Source: Cytophagaceae bacterium | GTDB lineage: Bacteria; Bacteroidota; Bacteroidia; Cytophagales; Spirosomataceae | Length of the DNA: 64,000 bases | Direction of reading: 5' to 3' | Assembly: GCA_027486845.1 (NCBI GenBank) | Contig: JAIXOL010000038.1 | Coordinates: forward strand, 1-64,000 | Shown here: piece after piece, positions 1 to 64,000 of the stretch | Position numbering within the stretch: position 1 is the stretch's first letter | How the letters are laid out: each line of letters opens with the position of its first letter | Notes under the pieces: generated by a model | The model's database searches: none | Seen by the model: the letters and a program-made list of their open reading frames with translations, nothing else | Told to the model about the DNA's origin: nothing | Translations under genes and position numbers: made by a program

Positions 1-300
1 CTTGTTAGTTTATAACAAGGTCTTGTTAGTTTATGACAAGGTCTTGTTAGTTTATGACAAGGTCCTGTTAGTTTATAACAAGGTCTTGTTAGTTTATAAC
101 AAGGTCTTGTTAGTTTATAACACATTCTTGTTATCTTATAACACATTCTCGTTATCTTATAACAAGGTGCGAACCGTCGCACCGTTCGTTATCTTATAAC
201 AAGGTGCGAACCGTCGCTGCGATTATTGTCTTGTAACGAATGGGCAAATCGTCACTCCGATAGTTATCTTGTAACAAAGGGCAAACCGTCACTATGGCGA
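1..300. repeat. Tandem array of palindromic short repeats
   Basis: From base 1 to about 126 a 21-bp unit is repeated about six times. Each unit contains the inverted repeat CTTGTTA-gttta-TAACAAG, so each can form a 7-bp stem. From about 125 to 300 the unit drifts to CGTTATCTTATAACAAGG followed by GTGCGAACCGTCGC, with a longer and looser period of about 38-41 bp. The array continues off the left edge. The repeat is open in one frame (heptapeptide LVYNKVL), but there is no credible start or end, so I read it as a DNA repeat and not a protein. Confidence 0.85.
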
Positions 301-417
301 ACCGAACTATTTCATATTTTGAAACTTATATTTCGAATCTCAATATTTACAATCGTTTTACAAAATAAAACCTGTATCTATTATCCTAAAAATGACTGCT
401 CAAGCTTCATTTTTTAA

Positions 418-1156
418 CAAGAGTAACTTTCTCAATAAAAAATAGAATTATGAATATATTTGTTCGGAAAAGTACAATTAATCAGGCACTAACAAAAAAT
501 TGCTACATAAAACTGCTTCTAATGAATGCAAGATGTCAAGTAGTATGTGTATAAGCATCGCATAAGAAAACCATTTAATAAAATTTAGAAATTTCTTTTT
601 TAATAAAAAAATTTTTTTTTATCTTTGCTTTATCTCCAAAATGGAGATTATCCTAATAAGGTGTACTGTTAAAAATGTAGCCTAAAGTAGGGGTTAAATA
701 AAAGTAAAAAAATAGCAATAGGTGCTTTTTTGGTAGATTTACAATCAAAGCCTGCTTTTTATTTTTGCTGTAAATAATTAATAATAAGTAAGGGTAACTA
801 TTTAATTGAGAATATTTATTTTGTAAATCAGAACATAAATAACTAATAATAAGCCATTTATGCGATTTTGAATATTGTTAAAATAAATGTTCTTCATACT
901 TATAATCATTTATCAGCAAATACTTTGCAACAAAACTGCAAGTATTATTGAAACGTTTATTTTCCACCAAACTTACCTCCTTTTTCTGTACACTGTTTTT
1001 TAAGTTGAAATCTTAAATGCAAAAAGCCCTTCTCCTGGCCGGGAAAAGGACTCTTAAGGACTGTGTTAATCTAAAAGGATTCAAATATAGTTGCTTGCAT
1101 TGAGAAATTAAAACTTTGAAAGAGGATATATTAAAAAAAGCCTAAAAAATAATAGT
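418..1156. other. Intergenic, no gene seen
   Basis: This stretch is very AT-rich and I find no convincing coding frame. It holds one TATCTTTG box (620-627) matching the Bacteroidota -7 consensus TAnnTTTG. Immediately downstream is a perfect short hairpin, ATCTCCA-aaa-TGGAGAT (632-648). No gene follows that pair, so it may be what is left of a lost transcription unit or a small unrecognised RNA. A weak GC-rich imperfect hairpin lies near 1024-1052. Confidence 0.5.
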
Positions 1157-1516
1157 ATGGCTTATAGTAAAACGTCCTCAAAGGACTTCGAACATTCTAT
1201 CATAAGAATGGCAAGTTTAAAATCGATTGATCCTACATTGGATCTCGGAAATGGTTTAACTGTTGAGTCTTACCAACAAAGCATCGATCAGGTATCGAAA
1301 GCAATGGAAGCTTACAACACGCAATTGTCTTTGGCAGACTCGCTCAGGAGCAGTATCAAAGAAAAAGAAAAATTGTTGCGTGCTTTCAGCGAACGTATGC
1401 TGACTGGAGTAGCTGCCAAATTTGGTAAAGACTCAGAACAGTACCAAAAAGCAGGTGGTACTAAAAAATCAGAACGCAGAAGACCTAAGCGAAAAATAGC
1501 TAAAGTTGCAGACTGA
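1157..1516 (+). CDS. Small basic coiled-coil-like protein of unknown function (119 aa)
   Basis: I do not recognise a named family. The protein has a conserved-looking N-terminus (SIIRMASLKSIDPTLDLGNG), a helical Gln/Ser/Lys-rich middle that could form a coiled coil, and a strongly basic tail with runs such as KKSERRRPKRKIAK. It has no signal peptide or membrane segment. It is followed directly by a good rho-independent terminator. A decayed duplicate, including upstream DNA and terminator, lies at 6241-6622, so the two copies bracket the 2.1-6.1 kb sulfation cassette. The intact frame in this copy and mutated start and stop in the other suggest this one is functional. Confidence 0.7.
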   Translation: MAYSKTSSKDFEHSIIRMASLKSIDPTLDLGNGLTVESYQQSIDQVSKAMEAYNTQLSLADSLRSSIKEKEKLLRAFSERMLTGVAAKFGKDSEQYQKAGGTKKSERRRPKRKIAKVAD

Positions 1517-1523
1517 TTAACAC

Positions 1524-1558
1524 AAAAAAAACTCCTCATTTATTTGGGGAGTTTTTTT
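1524..1558 (+). terminator. Rho-independent terminator after the 119-aa gene
   Basis: The sequence reads ACTCCTC-atttattt-GGGGAGT, flanked by an A-run before and seven T after. It starts 8 bp after the stop codon of the 119-aa gene. The same terminator, degraded, follows the pseudogene copy at 6590-6620. Confidence 0.85.
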
Positions 1559-1724
1559 ATGCCTTTATTTGCCAAATCATAAATTAACAAACGATATTTG
1601 GATTGAGTAAAAATAAGCAGTATTTTTGTGCAGGATTAAAGTTTATAATATTTCTTGTATTTATTTACCAGAGATTACCACAGAGTCTTCTTTTCGAATA
1701 AAATCAAATTTGATTATTTAAATT

Positions 1725-1865
1725 GTGCTCGACCAAGACTTAAAAGATGTTGAAATTGCAGCAGTTAGCTTAGATTATCCAAATTTGCCTTTGGCTGTGG
1801 AGTTTGGTAAAAAAAATAAAACTTTAGGCTTTAATGTAAACTTATATTGGATTGAAGGAGATTAA
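1725..1865 (+). pseudogene. Remnant of a nucleotide-sugar dehydrogenase N-terminus (VipA/TviB/WbpA type)
   Basis: A 46-codon open stretch contains VSLDYPNLPLAVEFGKK followed by KTLGFNVN. This matches the family's opening Rossmann segment (typically GLGYVGLPLAxEFgkk...viGFDiN). The dinucleotide-binding glycines are already eroded (G-x-G replaced by SLDYPN), and the frame ends at TAA after about 46 codons, whereas a working UDP-HexNAc 6-dehydrogenase has about 420 residues. It is a relic of an older polysaccharide gene upstream of the GDP-mannose epimerase. The family call rests on this short motif only. Confidence 0.6.
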
Positions 1866-2080
1866 ATTGAGGGTGCTTTTTGCTATAAATATAGATTTAA
1901 GATTAGCCAATACCTAACTTTATGCAAAAGGTTGGTATCTCTGAAAAGTAAGCAATAGGTTGAAGCCTCTTTTGATCGGTTTAATTATTGTAAAAATTTA
2001 TAAAAAACCTACCAGTTAGTTTGCAATTATTTGCTATTTTAATGTGCTTAAAGAGTAATAATATAAAATTTTATTTTCAA

Positions 2081-3049
2081 ATGAAAAAAGCATTGGTCTG
2101 TGGTGCAGGTGGTTTTATTGGAGGTCACTTAGTGAATCGTCTTAAAGATGAAGGTTATTGGGTAAGAGGGGTAGATTTAAAATATAATGAATATGGTAAT
2201 GGTAATGCCGACGATTTTGTAATTGGTGATTTGACTGACCCAGTTGTTTGTCGTCAAGTATCTGAAGGAGGCATTGATGAAGTTTATCAGCTAGCTGCCG
2301 ATATGGGTGGTGCTGGCTATATTTTTACAGGTGAAAACGATGCAGCCGTAATGCACAATTCTGCATTATGTAATTTAAATATGCTTCACGCAGCACATTT
2401 GGCTGGTGTAAAGAAAATTTTCTACTCTTCGTCAGCATGTATGTACCCCGAGTACAATCAACTTGACCCAGAAAACCCAAAGTGTTCAGAAGAATCTGCC
2501 TACCCTGCTGCTCCTGATAGCGAATATGGGTGGGAAAAACTGTTTAGTGAACGTTTGTTTTTAGCTTATCAACGTAATTTAGGTATCACTGTAAAAATAG
2601 CTCGTTTTCACAATATTTTTGGACCAAAAGGTACATGGAGAGGTGGAAAGGAGAAAGCACCTGCAGCTATTTGCAGAAAAATTATTGAAGTAGAAGATGG
2701 TGGAACTATTGAGATATGGGGAGATGGAAAACAAACTCGTTCATTCTTGTATGTTGATGAGTGTTTAGAGGGGGTGCGTCTATTAATGGAATCTGACTTC
2801 TCGGGCCCAGTGAATATTGGTTCCGAAGAAATGATATCAATCAATGATTTTTCTAAATTAATTGCTGAAATTTCGGGCAAGACAATCACAATTAAAAATA
2901 TAAAAGGGCCAGAAGGTGTTCGCGGCAGAAATTCAGACAACGATTTGATTCAAGAAAAGTTAGGCTGGTCTCCATCTCATACGTTGAGGGAAGGTATCAC
3001 TAAAACATATCATTGGATTAACGAACAAGTTAAAATATCCAAAACCTAA
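2081..3049 (+). CDS. GDP-mannose 3,5-epimerase-like SDR
   Basis: This is an extended short-chain dehydrogenase/reductase that most resembles GDP-D-mannose 3',5'-epimerase, which makes GDP-L-galactose/L-gulose. Visible are the Rossmann loop GAGGFIGGH near the N-terminus, AADMGGAGY, the SSACMYPE active-site strand, YGWEK (the Y-x3-K pair), and the GME-typical FHNIFGPKGTWRGGKEKAPA. I start it at the ATG at 2081: the open frame extends upstream to 2021, but those 20 residues are not SDR-like and would precede the NAD-binding strand. It is the first gene of the sulfation cassette. Alternative: another NDP-sugar epimerase acting on GDP-mannose. Confidence 0.85.
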   Translation: MKKALVCGAGGFIGGHLVNRLKDEGYWVRGVDLKYNEYGNGNADDFVIGDLTDPVVCRQVSEGGIDEVYQLAADMGGAGYIFTGENDAAVMHNSALCNLNMLHAAHLAGVKKIFYSSSACMYPEYNQLDPENPKCSEESAYPAAPDSEYGWEKLFSERLFLAYQRNLGITVKIARFHNIFGPKGTWRGGKEKAPAAICRKIIEVEDGGTIEIWGDGKQTRSFLYVDECLEGVRLLMESDFSGPVNIGSEEMISINDFSKLIAEISGKTITIKNIKGPEGVRGRNSDNDLIQEKLGWSPSHTLREGITKTYHWINEQVKISKT

Positions 3050-3103
3050 ATTTAATAAGATGCATTTTGTTATAGCGTTTTATCGTGCAAGGTCTTAAAT
3101 TTA
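3044..3103. other. Long imperfect inverted repeat after the epimerase
   Basis: CCTAAATTTAATAAGA overlapping the stop codon pairs with TCTTAAATTTAGG about 35 bases later. There is no T-run, so it is not a classical terminator. It could be a processing or stability hairpin at the 3' end of the epimerase message. Confidence 0.35.
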
Positions 3104-3168
3104 GGATTCAAAAGGATTGTTTTGGAACTTTAATTTTAGGTTTTTAATTTTGTCCTATTGTAATAAGT

Positions 3169-4029
3169 ATGCATTTAAAAAATGAATCAAGATTAAAAAG
3201 CTTAATTAAGGGAATTAGCTGGAGAATTATAGGTACAATCGATACATTATTCGTAGCGTTTATAATTACTGGCGATACCGTAAAGTCATTATCAATAGGA
3301 GGAATTGAGGTTTTTACAAAGATTTTTCTTTATTATTTACATGAAAGATTGTGGAGCAGAATTTCAAGGCGGCTGTGGAAGAAGACACAAGGTTTGTTTT
3401 CTTTCATACGATTTAAAAATTTTGTTTTTTCTTCAGAAGAATGGTTAGTAAATAGAAGTGATAGAGAGAAAAAGAACGAGCATAAAGGCTGTGTTATATG
3501 GTTGACGGGTTTATCGGGAGCTGGTAAGACAACAATTGCAAGGCATTTAGAAAAGAAACTTTTTGAGGAAAGATATTCATCCAAAATATTAGACGGAGAC
3601 GTTTTGAGAAGTGGTATTAATGCAGATTTAGCTTTCTCTGAAAACGATAGAAAAGAAAATATTAGAAGAACGGCCGAAATTGCAAAGATTTTTGCTGATA
3701 CTGGGTTTATTACAATAGTATCTCTAATTACTCCGAAAGAAGAATTTAGAGCCTTAGCTCGTCAAATAATTGGTGAAGAGGATTTTCATCTGATTTATGT
3801 TGAGGCCTCCTTGGAGGAGTGTGAACGGAGAGATGTAAAGGGACTTTACGCAAAAGCCAGAAAAGGCGTGATAAAAGATTTTACAGGGGTTTCTCCGGGT
3901 AATGGTTTTGAAGTACCAACTAATGCCCAAATTATATTAAAAACGGAAAAGACAAATATTGAACTAATTGTAATACAATTATTAGAATACTTGAAAGAAA
4001 AAGTACCAACGAAGCAATATCTAAATTAA
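3169..4029 (+). CDS. DUF2061-APS kinase fusion (adenylylsulfate kinase, CysC-like)
   Basis: Residues ~1-65 form a DUF2061-type membrane domain (RLKSLIKGISWRIIGTIDT, then a second hydrophobic stretch and FLYYLHERLW). Residues ~105-280 are an adenylylsulfate kinase: P-loop GLSGAGKTT, LDGDVLRSGIN, the APS-binding arginines in FSENDRKENIRR, and the lid segment KGLYAKARKG. It should phosphorylate APS to PAPS near the inner membrane. The sulfotransferase two genes downstream is the obvious PAPS consumer. No ATP sulfurylase is in the window, so APS must come from elsewhere. It is followed after 3 bp by the flippase. Confidence 0.92.
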   Translation: MHLKNESRLKSLIKGISWRIIGTIDTLFVAFIITGDTVKSLSIGGIEVFTKIFLYYLHERLWSRISRRLWKKTQGLFSFIRFKNFVFSSEEWLVNRSDREKKNEHKGCVIWLTGLSGAGKTTIARHLEKKLFEERYSSKILDGDVLRSGINADLAFSENDRKENIRRTAEIAKIFADTGFITIVSLITPKEEFRALARQIIGEEDFHLIYVEASLEECERRDVKGLYAKARKGVIKDFTGVSPGNGFEVPTNAQIILKTEKTNIELIVIQLLEYLKEKVPTKQYLN

Positions 4030-4032
4030 ATA

Positions 4033-5307
4033 ATGCCAAAAATGGACAGATTTAAGTTGGATATATTGGTTGCAATTTTTCTTAGAGGTTTAGGTGCTAT
4101 TCTACTTTTTTTGTTTTACCAGCAGATATCGGTTAAGTTTGGTACTAATGGAGCAGGAGTTTTCGGAGTCATTTTTTCTATACAAGTTTTGGGTGTAGTG
4201 TTGAGCAATTTAGGCTATAATGAATCAATAGTTAAACATATAGCTAAAAGTCACTCAATAAATAATATTCAAATAACTACAAAAATTATTCATACAGCTC
4301 GGATTAAAACCTTTCCTTTGAGCCTATTAGCTACGCTCATTACTTTAGGATATTTATTAATGTACTCGGAAAATAGGAGCTTACCGTTTCAAATATGCTT
4401 TGTTATTATCCCTGTTTTATACATTGAACAAAATGCTGCTATATTAAGAGGGATAGGTTTTTTTCAGATTAGTTGGATATTAATAGGCATAGCAGTGCCA
4501 TTTTTAATGCTTTGTATTTTGCTTAGCTTTAATCTAACACTTTTACAGGCAATAATATGCTATTTAATATTTAACTGGCTAGTAATGTTTTTTTCTTTTG
4601 TATTATTGAAAAAAAAAATACAGCTAGATGATAATATAAAGGTTAAAGAGTTTATAAAAATCCTGTGCAACTTTAAAAGTTACCGATTTCATTTACCCTT
4701 AATTATTAGTAGTCGTTCCTTATGTGTGATAGGTATAGTTACTGCCATTATGGAAATAGATATAATACTAATTAACTATTGGTTTGGTCCCGAGCAAACA
4801 GGAGTTTATAGTATCATAAAAAAAATTTCATTATCAATAAGCATTCTTTTAGTAGCAGTTAATAGTGTAATTGCTCCAAAATTATCAATCCTTTTTGAAC
4901 ATAACAAAAAGCAAGAACTCATAAACCTATTAAAAAAAACCTTTTTTATACTTTTAATTTACGCAATACCTGTCACATATTTGCTTATTTCGTTTCCTAA
5001 GGAAATTCTAATGATTTTTGGGAAAGATTTTAGTCAAGGAAGTAATATTTTAATAATCATATCATTAGGGCAATTTATTAACATTATAACTGGACCAGTC
5101 GGAAATATTTTGATTATGAGTAATCAGGAAAAACTACTAAGAAATATTATTGTAGTTATTTCTTGTCTATGTTTGATAAGTTATTTTATATTTATTCCTA
5201 TATATGGAATCACGGGAGCAGCTTGGATAACTGCATTACGAGTAGTCACCCAAAATTTGATAGTTTTTAGCATAGTTTTAAAACAAAGTATAAAATATGG
5301 AAAGTAA
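4033..5307 (+). CDS. Polysaccharide flippase (Wzx/MATE-like, MVF superfamily)
   Basis: A 424-aa integral membrane protein with about 12-14 hydrophobic segments throughout, the usual size for O-antigen/teichoic-acid type flippases. It should move a lipid-linked oligosaccharide across the inner membrane. It starts 3 bp after the APS kinase and overlaps the sulfotransferase by 11 bp, so it is cotranscribed with both. A second flippase is at 10908, which suggests either two separate repeat units or a recently added cassette. Confidence 0.85.
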   Translation: MPKMDRFKLDILVAIFLRGLGAILLFLFYQQISVKFGTNGAGVFGVIFSIQVLGVVLSNLGYNESIVKHIAKSHSINNIQITTKIIHTARIKTFPLSLLATLITLGYLLMYSENRSLPFQICFVIIPVLYIEQNAAILRGIGFFQISWILIGIAVPFLMLCILLSFNLTLLQAIICYLIFNWLVMFFSFVLLKKKIQLDDNIKVKEFIKILCNFKSYRFHLPLIISSRSLCVIGIVTAIMEIDIILINYWFGPEQTGVYSIIKKISLSISILLVAVNSVIAPKLSILFEHNKKQELINLLKKTFFILLIYAIPVTYLLISFPKEILMIFGKDFSQGSNILIIISLGQFINIITGPVGNILIMSNQEKLLRNIIVVISCLCLISYFIFIPIYGITGAAWITALRVVTQNLIVFSIVLKQSIKYGK

Positions 5308-6124
5308 GGTGGTAATAATATTGGGAATGGGGAGGTCTGGTACATCTTTTACTGCAAATTGGTTAAACAAATGTGGCCTTTATATTGGAGAATCCTTTTT
5401 AGCTCCAAATTATAATAATGTGACAGGGTTCTATGAAGATATAGATATTTTAAATTTTCAACAAGAAATATTAACAAGAAATGGAATTAAGAACCCACTC
5501 ATGGTTGGACTTCATTCAAATATATTGATTGATGAAGAGGATATTGAGAAAGCTAAGAAAATAATACAAGTAAGAAATTTAAACCAATGGGGTTGGAAAG
5601 ATCCGAGGACGGTTTTATTAATGAAAGATTTGTGGAATAGAATCATACCTAATGCTAAACTTGTAATTGTGTACAGACCGTATTGGGAGGTTGTCGATTC
5701 TATTATGAGGGCAGATTGGAAATCACAAAAGAATAGAAAAAATAAATTAATTGCTTGGGTAAAGTTATTGGGATATCGCCTTAAAATAAATCACAAGAAA
5801 AGACAAAATACATATCTTGAGGCTTGGATTAGGTTTAATATGAACATATTAGAAGTTATAAAAAATAAAGATTATGAAGATGTTTTGATTACTAGTGTAG
5901 AAAATCTACTAATAGATAGTGTTCAAATGAATAAAGCAATTGTATCAAAATTCGAATTAAATATAGATTATATTGACCCCAATCTGATTTTTAATGATGA
6001 ACTTTTCATCAAAGACTCTAAAGTTGAAACGATTTTTAATCCAGAACTTAAATTAATGGCAGACGGTATATTAAAAGAATTAAATAAACTGTATGTAAGT
6101 AATTCTAATAATTATTTAGAGTAA
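5297..6124 (+). CDS. PAPS-dependent sulfotransferase family protein
   Basis: The N-terminus has the 5'-phosphosulfate-binding loop as GMGRSGTS (residues ~9-16). A second block, WGWKDPRTVLL...AKLVIVYRPYWEVVDSI, corresponds to the 3'-phosphate-binding strand and helix. The protein is 275 aa, soluble, with no signal peptide, and very Lys/Asn-rich. Overlap with the flippase and nearness of an APS kinase support a role in sulfating the polysaccharide precursor or carrier-linked sugar in the cytoplasm. The acceptor is unknown. Confidence 0.85.
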   Translation: MESKVVIILGMGRSGTSFTANWLNKCGLYIGESFLAPNYNNVTGFYEDIDILNFQQEILTRNGIKNPLMVGLHSNILIDEEDIEKAKKIIQVRNLNQWGWKDPRTVLLMKDLWNRIIPNAKLVIVYRPYWEVVDSIMRADWKSQKNRKNKLIAWVKLLGYRLKINHKKRQNTYLEAWIRFNMNILEVIKNKDYEDVLITSVENLLIDSVQMNKAIVSKFELNIDYIDPNLIFNDELFIKDSKVETIFNPELKLMADGILKELNKLYVSNSNNYLE

Positions 6125-6240
6125 AATAATCTACAAATTGTTTTTTTAATTTATTCTTCTGTACTATGGGCTATAAATACTTAGATTGAGAAATTAAACT
6201 TATAAATAGGATGTTTTTATGAAGTCTTAGAAATAATATC

Positions 6241-6584
6241 AAGGCTTATCTAAAAAAAGCCTCAAAAGATTTTGAAAATGCTATAAAAAGGATAGTAAGT
6301 TTATAATCGACTGATCCTTTATTGAATCTCGGAAATGGTTTGAGTTTTGAAACCTATAATAAAAGTATTAAACATAGCTCTAGTGTAATGGAAACTTACA
6401 GCCTTCAACTATCTGTGGCAGTCTCGCATAGTAGTAGTCTCAAAGGGAATGAAAAACCATTGCGTTCGTTTCAAAATTGACGTTGACAATAGGGGATGCC
6501 TAATTTAGTAAAGATAAAGAGCAGTATCAAAAAGTTGGCTTTACTAAAAAATCTAAAAGAAAAATAGCTAAAGTATATTCTTGA
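6241..6584 (+). pseudogene. Decayed copy of the 119-aa small gene
   Basis: It aligns along its length with 1157-1516. The start codon is changed (AAG GCT TAT in place of ATG GCT TAT). The codon matching Lys of SLKSIDP is TAA (SL*STDPLLNLGNGL), and a frame disruption occurs near 6470-6490. The 3' end is still recognisable (KRKIAKV). Similarity extends upstream (TTGAGAAATTAAA-like block near 6186) and downstream into the terminator, so the whole unit was duplicated and not just the coding part. Confidence 0.85.
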
Positions 6585-6589
6585 TTTAT

Positions 6590-6620
6590 AAAAAAACTCC
6601 TCATTCGCTCGGGATTTTTT
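6590..6620 (+). terminator. Degraded terminator of the pseudogene copy
   Basis: An A-run, ACTCC-tcattcgctc-GGGAT and a T-run. It is clearly the same terminator as at 1524-1558, but the stem has lost pairs. Confidence 0.6.
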
Positions 6621-6793
6621 TGTTTTTTTTGCCGAATAATAAATTTTTCATTATTAGTAGGCTTGAGTTAAAATTAAAACTATAATTTTGCTTATTGGTT
6701 ACAAATAAAAAGTCGAGCTATTTTGCCTGGGCTGAGATTATTTATAAATCAATAAAATCGTAGAATTTGAATATTGGATACTTTTAAAGAGAA

Positions 6794-6813
6794 GTGTACT
6801 TCAAAAAGTACAC
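6794..6813. promoter_or_regulatory. Perfect hairpin/inverted repeat upstream of rfbB
   Basis: GTGTACTT-caaa-AAGTACAC is an 8-bp perfect inverted repeat with a 4-base loop, 24 bp before the rfbB start. There is no T-run, so it is not a terminator. It could be an operator or a 5'-UTR structure of the rfbBAC operon. Confidence 0.5.
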
Positions 6814-6837
6814 ATTTATCAAGAATTTTATTTAATC

Positions 6838-7896
6838 ATGAACAAAATAATTTTGATAACGGGCGGTGCTGGATTCATAGGTTCTCACGTAGTTCGCCAA
6901 TTTGTAACAAATTATCCTCAATATCATATAGTCAATCTTGATGCCCTAACTTATGCTGGTAATCTGGAGAACATTGTTGACATTGCTACATTTCCAAATT
7001 ATACATTCGAAAAAGGAGATATTACTGACATTCTTTTTGTTGAAAAATTATTTTTAAAATATAATTTTGACGGTGTTATACATTTGGCTGCGGAGTCACA
7101 TGTTGATAGGTCAATTGCCGACCCAATGGCTTTTGTTTTGACCAATGTAATCGGAACAGTAAATTTGTTAAATACCGCTAAAAATGCTTGGAAGAGTAAT
7201 TTTGAAGGAAAACGATTTTACCATGTTTCTACCGACGAAGTATATGGAGAATTACACAATTTAGATGAGTTTTTTGTGGAAACAACAAAATACAACCCTC
7301 GTTCACCTTATTCAGCATCAAAGGCTAGTTCAGATCATTTTGTGAGGGCATATCATAATACATATAAATTTCCTGTTATTATATCAAATTGTTCAAATAA
7401 TTACGGCCCAAATCATTTTCCTGAAAAACTAATACCGTTAATGATTAACAATATTAGAAACAAAAAACCACTCCCTGTTTATGGCAAAGGTGAAAATGTA
7501 CGTGATTGGTTATATGTAATTGACCATGCACGAGCTATTGATGTAATTTTTCATAATGGCATTATTGGGGAAACGTATAATATTGGTGGAAATAACGAAT
7601 GGAAAAACATTGATTTGGTAAAGCTATTATGCTCTACAATGGATGAAAAGTTAGGAAGAAAAAAAGGAGAATCAGAGGAATTAATTACATATATAGCAGA
7701 CCGAGCAGGACATGACCTACGATATGCTATCAATGCTTCCAAACTCATGAATGAATTAGGTTGGTCTCCCTCAGTTACTTTTGAAGAAGGTTTAGCCAAA
7801 ACCGTTGATTGGTATCTATCAAACTGGGATTGGATAGACCATATAACTAATGGTGATTATCAAAAGTATTATGAAGAAATGTATAAAATAGGATAA
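6838..7896 (+). CDS. rfbB: dTDP-glucose 4,6-dehydratase
   Basis: This converts dTDP-D-glucose to dTDP-4-keto-6-deoxy-D-glucose with NAD+. Seen are the Rossmann loop [21 protein letters not shown], the catalytic segment STDEVYGEL (Thr-Asp-Glu), [10 protein letters not shown] (Y-x3-K), [15 protein letters not shown] and NVRDWLYV. All are family hallmarks, at full length (352 aa). It is first of the tight rfbB-rfbA-rfbC operon, with 2 bp to rfbA. Confidence 0.96.
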
Positions 7897-7898
7897 AA

Positions 7899-8759
7899 AT
7901 GAAAGGAATTATATTAGCAGGTGGTTCGGGTACAAGATTACACCCACTTACCTTGGCAGTTAGTAAACAATTGATGCCTGTTTATGATAAACCAATGATT
8001 TATTATCCGCTCTCAATATTAATGTTGGCGGGTATTAAAGATGTTTTGATTATTTCTACGCCACATGATTTGCCTCATTTTCAAAAGCTATTAGGAGATG
8101 GGAGTCGCATTGGTTGTAATTTTGTTTATGCTGAGCAACCAAGCCCTGACGGATTAGCACAGGCATTTATTATTGGAGCGGACTTTATTGGAAACGATTC
8201 TGTAGCTTTAGTTTTAGGAGATAATATATTTTATGGAACTGGCTTAAGTAAATTATTGCAAAATAACACTAAACCAAATGGAGGCGTGGTTTTTGCATAC
8301 CAAGTGAACGACCCTGAGCGATATGGCGTAGTTGAATTTGATGAAGAGCAAAAAGCTATTTCGATAGAGGAAAAACCCGAAAATCCAAAATCAAATTATG
8401 CTGTACCTGGTTTATATTTTTATGATAATAGCGTGGTTGAAATAGCCAAAAGTATTAAACCTTCTCCTCGTGGTGAACTTGAAATTACTGATGTGAATAG
8501 AGTTTATTTAGAAAAAGGCAAATTGAATGTGGGAATTATGAACAGAGGGACTGCATGGCTTGATACCGGCACCTTTCAATCATTAATGCAAGCAGGCCAA
8601 TTTGTTCAAGTAATAGAAGAACGCCAAGGACTAAAAGTGGGTTGCATTGAAGAAGTAGCGTATCGCATGGCATTTATTGATGCCGAACAATTAAAAACTA
8701 TTGCTCGACCTCTTGTGAAGAGTGGATATGGAGAATATTTATTAAATTTATTGAAATAA
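7899..8759 (+). CDS. rfbA: Glucose-1-phosphate thymidylyltransferase
   Basis: This makes dTDP-glucose from dTTP and glucose-1-phosphate. The N-terminal nucleotidyltransferase signature [35 protein letters not shown], the EEKPxxPKS block and GTAWLDTGT are all present. At 286 aa it is the standard short RmlA length. It lies between rfbB and rfbC in the same operon. Confidence 0.96.
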
Positions 8760-8764
8760 TTAAT

Positions 8765-9295
8765 ATGAAAATTCAAAAGCTCTCTATCCCAGAAGTATTG
8801 CTGATTCAACCTTCTGTATATTTAGATAACCGTGGGTCTTTTTTTGAAAGCTTCAATGAGAAAAAATTTCAAGAACTATCAGGTTTAGACATACATTTTG
8901 TACAGGATAATGTATCTTACTCAAAAAAAGGTGTTTTGCGTGGTCTTCATTTCCAACTTCCCCCTTTTCAACAAGCCAAATTAGTTCAAGTTTTGAAAGG
9001 TAGTGTTCTTGATGTAGCGGTTGATGTACGTGAAGACTCCCCAACTTATGGAAAATATATAAGTGAAGTACTAAGTGAAGAAAATCATTGTCAATTATTT
9101 ATACCACGAGGATTTGCACATGGTTTTCTTGCACTAACTGATGAGGTAATTTTTTCATATAAGTGTGATAACTATTATGCTCCAAATCATGATTCAGGAA
9201 TAATATACAATGATCCATCTATTGGTATCAACTGGGGAAAAGAAATAGAATTTAATATTTCAAGTAAAGACTTAGAGTTAAAACATTTGTTTTAA
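8765..9295 (+). CDS. rfbC: dTDP-4-dehydrorhamnose 3,5-epimerase
   Basis: A cupin-fold epimerase of 176 aa. FVQDNVSYSKKGVLRGLHFQ carries the catalytic His, and IPRGFAHGFLAL is the second family signature. It starts 5 bp after rfbA. No rfbD (dTDP-4-dehydrorhamnose reductase) follows. The next gene is an unrelated secreted protein, so the pathway must be completed by a gene outside the window or end in a different sugar. Confidence 0.95.
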   Translation: MKIQKLSIPEVLLIQPSVYLDNRGSFFESFNEKKFQELSGLDIHFVQDNVSYSKKGVLRGLHFQLPPFQQAKLVQVLKGSVLDVAVDVREDSPTYGKYISEVLSEENHCQLFIPRGFAHGFLALTDEVIFSYKCDNYYAPNHDSGIIYNDPSIGINWGKEIEFNISSKDLELKHLF

Positions 9296-9473
9296 TAGAG
9301 TTCTTTCAAAGGTGTTGTTAAATTTTGGCTAATTTATTTGAGAAATTCATCTAAAGAAAAGATTTATTTAATTGATGATTCATCAATATAATTTTATTGA
9401 TATTCGTCATTTTTGGGCAATAACCATTAAATAAAAAATACAGAAATTACTTTCCAATGAGAATCGCATCATA

Positions 9474-9481
9474 TATCTTTG
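9474..9481 (+). promoter_or_regulatory. Bacteroidota-type -7 box for the secreted adhesin gene
   Basis: TATCTTTG matches TAnnTTTG, with a TTTC at about -33 spacing (9451-9454). It lies 45 bp before the ATG at 9526. With the terminator after that gene, it suggests an independent single-gene transcript. Confidence 0.6.
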
Positions 9482-9525
9482 ATTAAAGAAAAAGAAAAAA
9501 ATTAAAACAAATAAATTTTAAAACT

Positions 9526-10818
9526 ATGAAATCAAAAATTTTACTCTCTCTTGCCTTAGCAATGAGCGTTATGGGTGCATTTGCACAGAAAGATAATGTG
9601 GGTATTGGTACCACCAAGCCAGATCAGTCAGCAGCACTTGAAATTTCTTCAAGTAACAAGGGTTTATTGACGCCGCGAATGAGCCTACAACAACGTAATG
9701 CTATCCAAAATCCAGCCATGGGTTTGATTGTTTATCAAACAGATTTATTATCTGGATTCTATTTTTATGATGGCAAAGATTGGAAATCAATGACATCAGA
9801 AACTGGAGCAAAGTCGGTTGCTGATGCTAATAACTGGGGATTGACTGGTAATTCTGGTACTAATCCTTCAACCAACTTTATTGGAACAACGGATACACAG
9901 CCTTTAGTGATAAAAGTCAATAACATTCAATATGGATTTGTCGATGCATCTATCTATCAAAATTTATTTTTGGGATATCTATCAGGGGCATTAACAACCC
10001 CTAATGGATCTGTTGGTACCTTTGGATCCGGTTCACAGAATATCGCATTAGGAGGTAATGCATTAAGACTAAATACTACTGGAGCCAATAACATTGCAAT
10101 CGGTAGTTTCTCAATGTTCAATAATCTTGGTGGAGCAGGAAACTTAGCTATTGGTCTTTCATCTCTTCAAGAAAATAGAATAGGTTCTAATAACACCGCT
10201 ATAGGTGCTGGTGCATTAGCGTTAAATCAATCAGGTTCAAATAGCTTGGCAATTGGTTTTCAGGCTCTTTACACAGGCACAGCTGGTCAAGATAATGTAG
10301 CTATAGGGCCACGAGCTGGTTTTAACGCCACAGGTAGTAATAATTTATTTATTGGTTCTGAGGCTGGCTTTAATGAGTCTGGTAGCTCAAAACTATATAT
10401 AGCCAATTCAAATACTGCTACTCCACTTATTTATGGTGATTTTGGTACTACAAAGTATCTCGCTATTGGTGAGGTAGCAGTTGCAGATCGAGCAGCTGCT
10501 ACAAGCGGTGGGTACCGCTTATTGGTAAAAGGTGGAATGATAACAGAAAAAATTAAAGTTGCTGTTGCAGGTTCTGCCGATTGGGCTGATTATGTTTTTG
10601 AGAATGATTATAAATTAATGCCATTAGATAAAGTTGAAGAATTCCTAAAAGCGAATAAGCACTTGCCGAATGTGCCTTCTGCAGACGAAATGGTTAAAAA
10701 TGGATTAGATGTTATGAAAACAAATGCAAAATTGCTTGAGAAAATTGAAGAATTAACTCTTTATATGATAGAATTAAACAAAGAATTAAAGGAATTAAAA
10801 AATCATAAAAATAAATAG
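9526..10818 (+). CDS. Secreted adhesin/tail-fibre-like protein with YadA-type head repeats
   Basis: Signal peptide at residues 1-20 (MKSKILLSLALAMSVMGAFA). Then comes the Bacteroidota motif VGIGTTKPDQSAALEISS, and LLTPRMS. Residues ~170-290 hold degenerate repeats NNIAIG / NLAIG / NTAIG / NSLAIG / NVAIG / NLFIG spaced about 14-24 residues, typical of left-handed trimeric head repeats. The C-terminus (KVEEFLKANKHLPNVPS, then a Leu/Lys/Glu coiled coil) is shared by many Bacteroidota surface fibre proteins. Probably a trimeric cell-surface protein. It has its own promoter and strong terminator inside a polysaccharide locus. Confidence 0.8.
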   Translation: MKSKILLSLALAMSVMGAFAQKDNVGIGTTKPDQSAALEISSSNKGLLTPRMSLQQRNAIQNPAMGLIVYQTDLLSGFYFYDGKDWKSMTSETGAKSVADANNWGLTGNSGTNPSTNFIGTTDTQPLVIKVNNIQYGFVDASIYQNLFLGYLSGALTTPNGSVGTFGSGSQNIALGGNALRLNTTGANNIAIGSFSMFNNLGGAGNLAIGLSSLQENRIGSNNTAIGAGALALNQSGSNSLAIGFQALYTGTAGQDNVAIGPRAGFNATGSNNLFIGSEAGFNESGSSKLYIANSNTATPLIYGDFGTTKYLAIGEVAVADRAAATSGGYRLLVKGGMITEKIKVAVAGSADWADYVFENDYKLMPLDKVEEFLKANKHLPNVPSADEMVKNGLDVMKTNAKLLEKIEELTLYMIELNKELKELKNHKNK

Positions 10819-10847
10819 CTTATTTTTGTAGCAGTATTTATAAGAAA

Positions 10848-10885
10848 GGTAAATGTATCTGTTAATACATTTACCCTTTTTTTTT
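10848..10885 (+). terminator. Strong rho-independent terminator
   Basis: GGTAAATGTAT-ctgtta-ATACATTTACC, a perfect 11-bp stem followed by a run of T. It closes the adhesin transcript 30 bp after its stop codon. Confidence 0.92.
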
Positions 10886-10907
10886 AAAAGTGAACTTATT
10901 TGATCTA

Positions 10908-12200
10908 ATGCTTATTAAAACTTTTATAAGAGATACAATAATAAATAATAATCTTAAAAACTTTTTATATTTAGGCTTATCCCAAGGCATTAACTTAATA
11001 ATGCCTATTTTGATAACTCCTTATCTTATAAAAATAGTAGGGGTTGAGAAATTTGGAGTAATTGCCTTAATGCAAACAATAAGTACTTTTTTTTTTATTT
11101 TTACCGACTATGGATTCAATATCACCGCTGTTAGAGAGCTATCTCTTTGTAATTCTGACCCACAAAAAATTGAGACCATAGTAAATAAAGTATTGGTTTC
11201 TAAATTCTTTCTCACATTATTATCTTTGCCTTTTTTTATTTTAGTGAGTTATTTATTTTTAAAAACAAATAACTCACCAGCACTAATATTCGGTAGTTTT
11301 TTTTTAGTTATTGGGCGTGCATTCTTTCCTACGTGGCTTTTTCAAGGATTAGAAAAAAATCAATATTTAGGATACTGTAATTTACTATCAAAACTTTTCT
11401 TTTTAATTTTTCTGTTTTGGTTTGTAAGAACTGAAACAGATTTTGTGTGGAGTAATTTTCTTCTCGGCCTAAGTAATGTTGTTTTTGGTGTTGGTATAAG
11501 TATTTTTTATTTAAGAAAACTAAAAGTGAAAATACTTAATCAGAAGCTGTCTTTTTCTGTTTTTTTAAAAAATTTGAGTGGAGGAAAAAACATTTTCTTT
11601 TCTAATTTTGCCGCAAATACATACGCAAACTCTAATATACTTATACTGTCACTATTCTCAACGTCATATTATGTAGGATTATATGGTATAGCAGAGAAAG
11701 TGGTATCTTTATCAAAAGCTCCATTAGAGATATTTTTGCAAGCAGTATACCCGTATACTTGTAAATTAGTGAAAGCTAAAGGATATGCGGGACTAAATTC
11801 ATATTTAACAAGAGTTAAACCTATTTTAATAATAGGGATATCGCTACTTTGCTTATTTTTAGCAATATTTTCTAAACAAGTGAGTTTCTTTTTTCTACAT
11901 AAAGATGACCCTTATCTGGTAAAACTTGTTAGAATAACTCAAATAATTCCAATAATAGTTTCTTTAAATGTATCTTACTACTTAACTTTGTTGTCATATA
12001 ATTTTGTGACCACTTATTCACGTATTTTGATATATTCTTCGATATTTTCGATTGTAGTTAGTTTCATTTTAGTATCAAAATACCAAATAGCAGGAACTCT
12101 GATATCTGTTGTTTTAACAGAAATTATCGTTTTATTATCCCTAAAAAGAAGTGTTGTTAAATTTAAAATAAAAAATAAGTTCAATGAAGTTAATTTATGA
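10908..12200 (+). CDS. O-antigen/polysaccharide flippase (RfbX/Wzx family)
   Basis: A polytopic membrane protein of about 430 aa with 12-14 hydrophobic segments. The N-terminal block (YLGLSQGINLIMPILITPYL...GVEKFGVIALMQTI...DYGFNITAVREL) is typical of the RfbX group. I chose ATG at 10908 because an in-frame GTG at 10890 abuts the T-run of the upstream terminator, leaving no room for a leader. It overlaps the next gene by 17 bp. Confidence 0.88.
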   Translation: MLIKTFIRDTIINNNLKNFLYLGLSQGINLIMPILITPYLIKIVGVEKFGVIALMQTISTFFFIFTDYGFNITAVRELSLCNSDPQKIETIVNKVLVSKFFLTLLSLPFFILVSYLFLKTNNSPALIFGSFFLVIGRAFFPTWLFQGLEKNQYLGYCNLLSKLFFLIFLFWFVRTETDFVWSNFLLGLSNVVFGVGISIFYLRKLKVKILNQKLSFSVFLKNLSGGKNIFFSNFAANTYANSNILILSLFSTSYYVGLYGIAEKVVSLSKAPLEIFLQAVYPYTCKLVKAKGYAGLNSYLTRVKPILIIGISLLCLFLAIFSKQVSFFFLHKDDPYLVKLVRITQIIPIIVSLNVSYYLTLLSYNFVTTYSRILIYSSIFSIVVSFILVSKYQIAGTLISVVLTEIIVLLSLKRSVVKFKIKNKFNEVNL

Positions 12201-12855
12201 TACTAAAGATGCAACCTATTTCAGACAGGTGAGAGGAGATTTAATTAGTTTGTTACCCGATAATAGATCTCAAAAAATCTTGGAGATTGGTTCTGGTGGT
12301 GGAAACACGCTCGTTGAAATCAAAAGTCGTAGTCTTGCAAGCGAGGTGGTTGGTTCTGACATTTTTTCATTGGATAATAGTAATCAAAGAAATCCATTAA
12401 TTGATAAATTTATTATAGCTGACTTAGAAAAAGATGATTTAGAGCTTCCATTAGAGTATTTTGATGTCATTTTGGCAGGAGATGTCTTGGAGCACTTAGT
12501 TGATCCTTGGAAAGTAATCGAAAATCTAACTAAATTTTTAAAAAAAGGTGGTATTTTCATAGTAAGTGTTCCAAATCTAAGGGAAATAGTAACAATATCT
12601 AAAGTATTCTTCTTAGGAGATTTTAATTATAATCCAGAAGGAGGAATTATGGATAAGACTCATTTGCGTTTCTTTTGTAAGAAAAACGTTAAAGACCTAT
12701 TTAGCCAAACCGATTATGAAATTAAACTCCTCAAAGCCAGACTTGATATTATTGAAGAGAAAAGTATAAGAAAAGCATTTAACAGGTTAACATTACATAT
12801 TTTTGAGAATTTTCTGACGGCTCAGTATGTTATCATTGCAAAAAAAATAACTTAG
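12184..12855 (+). CDS. Class I SAM-dependent methyltransferase
   Basis: 223 aa. Motif I is KILEIGSGGGNTL. The acidic loop follows (VVGSDIF), then DVILAGDVLEHLVDPW, typical of the Methyltransf_11/23 group, and the post-motif KKGGIFIVSVPN. It overlaps the flippase end, so translation is coupled. It probably methylates a glycan or a lipid-linked sugar; the acceptor cannot be read from sequence. Confidence 0.85.
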   Translation: MKLIYDTKDATYFRQVRGDLISLLPDNRSQKILEIGSGGGNTLVEIKSRSLASEVVGSDIFSLDNSNQRNPLIDKFIIADLEKDDLELPLEYFDVILAGDVLEHLVDPWKVIENLTKFLKKGGIFIVSVPNLREIVTISKVFFLGDFNYNPEGGIMDKTHLRFFCKKNVKDLFSQTDYEIKLLKARLDIIEEKSIRKAFNRLTLHIFENFLTAQYVIIAKKIT

Positions 12856-12916
12856 TCCTTTTTAATATAATTGTATTTCTGTTTAAGACCTCTTTCTTAA
12901 AAAAACTCAAAATTAA

Positions 12917-13717
12917 ATGGATTTTTATAATAAAACAATAAACCTCCTACGTATTGAAGGAATTGGAGCAATCCCTTACAGGATGTTCCGCCATTTATTT
13001 CCACATTTAAGCCATCCATCTTTATTTAAAACTTACAAAGTAGTTTTTCAAAATAAATTGGCTCTTAAAGTTGGAGGACCAAGTAGATTGTTTGAGTACA
13101 ATAATCTACTCCCAATTTATGAAGTATTGCAAAGGGTTGATGGCTGTAACTTTAGCACTAATACAGTATGGGAGGGGGCCATCGTTGCCGGTGAAAATAA
13201 TTACAAATATTCGAATAATAAAAAGGGGATACAGTATGTAAATGTAGGGAGTGACCTTTCCACTATTCCATCGGAATACTTTGATATTATTTTATCTTGT
13301 CATAGTCTTGAACATATCGCAAATCCAATCAAGGCTCTTAAAGAGTGGAAGAGAGTCTTAAAGTCTAACGGATATATTTTATTTATATTACCTGCCCACA
13401 AATACACCTTCGATCATCAAAGACCAATTACAAAAGTAAAGCATTTAATAGAAGACTATTAGAAAAATGTGGATGAGAACGATTTATCTTGTATGGATGA
13501 GGTACTTAAATTACATGATCTAAGTAGAGAACCACTTGGATCAGATACCGCTGAGCAATTAAAAGATAGGAGTTTGAAAAATTATGAAAATCGATGCTTG
13601 CATCATGATGTATTTGATTTAGTAAAAATGATTGCTGAATATGTAAGTATGAGAGTTCTCTCAACCAAATTTACAAGACCATTTCATTTGATTTCAATAT
13701 TACAAAAGAATGACTAA
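12917..13717 (+). pseudogene. SAM-dependent methyltransferase interrupted by an in-frame TAG
   Basis: The first part (to 13462) contains YVNVGSDLSTIPSEYFDIILSCHSLEHIANP and reaches DHQRPITKVKHLIEDY. A TAG at 13460-13462 is followed in the same frame by KNVDENDLS, EVLKLHDLSREP and NRCLHHDVFD, which continue the family's C-terminal region. No bases are gained or lost, so one substitution explains the break. The intact product would have been 266 aa. Its 3' end overlaps the next glycosyltransferase by 8 bp, as expected of an operon gene. It may be null, or the first 181 aa may still fold. Confidence 0.85.
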
Positions 13718-14540
13718 TTTAAAAATTGCAGCGATTACGATTTTATATAACCCAGACGAAAAAGTTAAAAAGAACTTATCAAGCTATTCCCCTTTTGTTG
13801 ATTATTGTATTTTAATTGATAATTCTAATTTAGAAAATGATTACGACTATTTTTGTTCTTTAAATGAAAAATATATATATATAAAAGAGGAAAAAAATGT
13901 CGGTATCGGTAAGGCATTAAATGATGGCTGCAATATTGCAATTGAAAAAGGAATGGATTTGGTGTTAACTATGGATCAGGATAGTCTATTTGAAAAAAAA
14001 GAAATTAAAAAGTTTATATCGACAGCCAATCAAATAGATTGGACAACTGTTGGCATATTATCCCCTTTTCATCTTCACCAAACAGTTATCACCGGATTGG
14101 CTTTAGGCATTGAAAGTAAATTGTACACTATGACTTCTGGCAATTTACTTAATCTTTCAATTTATAAAAATAATGGTATATTTAGAGAAGACTTTTTTAT
14201 TGATCATATTGATCACGAATATGGCTTAAGATTAAATATGAATAATTTTCAAGTTCTGCAAGCAAACAACATATATTTGAAACATCAGTTAGGCGAGTTA
14301 AAGTGTTTCTCCTTCTTCGATATATTTAGAATAAAGATTATATCTCATTCTCCTTTTAGGGTATACTACATTATTAAAAATGGAATCACAATTATTAATT
14401 TATATGGCCAAAGTTTTAAAGGACTAAAATCAACAATAGCAAAAATAATAGTAAAAGAAATATTAAAAACTTTTTTCGAGCCCAATAAAAAACAACGATT
14501 AAGCTTTATTTTTAAGGCTTTTTTTAAAATACCAATTTAA
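13710..14540 (+). CDS. Family 2 glycosyltransferase (rhamnosyltransferase-like)
   Basis: 276 aa with a GT-A fold: AITILYNPDEKV at the N-terminus, ILIDNSN, KNVGIGKALNDG, and LTMDQDS (the DxD-type metal site). Resembles the rhamnosyltransferase group of GT2, which fits rfbBAC nearby if L-rhamnose is in fact made. It overlaps its neighbours by 8 bp and 1 bp. Confidence 0.82.
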   Translation: MTNLKIAAITILYNPDEKVKKNLSSYSPFVDYCILIDNSNLENDYDYFCSLNEKYIYIKEEKNVGIGKALNDGCNIAIEKGMDLVLTMDQDSLFEKKEIKKFISTANQIDWTTVGILSPFHLHQTVITGLALGIESKLYTMTSGNLLNLSIYKNNGIFREDFFIDHIDHEYGLRLNMNNFQVLQANNIYLKHQLGELKCFSFFDIFRIKIISHSPFRVYYIIKNGITIINLYGQSFKGLKSTIAKIIVKEILKTFFEPNKKQRLSFIFKAFFKIPI

Positions 14541-15742
14541 TGATGAAAAATATTTTTAAATTTTCTTTTACAAATCCCTTTGATATTTACGTAGGAAGTT
14601 TTTCATTGGTATTATTGGTTTATAGTTTAGAGTGGTCAGACTTATATCCAGAACTTGACTTGTCATTGATTCTTTTTTTTATACTGACATTTATAGTTAG
14701 TTATATAATTGGTAGAAGTAGATATGTTAATAATAGAGTAAATTTATTTAAAGAAATACAGACAGGTAAATTTTATTGGTTTTTCTCCTTTATTTTACTC
14801 ATATGTTTATTTTTTGAAATTGTTAACGCAGGAGGTGTTCCTTTAGTTTTAATTTTAAATGGCTCGAATTTTAATTATCAAGAGTTTGGTATTAAGTCAT
14901 TACACGTCTTTTTTATGACTGCGAATTCATATTTTTGTACATATTTATTTCATTGTTATATCTCCAAAAAAAACAAGAAAATTTTACTATTGTATATTTT
15001 ACATATTTCTTTTTTTCTCATCATTTATTCAAGAGGTTTTTTTTTATATGCTTTAACATCAAGTCTTTTTGTATATCTGAATAAGAACAAAATGACTTTT
15101 CAAAAACTTATTAAAATTACTTTAGCCTTTTTGTTAATACTTTATGGGTTTGGCGTATTAGGTAATTTGCGTTCGGGTACCGATAATTATGACGAGTATT
15201 TGCTAAAGTGGGCAGAAGCGAATGAGAAATTTGAAAAATCAAATGTTCCTCAACCTTATTTTTGGAGCTATTTGTATATTGCATCTCCTTTAGCAAATGT
15301 TCAAGAAACTATAAATAGGGCTCCAAATGTATATTTTTGGCAAAATATTGACCTTTTCATTATTGGAGAGATGATACCTGATTTTATATCTAAAAGAATT
15401 TTTGAAAGTCGAAATATAAAACCTAAAGTAATGGATCAGGTTCATATGGCACTAACTGTTGGTACAATATATGCTAGACCTTATAAATATTTAGGATGGA
15501 ATGGGATGATAATTATTTATATTTATTTATCTATTTTTGTATTGTTTTCAATAAGAAGTATAAATTCGAAATCAAATTATTCAGTAAGTCTAATTGCTAC
15601 GCTAAATACTCTTATGTTATTCAGTATGTTTGATAATATGATATGGTTTTCTGGTCTTAGTCTTCAATTGGTTTATCCAGTCCTTTTATCATTTTTAGAA
15701 AAATTCCGAGTTGATAAGAATTTCGTATACTCTAAATTTTGA
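14540..15742 (+). CDS. O-antigen polymerase-like membrane protein (Wzy candidate)
   Basis: A 400-aa polytopic membrane protein with 10 or so hydrophobic segments, a conserved-looking IIYSRGFFLYAL stretch, and a large periplasmic-type loop around residues 210-290 (NLRSGTDNYDEY...YLYIASPLANV). Length, topology and position between glycosyltransferases fit a Wzy/oligosaccharide repeat-unit polymerase. These proteins are poorly conserved, so the call is from topology and context. Confidence 0.7.
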   Translation: MMKNIFKFSFTNPFDIYVGSFSLVLLVYSLEWSDLYPELDLSLILFFILTFIVSYIIGRSRYVNNRVNLFKEIQTGKFYWFFSFILLICLFFEIVNAGGVPLVLILNGSNFNYQEFGIKSLHVFFMTANSYFCTYLFHCYISKKNKKILLLYILHISFFLIIYSRGFFLYALTSSLFVYLNKNKMTFQKLIKITLAFLLILYGFGVLGNLRSGTDNYDEYLLKWAEANEKFEKSNVPQPYFWSYLYIASPLANVQETINRAPNVYFWQNIDLFIIGEMIPDFISKRIFESRNIKPKVMDQVHMALTVGTIYARPYKYLGWNGMIIIYIYLSIFVLFSIRSINSKSNYSVSLIATLNTLMLFSMFDNMIWFSGLSLQLVYPVLLSFLEKFRVDKNFVYSKF

Positions 15743-15775
15743 TAGTAATTATAGTCCAATAATTTATTATTATTA

Positions 15776-16528
15776 ATGCAAAAGAAAATAAGTGTCTGTA
15801 TGGCTACCTATAATGGCCAAAAGTTTGTAAAACAACAATTAGATTCTATTTTATCTCAGTTGGGTGACAATGATGAAGTTATAATTTCAGATGATGGTTC
15901 AACTGATAGAACGATTGATATTATCAATGGTTTTAAAGACAATAGAATAAAAGTTTATCATTGCTCATTTCGCAATCCATTACAAAATTTTGAAAATGCT
16001 ATAATTAAGAGTACTGGAGAATATATTTTTCTTTCGGATCAGGATGATATTTGGGAAACAAATAAAGTAATTTCTATGTGTGAATTACTAAACTCTTATG
16101 ATTTGGTAGTTTCGGACTGCAGAGTTGTCGATGAAAACCTAATAACAATTTATCCTTCCTACTTTAAACTTCGTAACAGTAAAAGTGGTTTTTTTTCAAA
16201 TATTTATAAAAATGCTTATCTAGGATGTTGTATGGCATTCAATAGAAAAATATTTAAGTATATATTGCCATTCCCAACAAAAATACATATGCACGATTGG
16301 TGGATTGGATTGGTTACGGATTTATATGGTAACACTTTTTTCTATGAAGAATCTCTTGTCTTATATCGAAGACACGGAAATAATGCTTCCCCTACAACTG
16401 AGTCATCCTTTAGCTTAAAAATTAAAATAAAAAATCGATTGATGTTTTTGTACAATATTTTTTTGTTAATTTTTAAAATACAGTTTATTAAGAATAAAGA
16501 TTACGACTTTGGTCATAAACAAAATTAA
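15776..16528 (+). CDS. Family 2 glycosyltransferase
   Basis: 250 aa, GT-A fold: ISVCMATYNGQKFVKQQLDSIL, IISDDGSTDRT, NFENAI and FLSDQDDIW (DxD-like metal site), then MHDWWIGL and the YRRHGNNAS block common in WfgS/rhamnosyl-type GT2 enzymes. Adds one sugar of the repeat unit. It is followed by an IS66 remnant, so it ends one side of an interrupted GT series. Confidence 0.88.
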   Translation: MQKKISVCMATYNGQKFVKQQLDSILSQLGDNDEVIISDDGSTDRTIDIINGFKDNRIKVYHCSFRNPLQNFENAIIKSTGEYIFLSDQDDIWETNKVISMCELLNSYDLVVSDCRVVDENLITIYPSYFKLRNSKSGFFSNIYKNAYLGCCMAFNRKIFKYILPFPTKIHMHDWWIGLVTDLYGNTFFYEESLVLYRRHGNNASPTTESSFSLKIKIKNRLMFLYNIFLLIFKIQFIKNKDYDFGHKQN

Positions 16529-16560
16529 TTAAATCGAATATAAAGTATTAAGCTTGTACA

Positions 16561-17688
16561 TTGGATTATAAGGAACTATTATCGCAATTACAAGCACAAT
16601 TAGCTGCTCATGCCCAACAAATTGAATCGTTGGATGAAAAATTGTTGTTATTACTATCTCGAAATCAATGTAATTTTGTGAAGAAAAATTATAGCAGTTC
16701 GTCTTTACTGCCGTCAGGTGATATAATCTCTAAACCTAAAAACCTAGGTGTTTCCTGTGGGCTTAAAAGTGGCGGTCAACTTGGACTTAAACGGATAACA
16801 TTTACAATGAGTACTACCCCAAACAAAATTATAGATTTAAAAAGCACATTTTGTTCCAATTGCGGCTGGAGCCTTCAAGATACTAATTTCATTTTAAAAG
16901 TTAAACAACAAAACATTGTAATACCAACTATAAAGCCCATTTTAGAAGAAAGCATAGGTGATATTTTAAAACGTTATTTTCAAAAATGCACAATTGTCCA
17001 TAAAATTATCAATCAACAAATTAATCAAAGTTCAATAGTTGATATTGAAGTAACTAGTGCTAAATGTTGGATTTGGCAAAACCTTATTAATGCTTCTGAT
17101 AATTATGGTTCTCAGTCAATAAATCGGGTATGGAAGGACGGATTTCCAAATGTTACCTTGATTTCTGACCGTTGGGGTGATCAATTAAAAGCAACAGTTA
17201 ATAGACATAAGTTGTGTATAGCACACCTTTTAAGAGAACTTATTTTCTTCCAAGACGCTGAACGACAACCCTTCGCTAAATCATTCAAAGAGCTTATCAT
17301 CTCTATTTTTGATACTCAAAAATCAATTTTTAAGGCGTATATGTCCGATTATATTGATGTAATTACTTTAGAAAATAGGCTCAACGAACTACTTCTGATT
17401 AGTATAGACAAAGAATTATCACAAAATATAGTTATTTTTCAAGCATCAATGATAAAGTACCACAATTATCTACTGTCTTGCTTTTCCAATTTAGATATTC
17501 CTCCTGACAATTATGGCTCTAGAAAAGCTATTAGGAATGTCAAAGATAAGCAAAAGGTTTTTGAAGAATTTAAAATAAGCCAAAGTGCTTTTTGGACTAT
17601 ACGTTCCATCATTGATACGCTTTTCAAAAGGAAGCTTGAAATAATGCCATACCTTAATAAAATCATTAAATTAACACCTGTTTTATAA
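16561..17688 (+). pseudogene. IS66-family transposase remnant with internal deletion
   Basis: The parts of an IS66 TnpC are in order but incomplete: an N-terminal coiled coil (LLSQLQAQLAAHAQQIESL), the KSGGQLGLKR motif, a zinc-ribbon half (FCSNCGWSL), then a jump to WIWQN and ISDRWGDQLKATVNRHKLCIAHLLREL, which corresponds to the second catalytic Asp region. The segment that should carry the first Asp is missing, GHKG is changed to GLKR, and only a TTG is available as start. At 375 aa it is shorter than the usual ~500. No terminal repeats or tnpA/tnpB partners are visible. Confidence 0.8.
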
Positions 17689-17792
17689 CATATAAAGAAA
17701 ATATAAAATAGTTTTATAAATCAATAGTTATGGTATTGAGAGTCATATTTCACCAAATTTAGGAAATAATTAAATACTAAAAATATTACGCA

Positions 17793-19019
17793 ATGAACAT
17801 ATTAGTGTACGCTACTAATTTTTCACCAGAGATGGCTGGAAGTGCTCGTCTCAATACCGAATTACTTGAGTGGTTTGCGGTAAATAATCATAAGGTAGAT
17901 TTAATAACATCTATGCCATTTTATCCAGAATGGAAAATTCATCCTGAATATAGGAACAAATGGTGGTTTGTAGAAAATCGTGGTAATCTTAGAGTTTTTC
18001 GAACACCACTTTATGTCCCACAAAAAGTTAGTCCATTGAAACGAATAGCACATGAATTATCTTTTGGTTTTTCATCATTAATAAATTGGGCAAAAATATT
18101 TTCGAATGATTATGATATTATTTTAAGTATTTGCCCACCTCTACAGATGGGAATTCTGCCTACATTATTTTGTAAGTTAAAGTCAATCAAATCTGTTTTT
18201 TTTATACACGATTTACAAGTTGACGCAGCCTTAAATTTGAATATGATAAAGAGTTCTTTTCTAATTAAAAGTTTAACATATATTGAGAAGAAGATTCTTG
18301 AAAACTCGGATTTAGTAGTATCACTAAGTCATGGAATGAATAATAAAATTTTATCAAAAAAAGCAAAAATAAAAGAGTCCTATATCCTAAACCTTTGGAC
18401 TGATACAAAAAAAGTAGTTCCGTTAAGTGCAGAGCAATCATTTCGACATGAGTGGGGTTTCGACATAAATGATTTTATCATTCTTTATGCTGGAAATATT
18501 GGAGAAAAACAGGGGATAGAAGTTATTATTGATGCAGCAATTAAACTAATTTACAATAAACGAATAAAATTTATTATTTGTGGGAATGGTGCTAATAAAA
18601 ATAATCTGATAAATTATTCAAATAGTAAAAATGTATCAAATGTATATTTCAAAGACCTTATACCCCATTATAATATTTCTAAATTGTTAGCCACTGCTGA
18701 TATCCATTTGGTTCCTCAAAAGAGAGCAGCAGCTGACTTACTGTTGCCTTCAAAATACACTGACATTTTAGCAAGCGGAGGTGTTGCATTAGTATCTGCG
18801 GAAGAAGGTACATCATTGTATGATATCACAGTTAGCAATAATTGTGGCATCGTTATTTCCCCTGAGGATAGTCTAGCCTTAGTCGCAGCGATAGAACAAG
18901 TTATCCATCAGGATTTAACTAAAATCAGGTTAAATGCTAGAGAATATGCTGAAAAAGTTTTAGATAAAGAAAACAATTTCAAACGCTTTGAAAATCATCT
19001 TTTAACAATTTTAAAATAA
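17793..19019 (+). CDS. Family 4 glycosyltransferase (WbuB/WcaI-like)
   Basis: 408 aa, GT-B fold. The N-terminus ([19 protein letters not shown]...[15 protein letters not shown]) is the WbuB/WcaI signature. The C-terminal domain carries [17 protein letters not shown] and the E-x7-E-like region near [24 protein letters not shown]. Known relatives transfer L-FucNAc or fucose; the donor here is not determined. It is the first gene after the IS66 remnant. Confidence 0.87.
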
Positions 19020-19024
19020 ACATA

Positions 19025-20086
19025 ATGAACATAGCATTAGTGACTGGTTCTGCAGGTCTAATTGGTAGTGAATCAGTTGCCTTTTTTGCCGATAAATTTG
19101 ATTTGGTAATTGGCATCGACAATAACCTCCGTTCGTATTTTTTTGGAGCAGAGGCTTCTACCGATTGGAACCGTAAAGGTTTAGAAGAAAAATATAGTAA
19201 TTATCGCCATTATACGGCAGATATTCGTTCGGAAGAAGAAATCGGCAAAATCTTTGAAGAATACGGTAATGACATTAAGCTCGTTGTGCATACGGCCGCA
19301 CAACCAAGCCATGATTGGGCTGCTCGTGAACCCTTTACTGACTTTACGGTAAATGCCAACGGTACGCTTGTAATGCTCGAATCGACTCGTAAATATTGCC
19401 CAGAGGCGGTATTTATCTTTACTTCGACCAATAAAGTTTATGGCGATACTCCTAACTTTTTACCTTTGGTAGAGTGGGAAACTCGTTGGGAAATCGACCA
19501 AAATCACCCATATTTTGTAAATGGCATCGACGAGTTGATGTCAATCGACCACTCAAAGCACTCAGTTTTTGGTGCATCGAAAGTTGCAGCTGATGTAATG
19601 GTTCAAGAATACGGCAGATATTTTGGCATGAAAACCGCAGTTTTCCGTGGAGGATGTTTGACTGGACCAAATCACTCGGGAGCTCAATTACACGGTTTCT
19701 TGGCTTATCTAATGAAATGTGCTATTACGGGAAATCATTATACGATTTTCGGTTATAAAGGAAAGCAGGTTCGTGATAATATTCATAGCTGGGACTTAGT
19801 GAATATGTTTTGGCATTTTTACCAAAATCCTCGTGCGGGCGAAGTTTATAACGCTGGCGGTGGACGCTTCTCGAACTGCTCAATGCAGGAAGGAATTGCG
19901 ATTTGTGAAGAAATCACAGGCAATAAAATGAGCTTTAGCTACGCCGATGATAATCGTAGTGGCGACCATATTTGGTATATTTCTGACCTTACGAAGTTCA
20001 AGAATCACTATCCAGAATGGACTTGGAAATATGACTTAAAAACTACACTAACTCAAATGTATGATAATATTAGGAAAAGGGTTTAA
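19025..20086 (+). CDS. CDP-tyvelose/paratose 2-epimerase-like SDR
   Basis: 353 aa extended [13 protein letters not shown] Rossmann loop, [40 protein letters not shown] (Phe where most SDRs have the catalytic Tyr; I believe this is usual for this subgroup), [13 protein letters not shown], and [14 protein letters not shown]. Resembles CDP-paratose 2-epimerase and its uncharacterised relatives. No CDP-sugar pathway genes are in the window, so the substrate is uncertain. Its codons are visibly more GC-rich than those of the neighbouring glycosyltransferases. Confidence 0.8.
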
Positions 20087-20128
20087 GCTAGACTTCCCTT
20101 TGGGTATTTGAAAAAGTTTTATAGAAAA

Positions 20129-20177
20129 TAAACTCTGATATAGGTTAAATTTGAGACTATATCGGAGTTTTATTTTT
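20129..20177. terminator. Terminator between converging genes
   Basis: AAACTCTGATATAG pairs with CTATATCGGAGTTT around a 13-base loop, followed by TATTTTT on the + strand. It closes the long + strand polysaccharide operon just before the convergent sugar transferase gene. Confidence 0.85.
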
Positions 20178-20217
20178 ACGTATATTACTTAGGTAATGCA
20201 TTTATAGGTAAGACAGG

Positions 20218-21588
20218 TTACTTCCCTTTTCCTAAAACCATTACTTTTAGTGTTAAAGAAATTAGTTGTATATCTTGCTGGAATGATGGTCGATATGTTA
20301 AATCATAGTTCATTCTTTCTATCATCTCAGTAATATCACTTGCGTAACCATATTTTACTTGACCGATAGATGTTATACCCGGTTTTGTTTTTAATAGATT
20401 GATATATTCTGGTGCAATTTGAACTATTTGGTCAATAAAGAATTGCCTTTCGGGTCTAGGTCCAACCATTGACATATCTCCAATTAATACATTCCAAAAT
20501 TGGGGTAATTCATCTAATCTTGTTTTTCTCATAAAATGCCCCCAAGGTGTAATTCGTAAATCTGCTTTACCGTTGGATAGTTTTGGGCCATTCTTTTCGG
20601 AGCCAACGTACATACTTCTAAATTTGTAAATTTTAAATGGTTTTCCTAAAAGTCCAATACGTTCCTGCGAATATATGACAGACCCTTTTGATGTTAATTT
20701 TGTTGTAATAGCAATGATTATAAATAATGGAGATCCAGCTATTAAGGCGATAAAAGAAAAAATAATATCAAAACTTCGTTTAAAAAAATTGATTTTATAA
20801 TCTTCAAAAAAGTTATGAGAAACGTTAACTACTGGAATAAAATCGTGATATTCGATATTGACTTTGTTGGATATAAACCCATTAAAATCTATTAATAACT
20901 TGACTTCACAACCAATTTTACGGGTCTGATTAATAATTTCATTGAGATATTGATTATCTAACTTTGGTAAGTAGCAATAGATATAATCTATATTGTTATT
21001 TTCGACGTATTGTTTAGCATCCTCATAGTCACCTCGCCATAATGGTAAAGACTCGTCCATACTGCCAAAATAGCCATCGTATTGATAGCCTAACTCAGGA
21101 TGTGATTCATGGTATTTTATGATTAAGGAAGATAAATCGCCTGCTCCTAAAATAATGTATTTGCGAATATTAAATCCTTGTAAACGATACTGTCTAATTG
21201 CCCAAATAAATAAAACACGCCAAACAAGGCCAGAAGAAAAAAAGATGAGATACATACCCATTAACTGAATACGAGAATAATAATAGGCTTGTGTTGCAAA
21301 CCAATAAAATGCTGTTATAGCAGCATGAAGAGCTATTGTTGTAAGAAAACTTGTTAGAGCTTGATTGATACTTGAGTTGATCCGGGATTCTTTGTAAGGT
21401 GTAGTGATTACCAACAAGGTAACCCAAATGAGATTTACTAAAAGAAGTAAAATAATGTATGGGTATTTAGAAATTTCATCAATATTATTGAATTTTAAAT
21501 AATAGGATAATAAGAAAGAAAAGTTTAAGCATAATGTATCAACAATAATATGAATAGGAGAAAGAAATGAGGAGTAACGATGTTTCAT
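20218..21588 (-). CDS. Polyprenyl-phosphate sugar phosphotransferase (WbaP/WcaJ-like initiating enzyme)
   Basis: 456 aa. It has an N-terminal four-segment membrane domain, a CoA-binding-like middle (YIILGAGDLSSLI...GYFGSMDE), and a C-terminal bacterial sugar transferase domain. That domain starts at KRSFDIIFSFIALI and has KLTSKGSVIYSQERIG, KFRSM, TRLDELPQFWNVLIGDMSMVGPRPER and KPGITSIGQ. It transfers a sugar-1-phosphate to undecaprenyl phosphate to start the repeat unit assembled by the neighbouring glycosyltransferases. Confidence 0.93.
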   Translation of the reverse strand: MKHRYSSFLSPIHIIVDTLCLNFSFLLSYYLKFNNIDEISKYPYIILLLLVNLIWVTLLVITTPYKESRINSSINQALTSFLTTIALHAAITAFYWFATQAYYYSRIQLMGMYLIFFSSGLVWRVLFIWAIRQYRLQGFNIRKYIILGAGDLSSLIIKYHESHPELGYQYDGYFGSMDESLPLWRGDYEDAKQYVENNNIDYIYCYLPKLDNQYLNEIINQTRKIGCEVKLLIDFNGFISNKVNIEYHDFIPVVNVSHNFFEDYKINFFKRSFDIIFSFIALIAGSPLFIIIAITTKLTSKGSVIYSQERIGLLGKPFKIYKFRSMYVGSEKNGPKLSNGKADLRITPWGHFMRKTRLDELPQFWNVLIGDMSMVGPRPERQFFIDQIVQIAPEYINLLKTKPGITSIGQVKYGYASDITEMIERMNYDLTYRPSFQQDIQLISLTLKVMVLGKGK

Positions 21589-21641
21589 ATTTAAATTCTT
21601 TAATTAAATAACAACAAAATAAAGCTATGTCATCCAAAAGA

Positions 21642-21649
21642 CAAAGGTA
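21642..21649 (-). promoter_or_regulatory. -7 box upstream of the sugar transferase
   Basis: On the minus strand the sequence reads TACCTTTG, a match to TAnnTTTG, 54 bp before the start codon. No clear -33 TTG is present, so confidence is moderate. Confidence 0.4.
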
Positions 21650-21677
21650 AATGGGGGAAATTTATTATTCGGTAAAG

Positions 21678-23138
21678 TTACAGGTGCTTAATAATACGAA
21701 TAGAAGTGCCGAAACTGCTTTTGTAAAGAGATCCATTATCAAATGATAAAGCTAAATTAAGTGTAGTGTTTTTAAAATAAAAATTTGATTTAGTTAATGA
21801 AAATATTGTTGACAACTGTTTTTTTAGATTGTCAATCGGTTCTGAATAGGTACCATAGTTAGTAGAAAAACTACTACGAAAACTAAAGGATAAATCTTTT
21901 CTAAAAGCTCCAAGAGCAGATATATTAAAAATTTTAACACGGTTGTTTTCAATAAAAAAATCTTTGAGTTTATCGCCTGCCTTTAAATTAAGGTAGGAGT
22001 TTTGAATAAAAGGTGTGCCAATTATATTGTTCTTGTAGGTCCAACCATCAGCAAATTGAGCATTGTTAAAATAGCTATCAGCACCTCTCAGTTCTGGTGG
22101 AGCGTTATCAAAAAAAGCAAAAATATTTCCTCCCTGACTTAAAGTATTCAAATACTCAAACACAATCTTTTTTATAAACTGACTATTTTTAAACTTTATA
22201 CTTATCCCATTCATTCCATCGGTAATATTATTAAGATAAAACAAAGACCCATCTTCATACATGTTCTGTCGATATAAAAATACTTCAGTATTATTTAGTT
22301 GTATATCCATGCCAATATCAATAGTTCCTAAGTGATTGCCTACACGATTTGCATCAAAGTCAGAAGTTTGAGGGCTATTGGTAATCGCACCTCTTTTTCC
22401 TGTAACAGCATTGATATAGTTTTTAAATCCATCAGGTAATTTCCCATCAATAGAATAAAAGGGTGATTCACCTCCCCACTGCACATTATGGTTGAAGCCA
22501 GCATACATTCTTATTTTCCAAGAATCTTTACCTATACGAGTATAAAAACTTTTTTGATGAAGTTTTACATGTTTAGTAATAGGTCTATCATTATTAAACC
22601 ATCCATGTACATAAGCCCCTTTTACCGAAATCAAACCCTGTCCAATGATCGAAGTATAATTAGGAATCGAAATTTGAAGTTTAGGCATCGGTAAGGCATT
22701 TCCCGACCAAATATAAGACCCAGAACTTAGTGTAGTATCAACTAAACCCATTGTTTCTCTTCTACGGCCACCATAAAATTCAAATGCACCATAACGAACT
22801 TTTAAGTAGGCTTCCGGTAATAGCAATGCACTTTGTTTGCCAACATTGGCAACACCCCAAAAGCCGTAACCGTAACCAAACTTTTTTAGTTGTTGGTTTT
22901 CATTTTTGGTTGAGTCATACTCTTTGTGGGCAGAGCCTCTAAAAGTTAAAATTGGAGCTTGCAGAGGTACGATTCCATATTGATTGGAGCGAAGCCAAAA
23001 AGGAGTGATGCCAGAAGTAGAAAGATAAGTGCCAGTTTCTAACTGATACTTCGTATTTGAAAGGAGGGTGGTTTGTGAAAAACACATTTTACCACAAAGA
23101 CACAGAAAAAGCAATGTTACACGGAAAAATCTATTCAT
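21678..23138 (-). CDS. Capsule assembly Wzi family outer-membrane protein
   Basis: 486 aa with a signal peptide (RVTLLFLCLCGKMCFSQ) and the Wzi-family opening YQLETGTYLSTSGITPFWLRSNQYG, then alternating beta strands (FYGGRRRETMG, WGGESPFYSIDGKLPDG). Wzi-type barrels help anchor capsule or exopolysaccharide to the cell surface. It is divergent from no neighbour; it lies upstream of the sugar transferase on the same strand. Its signal-peptide coding DNA closely resembles a widely dispersed short repeat (see 23091-23125). Confidence 0.88.
   Translation of the reverse strand: MNRFFRVTLLFLCLCGKMCFSQTTLLSNTKYQLETGTYLSTSGITPFWLRSNQYGIVPLQAPILTFRGSAHKEYDSTKNENQQLKKFGYGYGFWGVANVGKQSALLLPEAYLKVRYGAFEFYGGRRRETMGLVDTTLSSGSYIWSGNALPMPKLQISIPNYTSIIGQGLISVKGAYVHGWFNNDRPITKHVKLHQKSFYTRIGKDSWKIRMYAGFNHNVQWGGESPFYSIDGKLPDGFKNYINAVTGKRGAITNSPQTSDFDANRVGNHLGTIDIGMDIQLNNTEVFLYRQNMYEDGSLFYLNNITDGMNGISIKFKNSQFIKKIVFEYLNTLSQGGNIFAFFDNAPPELRGADSYFNNAQFADGWTYKNNIIGTPFIQNSYLNLKAGDKLKDFFIENNRVKIFNISALGAFRKDLSFSFRSSFSTNYGTYSEPIDNLKKQLSTIFSLTKSNFYFKNTTLNLALSFDNGSLYKSSFGTSIRIIKHL
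23091..23125. repeat. Dispersed 'ACCACAGAGACACAGAG' type repeat inside the wzi signal sequence
   Basis: The + strand reads ACCACAAAGACACAG, AAAAAGCAATG and TTACACGGA. This is a close variant of a repeat I know from many environmental bacterial genomes (ACCACAGAGACACAGAG followed by TTACACGGAG). Here it is translated on the minus strand as the hydrophobic core of the Wzi signal peptide. The link to the repeat family is from memory. Confidence 0.5.
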
Positions 23139-23207
23139 ATATTTTTATAAAAATTCCTTCTCTCTGTAAATAGGGGAAGGTGGAGGACGGCTGCTACAGT
23201 AAAGTAT

Positions 23208-25202
23208 TTATCTCAACAATACAAACTTCCCAGACTTATTAAATGCTTGCCCATCATTAAGTTTAGCAATGATTTTAAATGAATAGGTATCTGATGGAAC
23301 ATTCTTATCTTGAAATTTTCCATCCCAAGTTTTGCTTGGGTCTGTCGAGCTAAAAACAGCATTTCCCCAACGATTATAAATTTGAATTTCAAAATTGCTT
23401 ATTCGTTTAGTTGAACCTTTTACAGATAACTCATCATTTATATTGTCTCCATTTGGCGTGAAAGCATTTGGCAGAAATAATTTTACATCAATCGGAATAG
23501 TATAAGTGTTTGAAAAACTCTCTTTTCCATTAGTTGATATTGCCTTTATTCGATACTTTGCTTCTACATCAAAATCGTCTAAATTAGGTGTATAAACTAT
23601 TTCATTGGCATTTTTAGTTGTTTCAAGTTTAGGCACATTTGTTTGTTCATTAAAACTTTGTACATCAAACTTATTAATGTTTGTATTTCCAAAAGGAGAA
23701 TTATTTGTCCATTCTAAATTCCCTCCAGATACTTGGTCTAAAAAAATTGAACATAAAGCTGGAGAGGCCGCAGAAGTACTGCCACATTCATCAATAAAAG
23801 CAACTTTGTAACAATACGATTTTGTAGAAGCATCTACACTTGCATCGGTATATTGCGTATTTAAAGTGCCAAAATTAATCTTATCAAGCGTATTGTTTTC
23901 AAATTTATAGTAAAGATACTCTTTCCTTTGCAATGTCCAAGGGCTGTTATCTGTAATATTTATTTCTACTTGATTATTATCTTTAACTGTCACGATAGAT
24001 TCTGTAATAGCTTCAGCTACCACATCTTTTCGATTAATGCATCTTATAGGAGATAAACTTGTACTTTCATAAGGAAATCTACGTTCAATAATACCACTTA
24101 CTTTATTCACAACCTGATAACAGAACTCCTTTGTACAATCAATAATTGGGTCACTATGAGGGTTGCCGGGTGATGTAATGACTGTAGATGAACCTCCAAG
24201 TTCTTCTCGGTTAATGGTTGTACTAACTCCTTTGACCTCAACAGTTACTTCATACACTTTCATTATTCCTCCAGTAGGATTCGACATCCATTTGAGCACA
24301 TTAATTTTATCCTGCGGTTTGACTTCTAATTTGGTAGTACAAACCTCTCCAGAACCTTCTTGACAAGCAAAATTTCTAAAAACTCTAAAGCAAGATTGAA
24401 CGGTGTCAACAAGATTTACCGTAAATGTTCCAGGTTTAACATTCTTCATGAACGGCTGTCCGTTTGTGTATGTTCCTGTAGCACTTCTTTGATACAAGTC
24501 ATAATCGTCTAATGCACCCGTAAAGCTTATTGTTGCCGATTTGCTATCTGCACTCATTTCCAATGTTTTTATATTAGGATAGTTAGTTCCACCATCCATC
24601 GGAATTATTTTAGTAGTTGCCCTTGGGCATGAAGTTGGGGTATTATAAAGCCCTTCAACTCTGATTGTGCGAAAAGTGGCGACAGTTGTATAGTTTCGAG
24701 CTCTCTTAATTGGAAGTGTTGTTCCAGTAGGGGTAGTTTCAATAAATCCATCACCCCAATCTATTTGATAAGAATCAAAATTATTAGCGGGGTCTTGTCC
24801 TATTATTATTTGAAGTAAATCGTTACATGCAGAAGTAGTATAAACGGGTTCGGTATTGGCTAAAACTCTGACCACATCACAAAAATACATATCCTTTCCA
24901 TTCTTCTTGCCATATTGAAGAACCGTATATTGCCCAGAAGCAAGAAAAGCGTAGTCGAGATTGGTTTGAGAGGTAATACTTGAAAGTTGAGAAGCTGCCT
25001 GACCAAAATAGCCAAAAATGTATTTTACATCAGTTCCGCCAGAATTGTCTTTGAGTTTCACAGTCTGCCCAATACAAACCGTTGAAGGCCCATCAAAAGT
25101 AAATCCGCCTTTTTCGATGCCTGTTGTGATATTGCAAACATTTTGTGCGAAAACAGTTATTGAAAATAAAAGCAGAAAACTAATTTTGAAAAGCTGATTC
25201 AT
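23208..25202 (-). CDS. Secreted PKD/Fn3-like protein with T9SS type-B C-terminal domain
   Basis: The signal peptide starts at the internal Met (MNQLFKISFLLLFSITVFAQ), so I use 25202 and not the longer open frame to 25241. The N-terminal region has a PKD-like domain (FDGPSTVCIGQTVKLKDNSGG) and the middle holds several Fn3-like beta domains. The end has the gliding-motility-associated CTD: LFLPNAFTPNGDNINDEL, IQIYNRWGNAVF, TWDGK and FVLLR. It should be exported by Sec, then by the type IX system. Probable role: surface or released adhesin; no catalytic domain is seen. Confidence 0.9.
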   Translation of the reverse strand: MNQLFKISFLLLFSITVFAQNVCNITTGIEKGGFTFDGPSTVCIGQTVKLKDNSGGTDVKYIFGYFGQAASQLSSITSQTNLDYAFLASGQYTVLQYGKKNGKDMYFCDVVRVLANTEPVYTTSACNDLLQIIIGQDPANNFDSYQIDWGDGFIETTPTGTTLPIKRARNYTTVATFRTIRVEGLYNTPTSCPRATTKIIPMDGGTNYPNIKTLEMSADSKSATISFTGALDDYDLYQRSATGTYTNGQPFMKNVKPGTFTVNLVDTVQSCFRVFRNFACQEGSGEVCTTKLEVKPQDKINVLKWMSNPTGGIMKVYEVTVEVKGVSTTINREELGGSSTVITSPGNPHSDPIIDCTKEFCYQVVNKVSGIIERRFPYESTSLSPIRCINRKDVVAEAITESIVTVKDNNQVEINITDNSPWTLQRKEYLYYKFENNTLDKINFGTLNTQYTDASVDASTKSYCYKVAFIDECGSTSAASPALCSIFLDQVSGGNLEWTNNSPFGNTNINKFDVQSFNEQTNVPKLETTKNANEIVYTPNLDDFDVEAKYRIKAISTNGKESFSNTYTIPIDVKLFLPNAFTPNGDNINDELSVKGSTKRISNFEIQIYNRWGNAVFSSTDPSKTWDGKFQDKNVPSDTYSFKIIAKLNDGQAFNKSGKFVLLR

Positions 25203-25348
25203 AATATGGGTAGTAGGCCTATTTTTATTACAAATTTGCATATAAATAACTTATTCTCTGAAGATTATTTCTGAATTTATATTGTTTTTTTATTTAAAGG
25301 TTTAAAGTTTTGATAGAACATTCAAGATACGAGATTTGAGATATTTTT

Positions 25349-26563
25349 TTATAATAAGTTTAGACTCTGAAAACTCTTGCTTAGAATAGCGTTATCATTG
25401 GTTTTGAGCCAATCTTGTAAAAGTGAAGCATAGATTTGTCTGAAATCAATCGAAAATTTCAAATCTCCATCGTCTAAATCTGTCAGATTGGGTGCTTCGT
25501 TTAGTACTTTCGGTCGTTTTAGATTTTCGCTTATCAAAAATACGTTATTGCCTGTACCGTGGTCGGTTCCACCGCTGGCATTTTGTTTGACTCTTCGCCC
25601 AAATTCCGAAAATGTCATGATGGCTACATCTTTAAATTTATTGTTTTTCTTCAAATCATTTACAAAAACACTAAGCGAATCTGCATAGTTTTTCAATAGT
25701 CTCTCCTGCTGATTTACTTGATTAAAGTGCGTGTCAAAACCTGAAATGCTTACATAATAAATATTAGTTGGCATTCCAGAAACTATCAGTTCGGAAATTG
25801 TTTTTAGGCGTTGACCCAACTCTCCTTGTGGATATTGATTGGTACTTTTATAAATCTTTTGGGCGGCATGCTGCTTTGTATGTAAAAACTCAGCCGATGA
25901 GGCTGTTTCTGCTAAGGTTTTATACAAATAAGCTACATTGTCATGCTCATTAACTGCCTTGTTTTGGGCAACTTTATTGATAAAATTGGCACTTACTTGT
26001 TTGTATAATTTTTCGGGGTCTTGTACCGAAAGAGCCTTTACTTTTGCTCCTTTCATCGAAAGGCTCAGCGTATCATCAATTTCTAAGGCTTGATAGGGAA
26101 CACAATTTCCTACACATTTGGCATCTAAATATCGTCCAATCCAGCCGGTATTTAGATATTCGGTCGATTCGCTAGCGGTTTGCCAAATATCCATCGAACG
26201 AAAATGTGAACGGTCAGGATTTGGATAACCTACATTATTGATAATATTCATCAAGCCATTGTCATACAAGCCTCTCAGCGACTCCATCGCAGGGTTTAAG
26301 CCAACTTCATCATTAAGTTTTAAGACTTTTTCGCTCGGAATGGCAATATTTGGGCGGGCTTTATAGTAAATGTCATTGCGGTAAGGCACAACAGTATTTA
26401 AGCCATCATTTCCGCCTGAAAGCTGAATGATTACTAAGGTTTTATCAGTAGATTGGTTCTGACCTAAATTTTGTTTTTCAAATGCTTTCAAAAAATTAGG
26501 TATCATCATGCCACCAACGGTAGCAAAGGCTGATTTTTCTATAAATGCTCTTCGTGATTGCAT
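25349..26563 (-). CDS. DUF1501 domain-containing protein
   Basis: 404 aa, N-terminal twin-arginine-type signal (SRRAFIEKSAFATVGG). Family features: LVIIQLSGGNDGLNTVVPY, NPDRSHFRSMDIWQT, SISGFDTHFNQ, MTFSEFGRRVKQNASGGTDHGTGN. These DUF1501 proteins have an alkaline-phosphatase-like fold and are almost always paired with DUF1800, as here (70 bp downstream of it). The biochemical activity is not established. Confidence 0.93.
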   Translation of the reverse strand: MQSRRAFIEKSAFATVGGMMIPNFLKAFEKQNLGQNQSTDKTLVIIQLSGGNDGLNTVVPYRNDIYYKARPNIAIPSEKVLKLNDEVGLNPAMESLRGLYDNGLMNIINNVGYPNPDRSHFRSMDIWQTASESTEYLNTGWIGRYLDAKCVGNCVPYQALEIDDTLSLSMKGAKVKALSVQDPEKLYKQVSANFINKVAQNKAVNEHDNVAYLYKTLAETASSAEFLHTKQHAAQKIYKSTNQYPQGELGQRLKTISELIVSGMPTNIYYVSISGFDTHFNQVNQQERLLKNYADSLSVFVNDLKKNNKFKDVAIMTFSEFGRRVKQNASGGTDHGTGNNVFLISENLKRPKVLNEAPNLTDLDDGDLKFSIDFRQIYASLLQDWLKTNDNAILSKSFQSLNLL

Positions 26564-26633
26564 AATTTTGAATGTTTTAAAATTTCCCTCGCTTGGTCTT
26601 TTAGATTGGGGGTATATTATTTTTGAAGTAAAA

Positions 26634-28055
26634 TCAACAAACCTGATATTCGGGCATCATCATCAATGCGATTGCCATTTGTTTGATGTTTTCCTCTTTT
26701 GAATTGTTCTGAAATTTGTTTGCCAAATTTTGAGTAAATTGTTCATTGACAGGTACTTGTAATAGATATTGGCTTATTTCACCAAGAAGGTTTTTGTCTT
26801 TTTCTGAAAAACTCTTGCTGAAATCATTCCAATCGACGCTTGCTTTAAAACTTTGTTTCTTAGATTGATATTCTGTATTTACATCACCATCTTTTTTTGC
26901 CGAAATATTTCCGTCTTTCCCCAAAAATAACATGGCGGGTAATTGCATTCTAAAAAGCAAACTCGAACTATCAATCCAGTTTTTGCCGCCTGCCCAACCC
27001 GCAACATTGGGCGGATAAAGTAAGACTTGTCCTAAAACTTTCTGGATAAATAAATTAGGTTGTTGGTTTTCAAAAGTTGCACCGAGCGTTCGTTTGATTC
27101 CTACCAACAACTCAACAGGTGATTTTATGTGCGAACCAATGTTTTCTTGGTCATAAAACCAGTCGGCAGTGAAGATATTTTCGAGTAAATGGGCAATGTC
27201 ATAGTCGGATTTGTAGAAGAGTTTACTTAGCTCTGCTAGTCGTTTTTCGTTGCCACTGATAGTTTCGTTAACAAAGTATTTATAAATCTTGGTTGTTAGA
27301 AACTGTGCAGTTTCTTTTCGCTCCAAAATCATTTTAATGACGTCTTCTCCATTGAAATTGCCTGTTTTACCAAAAATCGTTTTTTGGTCATTATCGTGCT
27401 GAAATGCTCGAAAAACAAACCTTCCTTGTAAATCAAAATCCCAACCCGTGAAAGCACGTGCAACTTCTTTGATGTCTTTTTCAGAATAATTTCCTCGTCC
27501 AAGCGTAAAAAGCTCCATTAATTCACGAGCAAAATTTTCGTTGGGACTACGTTTCTTGTTTTGTTTATTATTCAGAAATTGTAGCATTGAAGGCTCTTTT
27601 GAAACCGCCATCAATAAATCTCCAAATTTCCCAAGGGCATATTTACGCAATGTATTTAAATAACTTTGTGAGAAAGCAGGATTTAAACTTCTCGAAACTA
27701 AATGCCCGTGCCAAAACAAAGCCATTTTTTCTCGTAAAACTCCTTTCGAAGTTGCCATTAAGTCAATCCAAGTGGTGTTGAGCGTGCCTTGTTGTTCTTT
27801 TTGGTCTTTCTGTAAATTTTTGAGCTTATTACCCACTTCCTCTTCCTTTTTCAATTCACGCATTTCTTGTAGTTTTCGAAATTCGGCAACGACCTCACGC
27901 CTATCAACTATATCCATAGGTCGAAAATCTTCTGAATCTCGAAGCATTTTTTTGAAAATTTGTCGAGCCGATTGGCGGTGTGCAGATCTAACAACTGTAT
28001 AAGGCTCACCGAAGCCTGCACGCCAATATAAATGTTGAATGTTTTTTTGTAGCAT
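26634..28055 (-). CDS. DUF1800 domain-containing protein
   Basis: 473 aa. Family motifs: HLYWRAGFG, LMATSKGVLREKMALFWHGHLVS, NENFARELMELFTLGRGNYSEKDIKE with AFTGWDF, and LLYPPNVAGWAGGKNW. It lacks an obvious signal peptide. It lies upstream of and in one unit with the DUF1501 gene, the standard pairing. Function unknown. Confidence 0.93.
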   Translation of the reverse strand: MLQKNIQHLYWRAGFGEPYTVVRSAHRQSARQIFKKMLRDSEDFRPMDIVDRREVVAEFRKLQEMRELKKEEEVGNKLKNLQKDQKEQQGTLNTTWIDLMATSKGVLREKMALFWHGHLVSRSLNPAFSQSYLNTLRKYALGKFGDLLMAVSKEPSMLQFLNNKQNKKRSPNENFARELMELFTLGRGNYSEKDIKEVARAFTGWDFDLQGRFVFRAFQHDNDQKTIFGKTGNFNGEDVIKMILERKETAQFLTTKIYKYFVNETISGNEKRLAELSKLFYKSDYDIAHLLENIFTADWFYDQENIGSHIKSPVELLVGIKRTLGATFENQQPNLFIQKVLGQVLLYPPNVAGWAGGKNWIDSSSLLFRMQLPAMLFLGKDGNISAKKDGDVNTEYQSKKQSFKASVDWNDFSKSFSEKDKNLLGEISQYLLQVPVNEQFTQNLANKFQNNSKEENIKQMAIALMMMPEYQVC

Positions 28056-28144
28056 GACTTTTATGTTTTTTCAATAGCCTTTGGATATGAAAAACTAGAT
28101 AAAGGTTTAATATGGAAGATAATTATGTTCTTCAGAGGGTGAAA

Positions 28145-28470
28145 AATTTGTATCTTTGTACCCTTTAGTCTTAACAGGAATTTAAGGATTACTAAGATGA
28201 ACATGATTTTTTTAGGAATTTTAATGATTAAAATTAATGCCATTTAGTCTTTAACAGGATTTTAAGGATTATAAGATAGATATGATTTTTTTGAAAGGGT
28301 TATAAAGATAAAAAATCAATCTTGAAATCGCTTAATCCTGTTTTATTATTTACTTTTGCACCCTTAATCATGATAGGATTTTAGAGATTATAAAATAGAC
28401 ACGATTTTCTTGAAAGAATTTTAATGATTAAAACTCAATCTTGAAATCATAAAATCGCTTATTCCTGTTT
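28145..28470. repeat. Three degenerate tandem repeats carrying promoter -7 boxes upstream of ileS
   Basis: About 100-bp units start near 28151, 28250 and 28360. Shared words are TTTGYACCCTTW, ACAGGATTTTAAGGATTATAAGAT, GAAAGRRTTWTAAWGATTAAAA and AATCTTGAAATCGCTTAATCC. TATCTTTG (28151-28158) and TACTTTTG (28351-28358) inside the array match the Bacteroidota -7 consensus, and the third copy is degenerate at that place. A partial relative (ATCGCTTAATCC then TATATTTG) precedes the Gfo/Idh gene at 58391-58424. Confidence 0.75.
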
Positions 28471-28483
28471 TATTTACTTACTT

Positions 28484-31400
28484 ATGCACTACAAAGAATA
28501 TAAATCAGTCAATTATGCCGCTATTGCCGACGAAGTTTTAGCTTTTTGGAAAGAAAATAAAATCTTTGAGCAATCTATTGAGGTACGTGAAGGTTCACCA
28601 ACTTTTACATTTTTCGAGGGGCCTCCATCAGCGAATGGTACGCCTGGAATTCACCACGTAATGGCTCGTTCGATTAAAGATATTTTTTGTCGCTACAAAA
28701 CGCTACGTGGTTTTCAAGTAAAACGCAAAGGTGGCTGGGATACGCACGGCTTACCTGTTGAGCTTCAAGTAGAAAAAGAACTCGGCATTACAAAAGAAGA
28801 TATTGGTAAGAAAATTACGGTTGAAGAATATAACCAAAAATGTCGTGAAACGGTCATGCGTTTTACTGACCAATGGGACGATTTGACTGAGAAAATGGGT
28901 TATTGGGTTGACCTCGAAAATCCGTACATTACTTATAAAAACGAATACATCGAAAGTATTTGGTTTTTATTGAAGGAATTTTACAAAAAAGGATTGCTTT
29001 ATAAAGGCTATACGATTCAACCTTATTCGCCAGCGGCAGGAACAGGTCTAAGTTCGCACGAGCTTAATATGCCTGGCACCTACAAAGATGTAAAAGATAC
29101 TTCTTTAACCGCCCAATTTAAGGTAATAGAAAATCAAAAGTCAAAATTCCTTTTTGAGGCGGACAAAAACTCCCCCCCTGGGGGCCGGGGGGCCTTCATC
29201 CTAGCTTGGACAACAACTCCTTGGACACTTCCTGCAAACTCAGCTTTGACAGTTGGAAAAAACATCAACTATGTTTTGGTGAAAACTTTTAATCCATACA
29301 CATTTTTACCTGTAAATGTGGTGTTGGCAAAAGACCTAATCGGGAAGTATTTCTCCGAAAAAGGAAAAGACGGAGACTTTGAAGGTTTTGGCGACTCTGA
29401 CAAGAAAAACATCCCTTGGACAATCATTGCGGAGTGTAAAGGCTCTGATTTGGAAGGCATTGAGTACGAACAACTACTTCCCTATATAACTCCCCCTCTG
29501 GGGGCAGGGGGGCTTGCCTTCCGAGTAATTATTGGAGATTTTGTGACAACTGAAGATGGTACGGGCGTTGTACATACGTCGCCCACTTTTGGTGCAGACG
29601 ACTTTAGAGTGGCACAACAACACGGTATTCCGTCGATCATGGTTAAGGACGAAACAGGAAAAGATGTGCCGATTGTTGACCGCAGAGGTCGTTTCGTAAA
29701 AGAAATCACTGATTTTGCTCTAGAGTATGTGAAGGAAGCCTATTTGACCGATGAAGAAAAAGAAGCCGAACGCATCAAACAGAATCGTGACAAATACCTT
29801 TCGGTAGATGAACGCATTGCGATTAAACTAAAAACCGAAAATAAAGCTTTCAACGTTCAGCGTTATGAACACACCTATCCACATTGTTGGAGAACTGATA
29901 AACCCATACTTTATTATCCGCTCGATAGTTGGTTTATTCGTACAACGGCTATGAAAGATAAGTTGGTGGAACTCAATAAAACCATCAATTGGAAACCTGA
30001 AAGCACAGGAACTGGCCGATTTGGCAATTGGCTCGAAAACTTAGTAGATTGGAATTTAAGTCGTAGCCGTTATTGGGGAACTCCACTGCCAATTTGGCGT
30101 TCGGAAGATGGCGAAGAAGTGTGTATCGGTTCGGTAGAAGAACTTATTGATGGTATTAAACATGCGTTGAAAGATGATGTTTTGAGTGAAGAGCAGAGAA
30201 AAATGAATGAGAAATTCGTTCAATCATTCAATCATTCAACATTCGACCTCCACCGCCCCTACGTTGATGAAGTTTTCTTGGTTTCGGCAAGTGGAAAAGT
30301 GATGCAACGTGAAACCGACCTAATTGATGTTTGGTTCGATTCGGGAGCGATGCCTTTTGCACAATGGCATTATCCGTTTGAAAATAAAGAGATTTTTGAC
30401 GCCAATTACCCTGCCGATTTTATTTCAGAAGGTGTTGACCAAACGCGTGGTTGGTTCTTTACACTTCATGCCATTTCTGGAATGTTGTTCGATTCGGTTG
30501 CGTTTAAAAATGTAGTTTCTACAGGCCTTGTTTTGGATAAAAACGGCAATAAAATGTCGAAACGTCTTGGTAATGCCGTTGACCCATTTGATACATTAGG
30601 AAAATATGGTGCTGACCCAACCCGTTGGTACATGATTACAAACGCTGAGCCTTGGGATAATCTGAAATTTAATTTGGAAGGTATCACAGAGGTGCGTAAT
30701 AAATTCTTCGGAACGCTCAGCAATACTTATAATTTCTTTGCACTTTATGCAAATCTTGATCATTATAAGATGTCGGAAACCGATAGAGTGCCTTATGCAA
30801 ACCTTCCAGAAATGGATCGTTGGATTTTATCTAAATTATATACGCTTATCAAAGAAGTAGGCGAACAATTCGATGATTATAATCCAACGAAAGCAGGGCG
30901 TTTGGTGCAAGATTTTGTTTGTGACCAACTTTCTAATTGGTACGTGCGTTTGTGCCGTCGACGTTTCTGGAACGGTTCGTCGCACGAAGGAGAAATGACC
31001 GAAAACAAAAAAGCAGCTTACGAAACTCTTCAACAATGTTTGGTGACGGTAGCTCAATTGATGTCGCCAATTGCTCCATTCTACGGAGATTGGTTGTACA
31101 AAAACCTGACAGATGCTATTCGTGAGGAAGCAAAAGCAATTAATTCGCCACTTCGCCACGAATCTGTACATTTTACAGATTGGACACTTTATGACGAAAA
31201 ATGGGTTGATAAAGACTTAGAAGCGTCGATGGATTTGGCTCAAACTATTTCTTCATTGGTACACTCATTGCGTAAAACGCATAAAATCAAAGTGCGTCAG
31301 CCATTGCAGCGTATCTTGATTCCAGTTTTATCAGAAAGCACTCGTGAGCAAATTCGTCACATAGAAGAAATTATCAAATCAGAAGTAAATATTAAGTCAA

Positions 31401-31972
31401 TCGAATATCTTGATGATGATTCGGGTATCTTGAAAAAGAAAGTAAAACCAAACTTCAAAGCCCTCGGCCCGAAATATGGTAAGGATATGAAAGAAGTAGG
31501 GAATGGCATTGCTTCAATGACGAATGAAGATTTAAAACTTTTAGAAAAAACGGGCGAATTCTTAATCCCTAATTCTCAATTCCAAATTACTTTAACTGAC
31601 GTCGAAATCCAGACCGAAGATGTTCCAGGTTGGTTAGTAGCTTCAGACAAAGGAATAACAGTTGCTTTAGATATTCATATTTCGGATGAATTACGCCAAG
31701 AAGGTATCGCTCGTGATTTTGTGAATCGTATTCAAAATTACAGAAAAGACACAGGCTTTGATGTAACCGATAAAATTAGTATCAAACTTTTCGATAATAA
31801 CGAAGCCTTGACTGCTGCCGTGAAGGCCAATAGCGAGTATATTAGTCAAGAAGTTCAGGCACTTTCATTAGAAGTATTGTCGGAATATCCATTCGGGGAA
31901 AAACCAGCCAATGCAGTAGAAATCGAAATGGATGAGTTTATGCTTGTGGTTGTGGTTGAAGTAGTAGCGTAG
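28484..31972 (+). CDS. ileS: Isoleucyl-tRNA synthetase
   Basis: 1162 aa, class I synthetase. The HIGH-type motif is GTPGIHHV (residue ~54). The editing domain follows (AWTTTPWTLPANSAL, TSPTFGADDF with the conserved Asp). Then come DVWFDSGAMPFAQWHY, EGVDQTRGWFFTLHAI and the KMSKS-type loop GNKMSKRLGN (residue ~690), and a tRNA-binding C-terminus. It is a little longer than usual because two GC-rich palindromic elements are inserted in frame, at residues ~229-237 and ~335-344, both in the editing domain. A terminator follows. Confidence 0.97.
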   Translation: MHYKEYKSVNYAAIADEVLAFWKENKIFEQSIEVREGSPTFTFFEGPPSANGTPGIHHVMARSIKDIFCRYKTLRGFQVKRKGGWDTHGLPVELQVEKELGITKEDIGKKITVEEYNQKCRETVMRFTDQWDDLTEKMGYWVDLENPYITYKNEYIESIWFLLKEFYKKGLLYKGYTIQPYSPAAGTGLSSHELNMPGTYKDVKDTSLTAQFKVIENQKSKFLFEADKNSPPGGRGAFILAWTTTPWTLPANSALTVGKNINYVLVKTFNPYTFLPVNVVLAKDLIGKYFSEKGKDGDFEGFGDSDKKNIPWTIIAECKGSDLEGIEYEQLLPYITPPLGAGGLAFRVIIGDFVTTEDGTGVVHTSPTFGADDFRVAQQHGIPSIMVKDETGKDVPIVDRRGRFVKEITDFALEYVKEAYLTDEEKEAERIKQNRDKYLSVDERIAIKLKTENKAFNVQRYEHTYPHCWRTDKPILYYPLDSWFIRTTAMKDKLVELNKTINWKPESTGTGRFGNWLENLVDWNLSRSRYWGTPLPIWRSEDGEEVCIGSVEELIDGIKHALKDDVLSEEQRKMNEKFVQSFNHSTFDLHRPYVDEVFLVSASGKVMQRETDLIDVWFDSGAMPFAQWHYPFENKEIFDANYPADFISEGVDQTRGWFFTLHAISGMLFDSVAFKNVVSTGLVLDKNGNKMSKRLGNAVDPFDTLGKYGADPTRWYMITNAEPWDNLKFNLEGITEVRNKFFGTLSNTYNFFALYANLDHYKMSETDRVPYANLPEMDRWILSKLYTLIKEVGEQFDDYNPTKAGRLVQDFVCDQLSNWYVRLCRRRFWNGSSHEGEMTENKKAAYETLQQCLVTVAQLMSPIAPFYGDWLYKNLTDAIREEAKAINSPLRHESVHFTDWTLYDEKWVDKDLEASMDLAQTISSLVHSLRKTHKIKVRQPLQRILIPVLSESTREQIRHIEEIIKSEVNIKSIEYLDDDSGILKKKVKPNFKALGPKYGKDMKEVGNGIASMTNEDLKLLEKTGEFLIPNSQFQITLTDVEIQTEDVPGWLVASDKGITVALDIHISDELRQEGIARDFVNRIQNYRKDTGFDVTDKISIKLFDNNEALTAAVKANSEYISQEVQALSLEVLSEYPFGEKPANAVEIEMDEFMLVVVVEVVA
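29168..29195. repeat. GC-rich palindromic element inserted in frame in ileS (copy 1)
   Basis: Reads ACTCCCCCCCTGGGGG then CCGGGGGGCC. It is translated as NSPPGGRGA in the editing domain, just before FILAWTTTPW. It is very unlike the surrounding AT-rich codons and nearly identical to copy 2, 320 bp downstream. Confidence 0.8.
29488..29515. repeat. GC-rich palindromic element inserted in frame in ileS (copy 2)
   Basis: Reads ACTCCCCCTCTGGGGG then CAGGGGGGCTT. It is translated as TPPLGAGGLA, between EQLLPYI and FRVIIGDFVTTEDG. Same orientation as copy 1 but read in the phase that gives TPPLGAGG. Confidence 0.8.
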
Positions 31973-32000
31973 CGTTTTCGCTGTAAAATATAGCAAACAG

Positions 32001-32040
32001 AAAATCCCTCATAGCTGAAATAGCGGTGAGGGATTTTTTG
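32001..32040 (+). terminator. ileS terminator
   Basis: AAAATCCCTCA pairs with TGAGGGATTTTTT around a loop, 30 bp after the ileS stop codon. Confidence 0.9.
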
Positions 32041-32257
32041 TTTGAATGTTGCTTCATTTAAAGTACCAAGACTTGAAGTAGTCCACGGTCAATAGTTTAC
32101 GGTCAACACTAACATAAAATACTGTCTATCAGTTTTTTATGAAAAATAAACTTGTCGATTAAATATACCCAACTGCTTAAATGACTTTGATGTGAAATTA
32201 ATCTCTAAACATTTAGTAGATTATATAGTAATAAGGGCTTTTTTCTACAAAAGAAAA
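32041..32257. other. Intergenic between ileS and the accessory region
   Basis: No coding frame seen. It contains AATCTCTAAACATTTAGTAG plus ATTA (32200-32223), repeated exactly at 33609-33632. A terminator for the converging gene lies just to the right. Confidence 0.5.
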
Positions 32258-32283
32258 GCCGTAGCTAAGGAATAGTTACGGCT
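32258..32283 (-). terminator. Hairpin terminator for the 102-aa/227-aa gene pair
   Basis: GCCGTAGCTA-aggaa-TAGTTACGGC, with T-rich sequence (CTTTTCTTTTG on the minus strand) following. It sits 29 bp beyond the stop of the minus-strand 102-aa gene. Confidence 0.8.
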
Positions 32284-32311
32284 TTAATATATTTGGATAA
32301 TAAGTCTTTAA

Positions 32312-32620
32312 TTACGCTAATTCGTATTTCTCTTTGAGTTTTCTTGAAATATTATCATATAAATCAGCTAACATTTCGTATTCGTGTGTGTGTTGTTCAA
32401 ATATGTACTGCTTTTCAGATTTTAATAAGCCATCACTATCTAAAAAAGATAAAGAACAAACATACTTGTCACTTCCTTTTGGATAGTATTTGCATAGTAT
32501 AATACCTTCGTTGTCCATATAAGTTCTAAAACAACTTATACTTGAGGTTCCTAGCCAATGTAAACCACCTACTTTTGACAAAGCTAAAATATCTTCGATA
32601 TATTCTTTTATATTTTTCAT
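32312..32620 (-). CDS. Hypothetical protein (102 aa)
   Basis: I do not recognise it. It is a soluble alpha/beta-looking small protein (KEYIEDILALSKVGGLHWLG, IILCKYYPKG, a long C-terminal helix). Its start codon overlaps the stop of the upstream 227-aa membrane protein gene by 4 bp (ATGA), so the two are translationally coupled. Confidence 0.65.
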   Translation of the reverse strand: MKNIKEYIEDILALSKVGGLHWLGTSSISCFRTYMDNEGIILCKYYPKGSDKYVCSLSFLDSDGLLKSEKQYIFEQHTHEYEMLADLYDNISRKLKEKYELA

Positions 32621-33300
32621 TTTGGTTTCGTTAAGGTTAAATAGTCAGGTTTGATAGATTGGAGGAAATTTCTAACGTCAATTATTTTCTTTAAAAATTC
32701 TTCTTTGTTAAAATCGTTTTGTGGATTTTCTAATTTTCGCAACAAATTGAAGTTTTCAGCAGATAATTCAGAATTAAAGTAAGTAAATTGTTGAGACCAT
32801 AAGTGTTCAGATTCTTTTTTACAATCAGAAAGGATTTTGGTAATTTGCTCCTTTGTAATGGTCTTACCTTCTAAGCAATTTAAACAATTTTCTAACTCGT
32901 TGGAATAGTGAATTAAAACGGCTTTCTTACAATCAGATAATATACCTTGAATTTCTTTTAAAACAAAAATTGAGGTTAATATGTTCTCGTCTTTTGGTAA
33001 TAAATCTTCTAATTTTTCTGTAAGTGATATTGCCTTTGTGATATTCCAACTATACAAACTACTTCTTATGCTGTCTTGATAGTTCTTTGAATTTTCCTCA
33101 ATTAATTCTGATGTTTTCTTAATTTCAATTTGTTGATGTATCGAAAATGCTAACGCAATCATTGTTATTAAAGTACCTATAATCGAAATTATATTAATAG
33201 GTGTTCTGTCGTTAGGCGAGAAATTAAAATAAATGAATAAGAATAAAATTATTGCAAAAAGCAAGCTATATCCTAAAACTATCTTATCTTGTTTATTCAT
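32617..33300 (-). CDS. Hypothetical membrane protein with long cytoplasmic helix (227 aa)
   Basis: Two N-terminal hydrophobic segments (residues ~8-27 LGYSLLFAIILFLFIYF and ~37-55 IISIIGTLITMIALAFSI), then about 170 residues of charged, mostly helical sequence. No known domain recognised. The architecture resembles small accessory-region membrane proteins that pair with a soluble partner. Coupled to the 102-aa gene downstream. Confidence 0.65.
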   Translation of the reverse strand: MNKQDKIVLGYSLLFAIILFLFIYFNFSPNDRTPINIISIIGTLITMIALAFSIHQQIEIKKTSELIEENSKNYQDSIRSSLYSWNITKAISLTEKLEDLLPKDENILTSIFVLKEIQGILSDCKKAVLIHYSNELENCLNCLEGKTITKEQITKILSDCKKESEHLWSQQFTYFNSELSAENFNLLRKLENPQNDFNKEEFLKKIIDVRNFLQSIKPDYLTLTKPK

Positions 33301-33883
33301 TCTCTCTCAATTCTTGTCTTTTTTATGCAAATTAACATCAAGTTTATCTAAATTAAAAGGATTTTTAAGTTAAAATGCAATAACGTAAAAGTTCAAAAAA
33401 GTGCTAAATCTGATAAAGATAATATTACCAAAGGTTTTCGTATTCTACAGTGGTGTTCAATTTTTCGTTCCCTTAAAGTCTCCCGAAAGCACGTGGGAAT
33501 CTCAGAGGACGAGGGTCTTGGCAAACCGAATAAATAAATAATGGTAAAAAACTATAAAATCTAAGTCCGAGCATAGTCCAATACCTTATGTTGCTTTACC
33601 ATAAACCAAATCTCTAAACATTTAGTAGATTAAGTCGGTCTTCGACGAGTGTTTGATACTGAACTTTCATTTCTTCACTCAAAAAGCTTTCAGTAATTAT
33701 CTTTTTTATAGGTATTAACTCATGCTACGCACGATAACGCTGAAAGCGTTAAACTCGAATAGTCCCGAAAGTATTTCAGGGTTTAAAATATCAAAGTTGC
33801 CTTACAGCCTCAGCTAACTGCTGAAAACTTAAACTGATATTTATACTATTCATAACATTGATTTTTTACAAATCTAATAAAAA
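33301..33883. other. Gene-poor scar region upstream of the ABC fragment
   Basis: No intact frame. It contains the second copy of the 24-bp repeat (33609-33632), small inverted repeats such as CCCGAAAGTATTTCAGG, and mixed-composition blocks. Together these suggest remains of deleted accessory genes. Confidence 0.4.
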
Positions 33884-34474
33884 ACTAAGCTCCAAAGCGG
33901 AGAAATTCGCTTAGGTAATGTTTTGCTCGAAAATATCAGCCACAAACTTTGGCGTAGCAAATGTGGAACGGTTATGCAAGAAGGGGTTATTTTCTCAGAT
34001 ACTATTGCAGAGAATATTGCTTTCAGCGATGAATTTCCAGATACTAAAAAGCTACTTCATACAGTAAAAGTAGCTAATATTCAGCCATTTATTGAAGAAT
34101 TACCATTGAGTTATAACACAAAAATTGGAGCGGAAGGAAATGGAATTTCACAAGGTCAAAAACAAAGATTATTGATTGCCCGTGCCGTTTATAAGAATCC
34201 TGATTTTATATTTTTCGATGAAGCTACCAACGCACTTGATGCCAATAATGAAAGTGTTATCATGGCAAATTTAGAAGAATTCTTTAAAAGCGGTTCGACG
34301 GGTCGAAGGACTGTAATTGTAGTAGCACACCGACTAAGCACCGTAAAAAATGCTGACCAAATTGTAGTTATGGAAAAAGGAGAAATTGTAGAAGTTGGAA
34401 CTCATGCCGAACTCACGCAAAGACACGGAAAATATTTTGAGTTAGTGAAAAATCAGTTAGAATTAGGGAGTTAA
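33884..34474 (+). pseudogene. 3' fragment of a peptide-exporter ABC ATPase
   Basis: Only the second half of a nucleotide-binding domain remains. It opens KLQSGEIRLGNV, then has the Q-loop (GTVMQEGVIFSD), signature ISQGQKQRLLIARA, Walker B FIFFDEATNALD and the H-loop VVAHRLSTV, through to a normal C-terminus. Walker A, the membrane domain and any peptidase domain are gone; two stop codons lie just upstream. The sequence type (IAENIAF, WRSKCG) matches C39-peptidase ABC exporters of Bacteroidota, like the intact exporter nearby on the other strand, but it is not a copy of that gene's end. The coding frame from 33923 is open, but the product could not hydrolyse ATP. Confidence 0.85.
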
Positions 34475-34881
34475 ACACCCAAAATGTTGATTTTCAACGA
34501 AGTATGATTTTTTATTAGTTTGAAATCTGATTGGTTAAAAGTGTAAAGTTCTTGGCAATGTGTTTCAGCAATAGCAGTATGCAAACAATCATTGATATTT
34601 TGAAAGCCTACTTTTTGACATAAAGTAGCTGCTCTTTTGAAGTTCTCAAAAGAATAATTGATTGGGTTGAATTCATACAACTGAGAAACTTTCTCATCAA
34701 TCTCAAATCGTTCCAATTCAAATTTTGTCAAAACGAAAGCTATCTCTTGGAGATTCAACAATGAAATAAATACTTTTTTATCAAAATTAGCTTTTTCAAA
34801 GGTTTTTCTAACCAAAAGGTGCTTTTTCCTATCTTGAATTACAAAATAATGAATCAAGAAATCAGTATCAAAATAAATCAT
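34471..34881 (-). CDS. PIN-domain toxin (VapC-like ribonuclease)
   Basis: 136 aa. First acidic residue in IYFDTDFLIHYF; then LNLQEIAFVL and, near the end, NINDCLHTAIAETH with the conserved Asp, and a final FNQSDF. This is the PIN arrangement of a Mg2+-dependent RNase. Its start overlaps the upstream 79-aa gene by 4 bp, as in type II toxin-antitoxin pairs. Its 3' end overlaps the convergent ABC fragment by 4 bp. Confidence 0.82.
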   Translation of the reverse strand: MIYFDTDFLIHYFVIQDRKKHLLVRKTFEKANFDKKVFISLLNLQEIAFVLTKFELERFEIDEKVSQLYEFNPINYSFENFKRAATLCQKVGFQNINDCLHTAIAETHCQELYTFNQSDFKLIKNHTSLKINILGV

Positions 34882-35117
34882 ATTACGTTGTCATTCACTT
34901 GTTTAATTAAAGTATTAATATCAATGTCCTTTGATATAACTTTCGGTGGATATTTTTTATTGAGTGCCTCCAGTTTTTTGAAAATTTCATACTGATTTAC
35001 AGGAGGATTTATCTCCTCAATTTTAATACTAATCTCTTTATTTTTAAAGAGTTTTTGAAAAGCCTCAAAGAAACTGTAATCAATTTCATTGGCATTGAGT
35101 ATATAAGTAGTTTGCAT
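34878..35117 (-). CDS. Antitoxin partner of the PIN toxin (79 aa)
   Basis: A short protein whose N-terminus (TYILNANEIDYSFFEAFQKLFKNKEISIKIEE) looks like the beta-strand/helix opening of a Bacteroidota antitoxin. The C-terminal part is Lys-rich and probably wraps the toxin. Identified mainly by position: directly upstream of and overlapping the PIN gene. Confidence 0.7.
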   Translation of the reverse strand: MQTTYILNANEIDYSFFEAFQKLFKNKEISIKIEEINPPVNQYEIFKKLEALNKKYPPKVISKDIDINTLIKQVNDNVI

Positions 35118-35154
35118 TTTGTTGTTTTTTCTACAAAATTAAGGGATTTATATA

Positions 35155-35317
35155 ATGAACGATGATTTAGAATCAAATATTTCAGAAAAGCTACTCCGAA
35201 CAAATCTAATGGATTGCCAAAACTCCCTCAAAATATGAAATAGCCCAAAATAGTAAGGAACTCAAAGAGCTAAAGGTTGCCTTGAAAAAATACCTTACTG
35301 GTGAAGGTGAGGTATAA
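35155..35317 (+). pseudogene. Possible small frameshifted gene remnant
   Basis: A 27-codon frame starting at ATG 35155 (MNDDLESNISEKLL...) is followed, one base out of phase, by a cleaner 35-codon frame (35210-35317) with SKYEIAQNSKELKELKVALK and ending GEGEV. It may be a short helical protein broken by a frameshift. I do not recognise a family. Confidence 0.3.
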
Positions 35318-35354
35318 AAAAGTCATTTCAAGTATCAAGACTCGAAATGACTTT
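35313..35354 (-). terminator. Terminator of the original C39 ABC exporter gene
   Basis: AAAGTCATTTC and GAAATGACTTT form a perfect 11-bp stem (35319-35354), followed on the minus strand by a T-run (35314-35320). It lies about 27 bp beyond the displaced stop codon (35381-35383) of the exporter gene. This supports the view that the exporter used to end here before the TnpB element inserted. Confidence 0.8.
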
Positions 35355-35380
35355 GGTTTTACCCTAAACTAAATCTTCTA

Positions 35381-35419
35381 TTAATTTAAAACCATAGCAA
35401 ATTCTTCACTTTTTATGAT
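35381..35419 (-). pseudogene. Severed 3' end of the C39 ABC exporter gene
   Basis: On the minus strand this short stretch reads IIKSEEFAMVLN then TAA, in the phase that continues ...VYILESGV of the exporter if the IS element (35420-36789) is removed. A terminator follows at once. Confidence 0.7.
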
Positions 35420-35597
35420 ACCGAGCGTAAAACACCTGTCCTTTAGGCAGGGGATAAAAGCGATTGCCGTGCCGAAGGACGGCTGGCTACGTGAGCCAAG
35501 CAAAAAGCCTATGAGTGAAAAATAATTAATATTTCTTTTGGATATTGAAATTAAATAAATAAATTTACAGAAACAAATCTACCTCTGTAAGATATAA

Positions 35598-36737
35598 ATG
35601 TTAAAGGCTTTTAAATTTGAAATAAATCCTACTATGGAGCAAAAAACGCTACTAAACAAAACGTTTGGTTGTGTTAGATTTGCCTATAATTGGGGTTTAA
35701 ATGAAAAGACAAAAGCCTATCAAACTGACAAGTCAAAAGTTTCATGCTTTGAATTGATTAACCAAATCACCTTGCTAAAAAAACAAGAAGAATTTGTATG
35801 GTTAAATGAAATTCACTCGCAACCATTGCAAATGGCAATGAGGAATTTGGATAATGCTTTCACTAATTTTTTCAATAAAAGAGGAGAATTCCCTAATTTC
35901 AAAAAAAAATCAAATAATCAAAGTTTTCAATATCCTCAAGGTGTAAAGCTAAAAGATAACCAAGTGTTTTTGCCAAAAATTGGCTGGACGCATTTCTACA
36001 AATCAAGAGAATGTTTTGGAGAAATAAAAACGGTAACTGTTTCAAAAACACCCACAAATAAGTATTTTGTTTCAATTCTGTGCGAAACATCTATTGAAAA
36101 GCCTACTAAAAAACCTATTGAGGATAAAACTTCTCTTGGTATTGATGTAGGAATTAAAACGTTTGCTGTTTGTTCTGATGGTCAAGTATTTGAAAACCAA
36201 AAATATTTGAGCAAAAGTCTTAAAAACCTAAAAAAAGAACAAAGAACACTTGCAAGACGTTACAAAAAAGGGGTCAAAATTGTCGAACAAAGCAAAGGCT
36301 ACCACAAGCAAAGAATGGTAGTTGCTAAATTGCATGAGAAAGTTAGTAATCAACGAAATGACTTTTTGCATAAAGTTTCTACAAAATTGGTTAATCAATA
36401 CGATTCAATCATTGTAGAAGACTTAAATGTGAAATGTATGATGAAAAACGACAAACTTTCAAAAGCAATAAGTGATGTTAGTTGGACTAAATTTAATACT
36501 TTTTTGCAATATAAATGCGAATGGCAAGGTAAAAACTACATTCAAATCGGACGTTTTGTTCCAAGTTCTAAGATGTGCAACCATTGCGGACACATCAACA
36601 AAGAATTAAAACTAAAAGACCGTGAATGGACTTGTCAAGAATGTCAAAGAACTAACGATAGAGATTTCAACGCATCTCTTAATATTAAATCATTCGGGTT
36701 GGGGACACAGCCCAAAATCCATAACGTGAGCCATTAG
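35598..36737 (+). CDS. tnpB: TnpB RNA-guided nuclease
   Basis: 379 aa, full length. An N-terminal OrfB_IS605 helix-turn-helix region (FEINPTMEQKTLLNKTFGCVRFAYNW) is followed by the split RuvC domain: LGIDVGIKTFAV (Asp), IIVEDLNVKCM (Glu), and NDRDFNASLNI (Asp). Between them lies an intact zinc ribbon (CNHCGHINKE...WTCQECQ). All three acidic residues and four Cys are present, so it is predicted active. The omega RNA should overlap the gene's 3' end and run to the element's right end. Confidence 0.93.
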   Translation: MLKAFKFEINPTMEQKTLLNKTFGCVRFAYNWGLNEKTKAYQTDKSKVSCFELINQITLLKKQEEFVWLNEIHSQPLQMAMRNLDNAFTNFFNKRGEFPNFKKKSNNQSFQYPQGVKLKDNQVFLPKIGWTHFYKSRECFGEIKTVTVSKTPTNKYFVSILCETSIEKPTKKPIEDKTSLGIDVGIKTFAVCSDGQVFENQKYLSKSLKNLKKEQRTLARRYKKGVKIVEQSKGYHKQRMVVAKLHEKVSNQRNDFLHKVSTKLVNQYDSIIVEDLNVKCMMKNDKLSKAISDVSWTKFNTFLQYKCEWQGKNYIQIGRFVPSSKMCNHCGHINKELKLKDREWTCQECQRTNDRDFNASLNIKSFGLGTQPKIHNVSH

Positions 36738-36789
36738 GCTGTGCGTGGGTTTTAGAATCTCACTCCCTTTAGGGGTGAGAGTATGTCAA
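36660..36789 (+). ncRNA. Predicted omega RNA (reRNA) scaffold at the TnpB element right end
   Basis: By analogy with characterised TnpB elements, the RNA covers the tnpB 3' end and the right-end structure (CTCACTCCCTTTAGGGGTGAG at 36760-36780) and stops at TCAA. The guide is then the next ~16-20 bases of host DNA. Here these (from 36790, AACTCCACTTTCCAG...) are the last codons of the exporter gene. The 5' end of the RNA cannot be fixed from sequence. Confidence 0.55.
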
Positions 36790-38880
36790 AACTCCACTTT
36801 CCAGAATATATACTTTATCAGCCAATAATGCTGTTTGTGTGCGGTGAGTGATAAAAATTACAGCCATTTCATCTTTTATGTTTTTCAATACCTGTAAAGC
36901 AAACGCTTCGGTGCGTTTGTCCATCCCCGATGTAAATTCATCTAAAAACAACACTTGCGGTTTTTGATAGATAGCTCTTGCCAGTGCAACCAACTGCTGC
37001 TGTCCACCCGAAAGATTTACGCCTTCTTCACCAATAATTGTCAAGTAACCTTGTGGAAGTGAAAAAAAGTAATTATCAAATCCCAGTTTTTGGCAAAACT
37101 CCATCACTTGTTGGTATTCTTCTTGCACATTGCCTAAGCAAATATTATCAAGTAATGTTCCATTGAAAATCTTTATTTGCTGTGGTACAACGGCCATAAT
37201 ATTACGCCATTGTTCGGTAGATAATTCGTCCCATTGATAATTTTGCTGGCTTGTTTTGACAGTTATTTGTCCACTTTCTGGTTGGTAAAACTTTTGTAAA
37301 ATTTGCATCAAGATACTTTTTCCAGAGCCAACTTCACCTTGTATTGATACGACTTCACCTTTACTGACTTTAAGTGAAATATCTTTGAGCAATTGAGGAC
37401 GACCCGCAAAACGAAAGGTTAAATTTTTGATGTTAATTGATTTAAAATCAAGCTTTGCTGCCTCTTCTTGTTTCTCATATTCGGGTTTTAAGCTGGCAAA
37501 TTCAAACATGCGGTCGAAAGCAACTTTGGCTTGTTGGAGTTGAATATTAGTGGCGGAAAGTCGAGCGATTGCTCCAAATAGTCCACTCGAAATGCCTATG
37601 ATTGCCATCATTTCGCCAACTAAAATTTGTTTATGTAGTACCATATATGAGCTGTAACCAATCATCAGAACCACCAAAATACTATTGAAAATATCAGCCC
37701 ACATAGCATATCTGTTGGCCAAAATACTTAAATCGTAGATAGTTTTTTGAAATAGCATATAAATATGCTTGGTAATGAGCGAAAAGAAACCTTCTTTTCC
37801 TGCACTTTTGATGGTAGAAATACCGCTGATGGAGTCAACATAATGGCTTTCGGTGCGGGCATAGGCGGCCATTACTTGTTGCTGGTGCTGAATAATAGGT
37901 TTATTGAACTTCCATAACAGCCACCCAAACATCGGAAAAGCGATTAGTGAAATTCCGCCCGCAACAAATGAATACTTGAATAGAAATACCAATGAAGCAA
38001 TCAAAACCAAAACATCAATCACTACGCTACCAATTAGGTAACTCACTACCGATTGAATATTTCGGGTATCGTTCATGCGTGCGGTTAATTCGCCTACACG
38101 TCGAGTATCAAAGAAAGATTTTGGCAACCATAAAATAGCATCATAGAATTTATCGACCATTCGGCTATTCAAATCTCGGGCTTGGCGAGTAAGGAAAAAT
38201 CCACGAATATAGCCCAAACCTGACTTGACGAGTAAAAGAATTGCCAATAGTGAAATACCCCAAAGTAATTTATTGGTTTTGTGCGATGGCAGAATATCAT
38301 CAATTAGTTTTTGCGAAAAAATGGCAGTAGAAAGATTCAAAACAGCAATGATAACGCCTAAAATAGCCGCTATTATGAGCAAATTTGTATCTTCTTTCAA
38401 AAGCGTTTTTACCCATTCTATTTTACGCTTCGATTGTGTTTCGACAACTACAAACTTTTCGTTGGGTATCAACTGTAAAAGTACTTTCGATTGCCAAATC
38501 TCGTCCAATTCATCTCGGCTGAGTTCAATTATTCCTTTGGCTGGGTCGCCAATAATATATCGTCCGTTTTTTATGCCATAAAGAACCACATAGTGCTGTA
38601 ATCTTTCGTCGATTAATACATGTAAAATTGCAGGAAATTGAGTTTCTGAAAGGTTTTCAATCGCTTCAACCTCAAAAGCTTCGGAGTCGAAGCCTAAAGT
38701 TTGAGCTGCTTGATGTAAACCCAATAGAGAAGTTCCTTGTAGCGATGTACCGCTCATTTCTCGGAGACTTTCGAGCGAATTATCGCCCCCATAAAAACGG
38801 ATAACAGAAAGTAAGCACGCCACGCCACAGTCTTTGGCGTCGTGCTGACGAGTAAAACTCGCCAAAGTTTTTTTGTTCAT
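36769..38880 (-). CDS. C39-peptidase ABC exporter (PCAT), 3' end replaced by IS sequence
   Basis: 703 aa. Residues ~1-140 are a C39 peptidase: RQHDAKDCGVACL (catalytic Cys), HYVVLYG (His), GDPAKG (Asp). A six-segment membrane domain follows, then an ABC ATPase with Walker A GEVGSGKS, signature LSGGQQQLVALARA, Walker B VLFLDEFTSGMD and FITHRTQ. This class cleaves double-glycine leaders and exports the peptide. The last codons (LTYSHP, stop) are encoded by the right end of the TnpB element. The native end is displaced to 35381-35419, about a dozen codons. All motifs are intact, so activity may be kept. Confidence 0.93.
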   Translation of the reverse strand: MNKKTLASFTRQHDAKDCGVACLLSVIRFYGGDNSLESLREMSGTSLQGTSLLGLHQAAQTLGFDSEAFEVEAIENLSETQFPAILHVLIDERLQHYVVLYGIKNGRYIIGDPAKGIIELSRDELDEIWQSKVLLQLIPNEKFVVVETQSKRKIEWVKTLLKEDTNLLIIAAILGVIIAVLNLSTAIFSQKLIDDILPSHKTNKLLWGISLLAILLLVKSGLGYIRGFFLTRQARDLNSRMVDKFYDAILWLPKSFFDTRRVGELTARMNDTRNIQSVVSYLIGSVVIDVLVLIASLVFLFKYSFVAGGISLIAFPMFGWLLWKFNKPIIQHQQQVMAAYARTESHYVDSISGISTIKSAGKEGFFSLITKHIYMLFQKTIYDLSILANRYAMWADIFNSILVVLMIGYSSYMVLHKQILVGEMMAIIGISSGLFGAIARLSATNIQLQQAKVAFDRMFEFASLKPEYEKQEEAAKLDFKSINIKNLTFRFAGRPQLLKDISLKVSKGEVVSIQGEVGSGKSILMQILQKFYQPESGQITVKTSQQNYQWDELSTEQWRNIMAVVPQQIKIFNGTLLDNICLGNVQEEYQQVMEFCQKLGFDNYFFSLPQGYLTIIGEEGVNLSGGQQQLVALARAIYQKPQVLFLDEFTSGMDKRTEAFALQVLKNIKDEMAVIFITHRTQTALLADKVYILESGVLTYSHP

Positions 38881-38958
38881 TTCTTGTGTGGATTTAGAAT
38901 TTAGATTAGACTTTACTGAGTACTAATACTGCAAATATTTAATAGCCAGATGATTATG

Positions 38959-39477
38959 TTATTGGTTAATGAGTTTCAATATAGCTTCAATCTTGGTTTC
39001 TCCCTTGTATTGTTTGAGCAGTTCGCCTTCTTTATTATAAATAAAAATCGTCGGGAAACTCGAAATGCCAAATTGTTTGCTGCTCTCAATGGCTTCCATG
39101 TGAGCAAATTTGATATTTGAATATGCCGTTAGTTGATATTTCGTAGCAAATTTTTTGACGTTTTCGAGAGGTTCGACCGAGATAAAAGTCATTTGGGTTT
39201 TCTCAAAATCAGCTATGTGCTTTTTTATGTTGGCCGCTTCGTTTTGGCAATGCTCGCACTCAGTATTGAAGAATACCAACACTTTAAAAAAGTTATTGCT
39301 GTTTTCGATTGTAAACGATTTGCTATCAAGACCTTTTACTTGAGTAGCGGGCAGTTTTTTTGTGTTTTTTGCCACAACTTTCTTGTTTTCCATTTTTCGA
39401 TAAATCATCGAAACCAGAAATGTTGATACGCCGATGAGAGCCAAAAAGAATGCAAGTTTTAGGATAGTTTTTTTCAT
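38959..39477 (-). CDS. Membrane-anchored thioredoxin-like protein (TlpA/AhpC-TSA type)
   Basis: 172 aa with one N-terminal transmembrane segment (KLAFFLALIGVSTFLVSMIY) and a periplasmic thioredoxin fold: VLVFFNTECEHCQNEA (CxxC is CEHC) and SSFPTIFIYNKEG with the cis-Pro. It lies 78 bp upstream of the C39 exporter on the same strand. Likely handles disulfides or Cys thiols of exported peptides; two of the three double-glycine peptides carry at least two Cys in the core and the third has two as well. Confidence 0.85.
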   Translation of the reverse strand: MKKTILKLAFFLALIGVSTFLVSMIYRKMENKKVVAKNTKKLPATQVKGLDSKSFTIENSNNFFKVLVFFNTECEHCQNEAANIKKHIADFEKTQMTFISVEPLENVKKFATKYQLTAYSNIKFAHMEAIESSKQFGISSFPTIFIYNKEGELLKQYKGETKIEAILKLINQ

Positions 39478-39509
39478 ATTTTTAAAAGTTTGTGTGGAAT
39501 AAAGAATAT

Positions 39510-40847
39510 CTACTCGCCTCTCAGCACACTAAAAATAGCGTAACGTAAGTGCTGTTTTTGACGAATTTCTTTTTGAATATAATAAAATAGAATGATGGCA
39601 ATAATTAGTACTGGGAAAAGCACCCAAATGAAGTTTTTGAGAGCTGATAACACTATCACGATTGTCATGGATAATAGTATGCTCCAACCACTCACTTTGC
39701 TTTTCATTTCGGTAAAACTAACGCCCGAATCAATGACAAGTGGCTTGTAGTAAGTAAAGACAAGTCCGTTGGTTAGTAATAATATTGTTGCTGAAAAATA
39801 GAAAAGTATAAGGTTTAGGTCTAATTTATGAGAAAATAATAAAATAATGAGTGTTAATGTAAAGTCGATAAGTATCGGGATTGCAAGAATTTGAAGGTAT
39901 TTTTCAAATGTTGAGGTCGATTTATTAACAGAAGTATTTAGCCAGATTGTTGGAAAAAATCCCCAAACATTATTAGCCATATAATTGAAAATAACCAACG
40001 GAGAGATATACAGTAACCAAACAAATTCACCAAAAAATACACCTTTAAACATAGGGTTTGTTGTCGTAAAAACCGTAAAAGCAGTTTTTAAAATTAACTG
40101 TGTAAAATACCCACTTCGTGATTTTGGATTTTTGATAAATGCCCAATAAATAGCTGGAACGGCAGAATTTGTAACAAAATTATAAGAAAACCGATTTGCC
40201 GAAGTACCCACAATGTTTTTTTCGAGAAAAATCGAACAAACTACTTGAAACAACAAACCAATAGCAAGAAAAGCCAATACCCAAAATGAGTCAAATTTTA
40301 TTAAAACAATTACAAACGCCACAACAAATGCCAGCCAAATCCATTTGACATTCTTTAGTCGGTGGTTTTCTTCGATAAAAGTTTTGAGCAAGTATAAAAA
40401 TAAATAGGTATTGAAAAAGAATAAGAGCGATATGAGTAAATCGAGCGAAGTATAAACTTTTGAAACAACATCTATCAAAATAAGCGAACTAACAAAAGCT
40501 AAATTAGTTGGTTTGAAAAAGTCATAGATAATATTAACAAGCCATCTTTTTGTGGCATTTACAGCATAAATTTTTGGGATAACCCTCGAACGGTTTTTGT
40601 AAGCTGGAAAAAACTCAAACAAAACCATCATTATGCCATAAGCAAATAGAATATAGTTTTTTACAAGCTTAATATCAATTTTTGTTTCATCCGACTCTTC
40701 AATCAAATCTAACATAAAGCCAATCATTGCTCCGTAGAAAACCACAAAGGCGATATAAACAATATTTAAGATTAATTTAAATGTTGATTCGGCATTTTTG
40801 AAGAATGATAATATCTTTCGTTTAAGGGCAAAAACAAGTATTTCCAT
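39510..40847 (-). CDS. ABC-2 type permease-like membrane protein
   Basis: 445 aa with about 10-12 hydrophobic segments and no soluble domain. It begins 1 bp after the stop of the ABC ATPase gene, so it is almost certainly its permease partner. The sequence itself carries no strong family motif that I recognise (it resembles Bacteroidota proteins annotated as ABC permease in bacteriocin or antibiotic export/immunity loci). Confidence 0.75.
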   Translation of the reverse strand: MEILVFALKRKILSFFKNAESTFKLILNIVYIAFVVFYGAMIGFMLDLIEESDETKIDIKLVKNYILFAYGIMMVLFEFFPAYKNRSRVIPKIYAVNATKRWLVNIIYDFFKPTNLAFVSSLILIDVVSKVYTSLDLLISLLFFFNTYLFLYLLKTFIEENHRLKNVKWIWLAFVVAFVIVLIKFDSFWVLAFLAIGLLFQVVCSIFLEKNIVGTSANRFSYNFVTNSAVPAIYWAFIKNPKSRSGYFTQLILKTAFTVFTTTNPMFKGVFFGEFVWLLYISPLVIFNYMANNVWGFFPTIWLNTSVNKSTSTFEKYLQILAIPILIDFTLTLIILLFSHKLDLNLILFYFSATILLLTNGLVFTYYKPLVIDSGVSFTEMKSKVSGWSILLSMTIVIVLSALKNFIWVLFPVLIIAIILFYYIQKEIRQKQHLRYAIFSVLRGE

Positions 40848-40848
40848 A

Positions 40849-41598
40849 TCAAATCCAGTCGAAAGCTGCGGTTTTAGATTGAGGAACTAATAAATTGAAT
40901 AGGGCATCGTCAATAACTTTTGTGCCATTTGAGGTGAAATCTTCTATTTTCCCATCAAATTTGATAGCAGATTCATCCAATACCAAAATTCTATTGGCTA
41001 TTTTTTGTACATAAGCCAAATCGTGGGAAGCTATCAGAATGATTCGGTCATTTTTTCGATAAATCTCAATAAAAGCAATGAGTTGTTTAACGGCAATAGG
41101 GTCTAAACCCGCAAAAGGTTCATCAAGTAAAAGCACCGATGGGCGATGCAACACCGCTCCACAAAGAGCAATTTTTTTTTCCATACCCGTTGAATAATCG
41201 CTGATTTTCTTTATCAAGACATCGGGTTCATCAAAGAAAAACGCAATCATTTCGTTGGTGCGTTTCTTGAAATCATCTTTCTTGAGTTGGTGCAAATGGC
41301 TTAAAAACTCCAAATATTCGTAACCAGTAAACTCTGGTATGGGCGGCACAACATCTGATAAAACTCCCAAGTCTTGCTTGAAATTCATGCGTTCGCCTTC
41401 GAGCAGGGCGTCATTATAGAAAAATTTGCCAGTATCGGGTTCAACCAAATCAATTAGACAATTCAGAAATGTGGTTTTTCCAGCACCGTTTTTGCCCAGC
41501 AAACCAATTACATCACCACCTTCAAAAGCGAGATTGATATTGTTCAGAACGGTCTTATTGCCGTATCTTTTGGTCAAATTTTCTATAATAAGATTCAT
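40849..41598 (-). CDS. ABC transporter ATP-binding protein
   Basis: 249 aa, one ATPase domain: Walker A GLLGKNGAGKTTFLN, Q-loop region, signature YSTGMEKKIALCGAV, Walker B VLLLDEPFAGLDP and IASHDLAYV. This is the CcmA/natural-product immunity-type ABC-A ATPase. The signature is STGME where LSGGQ is usual, normal in this subgroup. It is sandwiched between two membrane protein genes with 1-2 bp gaps. Confidence 0.93.
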   Translation of the reverse strand: MNLIIENLTKRYGNKTVLNNINLAFEGGDVIGLLGKNGAGKTTFLNCLIDLVEPDTGKFFYNDALLEGERMNFKQDLGVLSDVVPPIPEFTGYEYLEFLSHLHQLKKDDFKKRTNEMIAFFFDEPDVLIKKISDYSTGMEKKIALCGAVLHRPSVLLLDEPFAGLDPIAVKQLIAFIEIYRKNDRIILIASHDLAYVQKIANRILVLDESAIKFDGKIEDFTSNGTKVIDDALFNLLVPQSKTAAFDWI

Positions 41599-41600
41599 GT

Positions 41601-42254
41601 TTAAGAGTTATTGATGTTAAGAAAAATAATAAAGACTAACCATACAATTAAACCCGTTCCATAGGATAGTGAAACTAATTTCATTGATTTCCAAAAATCA
41701 ATTTCAACATTCTTTTTTAGTAGGAATGTCAAAATAAATAAAAATATAATTTCAAATAGATTCAGGGTTTGAAGTGGATAAATTAACCACGGTTCAATAG
41801 TCGATTTATCAAGAACACTTAGTAATGATAGTGGATAAAAACTTTGAAAATCAGAAAAAGTATATTCAAAAAACGAAAAGTATAAGATTTTAATAATTGA
41901 AGGTATTAAAAAGACTAAGTCTGCTTTTATTACAATAGTTAGTAAATCTCTAAATTGTATTTTTTTCTCCATACTACAAAAAAATAATCCAGCATGTAGG
42001 CATAAACCTATTATTAATATTTTTAGACTATATAGGATAATAAGGAATATGTAACTTAACCAACTCCACTCATGTCTCATTTCAAGCATTTTCTCTATGG
42101 TTTCAAAAGATGATTGTTCAGAATAAAAATGAAAAATAAGGTTATCTGTCAAAAAAAACTCATTAACGGCATAGGCAATAATTAAGCTAATTATAATGTT
42201 AAAAACAAAGAAAATAATACCTCTATTATTTGATTCTTGATAAATTGCTTTCAT
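41601..42254 (-). CDS. Polytopic membrane protein (217 aa)
   Basis: Five or six hydrophobic segments (FFVFNIIISLIIAYAVNEFF, YIFLIILYSLKILIIGLCL, etc.). No family recognised. It ends 2 bp before the ABC ATPase gene and is the first gene of a three-gene operon with it and the permease. It may be a second transporter subunit or an immunity protein. Confidence 0.75.
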   Translation of the reverse strand: MKAIYQESNNRGIIFFVFNIIISLIIAYAVNEFFLTDNLIFHFYSEQSSFETIEKMLEMRHEWSWLSYIFLIILYSLKILIIGLCLHAGLFFCSMEKKIQFRDLLTIVIKADLVFLIPSIIKILYFSFFEYTFSDFQSFYPLSLLSVLDKSTIEPWLIYPLQTLNLFEIIFLFILTFLLKKNVEIDFWKSMKLVSLSYGTGLIVWLVFIIFLNINNS

Positions 42255-42331
42255 ATACTTTCTGATTTTTAATTGGAAATAAATTAAATATTCAATAGGT
42301 ATTGATTATAGTTTTAGAATGTTAAAAAAAA

Positions 42332-42502
42332 TTAGTTTTCACTTTTAGGTTTATTTAATAATACTATAAACCCTGTAATAATAAATAATAAGAAGGGTAA
42401 AGTTTTAATAAACTTTGTCCCCTCAATAAAGTAAAAGAAATAGGCTGCTCCAGCATTTAATCCAATAAAAAGCGATGCGATTAATTTTGTTTTATTTTTC
42501 AT
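42332..42502 (-). CDS. Small two-helix membrane protein (56 aa), candidate immunity protein
   Basis: The frame starts at ATG 42502: MKNKTKLIASLFIGLNAGAA, a second hydrophobic segment LPFLLFIITGFIVLL, and a polar tail NKPKSEN. It lies between a double-glycine peptide gene and the 217-aa membrane protein, all on the minus strand. Small two-helix proteins in this position are often bacteriocin immunity proteins. That is inference from context only. Confidence 0.6.
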   Translation of the reverse strand: MKNKTKLIASLFIGLNAGAAYFFYFIEGTKFIKTLPFLLFIITGFIVLLNKPKSEN

Positions 42503-42568
42503 TTTATTTGTGATTTATTAAACTACTTAGGTGATATATCGCCTAAGTAGTTTATTTGTTAAAAAAAA

Positions 42569-42787
42569 TTAATGAGTACTGTCATAAATACAGGCAGCTA
42601 ATGATGCACAAGAAAGTCCTGCCCCAAATCCAGTTATAAAAGCACTTCCCATAGCTGCGGCAGTTCCAGTAACAGGATTTGTAAACAGCAATGCAATTCC
42701 TGCAACACCCAAAACACACCCAGCACCATCCGCTACACATCCACCACCACTTAATTGATACATTTGATTTAAATTTACTTTTTCCAT
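42569..42787 (-). CDS. Double-glycine leader peptide 1 (bacteriocin-like, 72 aa)
   Basis: I start it at ATG 42787 (leader MEKVNLNQMYQLSGG); a longer frame to 42832 adds residues that do not look like a leader. Cleavage is expected after LSGG. The core of ~57 residues begins GCVADGAGCVLGVAGIALL and is rich in Gly/Ala with small-residue spacing (GTAAAMGSAF, GFGAGLS) and four Cys. It resembles membrane-inserting class II bacteriocin cores. It would be processed by the C39 exporter at 36769-38880. Confidence 0.85.
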   Translation of the reverse strand: MEKVNLNQMYQLSGGGCVADGAGCVLGVAGIALLFTNPVTGTAAAMGSAFITGFGAGLSCASLAACIYDSTH

Positions 42788-42978
42788 TTTTTTGTTGTGT
42801 TTAAAAAGTTTTAAATTAACTAATTTATTCAAAATCAGACTCTTGATAGCTTAAATCTTACTTCTTCGTGCAAACTACTTTTTTTCATTATTAGCCTGTT
42901 GTGTGTGGTCGGCTCTGGTTTTCGTGTTTCACTTAGGCTCAGAAATTAGCTTTTAAAAGCCTGATGATTTGACGAATT

Positions 42979-43122
42979 TTACATACAAGATGACTGATAT
43001 GATGAAATCAAGCCACCTAATTGTCCTGAGCCTGGAATCATTGCTGCTCCTGAAATCATTGCTAATAATGCAGTACAGTTACTGCCACCATTGATTTTTT
43101 CTAAGTTGTGTATTTTTTTCAT
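42979..43122 (-). CDS. Double-glycine leader peptide 2 (47 aa)
   Basis: Starts at ATG 43122. The leader is MKKIHNLEKINGG, cleavage after GG. The core of 34 residues begins SNCTALLAMISGAAMIPGSG and ends SSCM, with two Cys, one near each end, that could form a disulfide or thioether ring. The upstream 50 bp (43131-43180) closely matches the region upstream of peptide 3. It falls below common gene-calling length limits. Confidence 0.82.
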   Translation of the reverse strand: MKKIHNLEKINGGSNCTALLAMISGAAMIPGSGQLGGLISSYQSSCM

Positions 43123-43130
43123 TTGGTTTT

Positions 43131-43180
43131 GCGTTTCGTCGAGTCGTCGCCACGATTTTTAAAAGTTGTGAAAAATTAAA
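43131..43180 (-). repeat. Shared 5' leader repeat upstream of peptide 2
   Basis: The minus strand reads CACAACTTTTAAAAATCGTG, then GCGACGACTCGACGAAACGC before the peptide 2 ATG. The same layout recurs at 43344-43385 before peptide 3. Confidence 0.75.
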
Positions 43181-43190
43181 AGTTATTTTC

Positions 43191-43334
43191 TTACAAATAT
43201 CCTCCGCCTAAAATAGGGAAAGGTAGTGTTGGGAAAAAGATGGTTGGTCCAGTTACTGGGCAATCAAAAGAACTGCTTGGTGCTAAGCAGCCACCTGAAA
43301 TTGATGCTAATTTTGTTGTTGTGAGATTTTTCAT
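43191..43334 (-). CDS. Double-glycine leader peptide 3 (47 aa)
   Basis: Starts at ATG 43334. The leader is MKNLTTTKLASISGG, cleavage after GG. The core of 32 residues begins CLAPSSSFDCPVTGP and ends PILGGGYL: two Cys near its start, then a Pro/Phe-rich hydrophobic part. It is unlike the other two cores, so the three peptides share leaders and exporter but not mature structure. The Ser/Thr-rich beginning would suit glycosylation or dehydration. Confidence 0.82.
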   Translation of the reverse strand: MKNLTTTKLASISGGCLAPSSSFDCPVTGPTIFFPTLPFPILGGGYL

Positions 43335-43343
43335 TTTGTTTTT

Positions 43344-43385
43344 GCGTAAGTCCGTCGCCACGTTTTTTTAGTTGTGAAAATTAAA
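43344..43385 (-). repeat. Shared 5' leader repeat upstream of peptide 3
   Basis: The minus strand reads CACAACTAAAAAAACGTG, then GCGACGGACTTACGCAAAAA before the peptide 3 ATG. Conserved with 43131-43180, so either the cassette was duplicated or the leader carries a regulatory element. Confidence 0.75.
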
Positions 43386-43547
43386 TTATATGTAAAGTTG
43401 TGTGAATACTTAGTTTTTCTACCCAATCATCGCTGTAAGATATTGATAGTTTTTTGCTCATTTTTGCTAAATTTTTGTTGTTTTTAAGTGAATTTAGTAC
43501 AGTTTCTATTGATTTTGTCGTATTGAGGCGATGTTGTAACCCTAACT
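43381..43547 (-). pseudogene. C-terminal remnant of a second GT1 glycosyltransferase
   Basis: A frame different from that of the upstream gene reads ELGLQHRLNTTKSIETVLNS then KNNKNLAKMSKKLS and ends at TAA 43381. It aligns with the end of the intact glycosyltransferase (GAGTKADLKDSKDTILDAIK, YKEKVLEMSLLF). So a tandem second copy once lay here and was deleted apart from its tail, which now overlaps the stop of the intact gene. Confidence 0.65.
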
Positions 43548-44888
43548 CAAATTGGCAAAATGGTGAGTACTTAAAATCTCTTCTAAAAAATTATCATGAT
43601 ACTTCTCATTAAATAAGAGACTCATTTCTAAGACTTTTTCTTTATATTGTTTATTTAAGATTATCATTTTTATTGCATCCAAAATTGTGTCTTTTGAGTC
43701 TTTTAAATCTGCTTTCGTGCCAGCACCATGATAAACCACCCTTGCTGCCGTACCATTTTGGTCCCATTTATCATTTAATGGAAAAAGAAGCATTGGTGTT
43801 GCACTGTATATAGCTTCAAATACTGACCCTGGACCCGCATGTGTCAAAAATAAATCGGATTTTTTGAGAATATCCATTTGTGGAGCAAAGTCTAAAAATA
43901 AAAGGTTTTTAGATTTACTCTTAAATTTCATACGCATATCCTTTTCTAATGCCACCAAAAAATATAAATGGGGGTTCTCAAATGCAATTTCAATAATATT
44001 GTTAAAAAACGAATCTATCCCACCTTTTCTATGAGTTAAATGAGTTTTTAAGACAGTACCCAAAGAACAATAAATTAATTTGTGGTCTTCTGAACTTTCT
44101 TTTATTTGGATAAAATTCAAGTAGGTTGAACTTAAATTTTCTTTACGATTTTTATCAATCATTGGCCCAATGTAGCGTTGCCATTGAAAAAGTGATTGTT
44201 CTTTAAAATCTAATTCTTTCGGAATTAAAAACCATTCCTCCACATTTTTAAAGGTTGGTTTGAAAGTCTTATCTATATTAATTTGAAAATCATGAGGAAT
44301 ACCTTGTTCTCTAAACTTTTGTTTTAGCAAGCTCAAATCGCTTTTACCTAAATACTTTATATTTTCTAATAGCAACGTCCACCTCTTCTTTCTTAAATAT
44401 TTTTTCCAAAGATATGCTGCATCTTTATTTGGAAAAGCAAATGTATTTAATGGTGGAACTAATGCATTATAATACATCGGAAATTTGGTTTGAAGTATTA
44501 TTAATCTTCGTTTCTCAAGAAAAGGATAAAGTATTATAAAATCTGAATAATTAAATTCATCTAAAAAGATTAAATCAGGATTTAAGTCATTGATAAGTTT
44601 TTCTAAATCGTTTTTCCTAAGCTTGTAAAGATTATCAGTATATCTATCAACTAAACTCTCTAACCATTTTTCATTCTGATTTTCATGCAAAAGGTCATCA
44701 AAACCACTTGCAAAGGTTAATGATTGTAATGCATAATGATTAAAATCATGTTTCTGAGTAAAAGGTATTAAATCCGTAAGCCCACAGTAGAAGATATTGA
44801 AACCTTCTTTTTTATAGAAATCAGCAAGTTTAATCGTAGGATTTAAATGTCCTGTGAGGTTTGAGAAAAGGAATATAGCTGTTTGCAT
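43542..44888 (-). CDS. GT1-family (UDP-glycosyltransferase-like) glycosyltransferase
   Basis: 448 aa, GT-B fold. The N-terminus (IFLFSNLTGHLNPTIKLADFY) is the MGT/UGT acceptor domain opening. The donor domain has YCSLGTVLKTH and the UDPGT-type signature THAGPGSVFEAIYSATPMLL followed by FPLNDKWDQN. Enzymes of this kind glycosylate small hydrophobic molecules or natural products. It lies just upstream of the three double-glycine peptides on the same strand, with a remnant of a second copy behind it. A tailoring role on a secreted product is therefore plausible but unproven. Confidence 0.85.
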   Translation of the reverse strand: MQTAIFLFSNLTGHLNPTIKLADFYKKEGFNIFYCGLTDLIPFTQKHDFNHYALQSLTFASGFDDLLHENQNEKWLESLVDRYTDNLYKLRKNDLEKLINDLNPDLIFLDEFNYSDFIILYPFLEKRRLIILQTKFPMYYNALVPPLNTFAFPNKDAAYLWKKYLRKKRWTLLLENIKYLGKSDLSLLKQKFREQGIPHDFQINIDKTFKPTFKNVEEWFLIPKELDFKEQSLFQWQRYIGPMIDKNRKENLSSTYLNFIQIKESSEDHKLIYCSLGTVLKTHLTHRKGGIDSFFNNIIEIAFENPHLYFLVALEKDMRMKFKSKSKNLLFLDFAPQMDILKKSDLFLTHAGPGSVFEAIYSATPMLLFPLNDKWDQNGTAARVVYHGAGTKADLKDSKDTILDAIKMIILNKQYKEKVLEMSLLFNEKYHDNFLEEILSTHHFANLS

Positions 44889-45097
44889 GGATTTGGAAAT
44901 GTTACTTTAATATTGAAAAACTCAATTGCTTGCATCAGAAATACTGAAAAATACTGCGAAATTGATTTATTAGAGTTTTGATGCGTTGGTTTATTGGCAT
45001 CGTTTACCGTGCAAGAATGCTCAACCATTCCGAATCCTACACAAATTTGAAAACTTAAACATAAAATAAGTGTCTGAATCAATCTTAATTTTTTCAT
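44843..45097 (-). CDS. Small exported protein, possibly truncated (84 aa)
   Basis: N-terminal signal-like segment (LIQTLILCLSFQICVGFG), then EHSCTVNDANKP and a second hydrophobic stretch (YFSVFLMQAIEFF). It overlaps the upstream TonB-type barrel by 4 bp and the downstream glycosyltransferase by 46 bp. The large overlap and Bacteroidota relatives that carry a longer Cys-rich domain after an H-x-C motif suggest the 3' part was replaced when the glycosyltransferase region joined. Low certainty. Confidence 0.5.
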   Translation of the reverse strand: MKKLRLIQTLILCLSFQICVGFGMVEHSCTVNDANKPTHQNSNKSISQYFSVFLMQAIEFFNIKVTFPNPCKQLYSFSQTSQDI

Positions 45098-47472
45098 TTT
45101 ACTTCGTCTGCTTTTAAGTCCGAACCACTCTTTTTATCTTTTACCATATTGGCACGTGTACTGAGTTTTCCGATTCTATAATTAACCGAAACTCTTACAC
45201 CTCGGCTGTATAGATTTGTTGAATTATCAAACATAAAAGTCGATGACTCAACCAGCATTCTCAGTGGAATTTTAGGTGTAAAAAGGTTATCAGCACCTGC
45301 ACTGACCGTAATTTTTTTATAAACTTTCTTGGCCGAAATATTATACACCACATAGCCAGGTTCGTTGCCTTGAAGCCTCACACGTGGAGAATTGATGGCT
45401 GCGTATAACTGTACTCCCCAACCTTTCTTGAAATCCATACTTTCCATCGTGCCTATGCTATACATCCAGCCACTATTTTGTTCGTTTCCAACTTTAAGTT
45501 TTGAATGATACAGGTTCGTGCTGATAGTTGTTTGTACTTTTTTCAAGACCTTAAAAGAACTATAAACTGAAAATCCTAAATCGGTTTGCTGGTCGAGATT
45601 GATATATTTTGTTAATAAAACTCCTTTTTCGAGCGAATTATAAGTCGAAATTGCATTTCTGATGTTTCGATTATAAAGTGTTGTTATCAACGATGCCGAT
45701 TTTATGTACGTATTCAAACTCCATTCGATATTGTGCGTATATTCGGGCAAAAGGCTCGGATTTCCACTCATTCGGCTCAATGGGTCGTTGATACTCTGAT
45801 TCGGATTTACGAAAAATATCGACGGACGTTGTACTCTATAATTATAATTTAGCTTTGTATTACTCGCATTTTTGAGTTTTCGTTGCACCGCCAAAGTCGG
45901 GAATAAATTGTGATATTTTCGACCGATATTAAGTTGGCTATTTTCGAGAGCATCTTTGGTGTATTCATACCTCAAACCCGATTTTAATGACCACTTTCGA
46001 TTTGGCTCTACTTGATATGTAAAATAACTGGCGTAAATTCTCTGCTCATAATCAAGCGTCAAAGGATTTAAGTCCGATGCTTCATTAAACATTCGTCGCT
46101 GTGTGAGTTTTACCCCTGTTTCGATATACTGCTTTCGAGTAATCGGGTTTTGATAATCAATCTGAAACACAGTTTCCTGATTAAAACTTTTGTTGAGATT
46201 CGGCCCCAACGAAAACTCTCCACTACTCAAAGAAGTCTCAAAACGAGTTGCATTATTATTGTAACTCCTTGCAAGTGAGGTACTTAGCTCGTGTCGAGCA
46301 TTTTTAAATTTATGGTTATAATCAAAGCTCACATCATTAGTCAAAATCTTTACTTTGGTCTTCAAATCCTGATTTATTAGCACGGGATTTGTCAAAAAGT
46401 AAGTAATTTCTGAATGACGGTTGTTGTTTATCTGTCGATTAAAATTATCGAAGGTCAGTGTTAAATAATCTTTTTCGGTCAATTTATAATCTAATCCGAT
46501 TTTATTATTCAAGAAAAAACCATTGTATGCACCTGTTGCGTATTGGCTCGAAAGTAGGTTGGTCGTACCAAGGTTTTTCTCAGAAATACTCATCCAGCTA
46601 TCGGTTTTATTATCAAATGCCAGTCCGAAAGTATTGATGAAGAAAGTGATTTTCTTTTTTCCATACGAAAAATTACTCATCCCTTGACTACTCCGATTTC
46701 CGAGGCCACCATTTAGGCTATAATTAATACCTTCCAGAATCTTTCCTTTAGTAATGATATTCACCACTGTACTACCATCGGCATCATATTTGGCCGAGGG
46801 GGAAGTCATTACTTCTACTCGCTTAATATTATCTGACGGAATTTGCTTTAAAATCTCCGAAGGCTTACCTCCGCTCGTAAACGATGCCTTTCCATCTACC
46901 AAAATCTTTACGTTTGTATTGCCCCTTACTGCAATATTATCGTTAGGGTCAATGGTTAGCGTTGGCACTTTGCGTAAGACATCAACGGCTGTTCCCGAAA
47001 TCGTATTAATATCTTTATCGGCATGATAAATTAGTTTGTCAATGTCTTCTTCCACAATGGCTTTAGAGGCAACTACTTTTATCTCACTTAGTTTCGTATT
47101 TTGAGGTGAAAGCGTGAGCGTAATTTGTTTTTTACTATCAGTTTCTTTGCTTAAATCAATCACGTATTCTTTAGATTGATACCCAACGCTTGAAACGATT
47201 AGGGTATATCGGTTTTGCTTCAAAACACCCAATTCAAATTTTCCATTAGCATCGCACGAGGCATTCGTCAATTGTTTTGATACTGCAACAACCTTAACCA
47301 AGATTGTTGCAAATGCCACTGGACTTTGGGAGGCTGAATCTAAAACAAACCCTGAAACCGAAACTTGCTCAGCATACGTTATCGGAGTATTTTTCCGAAA
47401 TGCTATTTCTTGTGCAAATACTGATGGCAATACCGTGAGCATTAGCAATAAGCCAATGAGTATTTTTTTCAT
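45094..47472 (-). CDS. Outer-membrane beta-barrel protein with CarboxypepD_reg and plug domain (TonB-receptor-like)
   Basis: 792 aa. Signal peptide (KKILIGLLLMLTVLPSVFAQ), a carboxypeptidase-regulatory-like beta domain (SGFVLDSASQSPVAFATILV), a plug-like domain (DVLRKVPTLTIDPNDNIAVRGN, ILVDGK, KYDADGSTVVNIITK), then a long beta-barrel of the OMP_b-brl_3 type. It may import or export an oligopeptide or siderophore-like ligand. A 4-bp overlap links it to the 84-aa gene downstream. Confidence 0.88.
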   Translation of the reverse strand: MKKILIGLLLMLTVLPSVFAQEIAFRKNTPITYAEQVSVSGFVLDSASQSPVAFATILVKVVAVSKQLTNASCDANGKFELGVLKQNRYTLIVSSVGYQSKEYVIDLSKETDSKKQITLTLSPQNTKLSEIKVVASKAIVEEDIDKLIYHADKDINTISGTAVDVLRKVPTLTIDPNDNIAVRGNTNVKILVDGKASFTSGGKPSEILKQIPSDNIKRVEVMTSPSAKYDADGSTVVNIITKGKILEGINYSLNGGLGNRSSQGMSNFSYGKKKITFFINTFGLAFDNKTDSWMSISEKNLGTTNLLSSQYATGAYNGFFLNNKIGLDYKLTEKDYLTLTFDNFNRQINNNRHSEITYFLTNPVLINQDLKTKVKILTNDVSFDYNHKFKNARHELSTSLARSYNNNATRFETSLSSGEFSLGPNLNKSFNQETVFQIDYQNPITRKQYIETGVKLTQRRMFNEASDLNPLTLDYEQRIYASYFTYQVEPNRKWSLKSGLRYEYTKDALENSQLNIGRKYHNLFPTLAVQRKLKNASNTKLNYNYRVQRPSIFFVNPNQSINDPLSRMSGNPSLLPEYTHNIEWSLNTYIKSASLITTLYNRNIRNAISTYNSLEKGVLLTKYINLDQQTDLGFSVYSSFKVLKKVQTTISTNLYHSKLKVGNEQNSGWMYSIGTMESMDFKKGWGVQLYAAINSPRVRLQGNEPGYVVYNISAKKVYKKITVSAGADNLFTPKIPLRMLVESSTFMFDNSTNLYSRGVRVSVNYRIGKLSTRANMVKDKKSGSDLKADEVK

Positions 47473-47524
47473 TTTGTGTGGATTTAGTAAATGTGTTTTG
47501 ATAGAAATAATCAGTGCCTAATAG

Positions 47525-48232
47525 CTATTTTGAAGGCATCTTAAAAGTGTTTTCTTCAATTTTAGGGTTGAGTTCAACCGTACGTTCAGCAATTACGGCC
47601 TTACCTGCGGCACTCACCATTTCTATTACTTGTGGCATCAGAATTCCATCGAAAGTCTTATAATCTAAGAATAAAACGTCTGTTCCCTTTGCCGAAATTT
47701 TTACCAACATATAGTCTTTGGTCGAAATATAAGCTTCGGAGTCATTGCCGTCTTTGTCTTTGAGTTGAAGTTTGTAAACCTCTTCTTTTTTGCTAAACTT
47801 CTCGACACCCACAAACTTCACTTGTAGTTTTGCTTCTTGATGATTGACCAATGGCCCAAAAATATCGGTTTGGCTTTTCATTGACTTTATGTATTCGGCT
47901 GGAAGTGCCATTGTTTGAGTACCCATCGACTGCCAACCCTCATTTCCGTTGACACAGACGGTTACTTTATTGCCCATTGCGTTCATTTCGCTTCGCATGG
48001 CCTCACCTGGGATAATGATAATTTCTTGAGGAATATCATTACCGTTTGAACTTATTAATTGCTTGATTCGGATTGACTTTACTGAAAGGAGTTTCTCTCT
48101 ACCACCGATTGCTTTTACGTGTTGGTCGAGAATCTCATTGGCTTTAGCATCGTCTTGTGCTTGCACTTGGGTTTGTACGAGTAGCATCGCACCAAGAGCT
48201 AAGTTTCTGATATTTTTGATAGTTGTGTTCAT
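47525..48232 (-). CDS. Periplasmic protein of the outer-membrane lipoprotein-sorting-like fold
   Basis: 235 aa with a signal peptide (LALGAMLLVQTQVQAQ). Its body is a curved-sheet LolA/LppX-like pattern: ILDQHVKAIGGREKLLSVKS, GEAMRSEM, GNEGWQS, VYKLQLKDKDGNDSEAYIST, FDGILMPQVIE. This group is common next to TonB-type barrels in Bacteroidota. Its ligand is unknown. First gene of the minus-strand run that includes the barrel, the glycosyltransferase and possibly the peptide genes. Confidence 0.8.
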   Translation of the reverse strand: MNTTIKNIRNLALGAMLLVQTQVQAQDDAKANEILDQHVKAIGGREKLLSVKSIRIKQLISSNGNDIPQEIIIIPGEAMRSEMNAMGNKVTVCVNGNEGWQSMGTQTMALPAEYIKSMKSQTDIFGPLVNHQEAKLQVKFVGVEKFSKKEEVYKLQLKDKDGNDSEAYISTKDYMLVKISAKGTDVLFLDYKTFDGILMPQVIEMVSAAGKAVIAERTVELNPKIEENTFKMPSK

Positions 48233-48370
48233 TTGATTGTTATTTTAAAAGTTGACATTACAAAGTTTGCTTATTTTATCTTTTGGCTCAATAACCGCCG
48301 ATTTTACTTTATTCTAATTGGTTATAAGCCTTTTATTTGGTTATTCATTTTGTTTTTCAACTTAATGATG

Positions 48371-48401
48371 CAAAGTTAGAGTTGATAACAAAGTGATTCA
48401 A
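48371..48401 (-). promoter_or_regulatory. Promoter for the 48.2-kb minus-strand unit
   Basis: The minus strand has TAACTTTG (48371-48378), a match to TAnnTTTG, with TTG 20 bp upstream (48399-48401). It lies about 140 bp before the start of the lipoprotein-sorting-like gene. Confidence 0.55.
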
Positions 48402-48470
48402 TTCGTTTTGTTTATAGCTTATAACTTCTTGTAATCTTTTATAAGTTTTGGATTTAGTGGCAGAAAAGGC

Positions 48471-48722
48471 TTAGGCCGTTGCTTTTGTATCTTTCTGTAT
48501 AACCAGCATCAATAATTCTTGCGTACTTAGGCTAATTATCTCCATCATTGATAGTTGATAAATTTTTGCCAACTTTTCTAAACAACTCAATGAGAGTTCA
48601 GTTCGACCACTTTCTTTCTTACTATAAGCAGCTTGACTGATACCCATCTCGAAGGCTACTGATTCTTGTGAAAAACCATAAATTTCACGGAGTTTACGAA
48701 CTTTGGTTGCTAAATGTTCCAT
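48471..48722 (-). CDS. XRE-family helix-turn-helix regulator (83 aa)
   Basis: The whole protein is an HTH_3 domain: KVRKLREIYGFSQESVAFEM, GISQAAYSKKESGRTELSLS, CLEKLAKIY. A short C-terminal helix follows. It probably regulates itself and the adjacent peptide/export genes. An imperfect palindrome lies 50 bp upstream. Confidence 0.88.
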   Translation of the reverse strand: MEHLATKVRKLREIYGFSQESVAFEMGISQAAYSKKESGRTELSLSCLEKLAKIYQLSMMEIISLSTQELLMLVIQKDTKATA

Positions 48723-48774
48723 TGTTTTTAAGATTTAATTGAATTGTGTGTTTTTGATGATACAAATATTATTA

Positions 48775-48790
48775 CGGAATCATGCTTCCG
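48775..48790. promoter_or_regulatory. Palindrome upstream of the XRE regulator
   Basis: CGGAATCATGCTTCCG, 14 of 16 positions symmetric. It lies about 52 bp upstream of the regulator start and is a candidate autoregulatory operator. Confidence 0.4.
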
Positions 48791-48853
48791 AAAATTAAAT
48801 ACACCAATTTGGTTTTAGTATGTACCAATTTGAGGATACGAGCCTTTAAAAAC

Positions 48854-48889
48854 ACAAAAGCCGTTATCGAGCTTCGACAACGGCTTTTG
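48854..48889 (-). terminator. Terminator of the LytS/LytR operon
   Basis: ACAAAAGCCGTT pairs with AACGGCTTTTGT around a loop with a further TCGA/TCGA pairing. It is about 30 bp beyond the response regulator's stop codon. Confidence 0.8.
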
Positions 48890-48920
48890 TATTACTTGCT
48901 ATATTTTATATTAAATAGGC

Positions 48921-49652
48921 TTATTGTTTTCTCCCTACTTCATTTATCATCGAAAGAAATTTGTCTTTATAAGTAATGCCTATCGGGATTTTCGTCTCTT
49001 TTTTATCGGTTCGTATCACGACTTCATTGCCATCAATGCCTACAATTCTGTCGAATGCAATAATGTGTGATTTATGAATACGAATAAATTGCGGTTCGGG
49101 CAGAGCCTCTTCTACTTCTTTGAATGTCAGTAAACCTAAAATCAAACCGCTACTTTGGGTATGAAAACCAATGTAGTTTCGCATACCTTCTACATGGATG
49201 ATGTCTTCGAGTTTAATTCTAAGCATTTTTCCCTTATTCTCCACTTTTATAAAAATGCTTGATTTTTCGGGACTAGCAGAAGGTATAGGGGCAGCCTGTA
49301 TATTTTCGGAGACAGCTTTCTGAGTAGCTTTCATGAAACGCTCAAACGAAATAGGTTTTAGTAAATAATCTAAAACACCTTCCTCAAAAGCTTCAATAGC
49401 ATAATCAGAGTAGGCAGTCGTAAAGATAACTTTCGATTTGTCTTTGAGCATCTTCACTACTTGAGGCCCCGAAAGTTCATCCATGTGAATATCCAGAAAA
49501 ATCAGGTCTGGATTGTAAGAATTTATATAATTAAGCCCTTCGATGGGGTCAGTTGTATAAAATGCAAGGTTTAAGTAAGGAACTCTACCAATATAGGTCT
49601 TAATTAATTCGATTGCGTGAGTTTCATCATCAATTATAATACAGCTTAACAT
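48921..49652 (-). CDS. LytTR-family response regulator
   Basis: 243 aa. An N-terminal receiver domain has the phospho-acceptor Asp in PDLIFLDIHMDELSG, the switch Thr/Ser region KVIFTTAYSDYAIEAF and LLKPISFERF. The C-terminal LytTR DNA-binding domain (IKVENKGKMLRIKLEDIIHV then FIRIHKSHIIAFDRIVGIDG) follows. It lies 10 bp downstream of its histidine kinase. Confidence 0.95.
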   Translation of the reverse strand: MLSCIIIDDETHAIELIKTYIGRVPYLNLAFYTTDPIEGLNYINSYNPDLIFLDIHMDELSGPQVVKMLKDKSKVIFTTAYSDYAIEAFEEGVLDYLLKPISFERFMKATQKAVSENIQAAPIPSASPEKSSIFIKVENKGKMLRIKLEDIIHVEGMRNYIGFHTQSSGLILGLLTFKEVEEALPEPQFIRIHKSHIIAFDRIVGIDGNEVVIRTDKKETKIPIGITYKDKFLSMINEVGRKQ

Positions 49653-49662
49653 TGTTGTAAAT

Positions 49663-50688
49663 TTATAGTTTTTTAATGGTTAGTACGGTATAGAAAAAAG
49701 TTTCATCAGCAGAAGTTTCGAGCGTAAAACGATTTTCGAGCAGCAAAGATAAACGTCTTTTTAAATTTTCAAGCCCAATTCCCGTTGAATTACTGATTTT
49801 GGCTGTGTGTGTCATATTTTTCAAGGACACATATAATGTATTATTCTCGGCTTTGATAAGAATATCTAAAGGGGAGAGTTTAAGATTTCCGTGTTTAAAG
49901 GCGTTTTCTACAAGTGTAAGAATACATAAATGGGGAATTCGGTAAGTACTCAAATCACCCTCGGTTTTGAAATTGATGAGGAGTTTTTCGTTGAAACGTA
50001 ATTGATTGAGATGAATATAGCTCTCTACATATTTTATTTCTTCCGACACAGCGATAAGAGATTTTTGCTCATGTGAAACCGAAAACCGCATCAACTCCGA
50101 CAATGATAATATCCCCTCTGCCAAAGTATCAGAATACTTCATAGCATTAGAATAAAACATATTGAGCATATTATAAATAAAGTGCTGATTAATTTGAGAT
50201 TTCAGAAAAGACACTTCTATTTCATGATTGCGTTGTTCGAGAGCGAGTTTTACTTGGGATTGTTTTTGTGTATGCTTGTAGAACCAATAAAGAGTTCCCA
50301 ACGAGCCAAATGTAATAATATGGTGGATATAAGTTAATAAAAATGATAATAAATGCTTATTGTATTCTGGGGTTTGGTAATTAGGGAATCTTATTTTAGT
50401 TACCCAGAGCCTTAAATAAAGAATCAAATAAAAAACAATAATTATTGTAATTAAAATGAATACCCCTTTGATTATCTCTTTTTTATCCCAAAAATGAGGG
50501 AATAATATGAAATAAAATGAATAGACTAAAAAAATTTTTGCTGAGGATAAAATTAAAAAATCATCAATGTCAGGAACTATGCCATTGTATATTGAAATCA
50601 TCATTCCAGAAGATAATAAGAGATAGATTAGCCATAAACTAATATGCATCAATACTTCTTTGATTTTCTCTTTATTCGTTAAATTCAT
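49663..50688 (-). CDS. LytS/YehU-type sensor histidine kinase
   Basis: 341 aa. Four N-terminal transmembrane segments with no extracellular sensor domain, then a His_kinase domain with the phospho-His in LKSQINQHFIYNMLNMFYSN (Gln where Pro is usual) and an ATPase domain with LVENAFKHG and GIGLENLKRRL. It is paired with the LytTR regulator and divergent from the barrel gene at 50785. It may sense a secreted peptide or envelope state. Confidence 0.93.
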   Translation of the reverse strand: MNLTNKEKIKEVLMHISLWLIYLLLSSGMMISIYNGIVPDIDDFLILSSAKIFLVYSFYFILFPHFWDKKEIIKGVFILITIIIVFYLILYLRLWVTKIRFPNYQTPEYNKHLLSFLLTYIHHIITFGSLGTLYWFYKHTQKQSQVKLALEQRNHEIEVSFLKSQINQHFIYNMLNMFYSNAMKYSDTLAEGILSLSELMRFSVSHEQKSLIAVSEEIKYVESYIHLNQLRFNEKLLINFKTEGDLSTYRIPHLCILTLVENAFKHGNLKLSPLDILIKAENNTLYVSLKNMTHTAKISNSTGIGLENLKRRLSLLLENRFTLETSADETFFYTVLTIKKL

Positions 50689-50702
50689 ACTTAGTATTTA
50701 TG

Positions 50703-50716
50703 TGTTGGTACCAACA
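50703..50716. promoter_or_regulatory. Perfect 14-bp palindrome in the divergent promoter region
   Basis: TGTTGGTACCAACA is perfectly symmetric and sits between the divergent kinase and barrel genes. A candidate operator. Confidence 0.5.
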
Positions 50717-50762
50717 AAAACCAAATTCGACTACTTTTATCTGAATAAAATATAATTAGAGG

Positions 50763-50770
50763 TAATTTTG
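50763..50770 (+). promoter_or_regulatory. -7 box for the barrel gene
   Basis: TAATTTTG matches TAnnTTTG, 15 bp before ATG 50785. A promoter this close would give a very short 5' leader. No clear -33 TTG. Confidence 0.4.
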
Positions 50771-50784
50771 TATTGCAAATTAAA

Positions 50785-53208
50785 ATGAAATATATGAAAG
50801 TGTTTAGAATTACATTATTTTTTATTACCACACTTTGCTATTTTACTTCTTATGGGCAAAACCAAGAAGGGAGAATAATGGGAACAGTAATAGATTCTCT
50901 TACTAAACAAGTTATGCCATTTGCCAATATATCTCTTCAAGTAAAGAATAATGAAAGTAAGTTAAATGAATTAACTGACAGAGAAGGTAATTTTAATTTT
51001 AAGAAAGTCAAACTTGGTAAATACAATTTGATAATATCATATATAGGTTATAAATCTAAATCAATAGAAATGATTATTGGTGATAAAAACTTTAATATTG
51101 ATTTAAAAAATATTTCTATTTCATTAGAAAACATTGGTCTTAATGAAGTTACAGTAAAAGCAACAAAGCCATTTATTCAACAAGAAGTAGATAAAATCAT
51201 ATTGAATGTTTCGGGGAGTTTTGTGGCAAATGTAGGAAATGCAATGGATATTTTAAAAAGAGCTCCTTCTGTGAGAATTGATGAACAAGGTGGTATTTCA
51301 TTGAGAAATAAAAGCGTAATTATATTGATTGATGGCAGAAGAAGCAATGTTACTGGTGAAAGTTTAGAAACTGTATTAACCTCATTGACAAGTCAGGGGA
51401 TAGATACTATTGAATTGATGAGTAATCCTGGAGCTAAATATGACGCTTCGGGTGCTGCGGTTATAAATATTCGTACTATAAAAATGAAGAATTTCGGTAC
51501 TAATGGCACTTTTACTGCTGGTGTTGGTATGGGGATTCTTCCAAGCTATAATACAGGCTTACAACTCAGCCATAAAAAAGAAAAATGTGTTTTCAATGGA
51601 AATTATAATTATCAATATACAAATCAATATAACAATGACCCTAATTTAAGAGAGTTTAAAGAAAAAAATACCATTACAAGAGTATTTGATGATAATAACC
51701 ATGTATTGAATACTAAATACATACATTTTTATAAAGGTAGTATTGATTATTTTGTGAGCAATAAAACAACCATTGGTATAATTATACAAGGTGATGCTAC
51801 TCTGAGAAATCGTACCGCTGATGCAATTTCTAACATTGGACTTACAGCCGAAAAACCCGATTCGATTATAAAAAGTACTAACATTGCTAAAAATAATTTT
51901 AAAAACTGGAATACCAATATCAACTTTAAACATCAATTTGATAAAAAGGGTAACGAATTAATTATTGACGCAGATTATGGTAATTACCAAACATTAGGCA
52001 TTGATAATGTTACGAATAAATTTTATAAACAATCTTCATCAATTACCTATCGTTTACCCCTAATAATAAATATGCCCATTCTTCAATCTGTCAATATACA
52101 ATCAATAAAGGCAGATTATTCTCAACCAATAAAATATGGCGTTCTTTCTGTAGGTGGACAACTCCGAAAGGCTGTTTCATATATTGATTTCAGGTTTGAA
52201 CAAAAATTAGATAATAGTTTTTCGATAGATAATAAAAAAAGTTTTACTTATAATTATATTGAAAATGTAAATGCCGCTTATGCTAATTATGATGGAAAAT
52301 ATAAAAAAATGAACTTTCAACTGGGAGTACGTGCTGAACATACAAAAGCAGAAGGAACTGGCAATACAAGTACCTCCATTTCTCGTAATTATTGGCAACT
52401 ATTCCCCTCAATAGCACTACAATATCCTTTTTCTAATAAAACTAAATTAACAACAAATTATAGTCAGAAAATTTCACGACCTGACTTCATGCAAATGTCA
52501 GATATATTGTGGTATCAAAATTTATATTTCTATAAACAAGGAAATCCATTCTTGAAACCTGTTATTTCTCATTCATTAGAATTGGGAGTTTTACATAACC
52601 AAACTTGGAATTTTAATTTGTCATATTCTTCAAGAAGAAATGGTTTGGCAATGATTCCAAAAAATGAAGGTAATATAACTATTTATCAAATTCAAAATAT
52701 TATATCTTCGAGTATTAGTTCATTTGCAATTACTTATACTAAACAGCTTAAAAAATGGTGGAATAGTACAATAATTATCGAAAATGGTGTTATTGATGGC
52801 AAATTTAACGCATTAGGAAAAACTCGTAATACTTCTTTTTTTGCTGACTACTCTACTCAAAATACATTTACAATTAATAATACTTTAAAATTTGACATTT
52901 CTGGATATTATTTGCCAATACAAGCTGTTGGACCTTATACCTTACAACCAATTAGTAAAATTGATATTGGCCTACAAAAAACAATAAATAAGCAACTTGA
53001 GCTCCGATTAGGAGTAACTGATATATTTGACACCTATAAATTAATATATTTGGTGTCTTCTCCAAATTTTAGTGGCTTGTGGGGATTTAAACCAGAAACA
53101 CGTTTTATAAGACTTAATTTTTCTTATAAATTTGGAAATTCTAATGCAAAAGCACGAGATAAGAAAATTGGCATTGAAAAAGAAATCAACCGTTTAAATA
53201 CAAATTAA
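50785..53208 (+). CDS. Outer-membrane beta-barrel protein with CarboxypepD_reg and plug domain (second TonB-receptor-like)
   Basis: About 807 aa, started at ATG 50785, because the open frame begins with a TTG four codons earlier. Signal peptide (ITLFFITTLCYFTSYGQ), carboxypeptidase-regulatory-like domain (GTVIDSLTKQVMPFANISLQ), plug (AMDILKRAPSVRIDEQGGIS, ILIDGRRS, KYDASGAAVINIRT), long barrel. It is homologous in layout to 45094-47472. It is followed 35 bp later by the lanthipeptide precursor, and may serve that product's uptake or release. Confidence 0.88.
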   Translation: MKYMKVFRITLFFITTLCYFTSYGQNQEGRIMGTVIDSLTKQVMPFANISLQVKNNESKLNELTDREGNFNFKKVKLGKYNLIISYIGYKSKSIEMIIGDKNFNIDLKNISISLENIGLNEVTVKATKPFIQQEVDKIILNVSGSFVANVGNAMDILKRAPSVRIDEQGGISLRNKSVIILIDGRRSNVTGESLETVLTSLTSQGIDTIELMSNPGAKYDASGAAVINIRTIKMKNFGTNGTFTAGVGMGILPSYNTGLQLSHKKEKCVFNGNYNYQYTNQYNNDPNLREFKEKNTITRVFDDNNHVLNTKYIHFYKGSIDYFVSNKTTIGIIIQGDATLRNRTADAISNIGLTAEKPDSIIKSTNIAKNNFKNWNTNINFKHQFDKKGNELIIDADYGNYQTLGIDNVTNKFYKQSSSITYRLPLIINMPILQSVNIQSIKADYSQPIKYGVLSVGGQLRKAVSYIDFRFEQKLDNSFSIDNKKSFTYNYIENVNAAYANYDGKYKKMNFQLGVRAEHTKAEGTGNTSTSISRNYWQLFPSIALQYPFSNKTKLTTNYSQKISRPDFMQMSDILWYQNLYFYKQGNPFLKPVISHSLELGVLHNQTWNFNLSYSSRRNGLAMIPKNEGNITIYQIQNIISSSISSFAITYTKQLKKWWNSTIIIENGVIDGKFNALGKTRNTSFFADYSTQNTFTINNTLKFDISGYYLPIQAVGPYTLQPISKIDIGLQKTINKQLELRLGVTDIFDTYKLIYLVSSPNFSGLWGFKPETRFIRLNFSYKFGNSNAKARDKKIGIEKEINRLNTN

Positions 53209-53243
53209 TTATTTTCATAAATTTTAAATCTTATACTACTATT

Positions 53244-53372
53244 ATGAAGTCCCAAAACTTGAAATTATCCTTAAACAAAACAACGATTACAAAGTTAAAT
53301 GACAGTGTAATACTCAAAAAGATGCTAAATTCACGTAGAGATTGTGATTCTGTTAATGGACATTGCATGTAA
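53244..53372 (+). CDS. Class I lanthipeptide precursor peptide (42 aa)
   Basis: The frame at 53244 begins MKSQNLKLSLNKTTITKLND, the leader pattern of Bacteroidota class I lanthipeptides (LxLNKxTIxxLND). The C-terminal core, about SRRDCDSVNGHCM, has two Cys and two Ser that could form (methyl)lanthionine bridges. It is followed by a hairpin and then lanC and a broken lanB. It has no GG motif, so its leader would be removed by another protease. Confidence 0.8.
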   Translation: MKSQNLKLSLNKTTITKLNDSVILKKMLNSRRDCDSVNGHCM

Positions 53373-53392
53373 AATCAATTTTTTAAAAGTTA

Positions 53393-53410
53393 AAGCCCCG
53401 AATGGGGCTT
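53393..53410 (+). terminator. Hairpin between the lanthipeptide precursor and lanC
   Basis: AAGCCCC-gaat-GGGGCTT, 7-bp perfect stem, 20 bp after the precursor stop codon. A T-rich tail follows. Such intergenic hairpins often let the precursor be transcribed in excess over the modification enzymes. Confidence 0.75.
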
Positions 53411-53510
53411 ACTTTTATACTTCATCATCATCAAACTCAATTTCGTCCATAATTTTTTAACCTTAACCTAAACCCACATAAATTCACACAAATTATGAAA
53501 CAAGATATCT

Positions 53511-54680
53511 ATGAAATTTATCATCAACAATTATCTAACAAAACTTCAGAATGCCATTGATAATATTACTTACGAAAACGATACTCTTTTCGGAGGTAAA
53601 ATAGGGGCTATTTGGCAGGAGTATCATTTATGGCAAGCCACTAACGACAGAAAACATAAAGAAGAAGCTAAACAATTTATCAACGAAATCTTTGAAGATT
53701 TAAATAATGATAATCCGAAGTTTTTTGGTGCAAGTTATAGTGGTGGGGCGGCAGGCTTTTGCTATGTCGTTACGATGCTCAAAAAATACAATTTCTTAGA
53801 AATAGCATTAGATGAAGATTTAGCAGATTTAGACGAATACTTATACGAATCTGCCCTGCAATTCATTAATGAGCGAAATTTAGATTTTTGGCATGGGACT
53901 TTTGGCATCGTTTTCTATTTTTTAGAACGATTAGATAATCCCATAATTAGAAAAAATGCCAAAATATTGATTGAGAAAACCCTCGAAAAAGCCATTATTT
54001 CAGATGAAGGCTTGTGGTTTCCGAGCATTATGTCAGATAAAGATGAGGGTATTATCAACTTTAGTCTTTCGCATGGGCAAACAGCCTTTTTAATAATTTT
54101 GATGAATGCTTATAACAAAGGCTTGTGTAAAGAGATTATTCCCGAAATCATCAGACAAGGCACCGATTTTATCATGTCGCATTTTGAACAAACTGATTTT
54201 GATAATAATAAATACTCTTATTTTCCATTAAAAATCAATGAAGCAACGGGCGTAAAAAACTTTTCAAACCGTTTGGCTTTTTGCTATGGCGACCTCAATA
54301 TTGTGCTTTTGCTTTATCACGCAAGTGAGTTTTTGGGTGACCCTATGCTGAAACAAAAAGCCGACCTTTTGGGGCTTTCTACATTGATGCGTAAAGACGA
54401 AAAAACAACAATGGTAACCGATGCACATTTTTGTCATGGCTCGGCAGGTGTCGCTCAATTTTATAAAACATTCCATCGGCTCACTGGCATTGAAGCCTAT
54501 TACAGAGGCTATGAATATTGGCTCGACCGAACACTGGCTTTTACAGATGAGGCTCTCCAAAAAGATACTTTTGGAGAAGAAAAAGGTTCTTTATTGAATG
54601 GATACGTAGGCGTTAGTTTGGTTTTTCTGAGTTATGTTTCTAAAGAAAAGTTAAGTTGGGAAAAAATGTTTTTGCTTTAA
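53511..54680 (+). CDS. Lanthionine synthetase C-like cyclase (LanC family)
   Basis: 389 aa. An alpha/alpha barrel with the LanC landmarks: SGGAAGFCYVV, DFWHGTFGIVFYF, NFSLSHGQTAF, LAFCYGDLNIVLLL (first zinc Cys) and AHFCHGSAGVAQF (second Cys and the adjacent His). Adds Cys thiols to dehydrated Ser/Thr to make lanthionines. It starts at ATG 53511. It is followed 2 bp later by the remains of the dehydratase gene. Confidence 0.92.
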   Translation: MKFIINNYLTKLQNAIDNITYENDTLFGGKIGAIWQEYHLWQATNDRKHKEEAKQFINEIFEDLNNDNPKFFGASYSGGAAGFCYVVTMLKKYNFLEIALDEDLADLDEYLYESALQFINERNLDFWHGTFGIVFYFLERLDNPIIRKNAKILIEKTLEKAIISDEGLWFPSIMSDKDEGIINFSLSHGQTAFLIILMNAYNKGLCKEIIPEIIRQGTDFIMSHFEQTDFDNNKYSYFPLKINEATGVKNFSNRLAFCYGDLNIVLLLYHASEFLGDPMLKQKADLLGLSTLMRKDEKTTMVTDAHFCHGSAGVAQFYKTFHRLTGIEAYYRGYEYWLDRTLAFTDEALQKDTFGEEKGSLLNGYVGVSLVFLSYVSKEKLSWEKMFLL

Positions 54681-54682
54681 TT

Positions 54683-55594
54683 ATGAATCAACATTACAAA
54701 TTTCATTCAAATCTCATCGTTCGCACACCAGCGTTGCCCTTTCAACCAGAAAATATTAGCGAAGCAAAACTTAAAGAAATATGTGCAGAGACTTGGTTTC
54801 AAGAAGCCATTTATTTGGCATCGCCAGACCTTTATCGCATGAGTTTAGATTGGATTGCAGGAAAAATATTTGAAAAAAGAAAAGAGCAAAAACTCATAAC
54901 ATCACTATGCAAATATTATAGCCGAATGATGAGCCGTAGCACACCCTATGGTTTGTTTGCGGCTTGCTCGGTGCTTGAATGGGGCAAAGAGAACAATGTC
55001 GTTCTTCAATCACAAAAACGTCAAACCCGCTTCGATATGCACTTTTCTTGTGCTTTGGCACAGGAATTAGTCAAAAATCCTATTGTAAAAGAACAACTTA
55101 CCTATTACCCCAATACAAGCATCTATCAAATTGGTGACGAACTGCGTTACATCGAATACCAGTATATTGATGGCAAACGCATGCACCAAATTAGTGCGGT
55201 GACTGATAGCGAGTATCTCCAAAAAGTTCTACAATTATCTAAAAATGGAGCAACCTATACTGACCTAATTCATGCAATCATTGATGATGAAATTTCAATT
55301 GAAGAAGCACTGCCTTTCATTGACCAACTCATCGTTTCCCAAATATTGGTGCATAACTTAGAACCGAGCATCAAGAATATTTTAGAAAACAATCAAAGTA
55401 CAACAGACCTAAATGCCTTATTGTCTTGTCATTTCACATGCTTCTCAATCGCTTGATTCCAGCCAATCAACGATTACACGAATTACTCATTTATGACTTC
55501 TTTTTTCGTTATTATAAATCCGTGGAAATGAAAAAAGGTAAAGAAAAATGCCATAGTGAAACGAGATTAGCGATTGAGTTTGAAATAAATTATT
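54683..55594 (+). pseudogene. lanB lanthipeptide dehydratase, large internal deletion
   Basis: The 5' part (from ATG 54683) is a normal Lant_dehydr_N opening: NLIVRTPALPFQ, SPDLYRMSLDW, YYSRMMSRSTPYGLFAACS, and so on for about 250 residues. The frame then breaks off at ALLSCHFTCFSIA. In the next frame the sequence continues SFHMLLNRLIPANQRLHELL then IYDFFFRYYKS, the extreme C-terminus of LanB/SpaB_C proteins. A working LanB has about 1000 residues, so roughly 700 codons were lost and the ends joined out of frame. Confidence 0.85.
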
Positions 55595-55764
55595 AACCGA
55601 ATGTAGTATTTTGGTTAATTATTCGGCTAATAACAGCCAATTTTTAGAAGGAAATAGTCTAAGCTTTAGACTAGCGTATAAATAAAAAGATTGTTTGTGG
55701 CCTGTTGAAGTATCGTTTTATGATAGGCATTTACAAAAAAACCTTCGCTCAAACTATCCCAAAT

Positions 55765-55810
55765 AAAAAAAGGCGTAAATTATTGAAATTCAATAATTTA
55801 CGCCTTTTTT
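55765..55810 (-). terminator. Terminator downstream of tRNA-Phe
   Basis: AAAAAAGGCGTAAATTATTG and CAATAATTTACGCCTTTTTT form a very long perfect stem (about 20 bp) with T-runs on both strands. Confidence 0.9.
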
Positions 55811-55811
55811 G

Positions 55812-55884
55812 TGGTGATGGACGGGATCGAACCGCCGACACAAGGATTTTCAGTCCTTTGCTCTACCAACTGAGCTACATCACC
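55812..55884 (-). tRNA. tRNA-Phe (anticodon GAA)
   Basis: On the minus strand: acceptor stem GGTGATG/CATCACC with discriminator A, D-loop AGCTCAGTTGGTAGAGC, anticodon loop ACTGAAAAT (GAA), T-loop GGTTCGATCC. All cloverleaf stems close. CCA is not encoded. A translated open frame across this region is spurious. Confidence 0.97.
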
Positions 55885-55942
55885 TTATCACCACCACTTC
55901 TCGAAAGAAGTTTCCCTACTTCGTTACCGTCGTTTGGGAGTG

Positions 55943-55973
55943 CAAAAGTAAGCAAAAACTTTTTATGAACAAA
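55943..55973 (-). promoter_or_regulatory. tRNA-Phe promoter
   Basis: Minus strand: TTTG (55970-55973), 19 bp, TACTTTTG (55943-55950). This is a textbook Bacteroidota -33/-7 pair, about 59 bp upstream of the tRNA. Confidence 0.75.
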
Positions 55974-56117
55974 TTTCTTTCAAAAAAAATTAAATATTTT
56001 TTTCACGCTTGACATGAACATCTTTTTTACGATATTTGTAATGTTATGCAAGCATACTAATTTTTTTCAGAAGTATAATTAAGTAACCCTTAATAATTGA
56101 TAACTGATAATTGAATT

Positions 56118-57464
56118 ATGGAAATCATTTCTCAAATCTTATTTATTGCCTCTTTGGGCTTGGCCACTTATTTTATCAGTCGCCGAGTGATACTCATTAA
56201 AAATACTATTCAGTTGGGTAGGGCAGAAGACCGCTCCGATAATCCTTCCGAAAGGCTAAAAACAATGCTTTTGATTGCTTTCGGGCAGAAAAAAATGTTT
56301 ACACGTCCTTTAGTGGGCTTCATGCACTTCATTATTTATGCGGGCTTTGTAATCATCAATATTGAGGTCCTCGAAATAATGATTGATGGCATTTTCGGAA
56401 CACACCGAATTTTTTCTTCACCACTTGGCGGATTGTATAGTTTTCTTATCAATTTCTTTGAAATACTCGCTTTTGGAGTTTTGGCCGTTTGTGTGGTTTT
56501 TCTTTCAAGAAGAAACCTTACAAAAGTAGAACGCCTGCAAGAGACTCGTCACCGAGAGTTGAAAGGCTGGGCAACCAAAGATGCCAACATTATTTTGATT
56601 ATTGAAATCTTATTGATGTGGGCTTTTTTGAGCATGAACGCCGTTGATACTATTTTACAGGAACGTGGTATTGGTCATTATGCCGAAGCCATCACTGGAG
56701 ATTTTTGGATAAGCCAATTCTTTAAACCTTTGTTTATGAATTTCTCCGACGGTGCTTTGGTGGCCTATGAGCGAGCAGCTTGGTGGTTCCATATTCTCGG
56801 TATCATGGCTTTTGCTACTTATGTTACTTACTCTAAGCATTTACATATTTTCTTGGCCTTTCCGAATACGTATTTTTCTAACCTTAATCCAAAAGGAGAA
56901 ATGACAAATATGCCAACGGTTACGAAAGAAGTAAAAATTATGCTTGGTCTTGAAGAGCCAGATACAAACCCTGCCGAAGTTGGTCGTTTTGGTGCAAAAG
57001 ATGTAAAAGATTTATCGTGGAAGAACTTGATGGATGCGTACAGTTGTACCGAATGTGGGCGTTGTACTTCATCTTGCCCTGCAAACATGACAGGAAAGCA
57101 ACTTTCGCCACGCAAAATTATGATGGATACCCGTGACCGCCTCGAAGATATTCAAAAAGGCTGGTTAGCGACCGACCAAAAAGCCTCGATTGCAGAATTT
57201 GAAGATGGAAAAAACCTTTTAGGTGATTATATTTCGGAAGAAGAAATCTTGGCTTGTACAACTTGTAATGCCTGTGTGGAAGAATGCCCGATTAATATCA
57301 GCCCGTTGGATATTATCTTACAGCTTCGTAGATACAATGTAATGGAAGAGTCTCTTGCACCTGCTTCTTGGAATGGGATGTTCTCAAATTTAGAAAATAA
57401 TATGGCTCCGTGGAAGTTTTCGCCGAGCGACCGCTTTAACTGGGTGGAGGGGATAGATAAATGA
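56118..57464 (+). CDS. Membrane-bound (Fe-S)-binding oxidoreductase (heterodisulfide-reductase-like)
   Basis: 448 aa. The N-terminal half has five or six transmembrane helices with spaced His (a nitrate-reductase gamma/cytochrome-b-like quinone module). The C-terminal half has two [4Fe-4S] ferredoxin motifs: CTECGRCTSSCPA and CTTCNACVEECPI. Related proteins pass electrons between a cytoplasmic partner and the quinone pool. In Bacteroidota a second CCG-domain protein usually follows; here none does. Single-gene unit with its own terminator. Confidence 0.87.
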   Translation: MEIISQILFIASLGLATYFISRRVILIKNTIQLGRAEDRSDNPSERLKTMLLIAFGQKKMFTRPLVGFMHFIIYAGFVIINIEVLEIMIDGIFGTHRIFSSPLGGLYSFLINFFEILAFGVLAVCVVFLSRRNLTKVERLQETRHRELKGWATKDANIILIIEILLMWAFLSMNAVDTILQERGIGHYAEAITGDFWISQFFKPLFMNFSDGALVAYERAAWWFHILGIMAFATYVTYSKHLHIFLAFPNTYFSNLNPKGEMTNMPTVTKEVKIMLGLEEPDTNPAEVGRFGAKDVKDLSWKNLMDAYSCTECGRCTSSCPANMTGKQLSPRKIMMDTRDRLEDIQKGWLATDQKASIAEFEDGKNLLGDYISEEEILACTTCNACVEECPINISPLDIILQLRRYNVMEESLAPASWNGMFSNLENNMAPWKFSPSDRFNWVEGIDK

Positions 57465-57516
57465 AAAATGCAATGAATATAGAATAATATAAGGTTATTT
57501 CTCAAATTAATGATAT

Positions 57517-57552
57517 AAAAAACTGACTTTCGATAGATTGTCAGTTTTTTTT
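57517..57552 (+). terminator. Terminator after the Fe-S oxidoreductase
   Basis: AAAACTGAC-tttcgatagatt-GTCAGTTTT followed by a T-run; 55 bp past the stop codon. Confidence 0.88.
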
Positions 57553-57719
57553 ATGTGTCAATATAACATTTTATTTTAAAATTCGTTTTGTACTTAAAGA
57601 ATATTATATTTAACTTTACGGAGATAAATACGAAAAGTTGGTATAATATTTGAAATGTTTTCCCTAATTGTCCTAATAAGTACATTAAACTTAAAAGTGC
57701 ATAATGCACCTAACCACCT

Positions 57720-57884
57720 ATGAAACGATTTAATTCTTCAATGTTTATGCAATGGGTTGTATTTATTCCCTTGTTATTGCCATTAGCCATTGTTAGCGGA
57801 GCTTTCGATGGTATGAAAAGAGTATTTGAACAAGCTTCTGCCGACATCATAGAGAATGAGCCAGTTGCTCACATCGAAGCTTAA
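57720..57884 (+). CDS. Small single-pass membrane protein (54 aa)
   Basis: A 55-codon frame from ATG 57720: basic start (MKRFNSSMF), one hydrophobic segment (VVFIPLLLPLAIVSG), then an acidic tail (ADIIENEPVAHIEA). The pattern is that of a real small membrane protein and not random sequence. Function unknown. Its stop overlaps the stop of the convergent thioredoxin gene by 4 bp. Confidence 0.55.
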   Translation: MKRFNSSMFMQWVVFIPLLLPLAIVSGAFDGMKRVFEQASADIIENEPVAHIEA

Positions 57885-58180
57885 ACAAAATTTTCAACAG
57901 TACTTTTTAACTGTGGCAATGATAATACCCCTGATTGTCGCCATTTTAGTTCACTTTTTTTGAAAAGCATGAGTGTTGGCACACCCGTAACTCTGTATTT
58001 TGCAGCGAGTTTTGGGTTTTGGTCAACATCAATTTTTACGATTCTAACTTTCTCACCCATTTCTTGTGCTAATTGCTGAAGCGTAGGTGTAAGAGCCTTG
58101 CATGGACCGCACCAAGTAGCAAAGAAATCAATCAATATTGGTTGCTCAGAGGCTATTAATTCTTCAAATGTTCCGTTCAT
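57881..58180 (-). CDS. trxA: Thioredoxin
   Basis: 99 aa cytoplasmic thioredoxin: FFATWCGPCKALTP with the WCGPC active site, KIDVDQNPKLAAKY, and the cis-Pro in GVPTLMLF. General dithiol reductant. Slightly short at the N-terminus (usual length ~105), but all strands are present. Confidence 0.96.
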   Translation of the reverse strand: MNGTFEELIASEQPILIDFFATWCGPCKALTPTLQQLAQEMGEKVRIVKIDVDQNPKLAAKYRVTGVPTLMLFKKSELKWRQSGVLSLPQLKSTVENFV

Positions 58181-58416
58181 ATTTTTCTGTCTTTTTTCAT
58201 AAAACAGTTAATGCTTTCTCGGAGTTTCATATTTTTGCTATTCTTCAATAATGTTTCTATATTGTTTTTATTCAAAATGACATTTATAGGCTTTGGAGTG
58301 TCTGGAGTTTTTTGAAATAAGAAAGTAAACCAAACAAAAGCACTGATCTAAATTTCCACAGAAATTAATAAAAAATTCCTGTCAATCTAAAAATCGCTTA
58401 ATCCTTTACTTTCTGC

Positions 58417-58424
58417 TATATTTG
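58417..58424 (+). promoter_or_regulatory. -7 box for the Gfo/Idh/MocA gene
   Basis: TATATTTG matches TAnnTTTG, 37 bp before ATG 58462. No TTG at the -33 spacing. It lies in a partial copy of the repeat found upstream of ileS (ATCGCTTAATCC at 58393-58404). Confidence 0.5.
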
Positions 58425-58461
58425 TAATCATAATACGCTTCAAAACATTCGACCTCATAAA

Positions 58462-59859
58462 ATGGAAAACATTTCAAGACGAAATCTGCTAAAAACCTTT
58501 GGCTTAACCGCTGGTGGATTATCACTTTTTAATATTGATGCCCTTGCGGAAGATATCAATGACCAAGAATTTGAAATTCCACACGATGACCGATATGTTT
58601 CGCTTGAAAAACCTGTAACGGCTATTGTTTTAGGGGCGGGAAATCGGGGAAATGTTTATGGGCGTTTTGCATTGGCTTTCCCAAATGAGTTAGATATGGT
58701 TGGCGTTGCCGAGCCAATTGAGTTTCGTAATGATAAGTTTTCGAAAACCCATAATATAGAAGAGAAAAATCGCTTTAAAACCTGGGAAGATGTTTTTAAA
58801 GTGCCAAAATTTGCTGACGCCATTATTATTTCAACGCCCGACCGACTGCATTATGGCCCAGCCATGAAAGCACTCGCAATGGGATATCATGTATTGCTCG
58901 AAAAGCCAATTTCGCCATCAATGCAGGAATGTTTGGAGATTTTGGCAATGGCAAAGAAAACCAAAAGTATCATTGCGGTTTGTCACGTATTGCGTTATAC
59001 GCCGTATTTTAGAAAATTAAAAGAGATTTCGGATAGCGGAAAGTTTGGTAAATTAATTAGCGTCAATCACCTTGAGGGTGTTGAGTACGTACACATGGCA
59101 CACTCGTATGTGCGTGGAAATTGGCACGTTGAGAAAGATACCAATCCGATTATTTTGGCAAAGTCTTGTCACGACCTTGATATTTTACGTTGGATTATTG
59201 GCAAACCTTGCAAAAGTATTTCAGCACACGGTTCGCTTACTTGGTTTAAGCGTGAAAATGCCCCCGAAGGAAGTACCGATCGCTGTACAGATGGCTGTAA
59301 AATAGAAACTGAATGTCCATTTTCAGCAATCAGAATTTACCAAAAAGAAAAGCAACGCATCAATGTTTTGGATGTGACTGATGATAAATCGAAACAAGAT
59401 GCAGAAATTTACGAGAAATTGAAAACATCTCAGTATGGTAGATGTGTTTATAGAATGGACAACGACCAACCCGACCATTATACTACATCAATGGAGTTTG
59501 AAGGCGGTACAACGGTGAGTTTTGCCATGGAGGCATTTACATCATTTGAGCATCGAAAAACTCGTTTGATGTTTTCGAACGGTGAGGTTTGGGGCGATAT
59601 GAATCAAATTCAAACATATGATTTTCGCACCAAAGAAACAACATCCTGGAAAGCAACTGACCAACCTGAATACAAAAATCAAGCATCAGGGCACGGTGGA
59701 GGAGATTATGGTTTAGCTCGAAATTTCGTGCAGGCAGTTGCCCAAAACAAACCCGAATTGCTAACTTCAACGATTGAAGCATCTATTGAAAGTCATGTAA
59801 TGGGTTTTATGGCCGAAAAAAGCCGTCTTGGTAAAAAAATGGTAGAAGTAAAAATTTAA
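58462..59859 (+). CDS. Gfo/Idh/MocA-family oxidoreductase, Tat-exported
   Basis: 465 aa. A twin-arginine signal (SRRNLLKTFGLTAGGLSLF) precedes an NAD(P)-binding Rossmann fold (AIVLGAGNRGNVYGRFA), IISTPDRLHYGPAMKAL, LLEKPISPS (the EKP catalytic Lys) and the SCHDLDILRWI active-site His/Asp. A Cys-containing insert (TDRCTDGCKIETECPF) lies in the middle. Such exported members act on sugars or glycosides in the periplasm with tightly bound cofactor. The substrate is not known. Confidence 0.92.
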   Translation: MENISRRNLLKTFGLTAGGLSLFNIDALAEDINDQEFEIPHDDRYVSLEKPVTAIVLGAGNRGNVYGRFALAFPNELDMVGVAEPIEFRNDKFSKTHNIEEKNRFKTWEDVFKVPKFADAIIISTPDRLHYGPAMKALAMGYHVLLEKPISPSMQECLEILAMAKKTKSIIAVCHVLRYTPYFRKLKEISDSGKFGKLISVNHLEGVEYVHMAHSYVRGNWHVEKDTNPIILAKSCHDLDILRWIIGKPCKSISAHGSLTWFKRENAPEGSTDRCTDGCKIETECPFSAIRIYQKEKQRINVLDVTDDKSKQDAEIYEKLKTSQYGRCVYRMDNDQPDHYTTSMEFEGGTTVSFAMEAFTSFEHRKTRLMFSNGEVWGDMNQIQTYDFRTKETTSWKATDQPEYKNQASGHGGGDYGLARNFVQAVAQNKPELLTSTIEASIESHVMGFMAEKSRLGKKMVEVKI

Positions 59860-59861
59860 TC

Positions 59862-59892
59862 GCCCCACCCAACCCTCGCCAGTAGAGAGGGC
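59862..59892. repeat. Short GC-rich intergenic repeat
   Basis: CGCCCCACCCAACCCTCGCC then AGTAGAGAGGGC, a C-rich/G-rich inverted pattern, out of keeping with AT-rich surroundings. It recalls the C-run/G-run elements inside ileS and the block near 23165-23190. Probably a dispersed repeat. Confidence 0.4.
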
Positions 59893-59910
59893 ATATTCTG
59901 ATTTTTTAAA

Positions 59911-60294
59911 ATGCGTAAAATACTAATAATAACTCTCTTAGCTTTGGCTTCGTGCCAAAAGAAAAAAGCTGATTTAGGTACATTCGACCAAAAGTCTTTC
60001 CGAACTGACCGAGGTGCTTGTGAAGGGAAAAGAGAAAAACTGATTGAAGAACTAAAAACTCTCCGACCAAAGATTTTGGGTTTAACCGAAAACCAAGTTA
60101 TCGAAACTTTGGGTAGATATGATTTTCAAATTCTGAGCCGTCGCAACGAAAAAGTTTTTGTGTTTTACTTAGAAAAAGGTGCACATTGTGAAAATATTCA
60201 AAACTCAACGCAAGCTCGTTCGATGATTTTGTATTTCAATGCCGCAAGTTTAGTAAAAGAAGTTTCGTTTCAATTTGGTAGCCCAGTTGAATAA
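59911..60294 (+). CDS. Small lipoprotein, unknown function (127 aa)
   Basis: Lipoprotein signal MRKILIITLLALASC with the lipobox LASC. The mature part is basic and then alpha/beta (ILGLTENQVIETLGRYDFQI), similar in pattern to SmpA/BamE-like small folds, though I cannot assign a family. Ends QFGSPVE. Confidence 0.75.
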   Translation: MRKILIITLLALASCQKKKADLGTFDQKSFRTDRGACEGKREKLIEELKTLRPKILGLTENQVIETLGRYDFQILSRRNEKVFVFYLEKGAHCENIQNSTQARSMILYFNAASLVKEVSFQFGSPVE

Positions 60295-60370
60295 TAAAAC
60301 AATTTTCCGAAATTTTTTAGAGGACCAAAAGCACATTTTCTTTGGCAAAGAAAAATATTTCAATAAAAAA

Positions 60371-60401
60371 TTTTGATTTCTAATATCAACCATTACTTTT
60401 G
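60371..60401 (+). promoter_or_regulatory. trp operon promoter
   Basis: TTTTG (60371-60375), 18 bp, TACTTTTG (60394-60401): an excellent Bacteroidota -33/-7 pair. It lies 22 bp before the trp leader peptide. Confidence 0.8.
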
Positions 60402-60423
60402 CAATCATAAAGTAAAACAGAAA

Positions 60424-60477
60424 ATGACTCAATATTCTAACATAGTAAAAATCTGGTGGTGGCGTCCTGCGAAATAG
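60424..60477 (+). CDS. trpL: trp leader peptide
   Basis: 17-codon frame MTQYSNIVKIWWWRPAK, stop TAG. Three consecutive Trp codons (TGGTGGTGG) sit near its end, followed 45 bp later by a terminator hairpin and then trpE. This is classical ribosome-mediated attenuation: stalling at scarce Trp-tRNA prevents the terminator from forming. Confidence 0.93.
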   Translation: MTQYSNIVKIWWWRPAK

Positions 60478-60522
60478 GATGAACAGATTTGCTATGTAGA
60501 AAAACATACAAGTATTAAGCGA

Positions 60523-60563
60523 AGCGGCTTACTGTTCATAACGGTAAGTCGCTTTTTATTTTT
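60523..60563 (+). terminator. trp attenuator terminator
   Basis: AGCGGCTTAC pairs with GTAAGTCGCT (one G-U), followed by TTTTATTTTT. It ends about 25 bp before the trpE start codon. An upstream alternative pairing with the leader region (antiterminator) is expected. Confidence 0.9.
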
Positions 60564-60587
60564 GACTCTATTCTTATCATTTATAAT

Positions 60588-62015
60588 ATGAAATCTTCTT
60601 ATCAAATAACAACTCGCCATAAACGCTTACTTGCCGACACACTTACGCCAGTTGGTATTTTTCAGCGTTTGCGAGGGCATTACCCACATTCGGTTATTCT
60701 TGAAAGTGCCGATTATCATGCCATGCACAATAGTTTTAGTTATATTGCTTGTGATGAAGTGGCAAGTTTTCAATTAGACGAAGATGTTGTTACGCAAAAA
60801 TTTCCAGATGGAATGAGTGAGACTTTTTCATTAAAAAATAGAAAAGACGGCGTAAAAGTTTTACAGGAATTTGCCGAACGTTTTGAAAATCCTAAAAGTG
60901 AGTTCCCTTTTATAACAAACGGGCTTTTCGGACATATTACCTATGATTCTGTTGAGTATTTTGAAGACATTGAGATTCAAGAAAAAAGTGTCGAAAGTGC
61001 CATTCCGCAGATTTTATACCGTGTTTATCGCTATGTGATTGCCATCAATCACTTTAAAGATGAATTGTATATTTTCGAGCATATATACACGCCCGAAGGT
61101 CAAGAGCCAAAAGTTTCTGTCGATGGCTTAGAAACTTTAGAGTTTTTTGTGAAAAACCCCAAAATGTCAACTGCTAAATTTAAAGCAGAAAAAGACGAGG
61201 TTTCTAATTTGAATGATGATGAAATGCTAATAATCATCAATAAATGTATCGGACATTGTTTGCGTGGGGATGTATTTCAGATTGTGCCTTCTCGTAGGTT
61301 TTCAAAGAAATTTGAAGGCGATGATTTCAATGTTTATCGTGCCTTGCGTTCAATCAATCCTTCGCCTTATTTATTCTATTTCGATGGGGGAGATTACCAT
61401 ATTTTTGGTAGTTCGCCCGAAAAGCAGATTTTGATTAAAGATGGGCAGGCCGAAATTCACCCAATTGCAGGAACATTCAGACGCACGGGCGATGATGAAC
61501 ATGATGCAGAATTAGCTCGCCAACTCCACGCTGATCCAAAAGAATCGGCCGAACACGTAATGTTAGTCGATTTGGCCAGAAATGACCTTTCACGCAGTGC
61601 TGAAAACGTAAAAGTCGAAACTTTCAAGGAAGTTCAGTTTTATAGCCATGTTATTCACTTGGTTTCAAAAGTGACTGGCAAAATGCACGAAGGCACTAAT
61701 CCTTTGCAATTGGTAGCAGATACTTTTCCAGCAGGAACACTTTCTGGAGCTCCCAAGCATAATGCCATGACAATTATCAATAAATTTGAGCCAACCAATC
61801 GTAGTATTTATGGAGGAGCAATTGGCTTCATGGATTTCAAAGGAAATTTCAATCATGCCATTGCAATTCGTACGTTTTTGAGTAAAAATAATACACTTTT
61901 CTATCAAGCAGGTATGGGTGTTGTGGCAAAATCTGATGTCGAACTCGAAATGAAAGAGGTACATTTGAAATTAGCTGCTTTAAGAAAAGCGATTGAAATG
62001 GCGGAGGAGATTTGA
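60588..62015 (+). CDS. trpE: Anthranilate synthase component I
   Basis: 475 aa chorismate-binding enzyme. An N-terminal ILESADYH carries the Trp-feedback motif. The catalytic half has FQIVPSRRFSKKF, FGSSPEKQILI, HPIAGTFRRTG, LVDLARNDL and FPAGTLSGAPK, with GGAIGFMDFKGN. With TrpG it makes anthranilate from chorismate and glutamine. First enzyme gene behind the attenuator. Confidence 0.97.
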   Translation: MKSSYQITTRHKRLLADTLTPVGIFQRLRGHYPHSVILESADYHAMHNSFSYIACDEVASFQLDEDVVTQKFPDGMSETFSLKNRKDGVKVLQEFAERFENPKSEFPFITNGLFGHITYDSVEYFEDIEIQEKSVESAIPQILYRVYRYVIAINHFKDELYIFEHIYTPEGQEPKVSVDGLETLEFFVKNPKMSTAKFKAEKDEVSNLNDDEMLIIINKCIGHCLRGDVFQIVPSRRFSKKFEGDDFNVYRALRSINPSPYLFYFDGGDYHIFGSSPEKQILIKDGQAEIHPIAGTFRRTGDDEHDAELARQLHADPKESAEHVMLVDLARNDLSRSAENVKVETFKEVQFYSHVIHLVSKVTGKMHEGTNPLQLVADTFPAGTLSGAPKHNAMTIINKFEPTNRSIYGGAIGFMDFKGNFNHAIAIRTFLSKNNTLFYQAGMGVVAKSDVELEMKEVHLKLAALRKAIEMAEEI

Positions 62016-62042
62016 GAATATTTAGTAATAAAATTTCAATAA

Positions 62043-62504
62043 ATGGAAAACTCAAAAATAGAAGATTCATTAACTAAGGAAAGTATAATTAGATTGATTG
62101 AATTGGCACATACGAATGAATTGAAAAACCATGCAGTGAAATTTCCAATTAATGATGAAGTTAAAGCATTATTAGAAGAAGAAATGGAATATAATTTTGA
62201 TGAATATAGCTTTCAAATTGATATTTATGCCATTAAACATATACTTAAAGAGCATGGAAATGAATCAAAAGAAGATACAAGAGGGCAAATAGCAGTCAAA
62301 GATGAAGATATTTTATTAGTTTTTGATGTGTTACATTTTCCAGATTTGATTTTAAATAGCGGAAAAAACAAACTTGGAAAGGAAACTATTACTTTTATTA
62401 AACAAGTTGATAACAGATACGTGATTATACAGGAAGTGAGAACAGGACGTAAAACTGTGGCTTTAAATTCTATGCGTATATTTAAAACAAAAAGAACCAA
62501 TTAG
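62043..62504 (+). CDS. BECR-fold nuclease-like protein (PBECR family candidate), inserted in the trp operon
   Basis: 153 aa. The C-terminal part has IYAIKHILKEHGNESKEDTR, GQIAVKDEDI, FPDLILNSG, YVIIQEVRTGRKTV and LNSMRIF. The H-x2-K-H spacing, late E-V-R-x-x-R-K and terminal strand resemble the phage Barnase-EndoU-ColicinE5/D-RelE-like nuclease domains. It is not a tryptophan enzyme. It starts 27 bp after trpE, so is read with the trp operon. Alternative: an uncharacterised toxin-like or phage-derived domain. Confidence 0.6.
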   Translation: MENSKIEDSLTKESIIRLIELAHTNELKNHAVKFPINDEVKALLEEEMEYNFDEYSFQIDIYAIKHILKEHGNESKEDTRGQIAVKDEDILLVFDVLHFPDLILNSGKNKLGKETITFIKQVDNRYVIIQEVRTGRKTVALNSMRIFKTKRTN

Positions 62505-62539
62505 GCTGTCAATGCAGTTTATTGATTCTTTTTATAAAA

Positions 62540-62600
62540 CGACGGGTGTATGCTCGGCAGTGCCGTCCTTCCCTTTTAACGTCCGAAACGACTTCGTTTT
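62540..62600. repeat. REP-like palindromes between the inserted gene and trpG
   Basis: CGGCA-g-TGCCG (62555-62565) and AAACGA-ct-TCGTTT (62586-62599), in a block much more GC-rich than its surroundings. GCCGTCCTT within it is shared with the left-end hairpin of the TnpB element (35466-35483, opposite orientation), so it may be IS-related. Confidence 0.5.
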
Positions 62601-62657
62601 GTAGTACAAATATATAAATATTTTCAAATAACAGCAAAATCAATACAAAAATACAAC

Positions 62658-63224
62658 ATGAAAATATTAGTTCTTGATAATTACGATTCGTTCGTTTACA
62701 ACTTAGTCTATATTCTAAAAGAATTAGGTGGAGATGTAGATGTATTCAGAAATGATAAAATTGCATTGGATGAAGTCGAAAAATACGATAAAATTTTGCT
62801 TTCACCAGGCCCGGGAATTCCTAAAGAAGCTGGAATTATGCTTGATTTAATCAAAACCTATCATGCCTCAAAATCTATTTTTGGCGTGTGTTTGGGGCAT
62901 CAAGCAATCGGTGAGGCTTTCGGAGCAAAATTGTATAATATGGGCGAAGTCCTTCATGGAGTAACAACCAAGTGTTTGATAACTGATACAAACGAAGTTC
63001 TTTTCCAAGGAATTCCTGCCGAAATAGAAGTTTGCCGTTATCATTCATGGACAGTTGTTCCTGAAACCATGCCAGCCGATTTGAAAATTACTGCCATTGA
63101 CGAAAAGGGCTATGTAATGGCAGAAGCTCATCAAAAATACGATGTACGAGGTGTACAGTTTCACCCCGAAGCATATTTGACGCAACACGGCGTGAAAATG
63201 GTGGAGAATTGGATGAGAAAATAA
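62658..63224 (+). CDS. trpG: Anthranilate synthase component II (glutamine amidotransferase)
   Basis: 188 aa. Triad: Cys in FGVCLGHQAIGEAFG, His and Glu in GVQFHPEAYLT; LDNYDSFVYNL and SPGPGIP are the family opening. The usual HPES is HPEA here, which keeps His and Glu. Supplies ammonia to TrpE. May also serve p-aminobenzoate synthesis as in many bacteria. Confidence 0.96.
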   Translation: MKILVLDNYDSFVYNLVYILKELGGDVDVFRNDKIALDEVEKYDKILLSPGPGIPKEAGIMLDLIKTYHASKSIFGVCLGHQAIGEAFGAKLYNMGEVLHGVTTKCLITDTNEVLFQGIPAEIEVCRYHSWTVVPETMPADLKITAIDEKGYVMAEAHQKYDVRGVQFHPEAYLTQHGVKMVENWMRK

Positions 63225-63291
63225 TTGTTTGAAGGGTTGTTTTGTTTTTGACGGTTCGTCGTAGTAATTGTTACAAAATTGTTTTTGCTTT

Positions 63292-63657
63292 ATGAAAATA
63301 AATCGTTTTGAAGATCTTGAAATTTGGAAAATTTCTGCTCAAATCGCAGTTGATATTTTTGAAGTTTGTAAAGAAAAGCCATTGAAAAATGATTTCGGAA
63401 CAAAAGACCAAATTCAAAGAGCTGCATTTTCTGTGTCAAATAATATCAGTGAAGGTTTTGAATATGATAACAATGCTGATTTTATAAGATATTTACGTTA
63501 CGCAAAAGGTTCAGCAGGTGAGTTGCGTAGCCAAATTTTTGTCTTAAAAAATGCTGGTTTGATTAGTGAAACATTTTATACTCAAAAATATAGTGAACTT
63601 ATTGCACTTTCTGTAAAAATTAAAAACCTCATGACTTATTTACAGAATAAAAAATAG
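63292..63657 (+). CDS. Four-helix-bundle protein (23S rRNA IVP family)
   Basis: 121 aa from ATG 63292; eight more upstream residues in the open frame are not family-like. Family motifs: FEDLEIWKISAQIAVDIFEV, QIQRAAFSVSNNISEGFE, FIRYLRYAKGSAGELRSQIF. These proteins are encoded in rRNA intervening sequences or as stand-alone mobile genes; function is not known. It lies inside the trp operon between trpG and trpD, as often seen for this family in Bacteroidota. Confidence 0.92.
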   Translation: MKINRFEDLEIWKISAQIAVDIFEVCKEKPLKNDFGTKDQIQRAAFSVSNNISEGFEYDNNADFIRYLRYAKGSAGELRSQIFVLKNAGLISETFYTQKYSELIALSVKIKNLMTYLQNKK

Positions 63658-63726
63658 AACGGATGTAAACAATTATCTGAGAACTGTCTTAAACAATGTG
63701 CAACAAATTGCAACAATATTAACAAT

Positions 63727-64000
63727 ATGAAACCATACCTTAACCAACTAATTGACAACCAAAATCTTACGACCCAGCAAGCCCAAGAAGCCCTCCTAAA
63801 AATAGGGCAAGGAGAAGTTAATAATTCTCAGATTGCTGCTTTTTTGATGGGAATTCAGCAAAAAGGAATCACCGTTGATGAGCTCGAAGGTTTTCGTGAA
63901 GCAATGCTTTCATTGGCAGTACAGATAGATTTATCAGATTTTGATGCAATGGATATTGTCGGAACTGGCGGCGATGGCAAAGATACTTTCAATATTTCTA
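63727..64000 (+). CDS. trpD: Anthranilate phosphoribosyltransferase, 5' part (cut by window edge)
   Basis: Frame from ATG 63727 runs open to the end of the window (91 codons). YLNQLIDNQNLTTQQAQEAL and IAAFLMGIQQKG are the N-terminal helical domain; MDIVGTGGDGKDTFNIS is the PRPP-binding glycine-rich loop. Third enzyme gene of the trp operon; remainder lies outside. Confidence 0.95.
   Translation, partial: MKPYLNQLIDNQNLTTQQAQEALLKIGQGEVNNSQIAAFLMGIQQKGITVDELEGFREAMLSLAVQIDLSDFDAMDIVGTGGDGKDTFNIS

Follow-up and report, generated by a model that had tools for sequence, protein, structure and literature searches.

The bacteroidetocins (class IIf) are encoded by a four-gene locus for a 5-TM protein, a cysteine-containing peptide with a GG leader, a thiol oxidoreductase and a C39-type exporter (Coyne, 2019; PMC6671954). 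In that work, full toxin activity depended on the 5-TM and thioredoxin genes, neither of which gave protection, and the criteria for the class include a GG leader of 15–16 residues, at least two cysteines in the mature peptide and a mature length of 42–53 residues (PMC6671954). The operon described here shares the four-gene core layout and the Bacteroidota host, a likeness of layout and description. What is new is the addition of a GT1 glycosyltransferase to this otherwise known core; compared with the bacteroidetocins, the window also has three precursors, a membrane protein of 56 aa and an ABC ATPase paired with a 445-aa protein. The earlier sequence-only reading had proposed an undescribed peptide system, which is apt for the GT1 addition and not for the core, laid out as it is like the published bacteroidetocin locus.

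Glycosylated bacteriocins are, to our knowledge, few; their sugars are added by enzymes of other families, and most of the producers are Gram-positive. The known glycocins use GT2-type enzymes, of which SunS is one, whereas the enzyme in the window is of GT1 type with a GT-B fold, and its Pfam matches (solely PF00201, PF04101 and PF06722) include none to GT2. NAI-112 and cacaoidin are built on lanthipeptide or lanthidin scaffolds and, as far as we know, lack a GG/C39 system. They likewise have a dedicated glycosyltransferase in a ribosomal-peptide cluster (AplG for NAI-112; GT2 and GT4 enzymes for cacaoidin), and the glycocins (sublancin, glycocin F and Thg; PMC12457901) share with the window a glycosyltransferase, a C39 exporter, a thioredoxin-like protein and a cysteine-containing GG peptide; P217, the ABC pair and the Bacteroidota host set the window apart from them. 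GlyS or unspecified glycosyltransferases near GG-type precursors have already been noted in Bacteroidales RiPP clusters, but in the accessible text these are of the rSAM/LanC/LanM type and the glycosyltransferase family is unnamed (PMC10352776). Further sources were PMC8068269, PMC8546649, PMC11195462 and PMC6510318. A literature search over titles and abstract openings, mostly open-access, returned, among the matches listed, no work that places GT1 enzymes in Bacteroidota clusters for GG peptides. We consider it probable that the operon produces a multi-peptide, disulfide-closed, probably glycosylated class II-type bacteriocin on the bacteroidetocin export layout, extended by the GT1 enzyme.

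Gene layout and export core

Every gene of the operon lies on the minus strand between positions 36769 and 44888 of the 64,000-nt window, by which we mean the whole stretch of DNA that was analysed. The open reading frames, Pfam and NCBIfam confirmed the inventory, positions and single strand given by the sequence-only reading for every gene that it named. The genes and one structural element are as follows.

36769–38880, minus strand: C39-peptidase ABC exporter, 703 aa (PF03412, 119.1 bits; PF00664; PF00005)
38959–39477, minus strand: TlpA-like thiol-disulfide oxidoreductase (thioredoxin), membrane-anchored, CEHC motif (PF00578, PF00085)
39510–40847, minus strand: polytopic membrane protein, 445 aa, likely the permease that works with the ABC ATPase (adjacency to the ABC gene; retention without P217)
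40849–41598, minus strand: ABC ATPase, likely immunity or efflux with the 445-aa protein (PF00005, 79.4 bits)
41601–42254, minus strand: P217, 217-aa membrane protein with five long helices in its model (alignment A1; AlphaFold2 pLDDT 92)
42332–42502, minus strand: membrane protein, 56 aa, a candidate for a small immunity protein (sequence; similar-sized proteins elsewhere)
42519–42554, no strand assigned: strong hairpin that may end the transcript, or mark where it is processed, downstream of the peptide genes (−18.2 kcal/mol, z −7.1; inverted repeat I15)
42569–42787, minus strand: pepA, GG-leader peptide (LSGG), 72 aa
42979–43122, minus strand: pepB, GG-leader peptide (INGG), 47 aa
43191–43334, minus strand: pepC, GG-leader peptide (ISGG), 47 aa
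43542–44888, minus strand: GT1 (UDPGT/macrolide-GT-like, GT-B fold), 448 aa, proposed peptide glycosyltransferase (PF00201; conserved residues; AlphaFold2 model; recurrence)

Residues Q12, C18, H96 and D112 of the exporter were invariant among eight aligned sequences, as were C74, H76 and C77 (C-x-H-C) of the thioredoxin among nine (alignment A2). The fold search with P217 gave no PDB match at E ≤ 0.001, and the 445-aa, 217-aa and 56-aa proteins had no Pfam match at E ≤ 0.01. By position and topology, P217 appears to be the counterpart of the bacteroidetocin TM protein, a correspondence that does not imply homology. The thioredoxin and a C39 peptidase domain accompany P217 in 25 of the 40 loci L122–L161.

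No Pfam match to LanB, LanC or LanM was found within the operon. Elsewhere in the window, at 53.2–55.5 kb and about 8–10 kb from the GT1 gene, there is a class I lanthipeptide precursor (NF038153, 26.7 bits) with LanC and a LanB fragment, the latter two at 53511–55456. With such a precursor nearby, the exporter and thioredoxin could be imagined to serve the lanthipeptide, the GG frames being by-products. However, the LanB frame stops after covering positions 2–203 of the 649 in the model, and for two of the three peptides the leader is matched by GG leaders from C39 loci in other genomes; on these grounds the lanthipeptide machinery was rejected as a partner, and we regard this reading as extremely improbable.

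Precursor peptides

A leader profile built on 35 of 36 leaders hand-picked from other genomes found only two sites above 8 bits in the six frames of the 64-kb window, the ISGG leader of pepC (28.5 bits, the best site) and the LSGG leader of pepA (25.6 bits), while a single site, at 9.4 bits, turned up across five simulated order-1 Markov windows. The INGG leader of pepB, two residues shorter, was missed by the profile, and TIGR01847 passes the ISGG leader alone (16.5 bits; cut-off 15.7). The INGG leader resembles MKKIENLERINGG, a leader in L052, and the regions upstream of pepB and pepC are 78% identical. All three GG-leader peptides of the sequence-only reading can thus be retained, two by a leader signal far beyond chance and the INGG peptide by its location, leader and upstream likeness. 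The likelier starts are ATG 42787 for pepA and ATG 43334 for pepC, the listed TTG 42832 and GTG 43361 being further upstream.

The pepA product has a 15-aa leader and a hydrophobic, Gly-rich core of 57 aa, of a type known from other loci, with cysteines at positions 2, 9, 45 and 51. The pepB product combines a 13-aa leader with a 34-aa core (Cys 3 and 33), and the 15-aa leader of pepC, MKNLTTTKLASISGG, precedes a Pro/Phe-rich core of 32 aa (Cys 1 and 10) that differs from the remaining cores. The four, two and two cysteines agree with the bacteroidetocins and the three core lengths do not; of the leaders, those of pepA and pepC have 15 residues, as in the bacteroidetocins, and that of pepB has 13. 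Two hydrophobic Gly-rich cores per operon, as in L045, L046, L048, L049 and L052, recall the class IIb two-peptide bacteriocins, from which these relatives differ by terminal cysteine pairs, few charges, the GT1 enzyme and a Gram-negative host; a peptide of L124 has a weak likeness to lactococcin G-beta (18.2 of 37 bits).

Hand-picked cores from loci with GT1 (n = 18) and without (n = 26) did not differ in Ser, Thr, Cys, Tyr or Asn, and this composition comparison revealed no sugar acceptor motif. Charged residues were fewer in the cores with GT1 (1.8 vs. 3.9, p 0.004), in one of 12 tests uncorrected for relatedness and against a set in which a number of the cores, from distant genera, are of a rather different kind.

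At 48921–50688, the window encodes a LytTR response regulator and a histidine kinase. These genes would suit a communication device in which the peptides are signals, and pheromones too use GG leaders, the resemblance to the BlpC pheromone model (NCBIfam) being 12.2 of 70 bits. The cores of 32–57 aa are long for signals and mostly membrane-like, the operon contains candidate immunity genes and has the layout of proven toxin loci, and a LytTR query of 20 loci returned weak matches only (best 4e-06), those in Larkinella being a large hybrid kinase. We therefore find it rather improbable that the peptides are signals.

The GT1 enzyme and its recurrence

The GT1 protein scores 64.6 bits against PF00201 (cut-off 19.5) and 74.8 bits against TIGR01426 (MGT), which, being under the cut-off of 260, places it outside that curated subfamily. 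Its best NCBIfam models are macrolide and self-immunity glycosyltransferases (MGT, OleI), every one below cut-off, and the PDB neighbours of its AlphaFold2 model (pLDDT 92) are general natural-product glycosyltransferases, namely 2iya, YjiC and Kcn28. Kcn28 from the kitacinnamycin pathway (6j31_B, TM 0.70/0.80) is a GT-B enzyme that attaches its sugar to the cinnamoyl moiety on a nonribosomal peptide and not to a ribosomal peptide. Among 13 aligned GT1 sequences, H14, D110, D116, W375 and D376 were invariant and Q377 almost so. We take H14 to be the catalytic histidine and WDQ to be the nucleotide-sugar motif.

GT1 enzymes act mostly on small lipophilic molecules, and a region at about 2–23 kb of the window is, by its putative gene products, of polysaccharide type, so that the GT1 gene might be a chance neighbour acting on a carotenoid, lipid or exopolysaccharide. 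However, in 200 genomes of the family a GT1 gene was found within 10 kb of 10 of the 33 P217 loci (from 26 genomes), in six genera, against an expectation of 0.08. One of these ten is a further P217 remnant at a site already counted and another is the window; eight are left, of which one (G086) has a GT1 piece of only 152 model positions. Among 57 GT1 relatives collected by sequence alone, 17 had a C39 peptidase domain in flanks of up to 10 kb, always on the strand of GT1, and all 17 were among the 32 scoring at least 150, against none of the 25 scoring lower. The GT1 protein is also better conserved in L048 (Flectobacillus longus; 64% identity) than are C39, P217 and the thioredoxin (53%, 39% and 34%). 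We rejected the chance neighbour on the co-location counts and deem it very improbable; the unrelated lipid or carotenoid role that the sequence-only reading had raised against itself is unlikely in view of the recurrence in other genera.

The C39 exporter, thioredoxin, P217, a GG peptide and GT1 occur together in Larkinella, Spirosoma, Flectobacillus, Dyadobacter and Runella. The earlier claims that the genes form one peptide-export system and that GT1 belongs to it gain support from this recurrence. The ABC/445-aa pair accompanies the set in L045–L047 and is absent from L048, L052, L055, L056 and L196. The GT1 gene precedes the peptides in the window, L045, L048 and L052, follows C39 in L055 and L196, lies between thioredoxin and C39 in L130 and precedes P217 in L141, as expected of a gene retained for its function, and at several loci it directly adjoins production genes or overlaps them. 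GT1 is missing from the neighbourhood of most P217 loci (23 of 33 in the family; 37 of 40 in L122–L161, with two of the other three from one genus).

In a quick GT1 tree, with peptide types labelled by hand, a branch with an SH-aLRT of 96 sets off 35 rows, which hold GT1s from loci for bacteroidetocin-type peptides, other GG peptides, lasso peptides and secreted peptides. Both lasso GT1s are interspersed with the GG ones, that of L053 sitting on a long branch, so the element in common is a peptide; the lasso genes checked were Asn synthase, PqqD and transglutaminase in L053 and Asn synthase in L051. GT1 relatives stand beside small peptides in L163, L165, L166, L172 and L187, with no exporter in the flank, and no peptide was seen in L173 and L188–L190. 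Some genes are broken: C39 is split over at least two frames in L046/L170 and in L047, and GT1 lies in two frames in L056/L167 and is interrupted by a stop in L051.

Immunity candidates and a proposed mechanism

The best NCBIfam models for the ABC ATPase are DrrA, GldA and lantibiotic-protection ATPases, all below cut-off, and the 445-aa gene adjoins an ABC ATPase gene in L045–L047 and L060–L063. Five of the ten genomes with a 445-aa gene have no P217 match (G058, G071, G082, G116 and G118), and all of these but G118 have no GT1 match either. In G071 and G116, the pair is flanked by the same neighbours as in Larkinella producers, and orphan pairs without peptides, exporter and GT1 were found in full in L060–L062 and as a fragment in L064. 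In L063, a DUF6625 protein (PF20330), presumably itself a glycosyltransferase, stands in place of the missing GT1. Because the pair survives in some genomes after the loss of peptides, exporter and GT1, it looks like the likelier immunity unit and GT1 like a production gene. The sequence-only reading had suggested a three-gene operon for probable immunity or second export; immunity is likely for this pair, but P217 should not be counted in, and we rejected it because the bacteroidetocin 5-TM gene was needed for full activity and gave no protection, and because of the retention pattern. Membrane proteins similar in size to the 56-aa protein stand at the same place in L045, L046 and L048, and two of the L046 type are kept in the orphan L060.

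The GT1 enzyme could instead protect the producer of a sugar-free bacteroidetocin-like bacteriocin, by glycosylating an envelope target or by inactivating the peptide while it is still inside the cell, as macrolide glycosyltransferases do. The macrolide and self-immunity models nearest to GT1 and the many P217 loci without it would fit such a role, as would the action of bacteroidetocins on the outer-membrane protein BamA. The orphan loci, however, lost GT1 along with peptides and exporter, GT1 overlaps or abuts production genes and its group recurs in lasso and other peptide loci, and the Pfam matches of the operon include no glycosidase family (three membrane proteins being without assignment). 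We consider self-protection by GT1 unlikely.

For the glycosylated bacteriocin that we favor, three precursors with GG leaders of 13–15 aa, as predicted from the sequence, would be made, and the cytoplasmic GT1 would move a sugar from a nucleotide-sugar onto one or more of them. The C39 exporter, with its catalytic residues intact, would cleave the leader after GG and export the core, while the membrane thioredoxin with P217 may close or isomerise a disulfide joining the cysteines near each core end. The ABC ATPase and the 445-aa protein, perhaps with the 56-aa protein, would protect the producer, as the retention pattern suggests, and the released peptides may, by analogy, kill related Bacteroidota. 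Both the sugar on the peptides and the killing of bacteria are thus what we infer.

A broader idea, which we put forward tentatively as a reasonable possibility, is that this Bacteroidota-wide GT1 group is a general ribosomal-peptide glycosyltransferase for bacteroidetocin-type, CCPGW-like, other GG, lasso and signal-peptide-borne peptides, with a family of glycosylated, disulfide-closed Gram-negative bacteriocins in which the sugar offsets uncharged, very hydrophobic cores. A GT1 group following several peptide types would offer a new route to peptide glycosylation, and the combination of GT1, C39 and P217 would provide a handle for genome mining in environmental Bacteroidota. One could then also test directly why a sugar-transferring enzyme is present at a minority of bacteroidetocin-type loci and missing from the others.

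Scans of the window for promoters (36 sites vs. 43.5 in shuffles) and terminators (6 vs. 6.8) gave no excess, and the Rfam scan identified one tRNA and nothing else. The hairpin at 42519–42554 sits between pepA and the 56-aa gene.

Operon layout and peptides

In the window, an export layout of the bacteroidetocin type is combined with an uncommon glycosyltransferase, GT1, that has been recruited repeatedly. In the bacteroidetocin loci studied by Coyne et al. (2019; PMC6671954), a GG peptide is encoded together with a 5-TM protein, a thiol oxidoreductase and a C39-type exporter; this four-gene set suffices for toxin production in E. coli, activity was attenuated on deletion of the TM or the oxidoreductase gene, and neither of these two genes gave protection to a sensitive strain. 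The bacteroidetocin A/B loci are deposited in GenBank under RWHY and RWHZ. The window, which lies on contig C24 of a 5.36-Mb draft genome, shares this core layout. As the sequence-only reading had it, the genes form a one-strand set with three GG-leader peptides, and all were found on the minus strand. From 5' to 3':

44888-43542, minus: GT1 glycosyltransferase, first gene
43334-43191, minus: pepC, GG-leader peptide
43122-42979, minus: pepB, GG-leader peptide
42787-42569, minus: pepA, GG-leader peptide
42519-42554: strong hairpin, between pepA and the 56-aa membrane protein gene
minus, after the hairpin and before P217: 56-aa membrane protein
42254-41601, minus: P217, a 217-aa membrane protein
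minus, between P217 and C39: ABC ATPase, then 445-aa membrane protein, then thioredoxin
38880-36769, minus: C39 exporter, last gene

P217, the ABC gene and the 445-aa gene are separated by 1-2 bp each, and a further 32 bp lie ahead of the thioredoxin gene. P217 was modelled with five long helices. Matches to it were found in 28/395 phylum, 67/291 order and 26/200 family genomes, the family count coming from a larger alignment than the other two. Forty P217 loci (L122-L161) were chosen from the phylum and order matches; P217, thioredoxin and the C39 peptidase domain occur together in 25 of them, P217 and C39 without thioredoxin in three, and the set is absent from the other 12. The window's genome itself holds two further P217/C39 loci, both without GT1: L122 (G000:C81:3000-22000), with C39 and P217 each split over more than one frame, and L123 (G000:C12:59000-78500), with C39 in a single frame.

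A leader profile built from 35 of 36 leaders chosen in other genomes gave 28.5 bits for pepC and 25.6 bits for pepA in six frames of the 64 kb, with no other start above 8 bits; five simulated windows yielded one 9.4-bit site in total. pepB, whose leader is 13 aa long, was not picked up by this profile; a similar leader occurs in the related locus L052, and the region upstream of pepB is 78% like that upstream of pepC. Two Cys are present in 37 of 44 cores hand-picked from P217 loci (those of the window among them), four in six cores and a single Cys in one, typically with one placed close to either end.

Association of GT1 with peptide loci

Neighbourhood searches of the kind suggested earlier as a check showed GT1 co-located with P217 and with C39. 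GT1 lies within 10 kb at 10 of 33 family P217 loci (expected 0.08), or at eight without the window's own locus and without a second P217 remnant from a place already counted; one of the eight holds a short GT1 piece (G086). These loci are spread over six genera (g1, g2, g5, g17, g31 and g32). Named strains that carry the locus are Flectobacillus longus LYT7W and Larkinella humicola MA1. When loci were found via GT1 alone, a C39 peptidase domain was present in 17 of 57, counted within the fetched flanks, some of which end at contig ends; all 17 share the strand of GT1, and they amount to 17/32 at GT1 scores of at least 150 and 0/25 below 150. GT1 thus belongs to the peptide system. It is an accessory rather than a core part, because only three of the loci L122-L161 carry it (L130, plus L141 and L159 of a single genus). 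Its position in the operon varies. Some related loci are damaged, with C39 in pieces in L046/L170 and L047, and GT1 in L056/L167 and L051.

In seven loci a protein of about 100 aa, HTH-like by weak PF12728/PF08279 matches and possibly a regulator, adjoins GT1 (L045 14367-14696; L048 10218-10517; L052 9653-9967; L056 8162-8446; similarly in L046, L047 and L049). It is not adjacent to the window GT1, and its match in the window's genome is on C81.

The distribution of the 445-aa protein bears on the division between immunity and production. It was found in 10/200 family genomes, and P217 in five of these. The other five (G058, G071, G082, G116 and G118) gave no P217 match and, G118 excepted, no GT1 match; G082 has a fragment only, and the gene of G118 abuts the end of a contig. 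The pair of ABC and 445-aa genes in G071 and G116 has the flanking neighbours seen in the Larkinella producer loci L045 and L046, with C39, thioredoxin, P217 and GT1 missing. Loss of production with immunity kept would leave such a pattern, which places GT1 on the side of production. Of the three-gene ABC/membrane operon first read as probable immunity or second export, this pair, kept as it is without the production genes, is the likelier immunity unit.

Putative function of GT1 and the peptides served

Judged from conserved residues, C39, thioredoxin and GT1 all look active. Q12, C18, H96 and D112 are conserved across eight C39 sequences, of which the window and Flectobacillus copies are 53% identical, and C-x-H-C across nine of thioredoxin. 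Thirteen GT1 sequences share H14, D110, D116 and W-D, and the Q after W-D is present in at least 90% of them; in a wider set of 38, D376 is invariant and H14 and D110 nearly so. Functional roles are presumed for these C39 and GT1 residues (including the W-D-Q). The AlphaFold2 model of GT1 (pLDDT 92) has UDP-glycosyltransferases as Foldseek neighbours, for example TuUGT202A2, UGT109A1, YjiC, the macrolide glycosyltransferase 2iya and Kcn28.

Peptide glycosylation is the leading, if unproven, function of GT1. Several observations weigh against it: most P217 loci are without GT1, and in L063 a DUF6625 protein occupies its place. No acceptor residue was apparent in hand-picked cores from P217 loci with and without GT1, and many cores of the two kinds resemble each other; charge is lower in those with GT1, one result among 12 tests, uncorrected for relatedness. 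The suggestion of an undescribed peptide system survives in part: the core layout was already known, and the repeatedly recruited GT1 is uncommon. Earlier mentions of glycosyltransferases in Bacteroidales RiPP clusters (PMC10352776) limit the novelty.

One group of GT1s accompanies several types of peptide. A quick tree was built from 66 GT1s (midpoint root, SH-aLRT support only, peptide types labelled by hand), and one of its branches (SH-aLRT 96) sets apart 35 rows with the window GT1 and those of bacteroidetocin-type loci; L130, L141 and L159 fall outside it, within a set of 42 (SH-aLRT 99). The 35 include loci from Flavobacteriaceae whose peptides are CCPGW-like (NF047792 at 27.6 of 80 bits for one L180 peptide), Dyadobacter loci (in L183, VKOR, C39 and thioredoxin are fused, and there is another glycosyltransferase domain, PF25342), two lasso rows, four loci with a small signal-peptide-like protein judged by eye (L165, L166, L172 and L187; DUF4221 was found in L166, the one tested for it), and two rows that showed no peptide. 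Tests of L053 gave the lasso genes Asn synthase, PqqD and transglutaminase, the L050 lasso label comes from a sulfotransferase (PF00685) and a frame that resembles a precursor, and L051, outside the tree, carries Asn synthase. The 'GG other' label of L179 was given with no GG peptide seen, leaders in L176 and L184 are GG-like and their flanks are without C39, L163 has peptides and no exporter, and the L174 and L178 labels rest solely on a small frame. Branches are long for L053 and L187.

Near the L053 lasso cluster with its GT1 lies a Drt3b antiviral reverse transcriptase (2999-5008; NF041748, 755.6 bits). In L166, from Thermoflexibacter ruber, a 12-kb stretch contains three copies of GT1. 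Ahead of every copy stand a gene of 376-410 aa (DUF4221 in the one tested) and a lipoprotein-like gene of 154-187 aa, and frames for small peptides that look secreted are close by.

Neighbouring features in the window

An 84-aa frame (44843-45097) with a signal-peptide-like start overlaps the GT1 start by 46 bp; a family search gave no match. At the other end (35598-36777), a putative TnpB/OrfB-like transposase gene has its end some 30 bp away from the C39 gene. Because a hairpin-like CTCACTCCCTTTAGGGGTGAG extends to the C39 stop, the final codons of the exporter may come from this insertion; the C39 tail is just a few residues shorter than that of the shortest relative.

A class I lanthipeptide remnant on the plus strand (53244-55456) comprises a precursor (NF038153, 26.7 bits), LanC and a LanB frame whose match to the N domain covers just positions 2-203 out of 649; it is followed by tRNA-Phe (55811-55884), a possible island edge. 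A gene with a PIN domain and its 79-aa partner frame, likely a toxin-antitoxin pair, adjoin a partial ABC ATPase domain (33923-34474 and 34471-35117).
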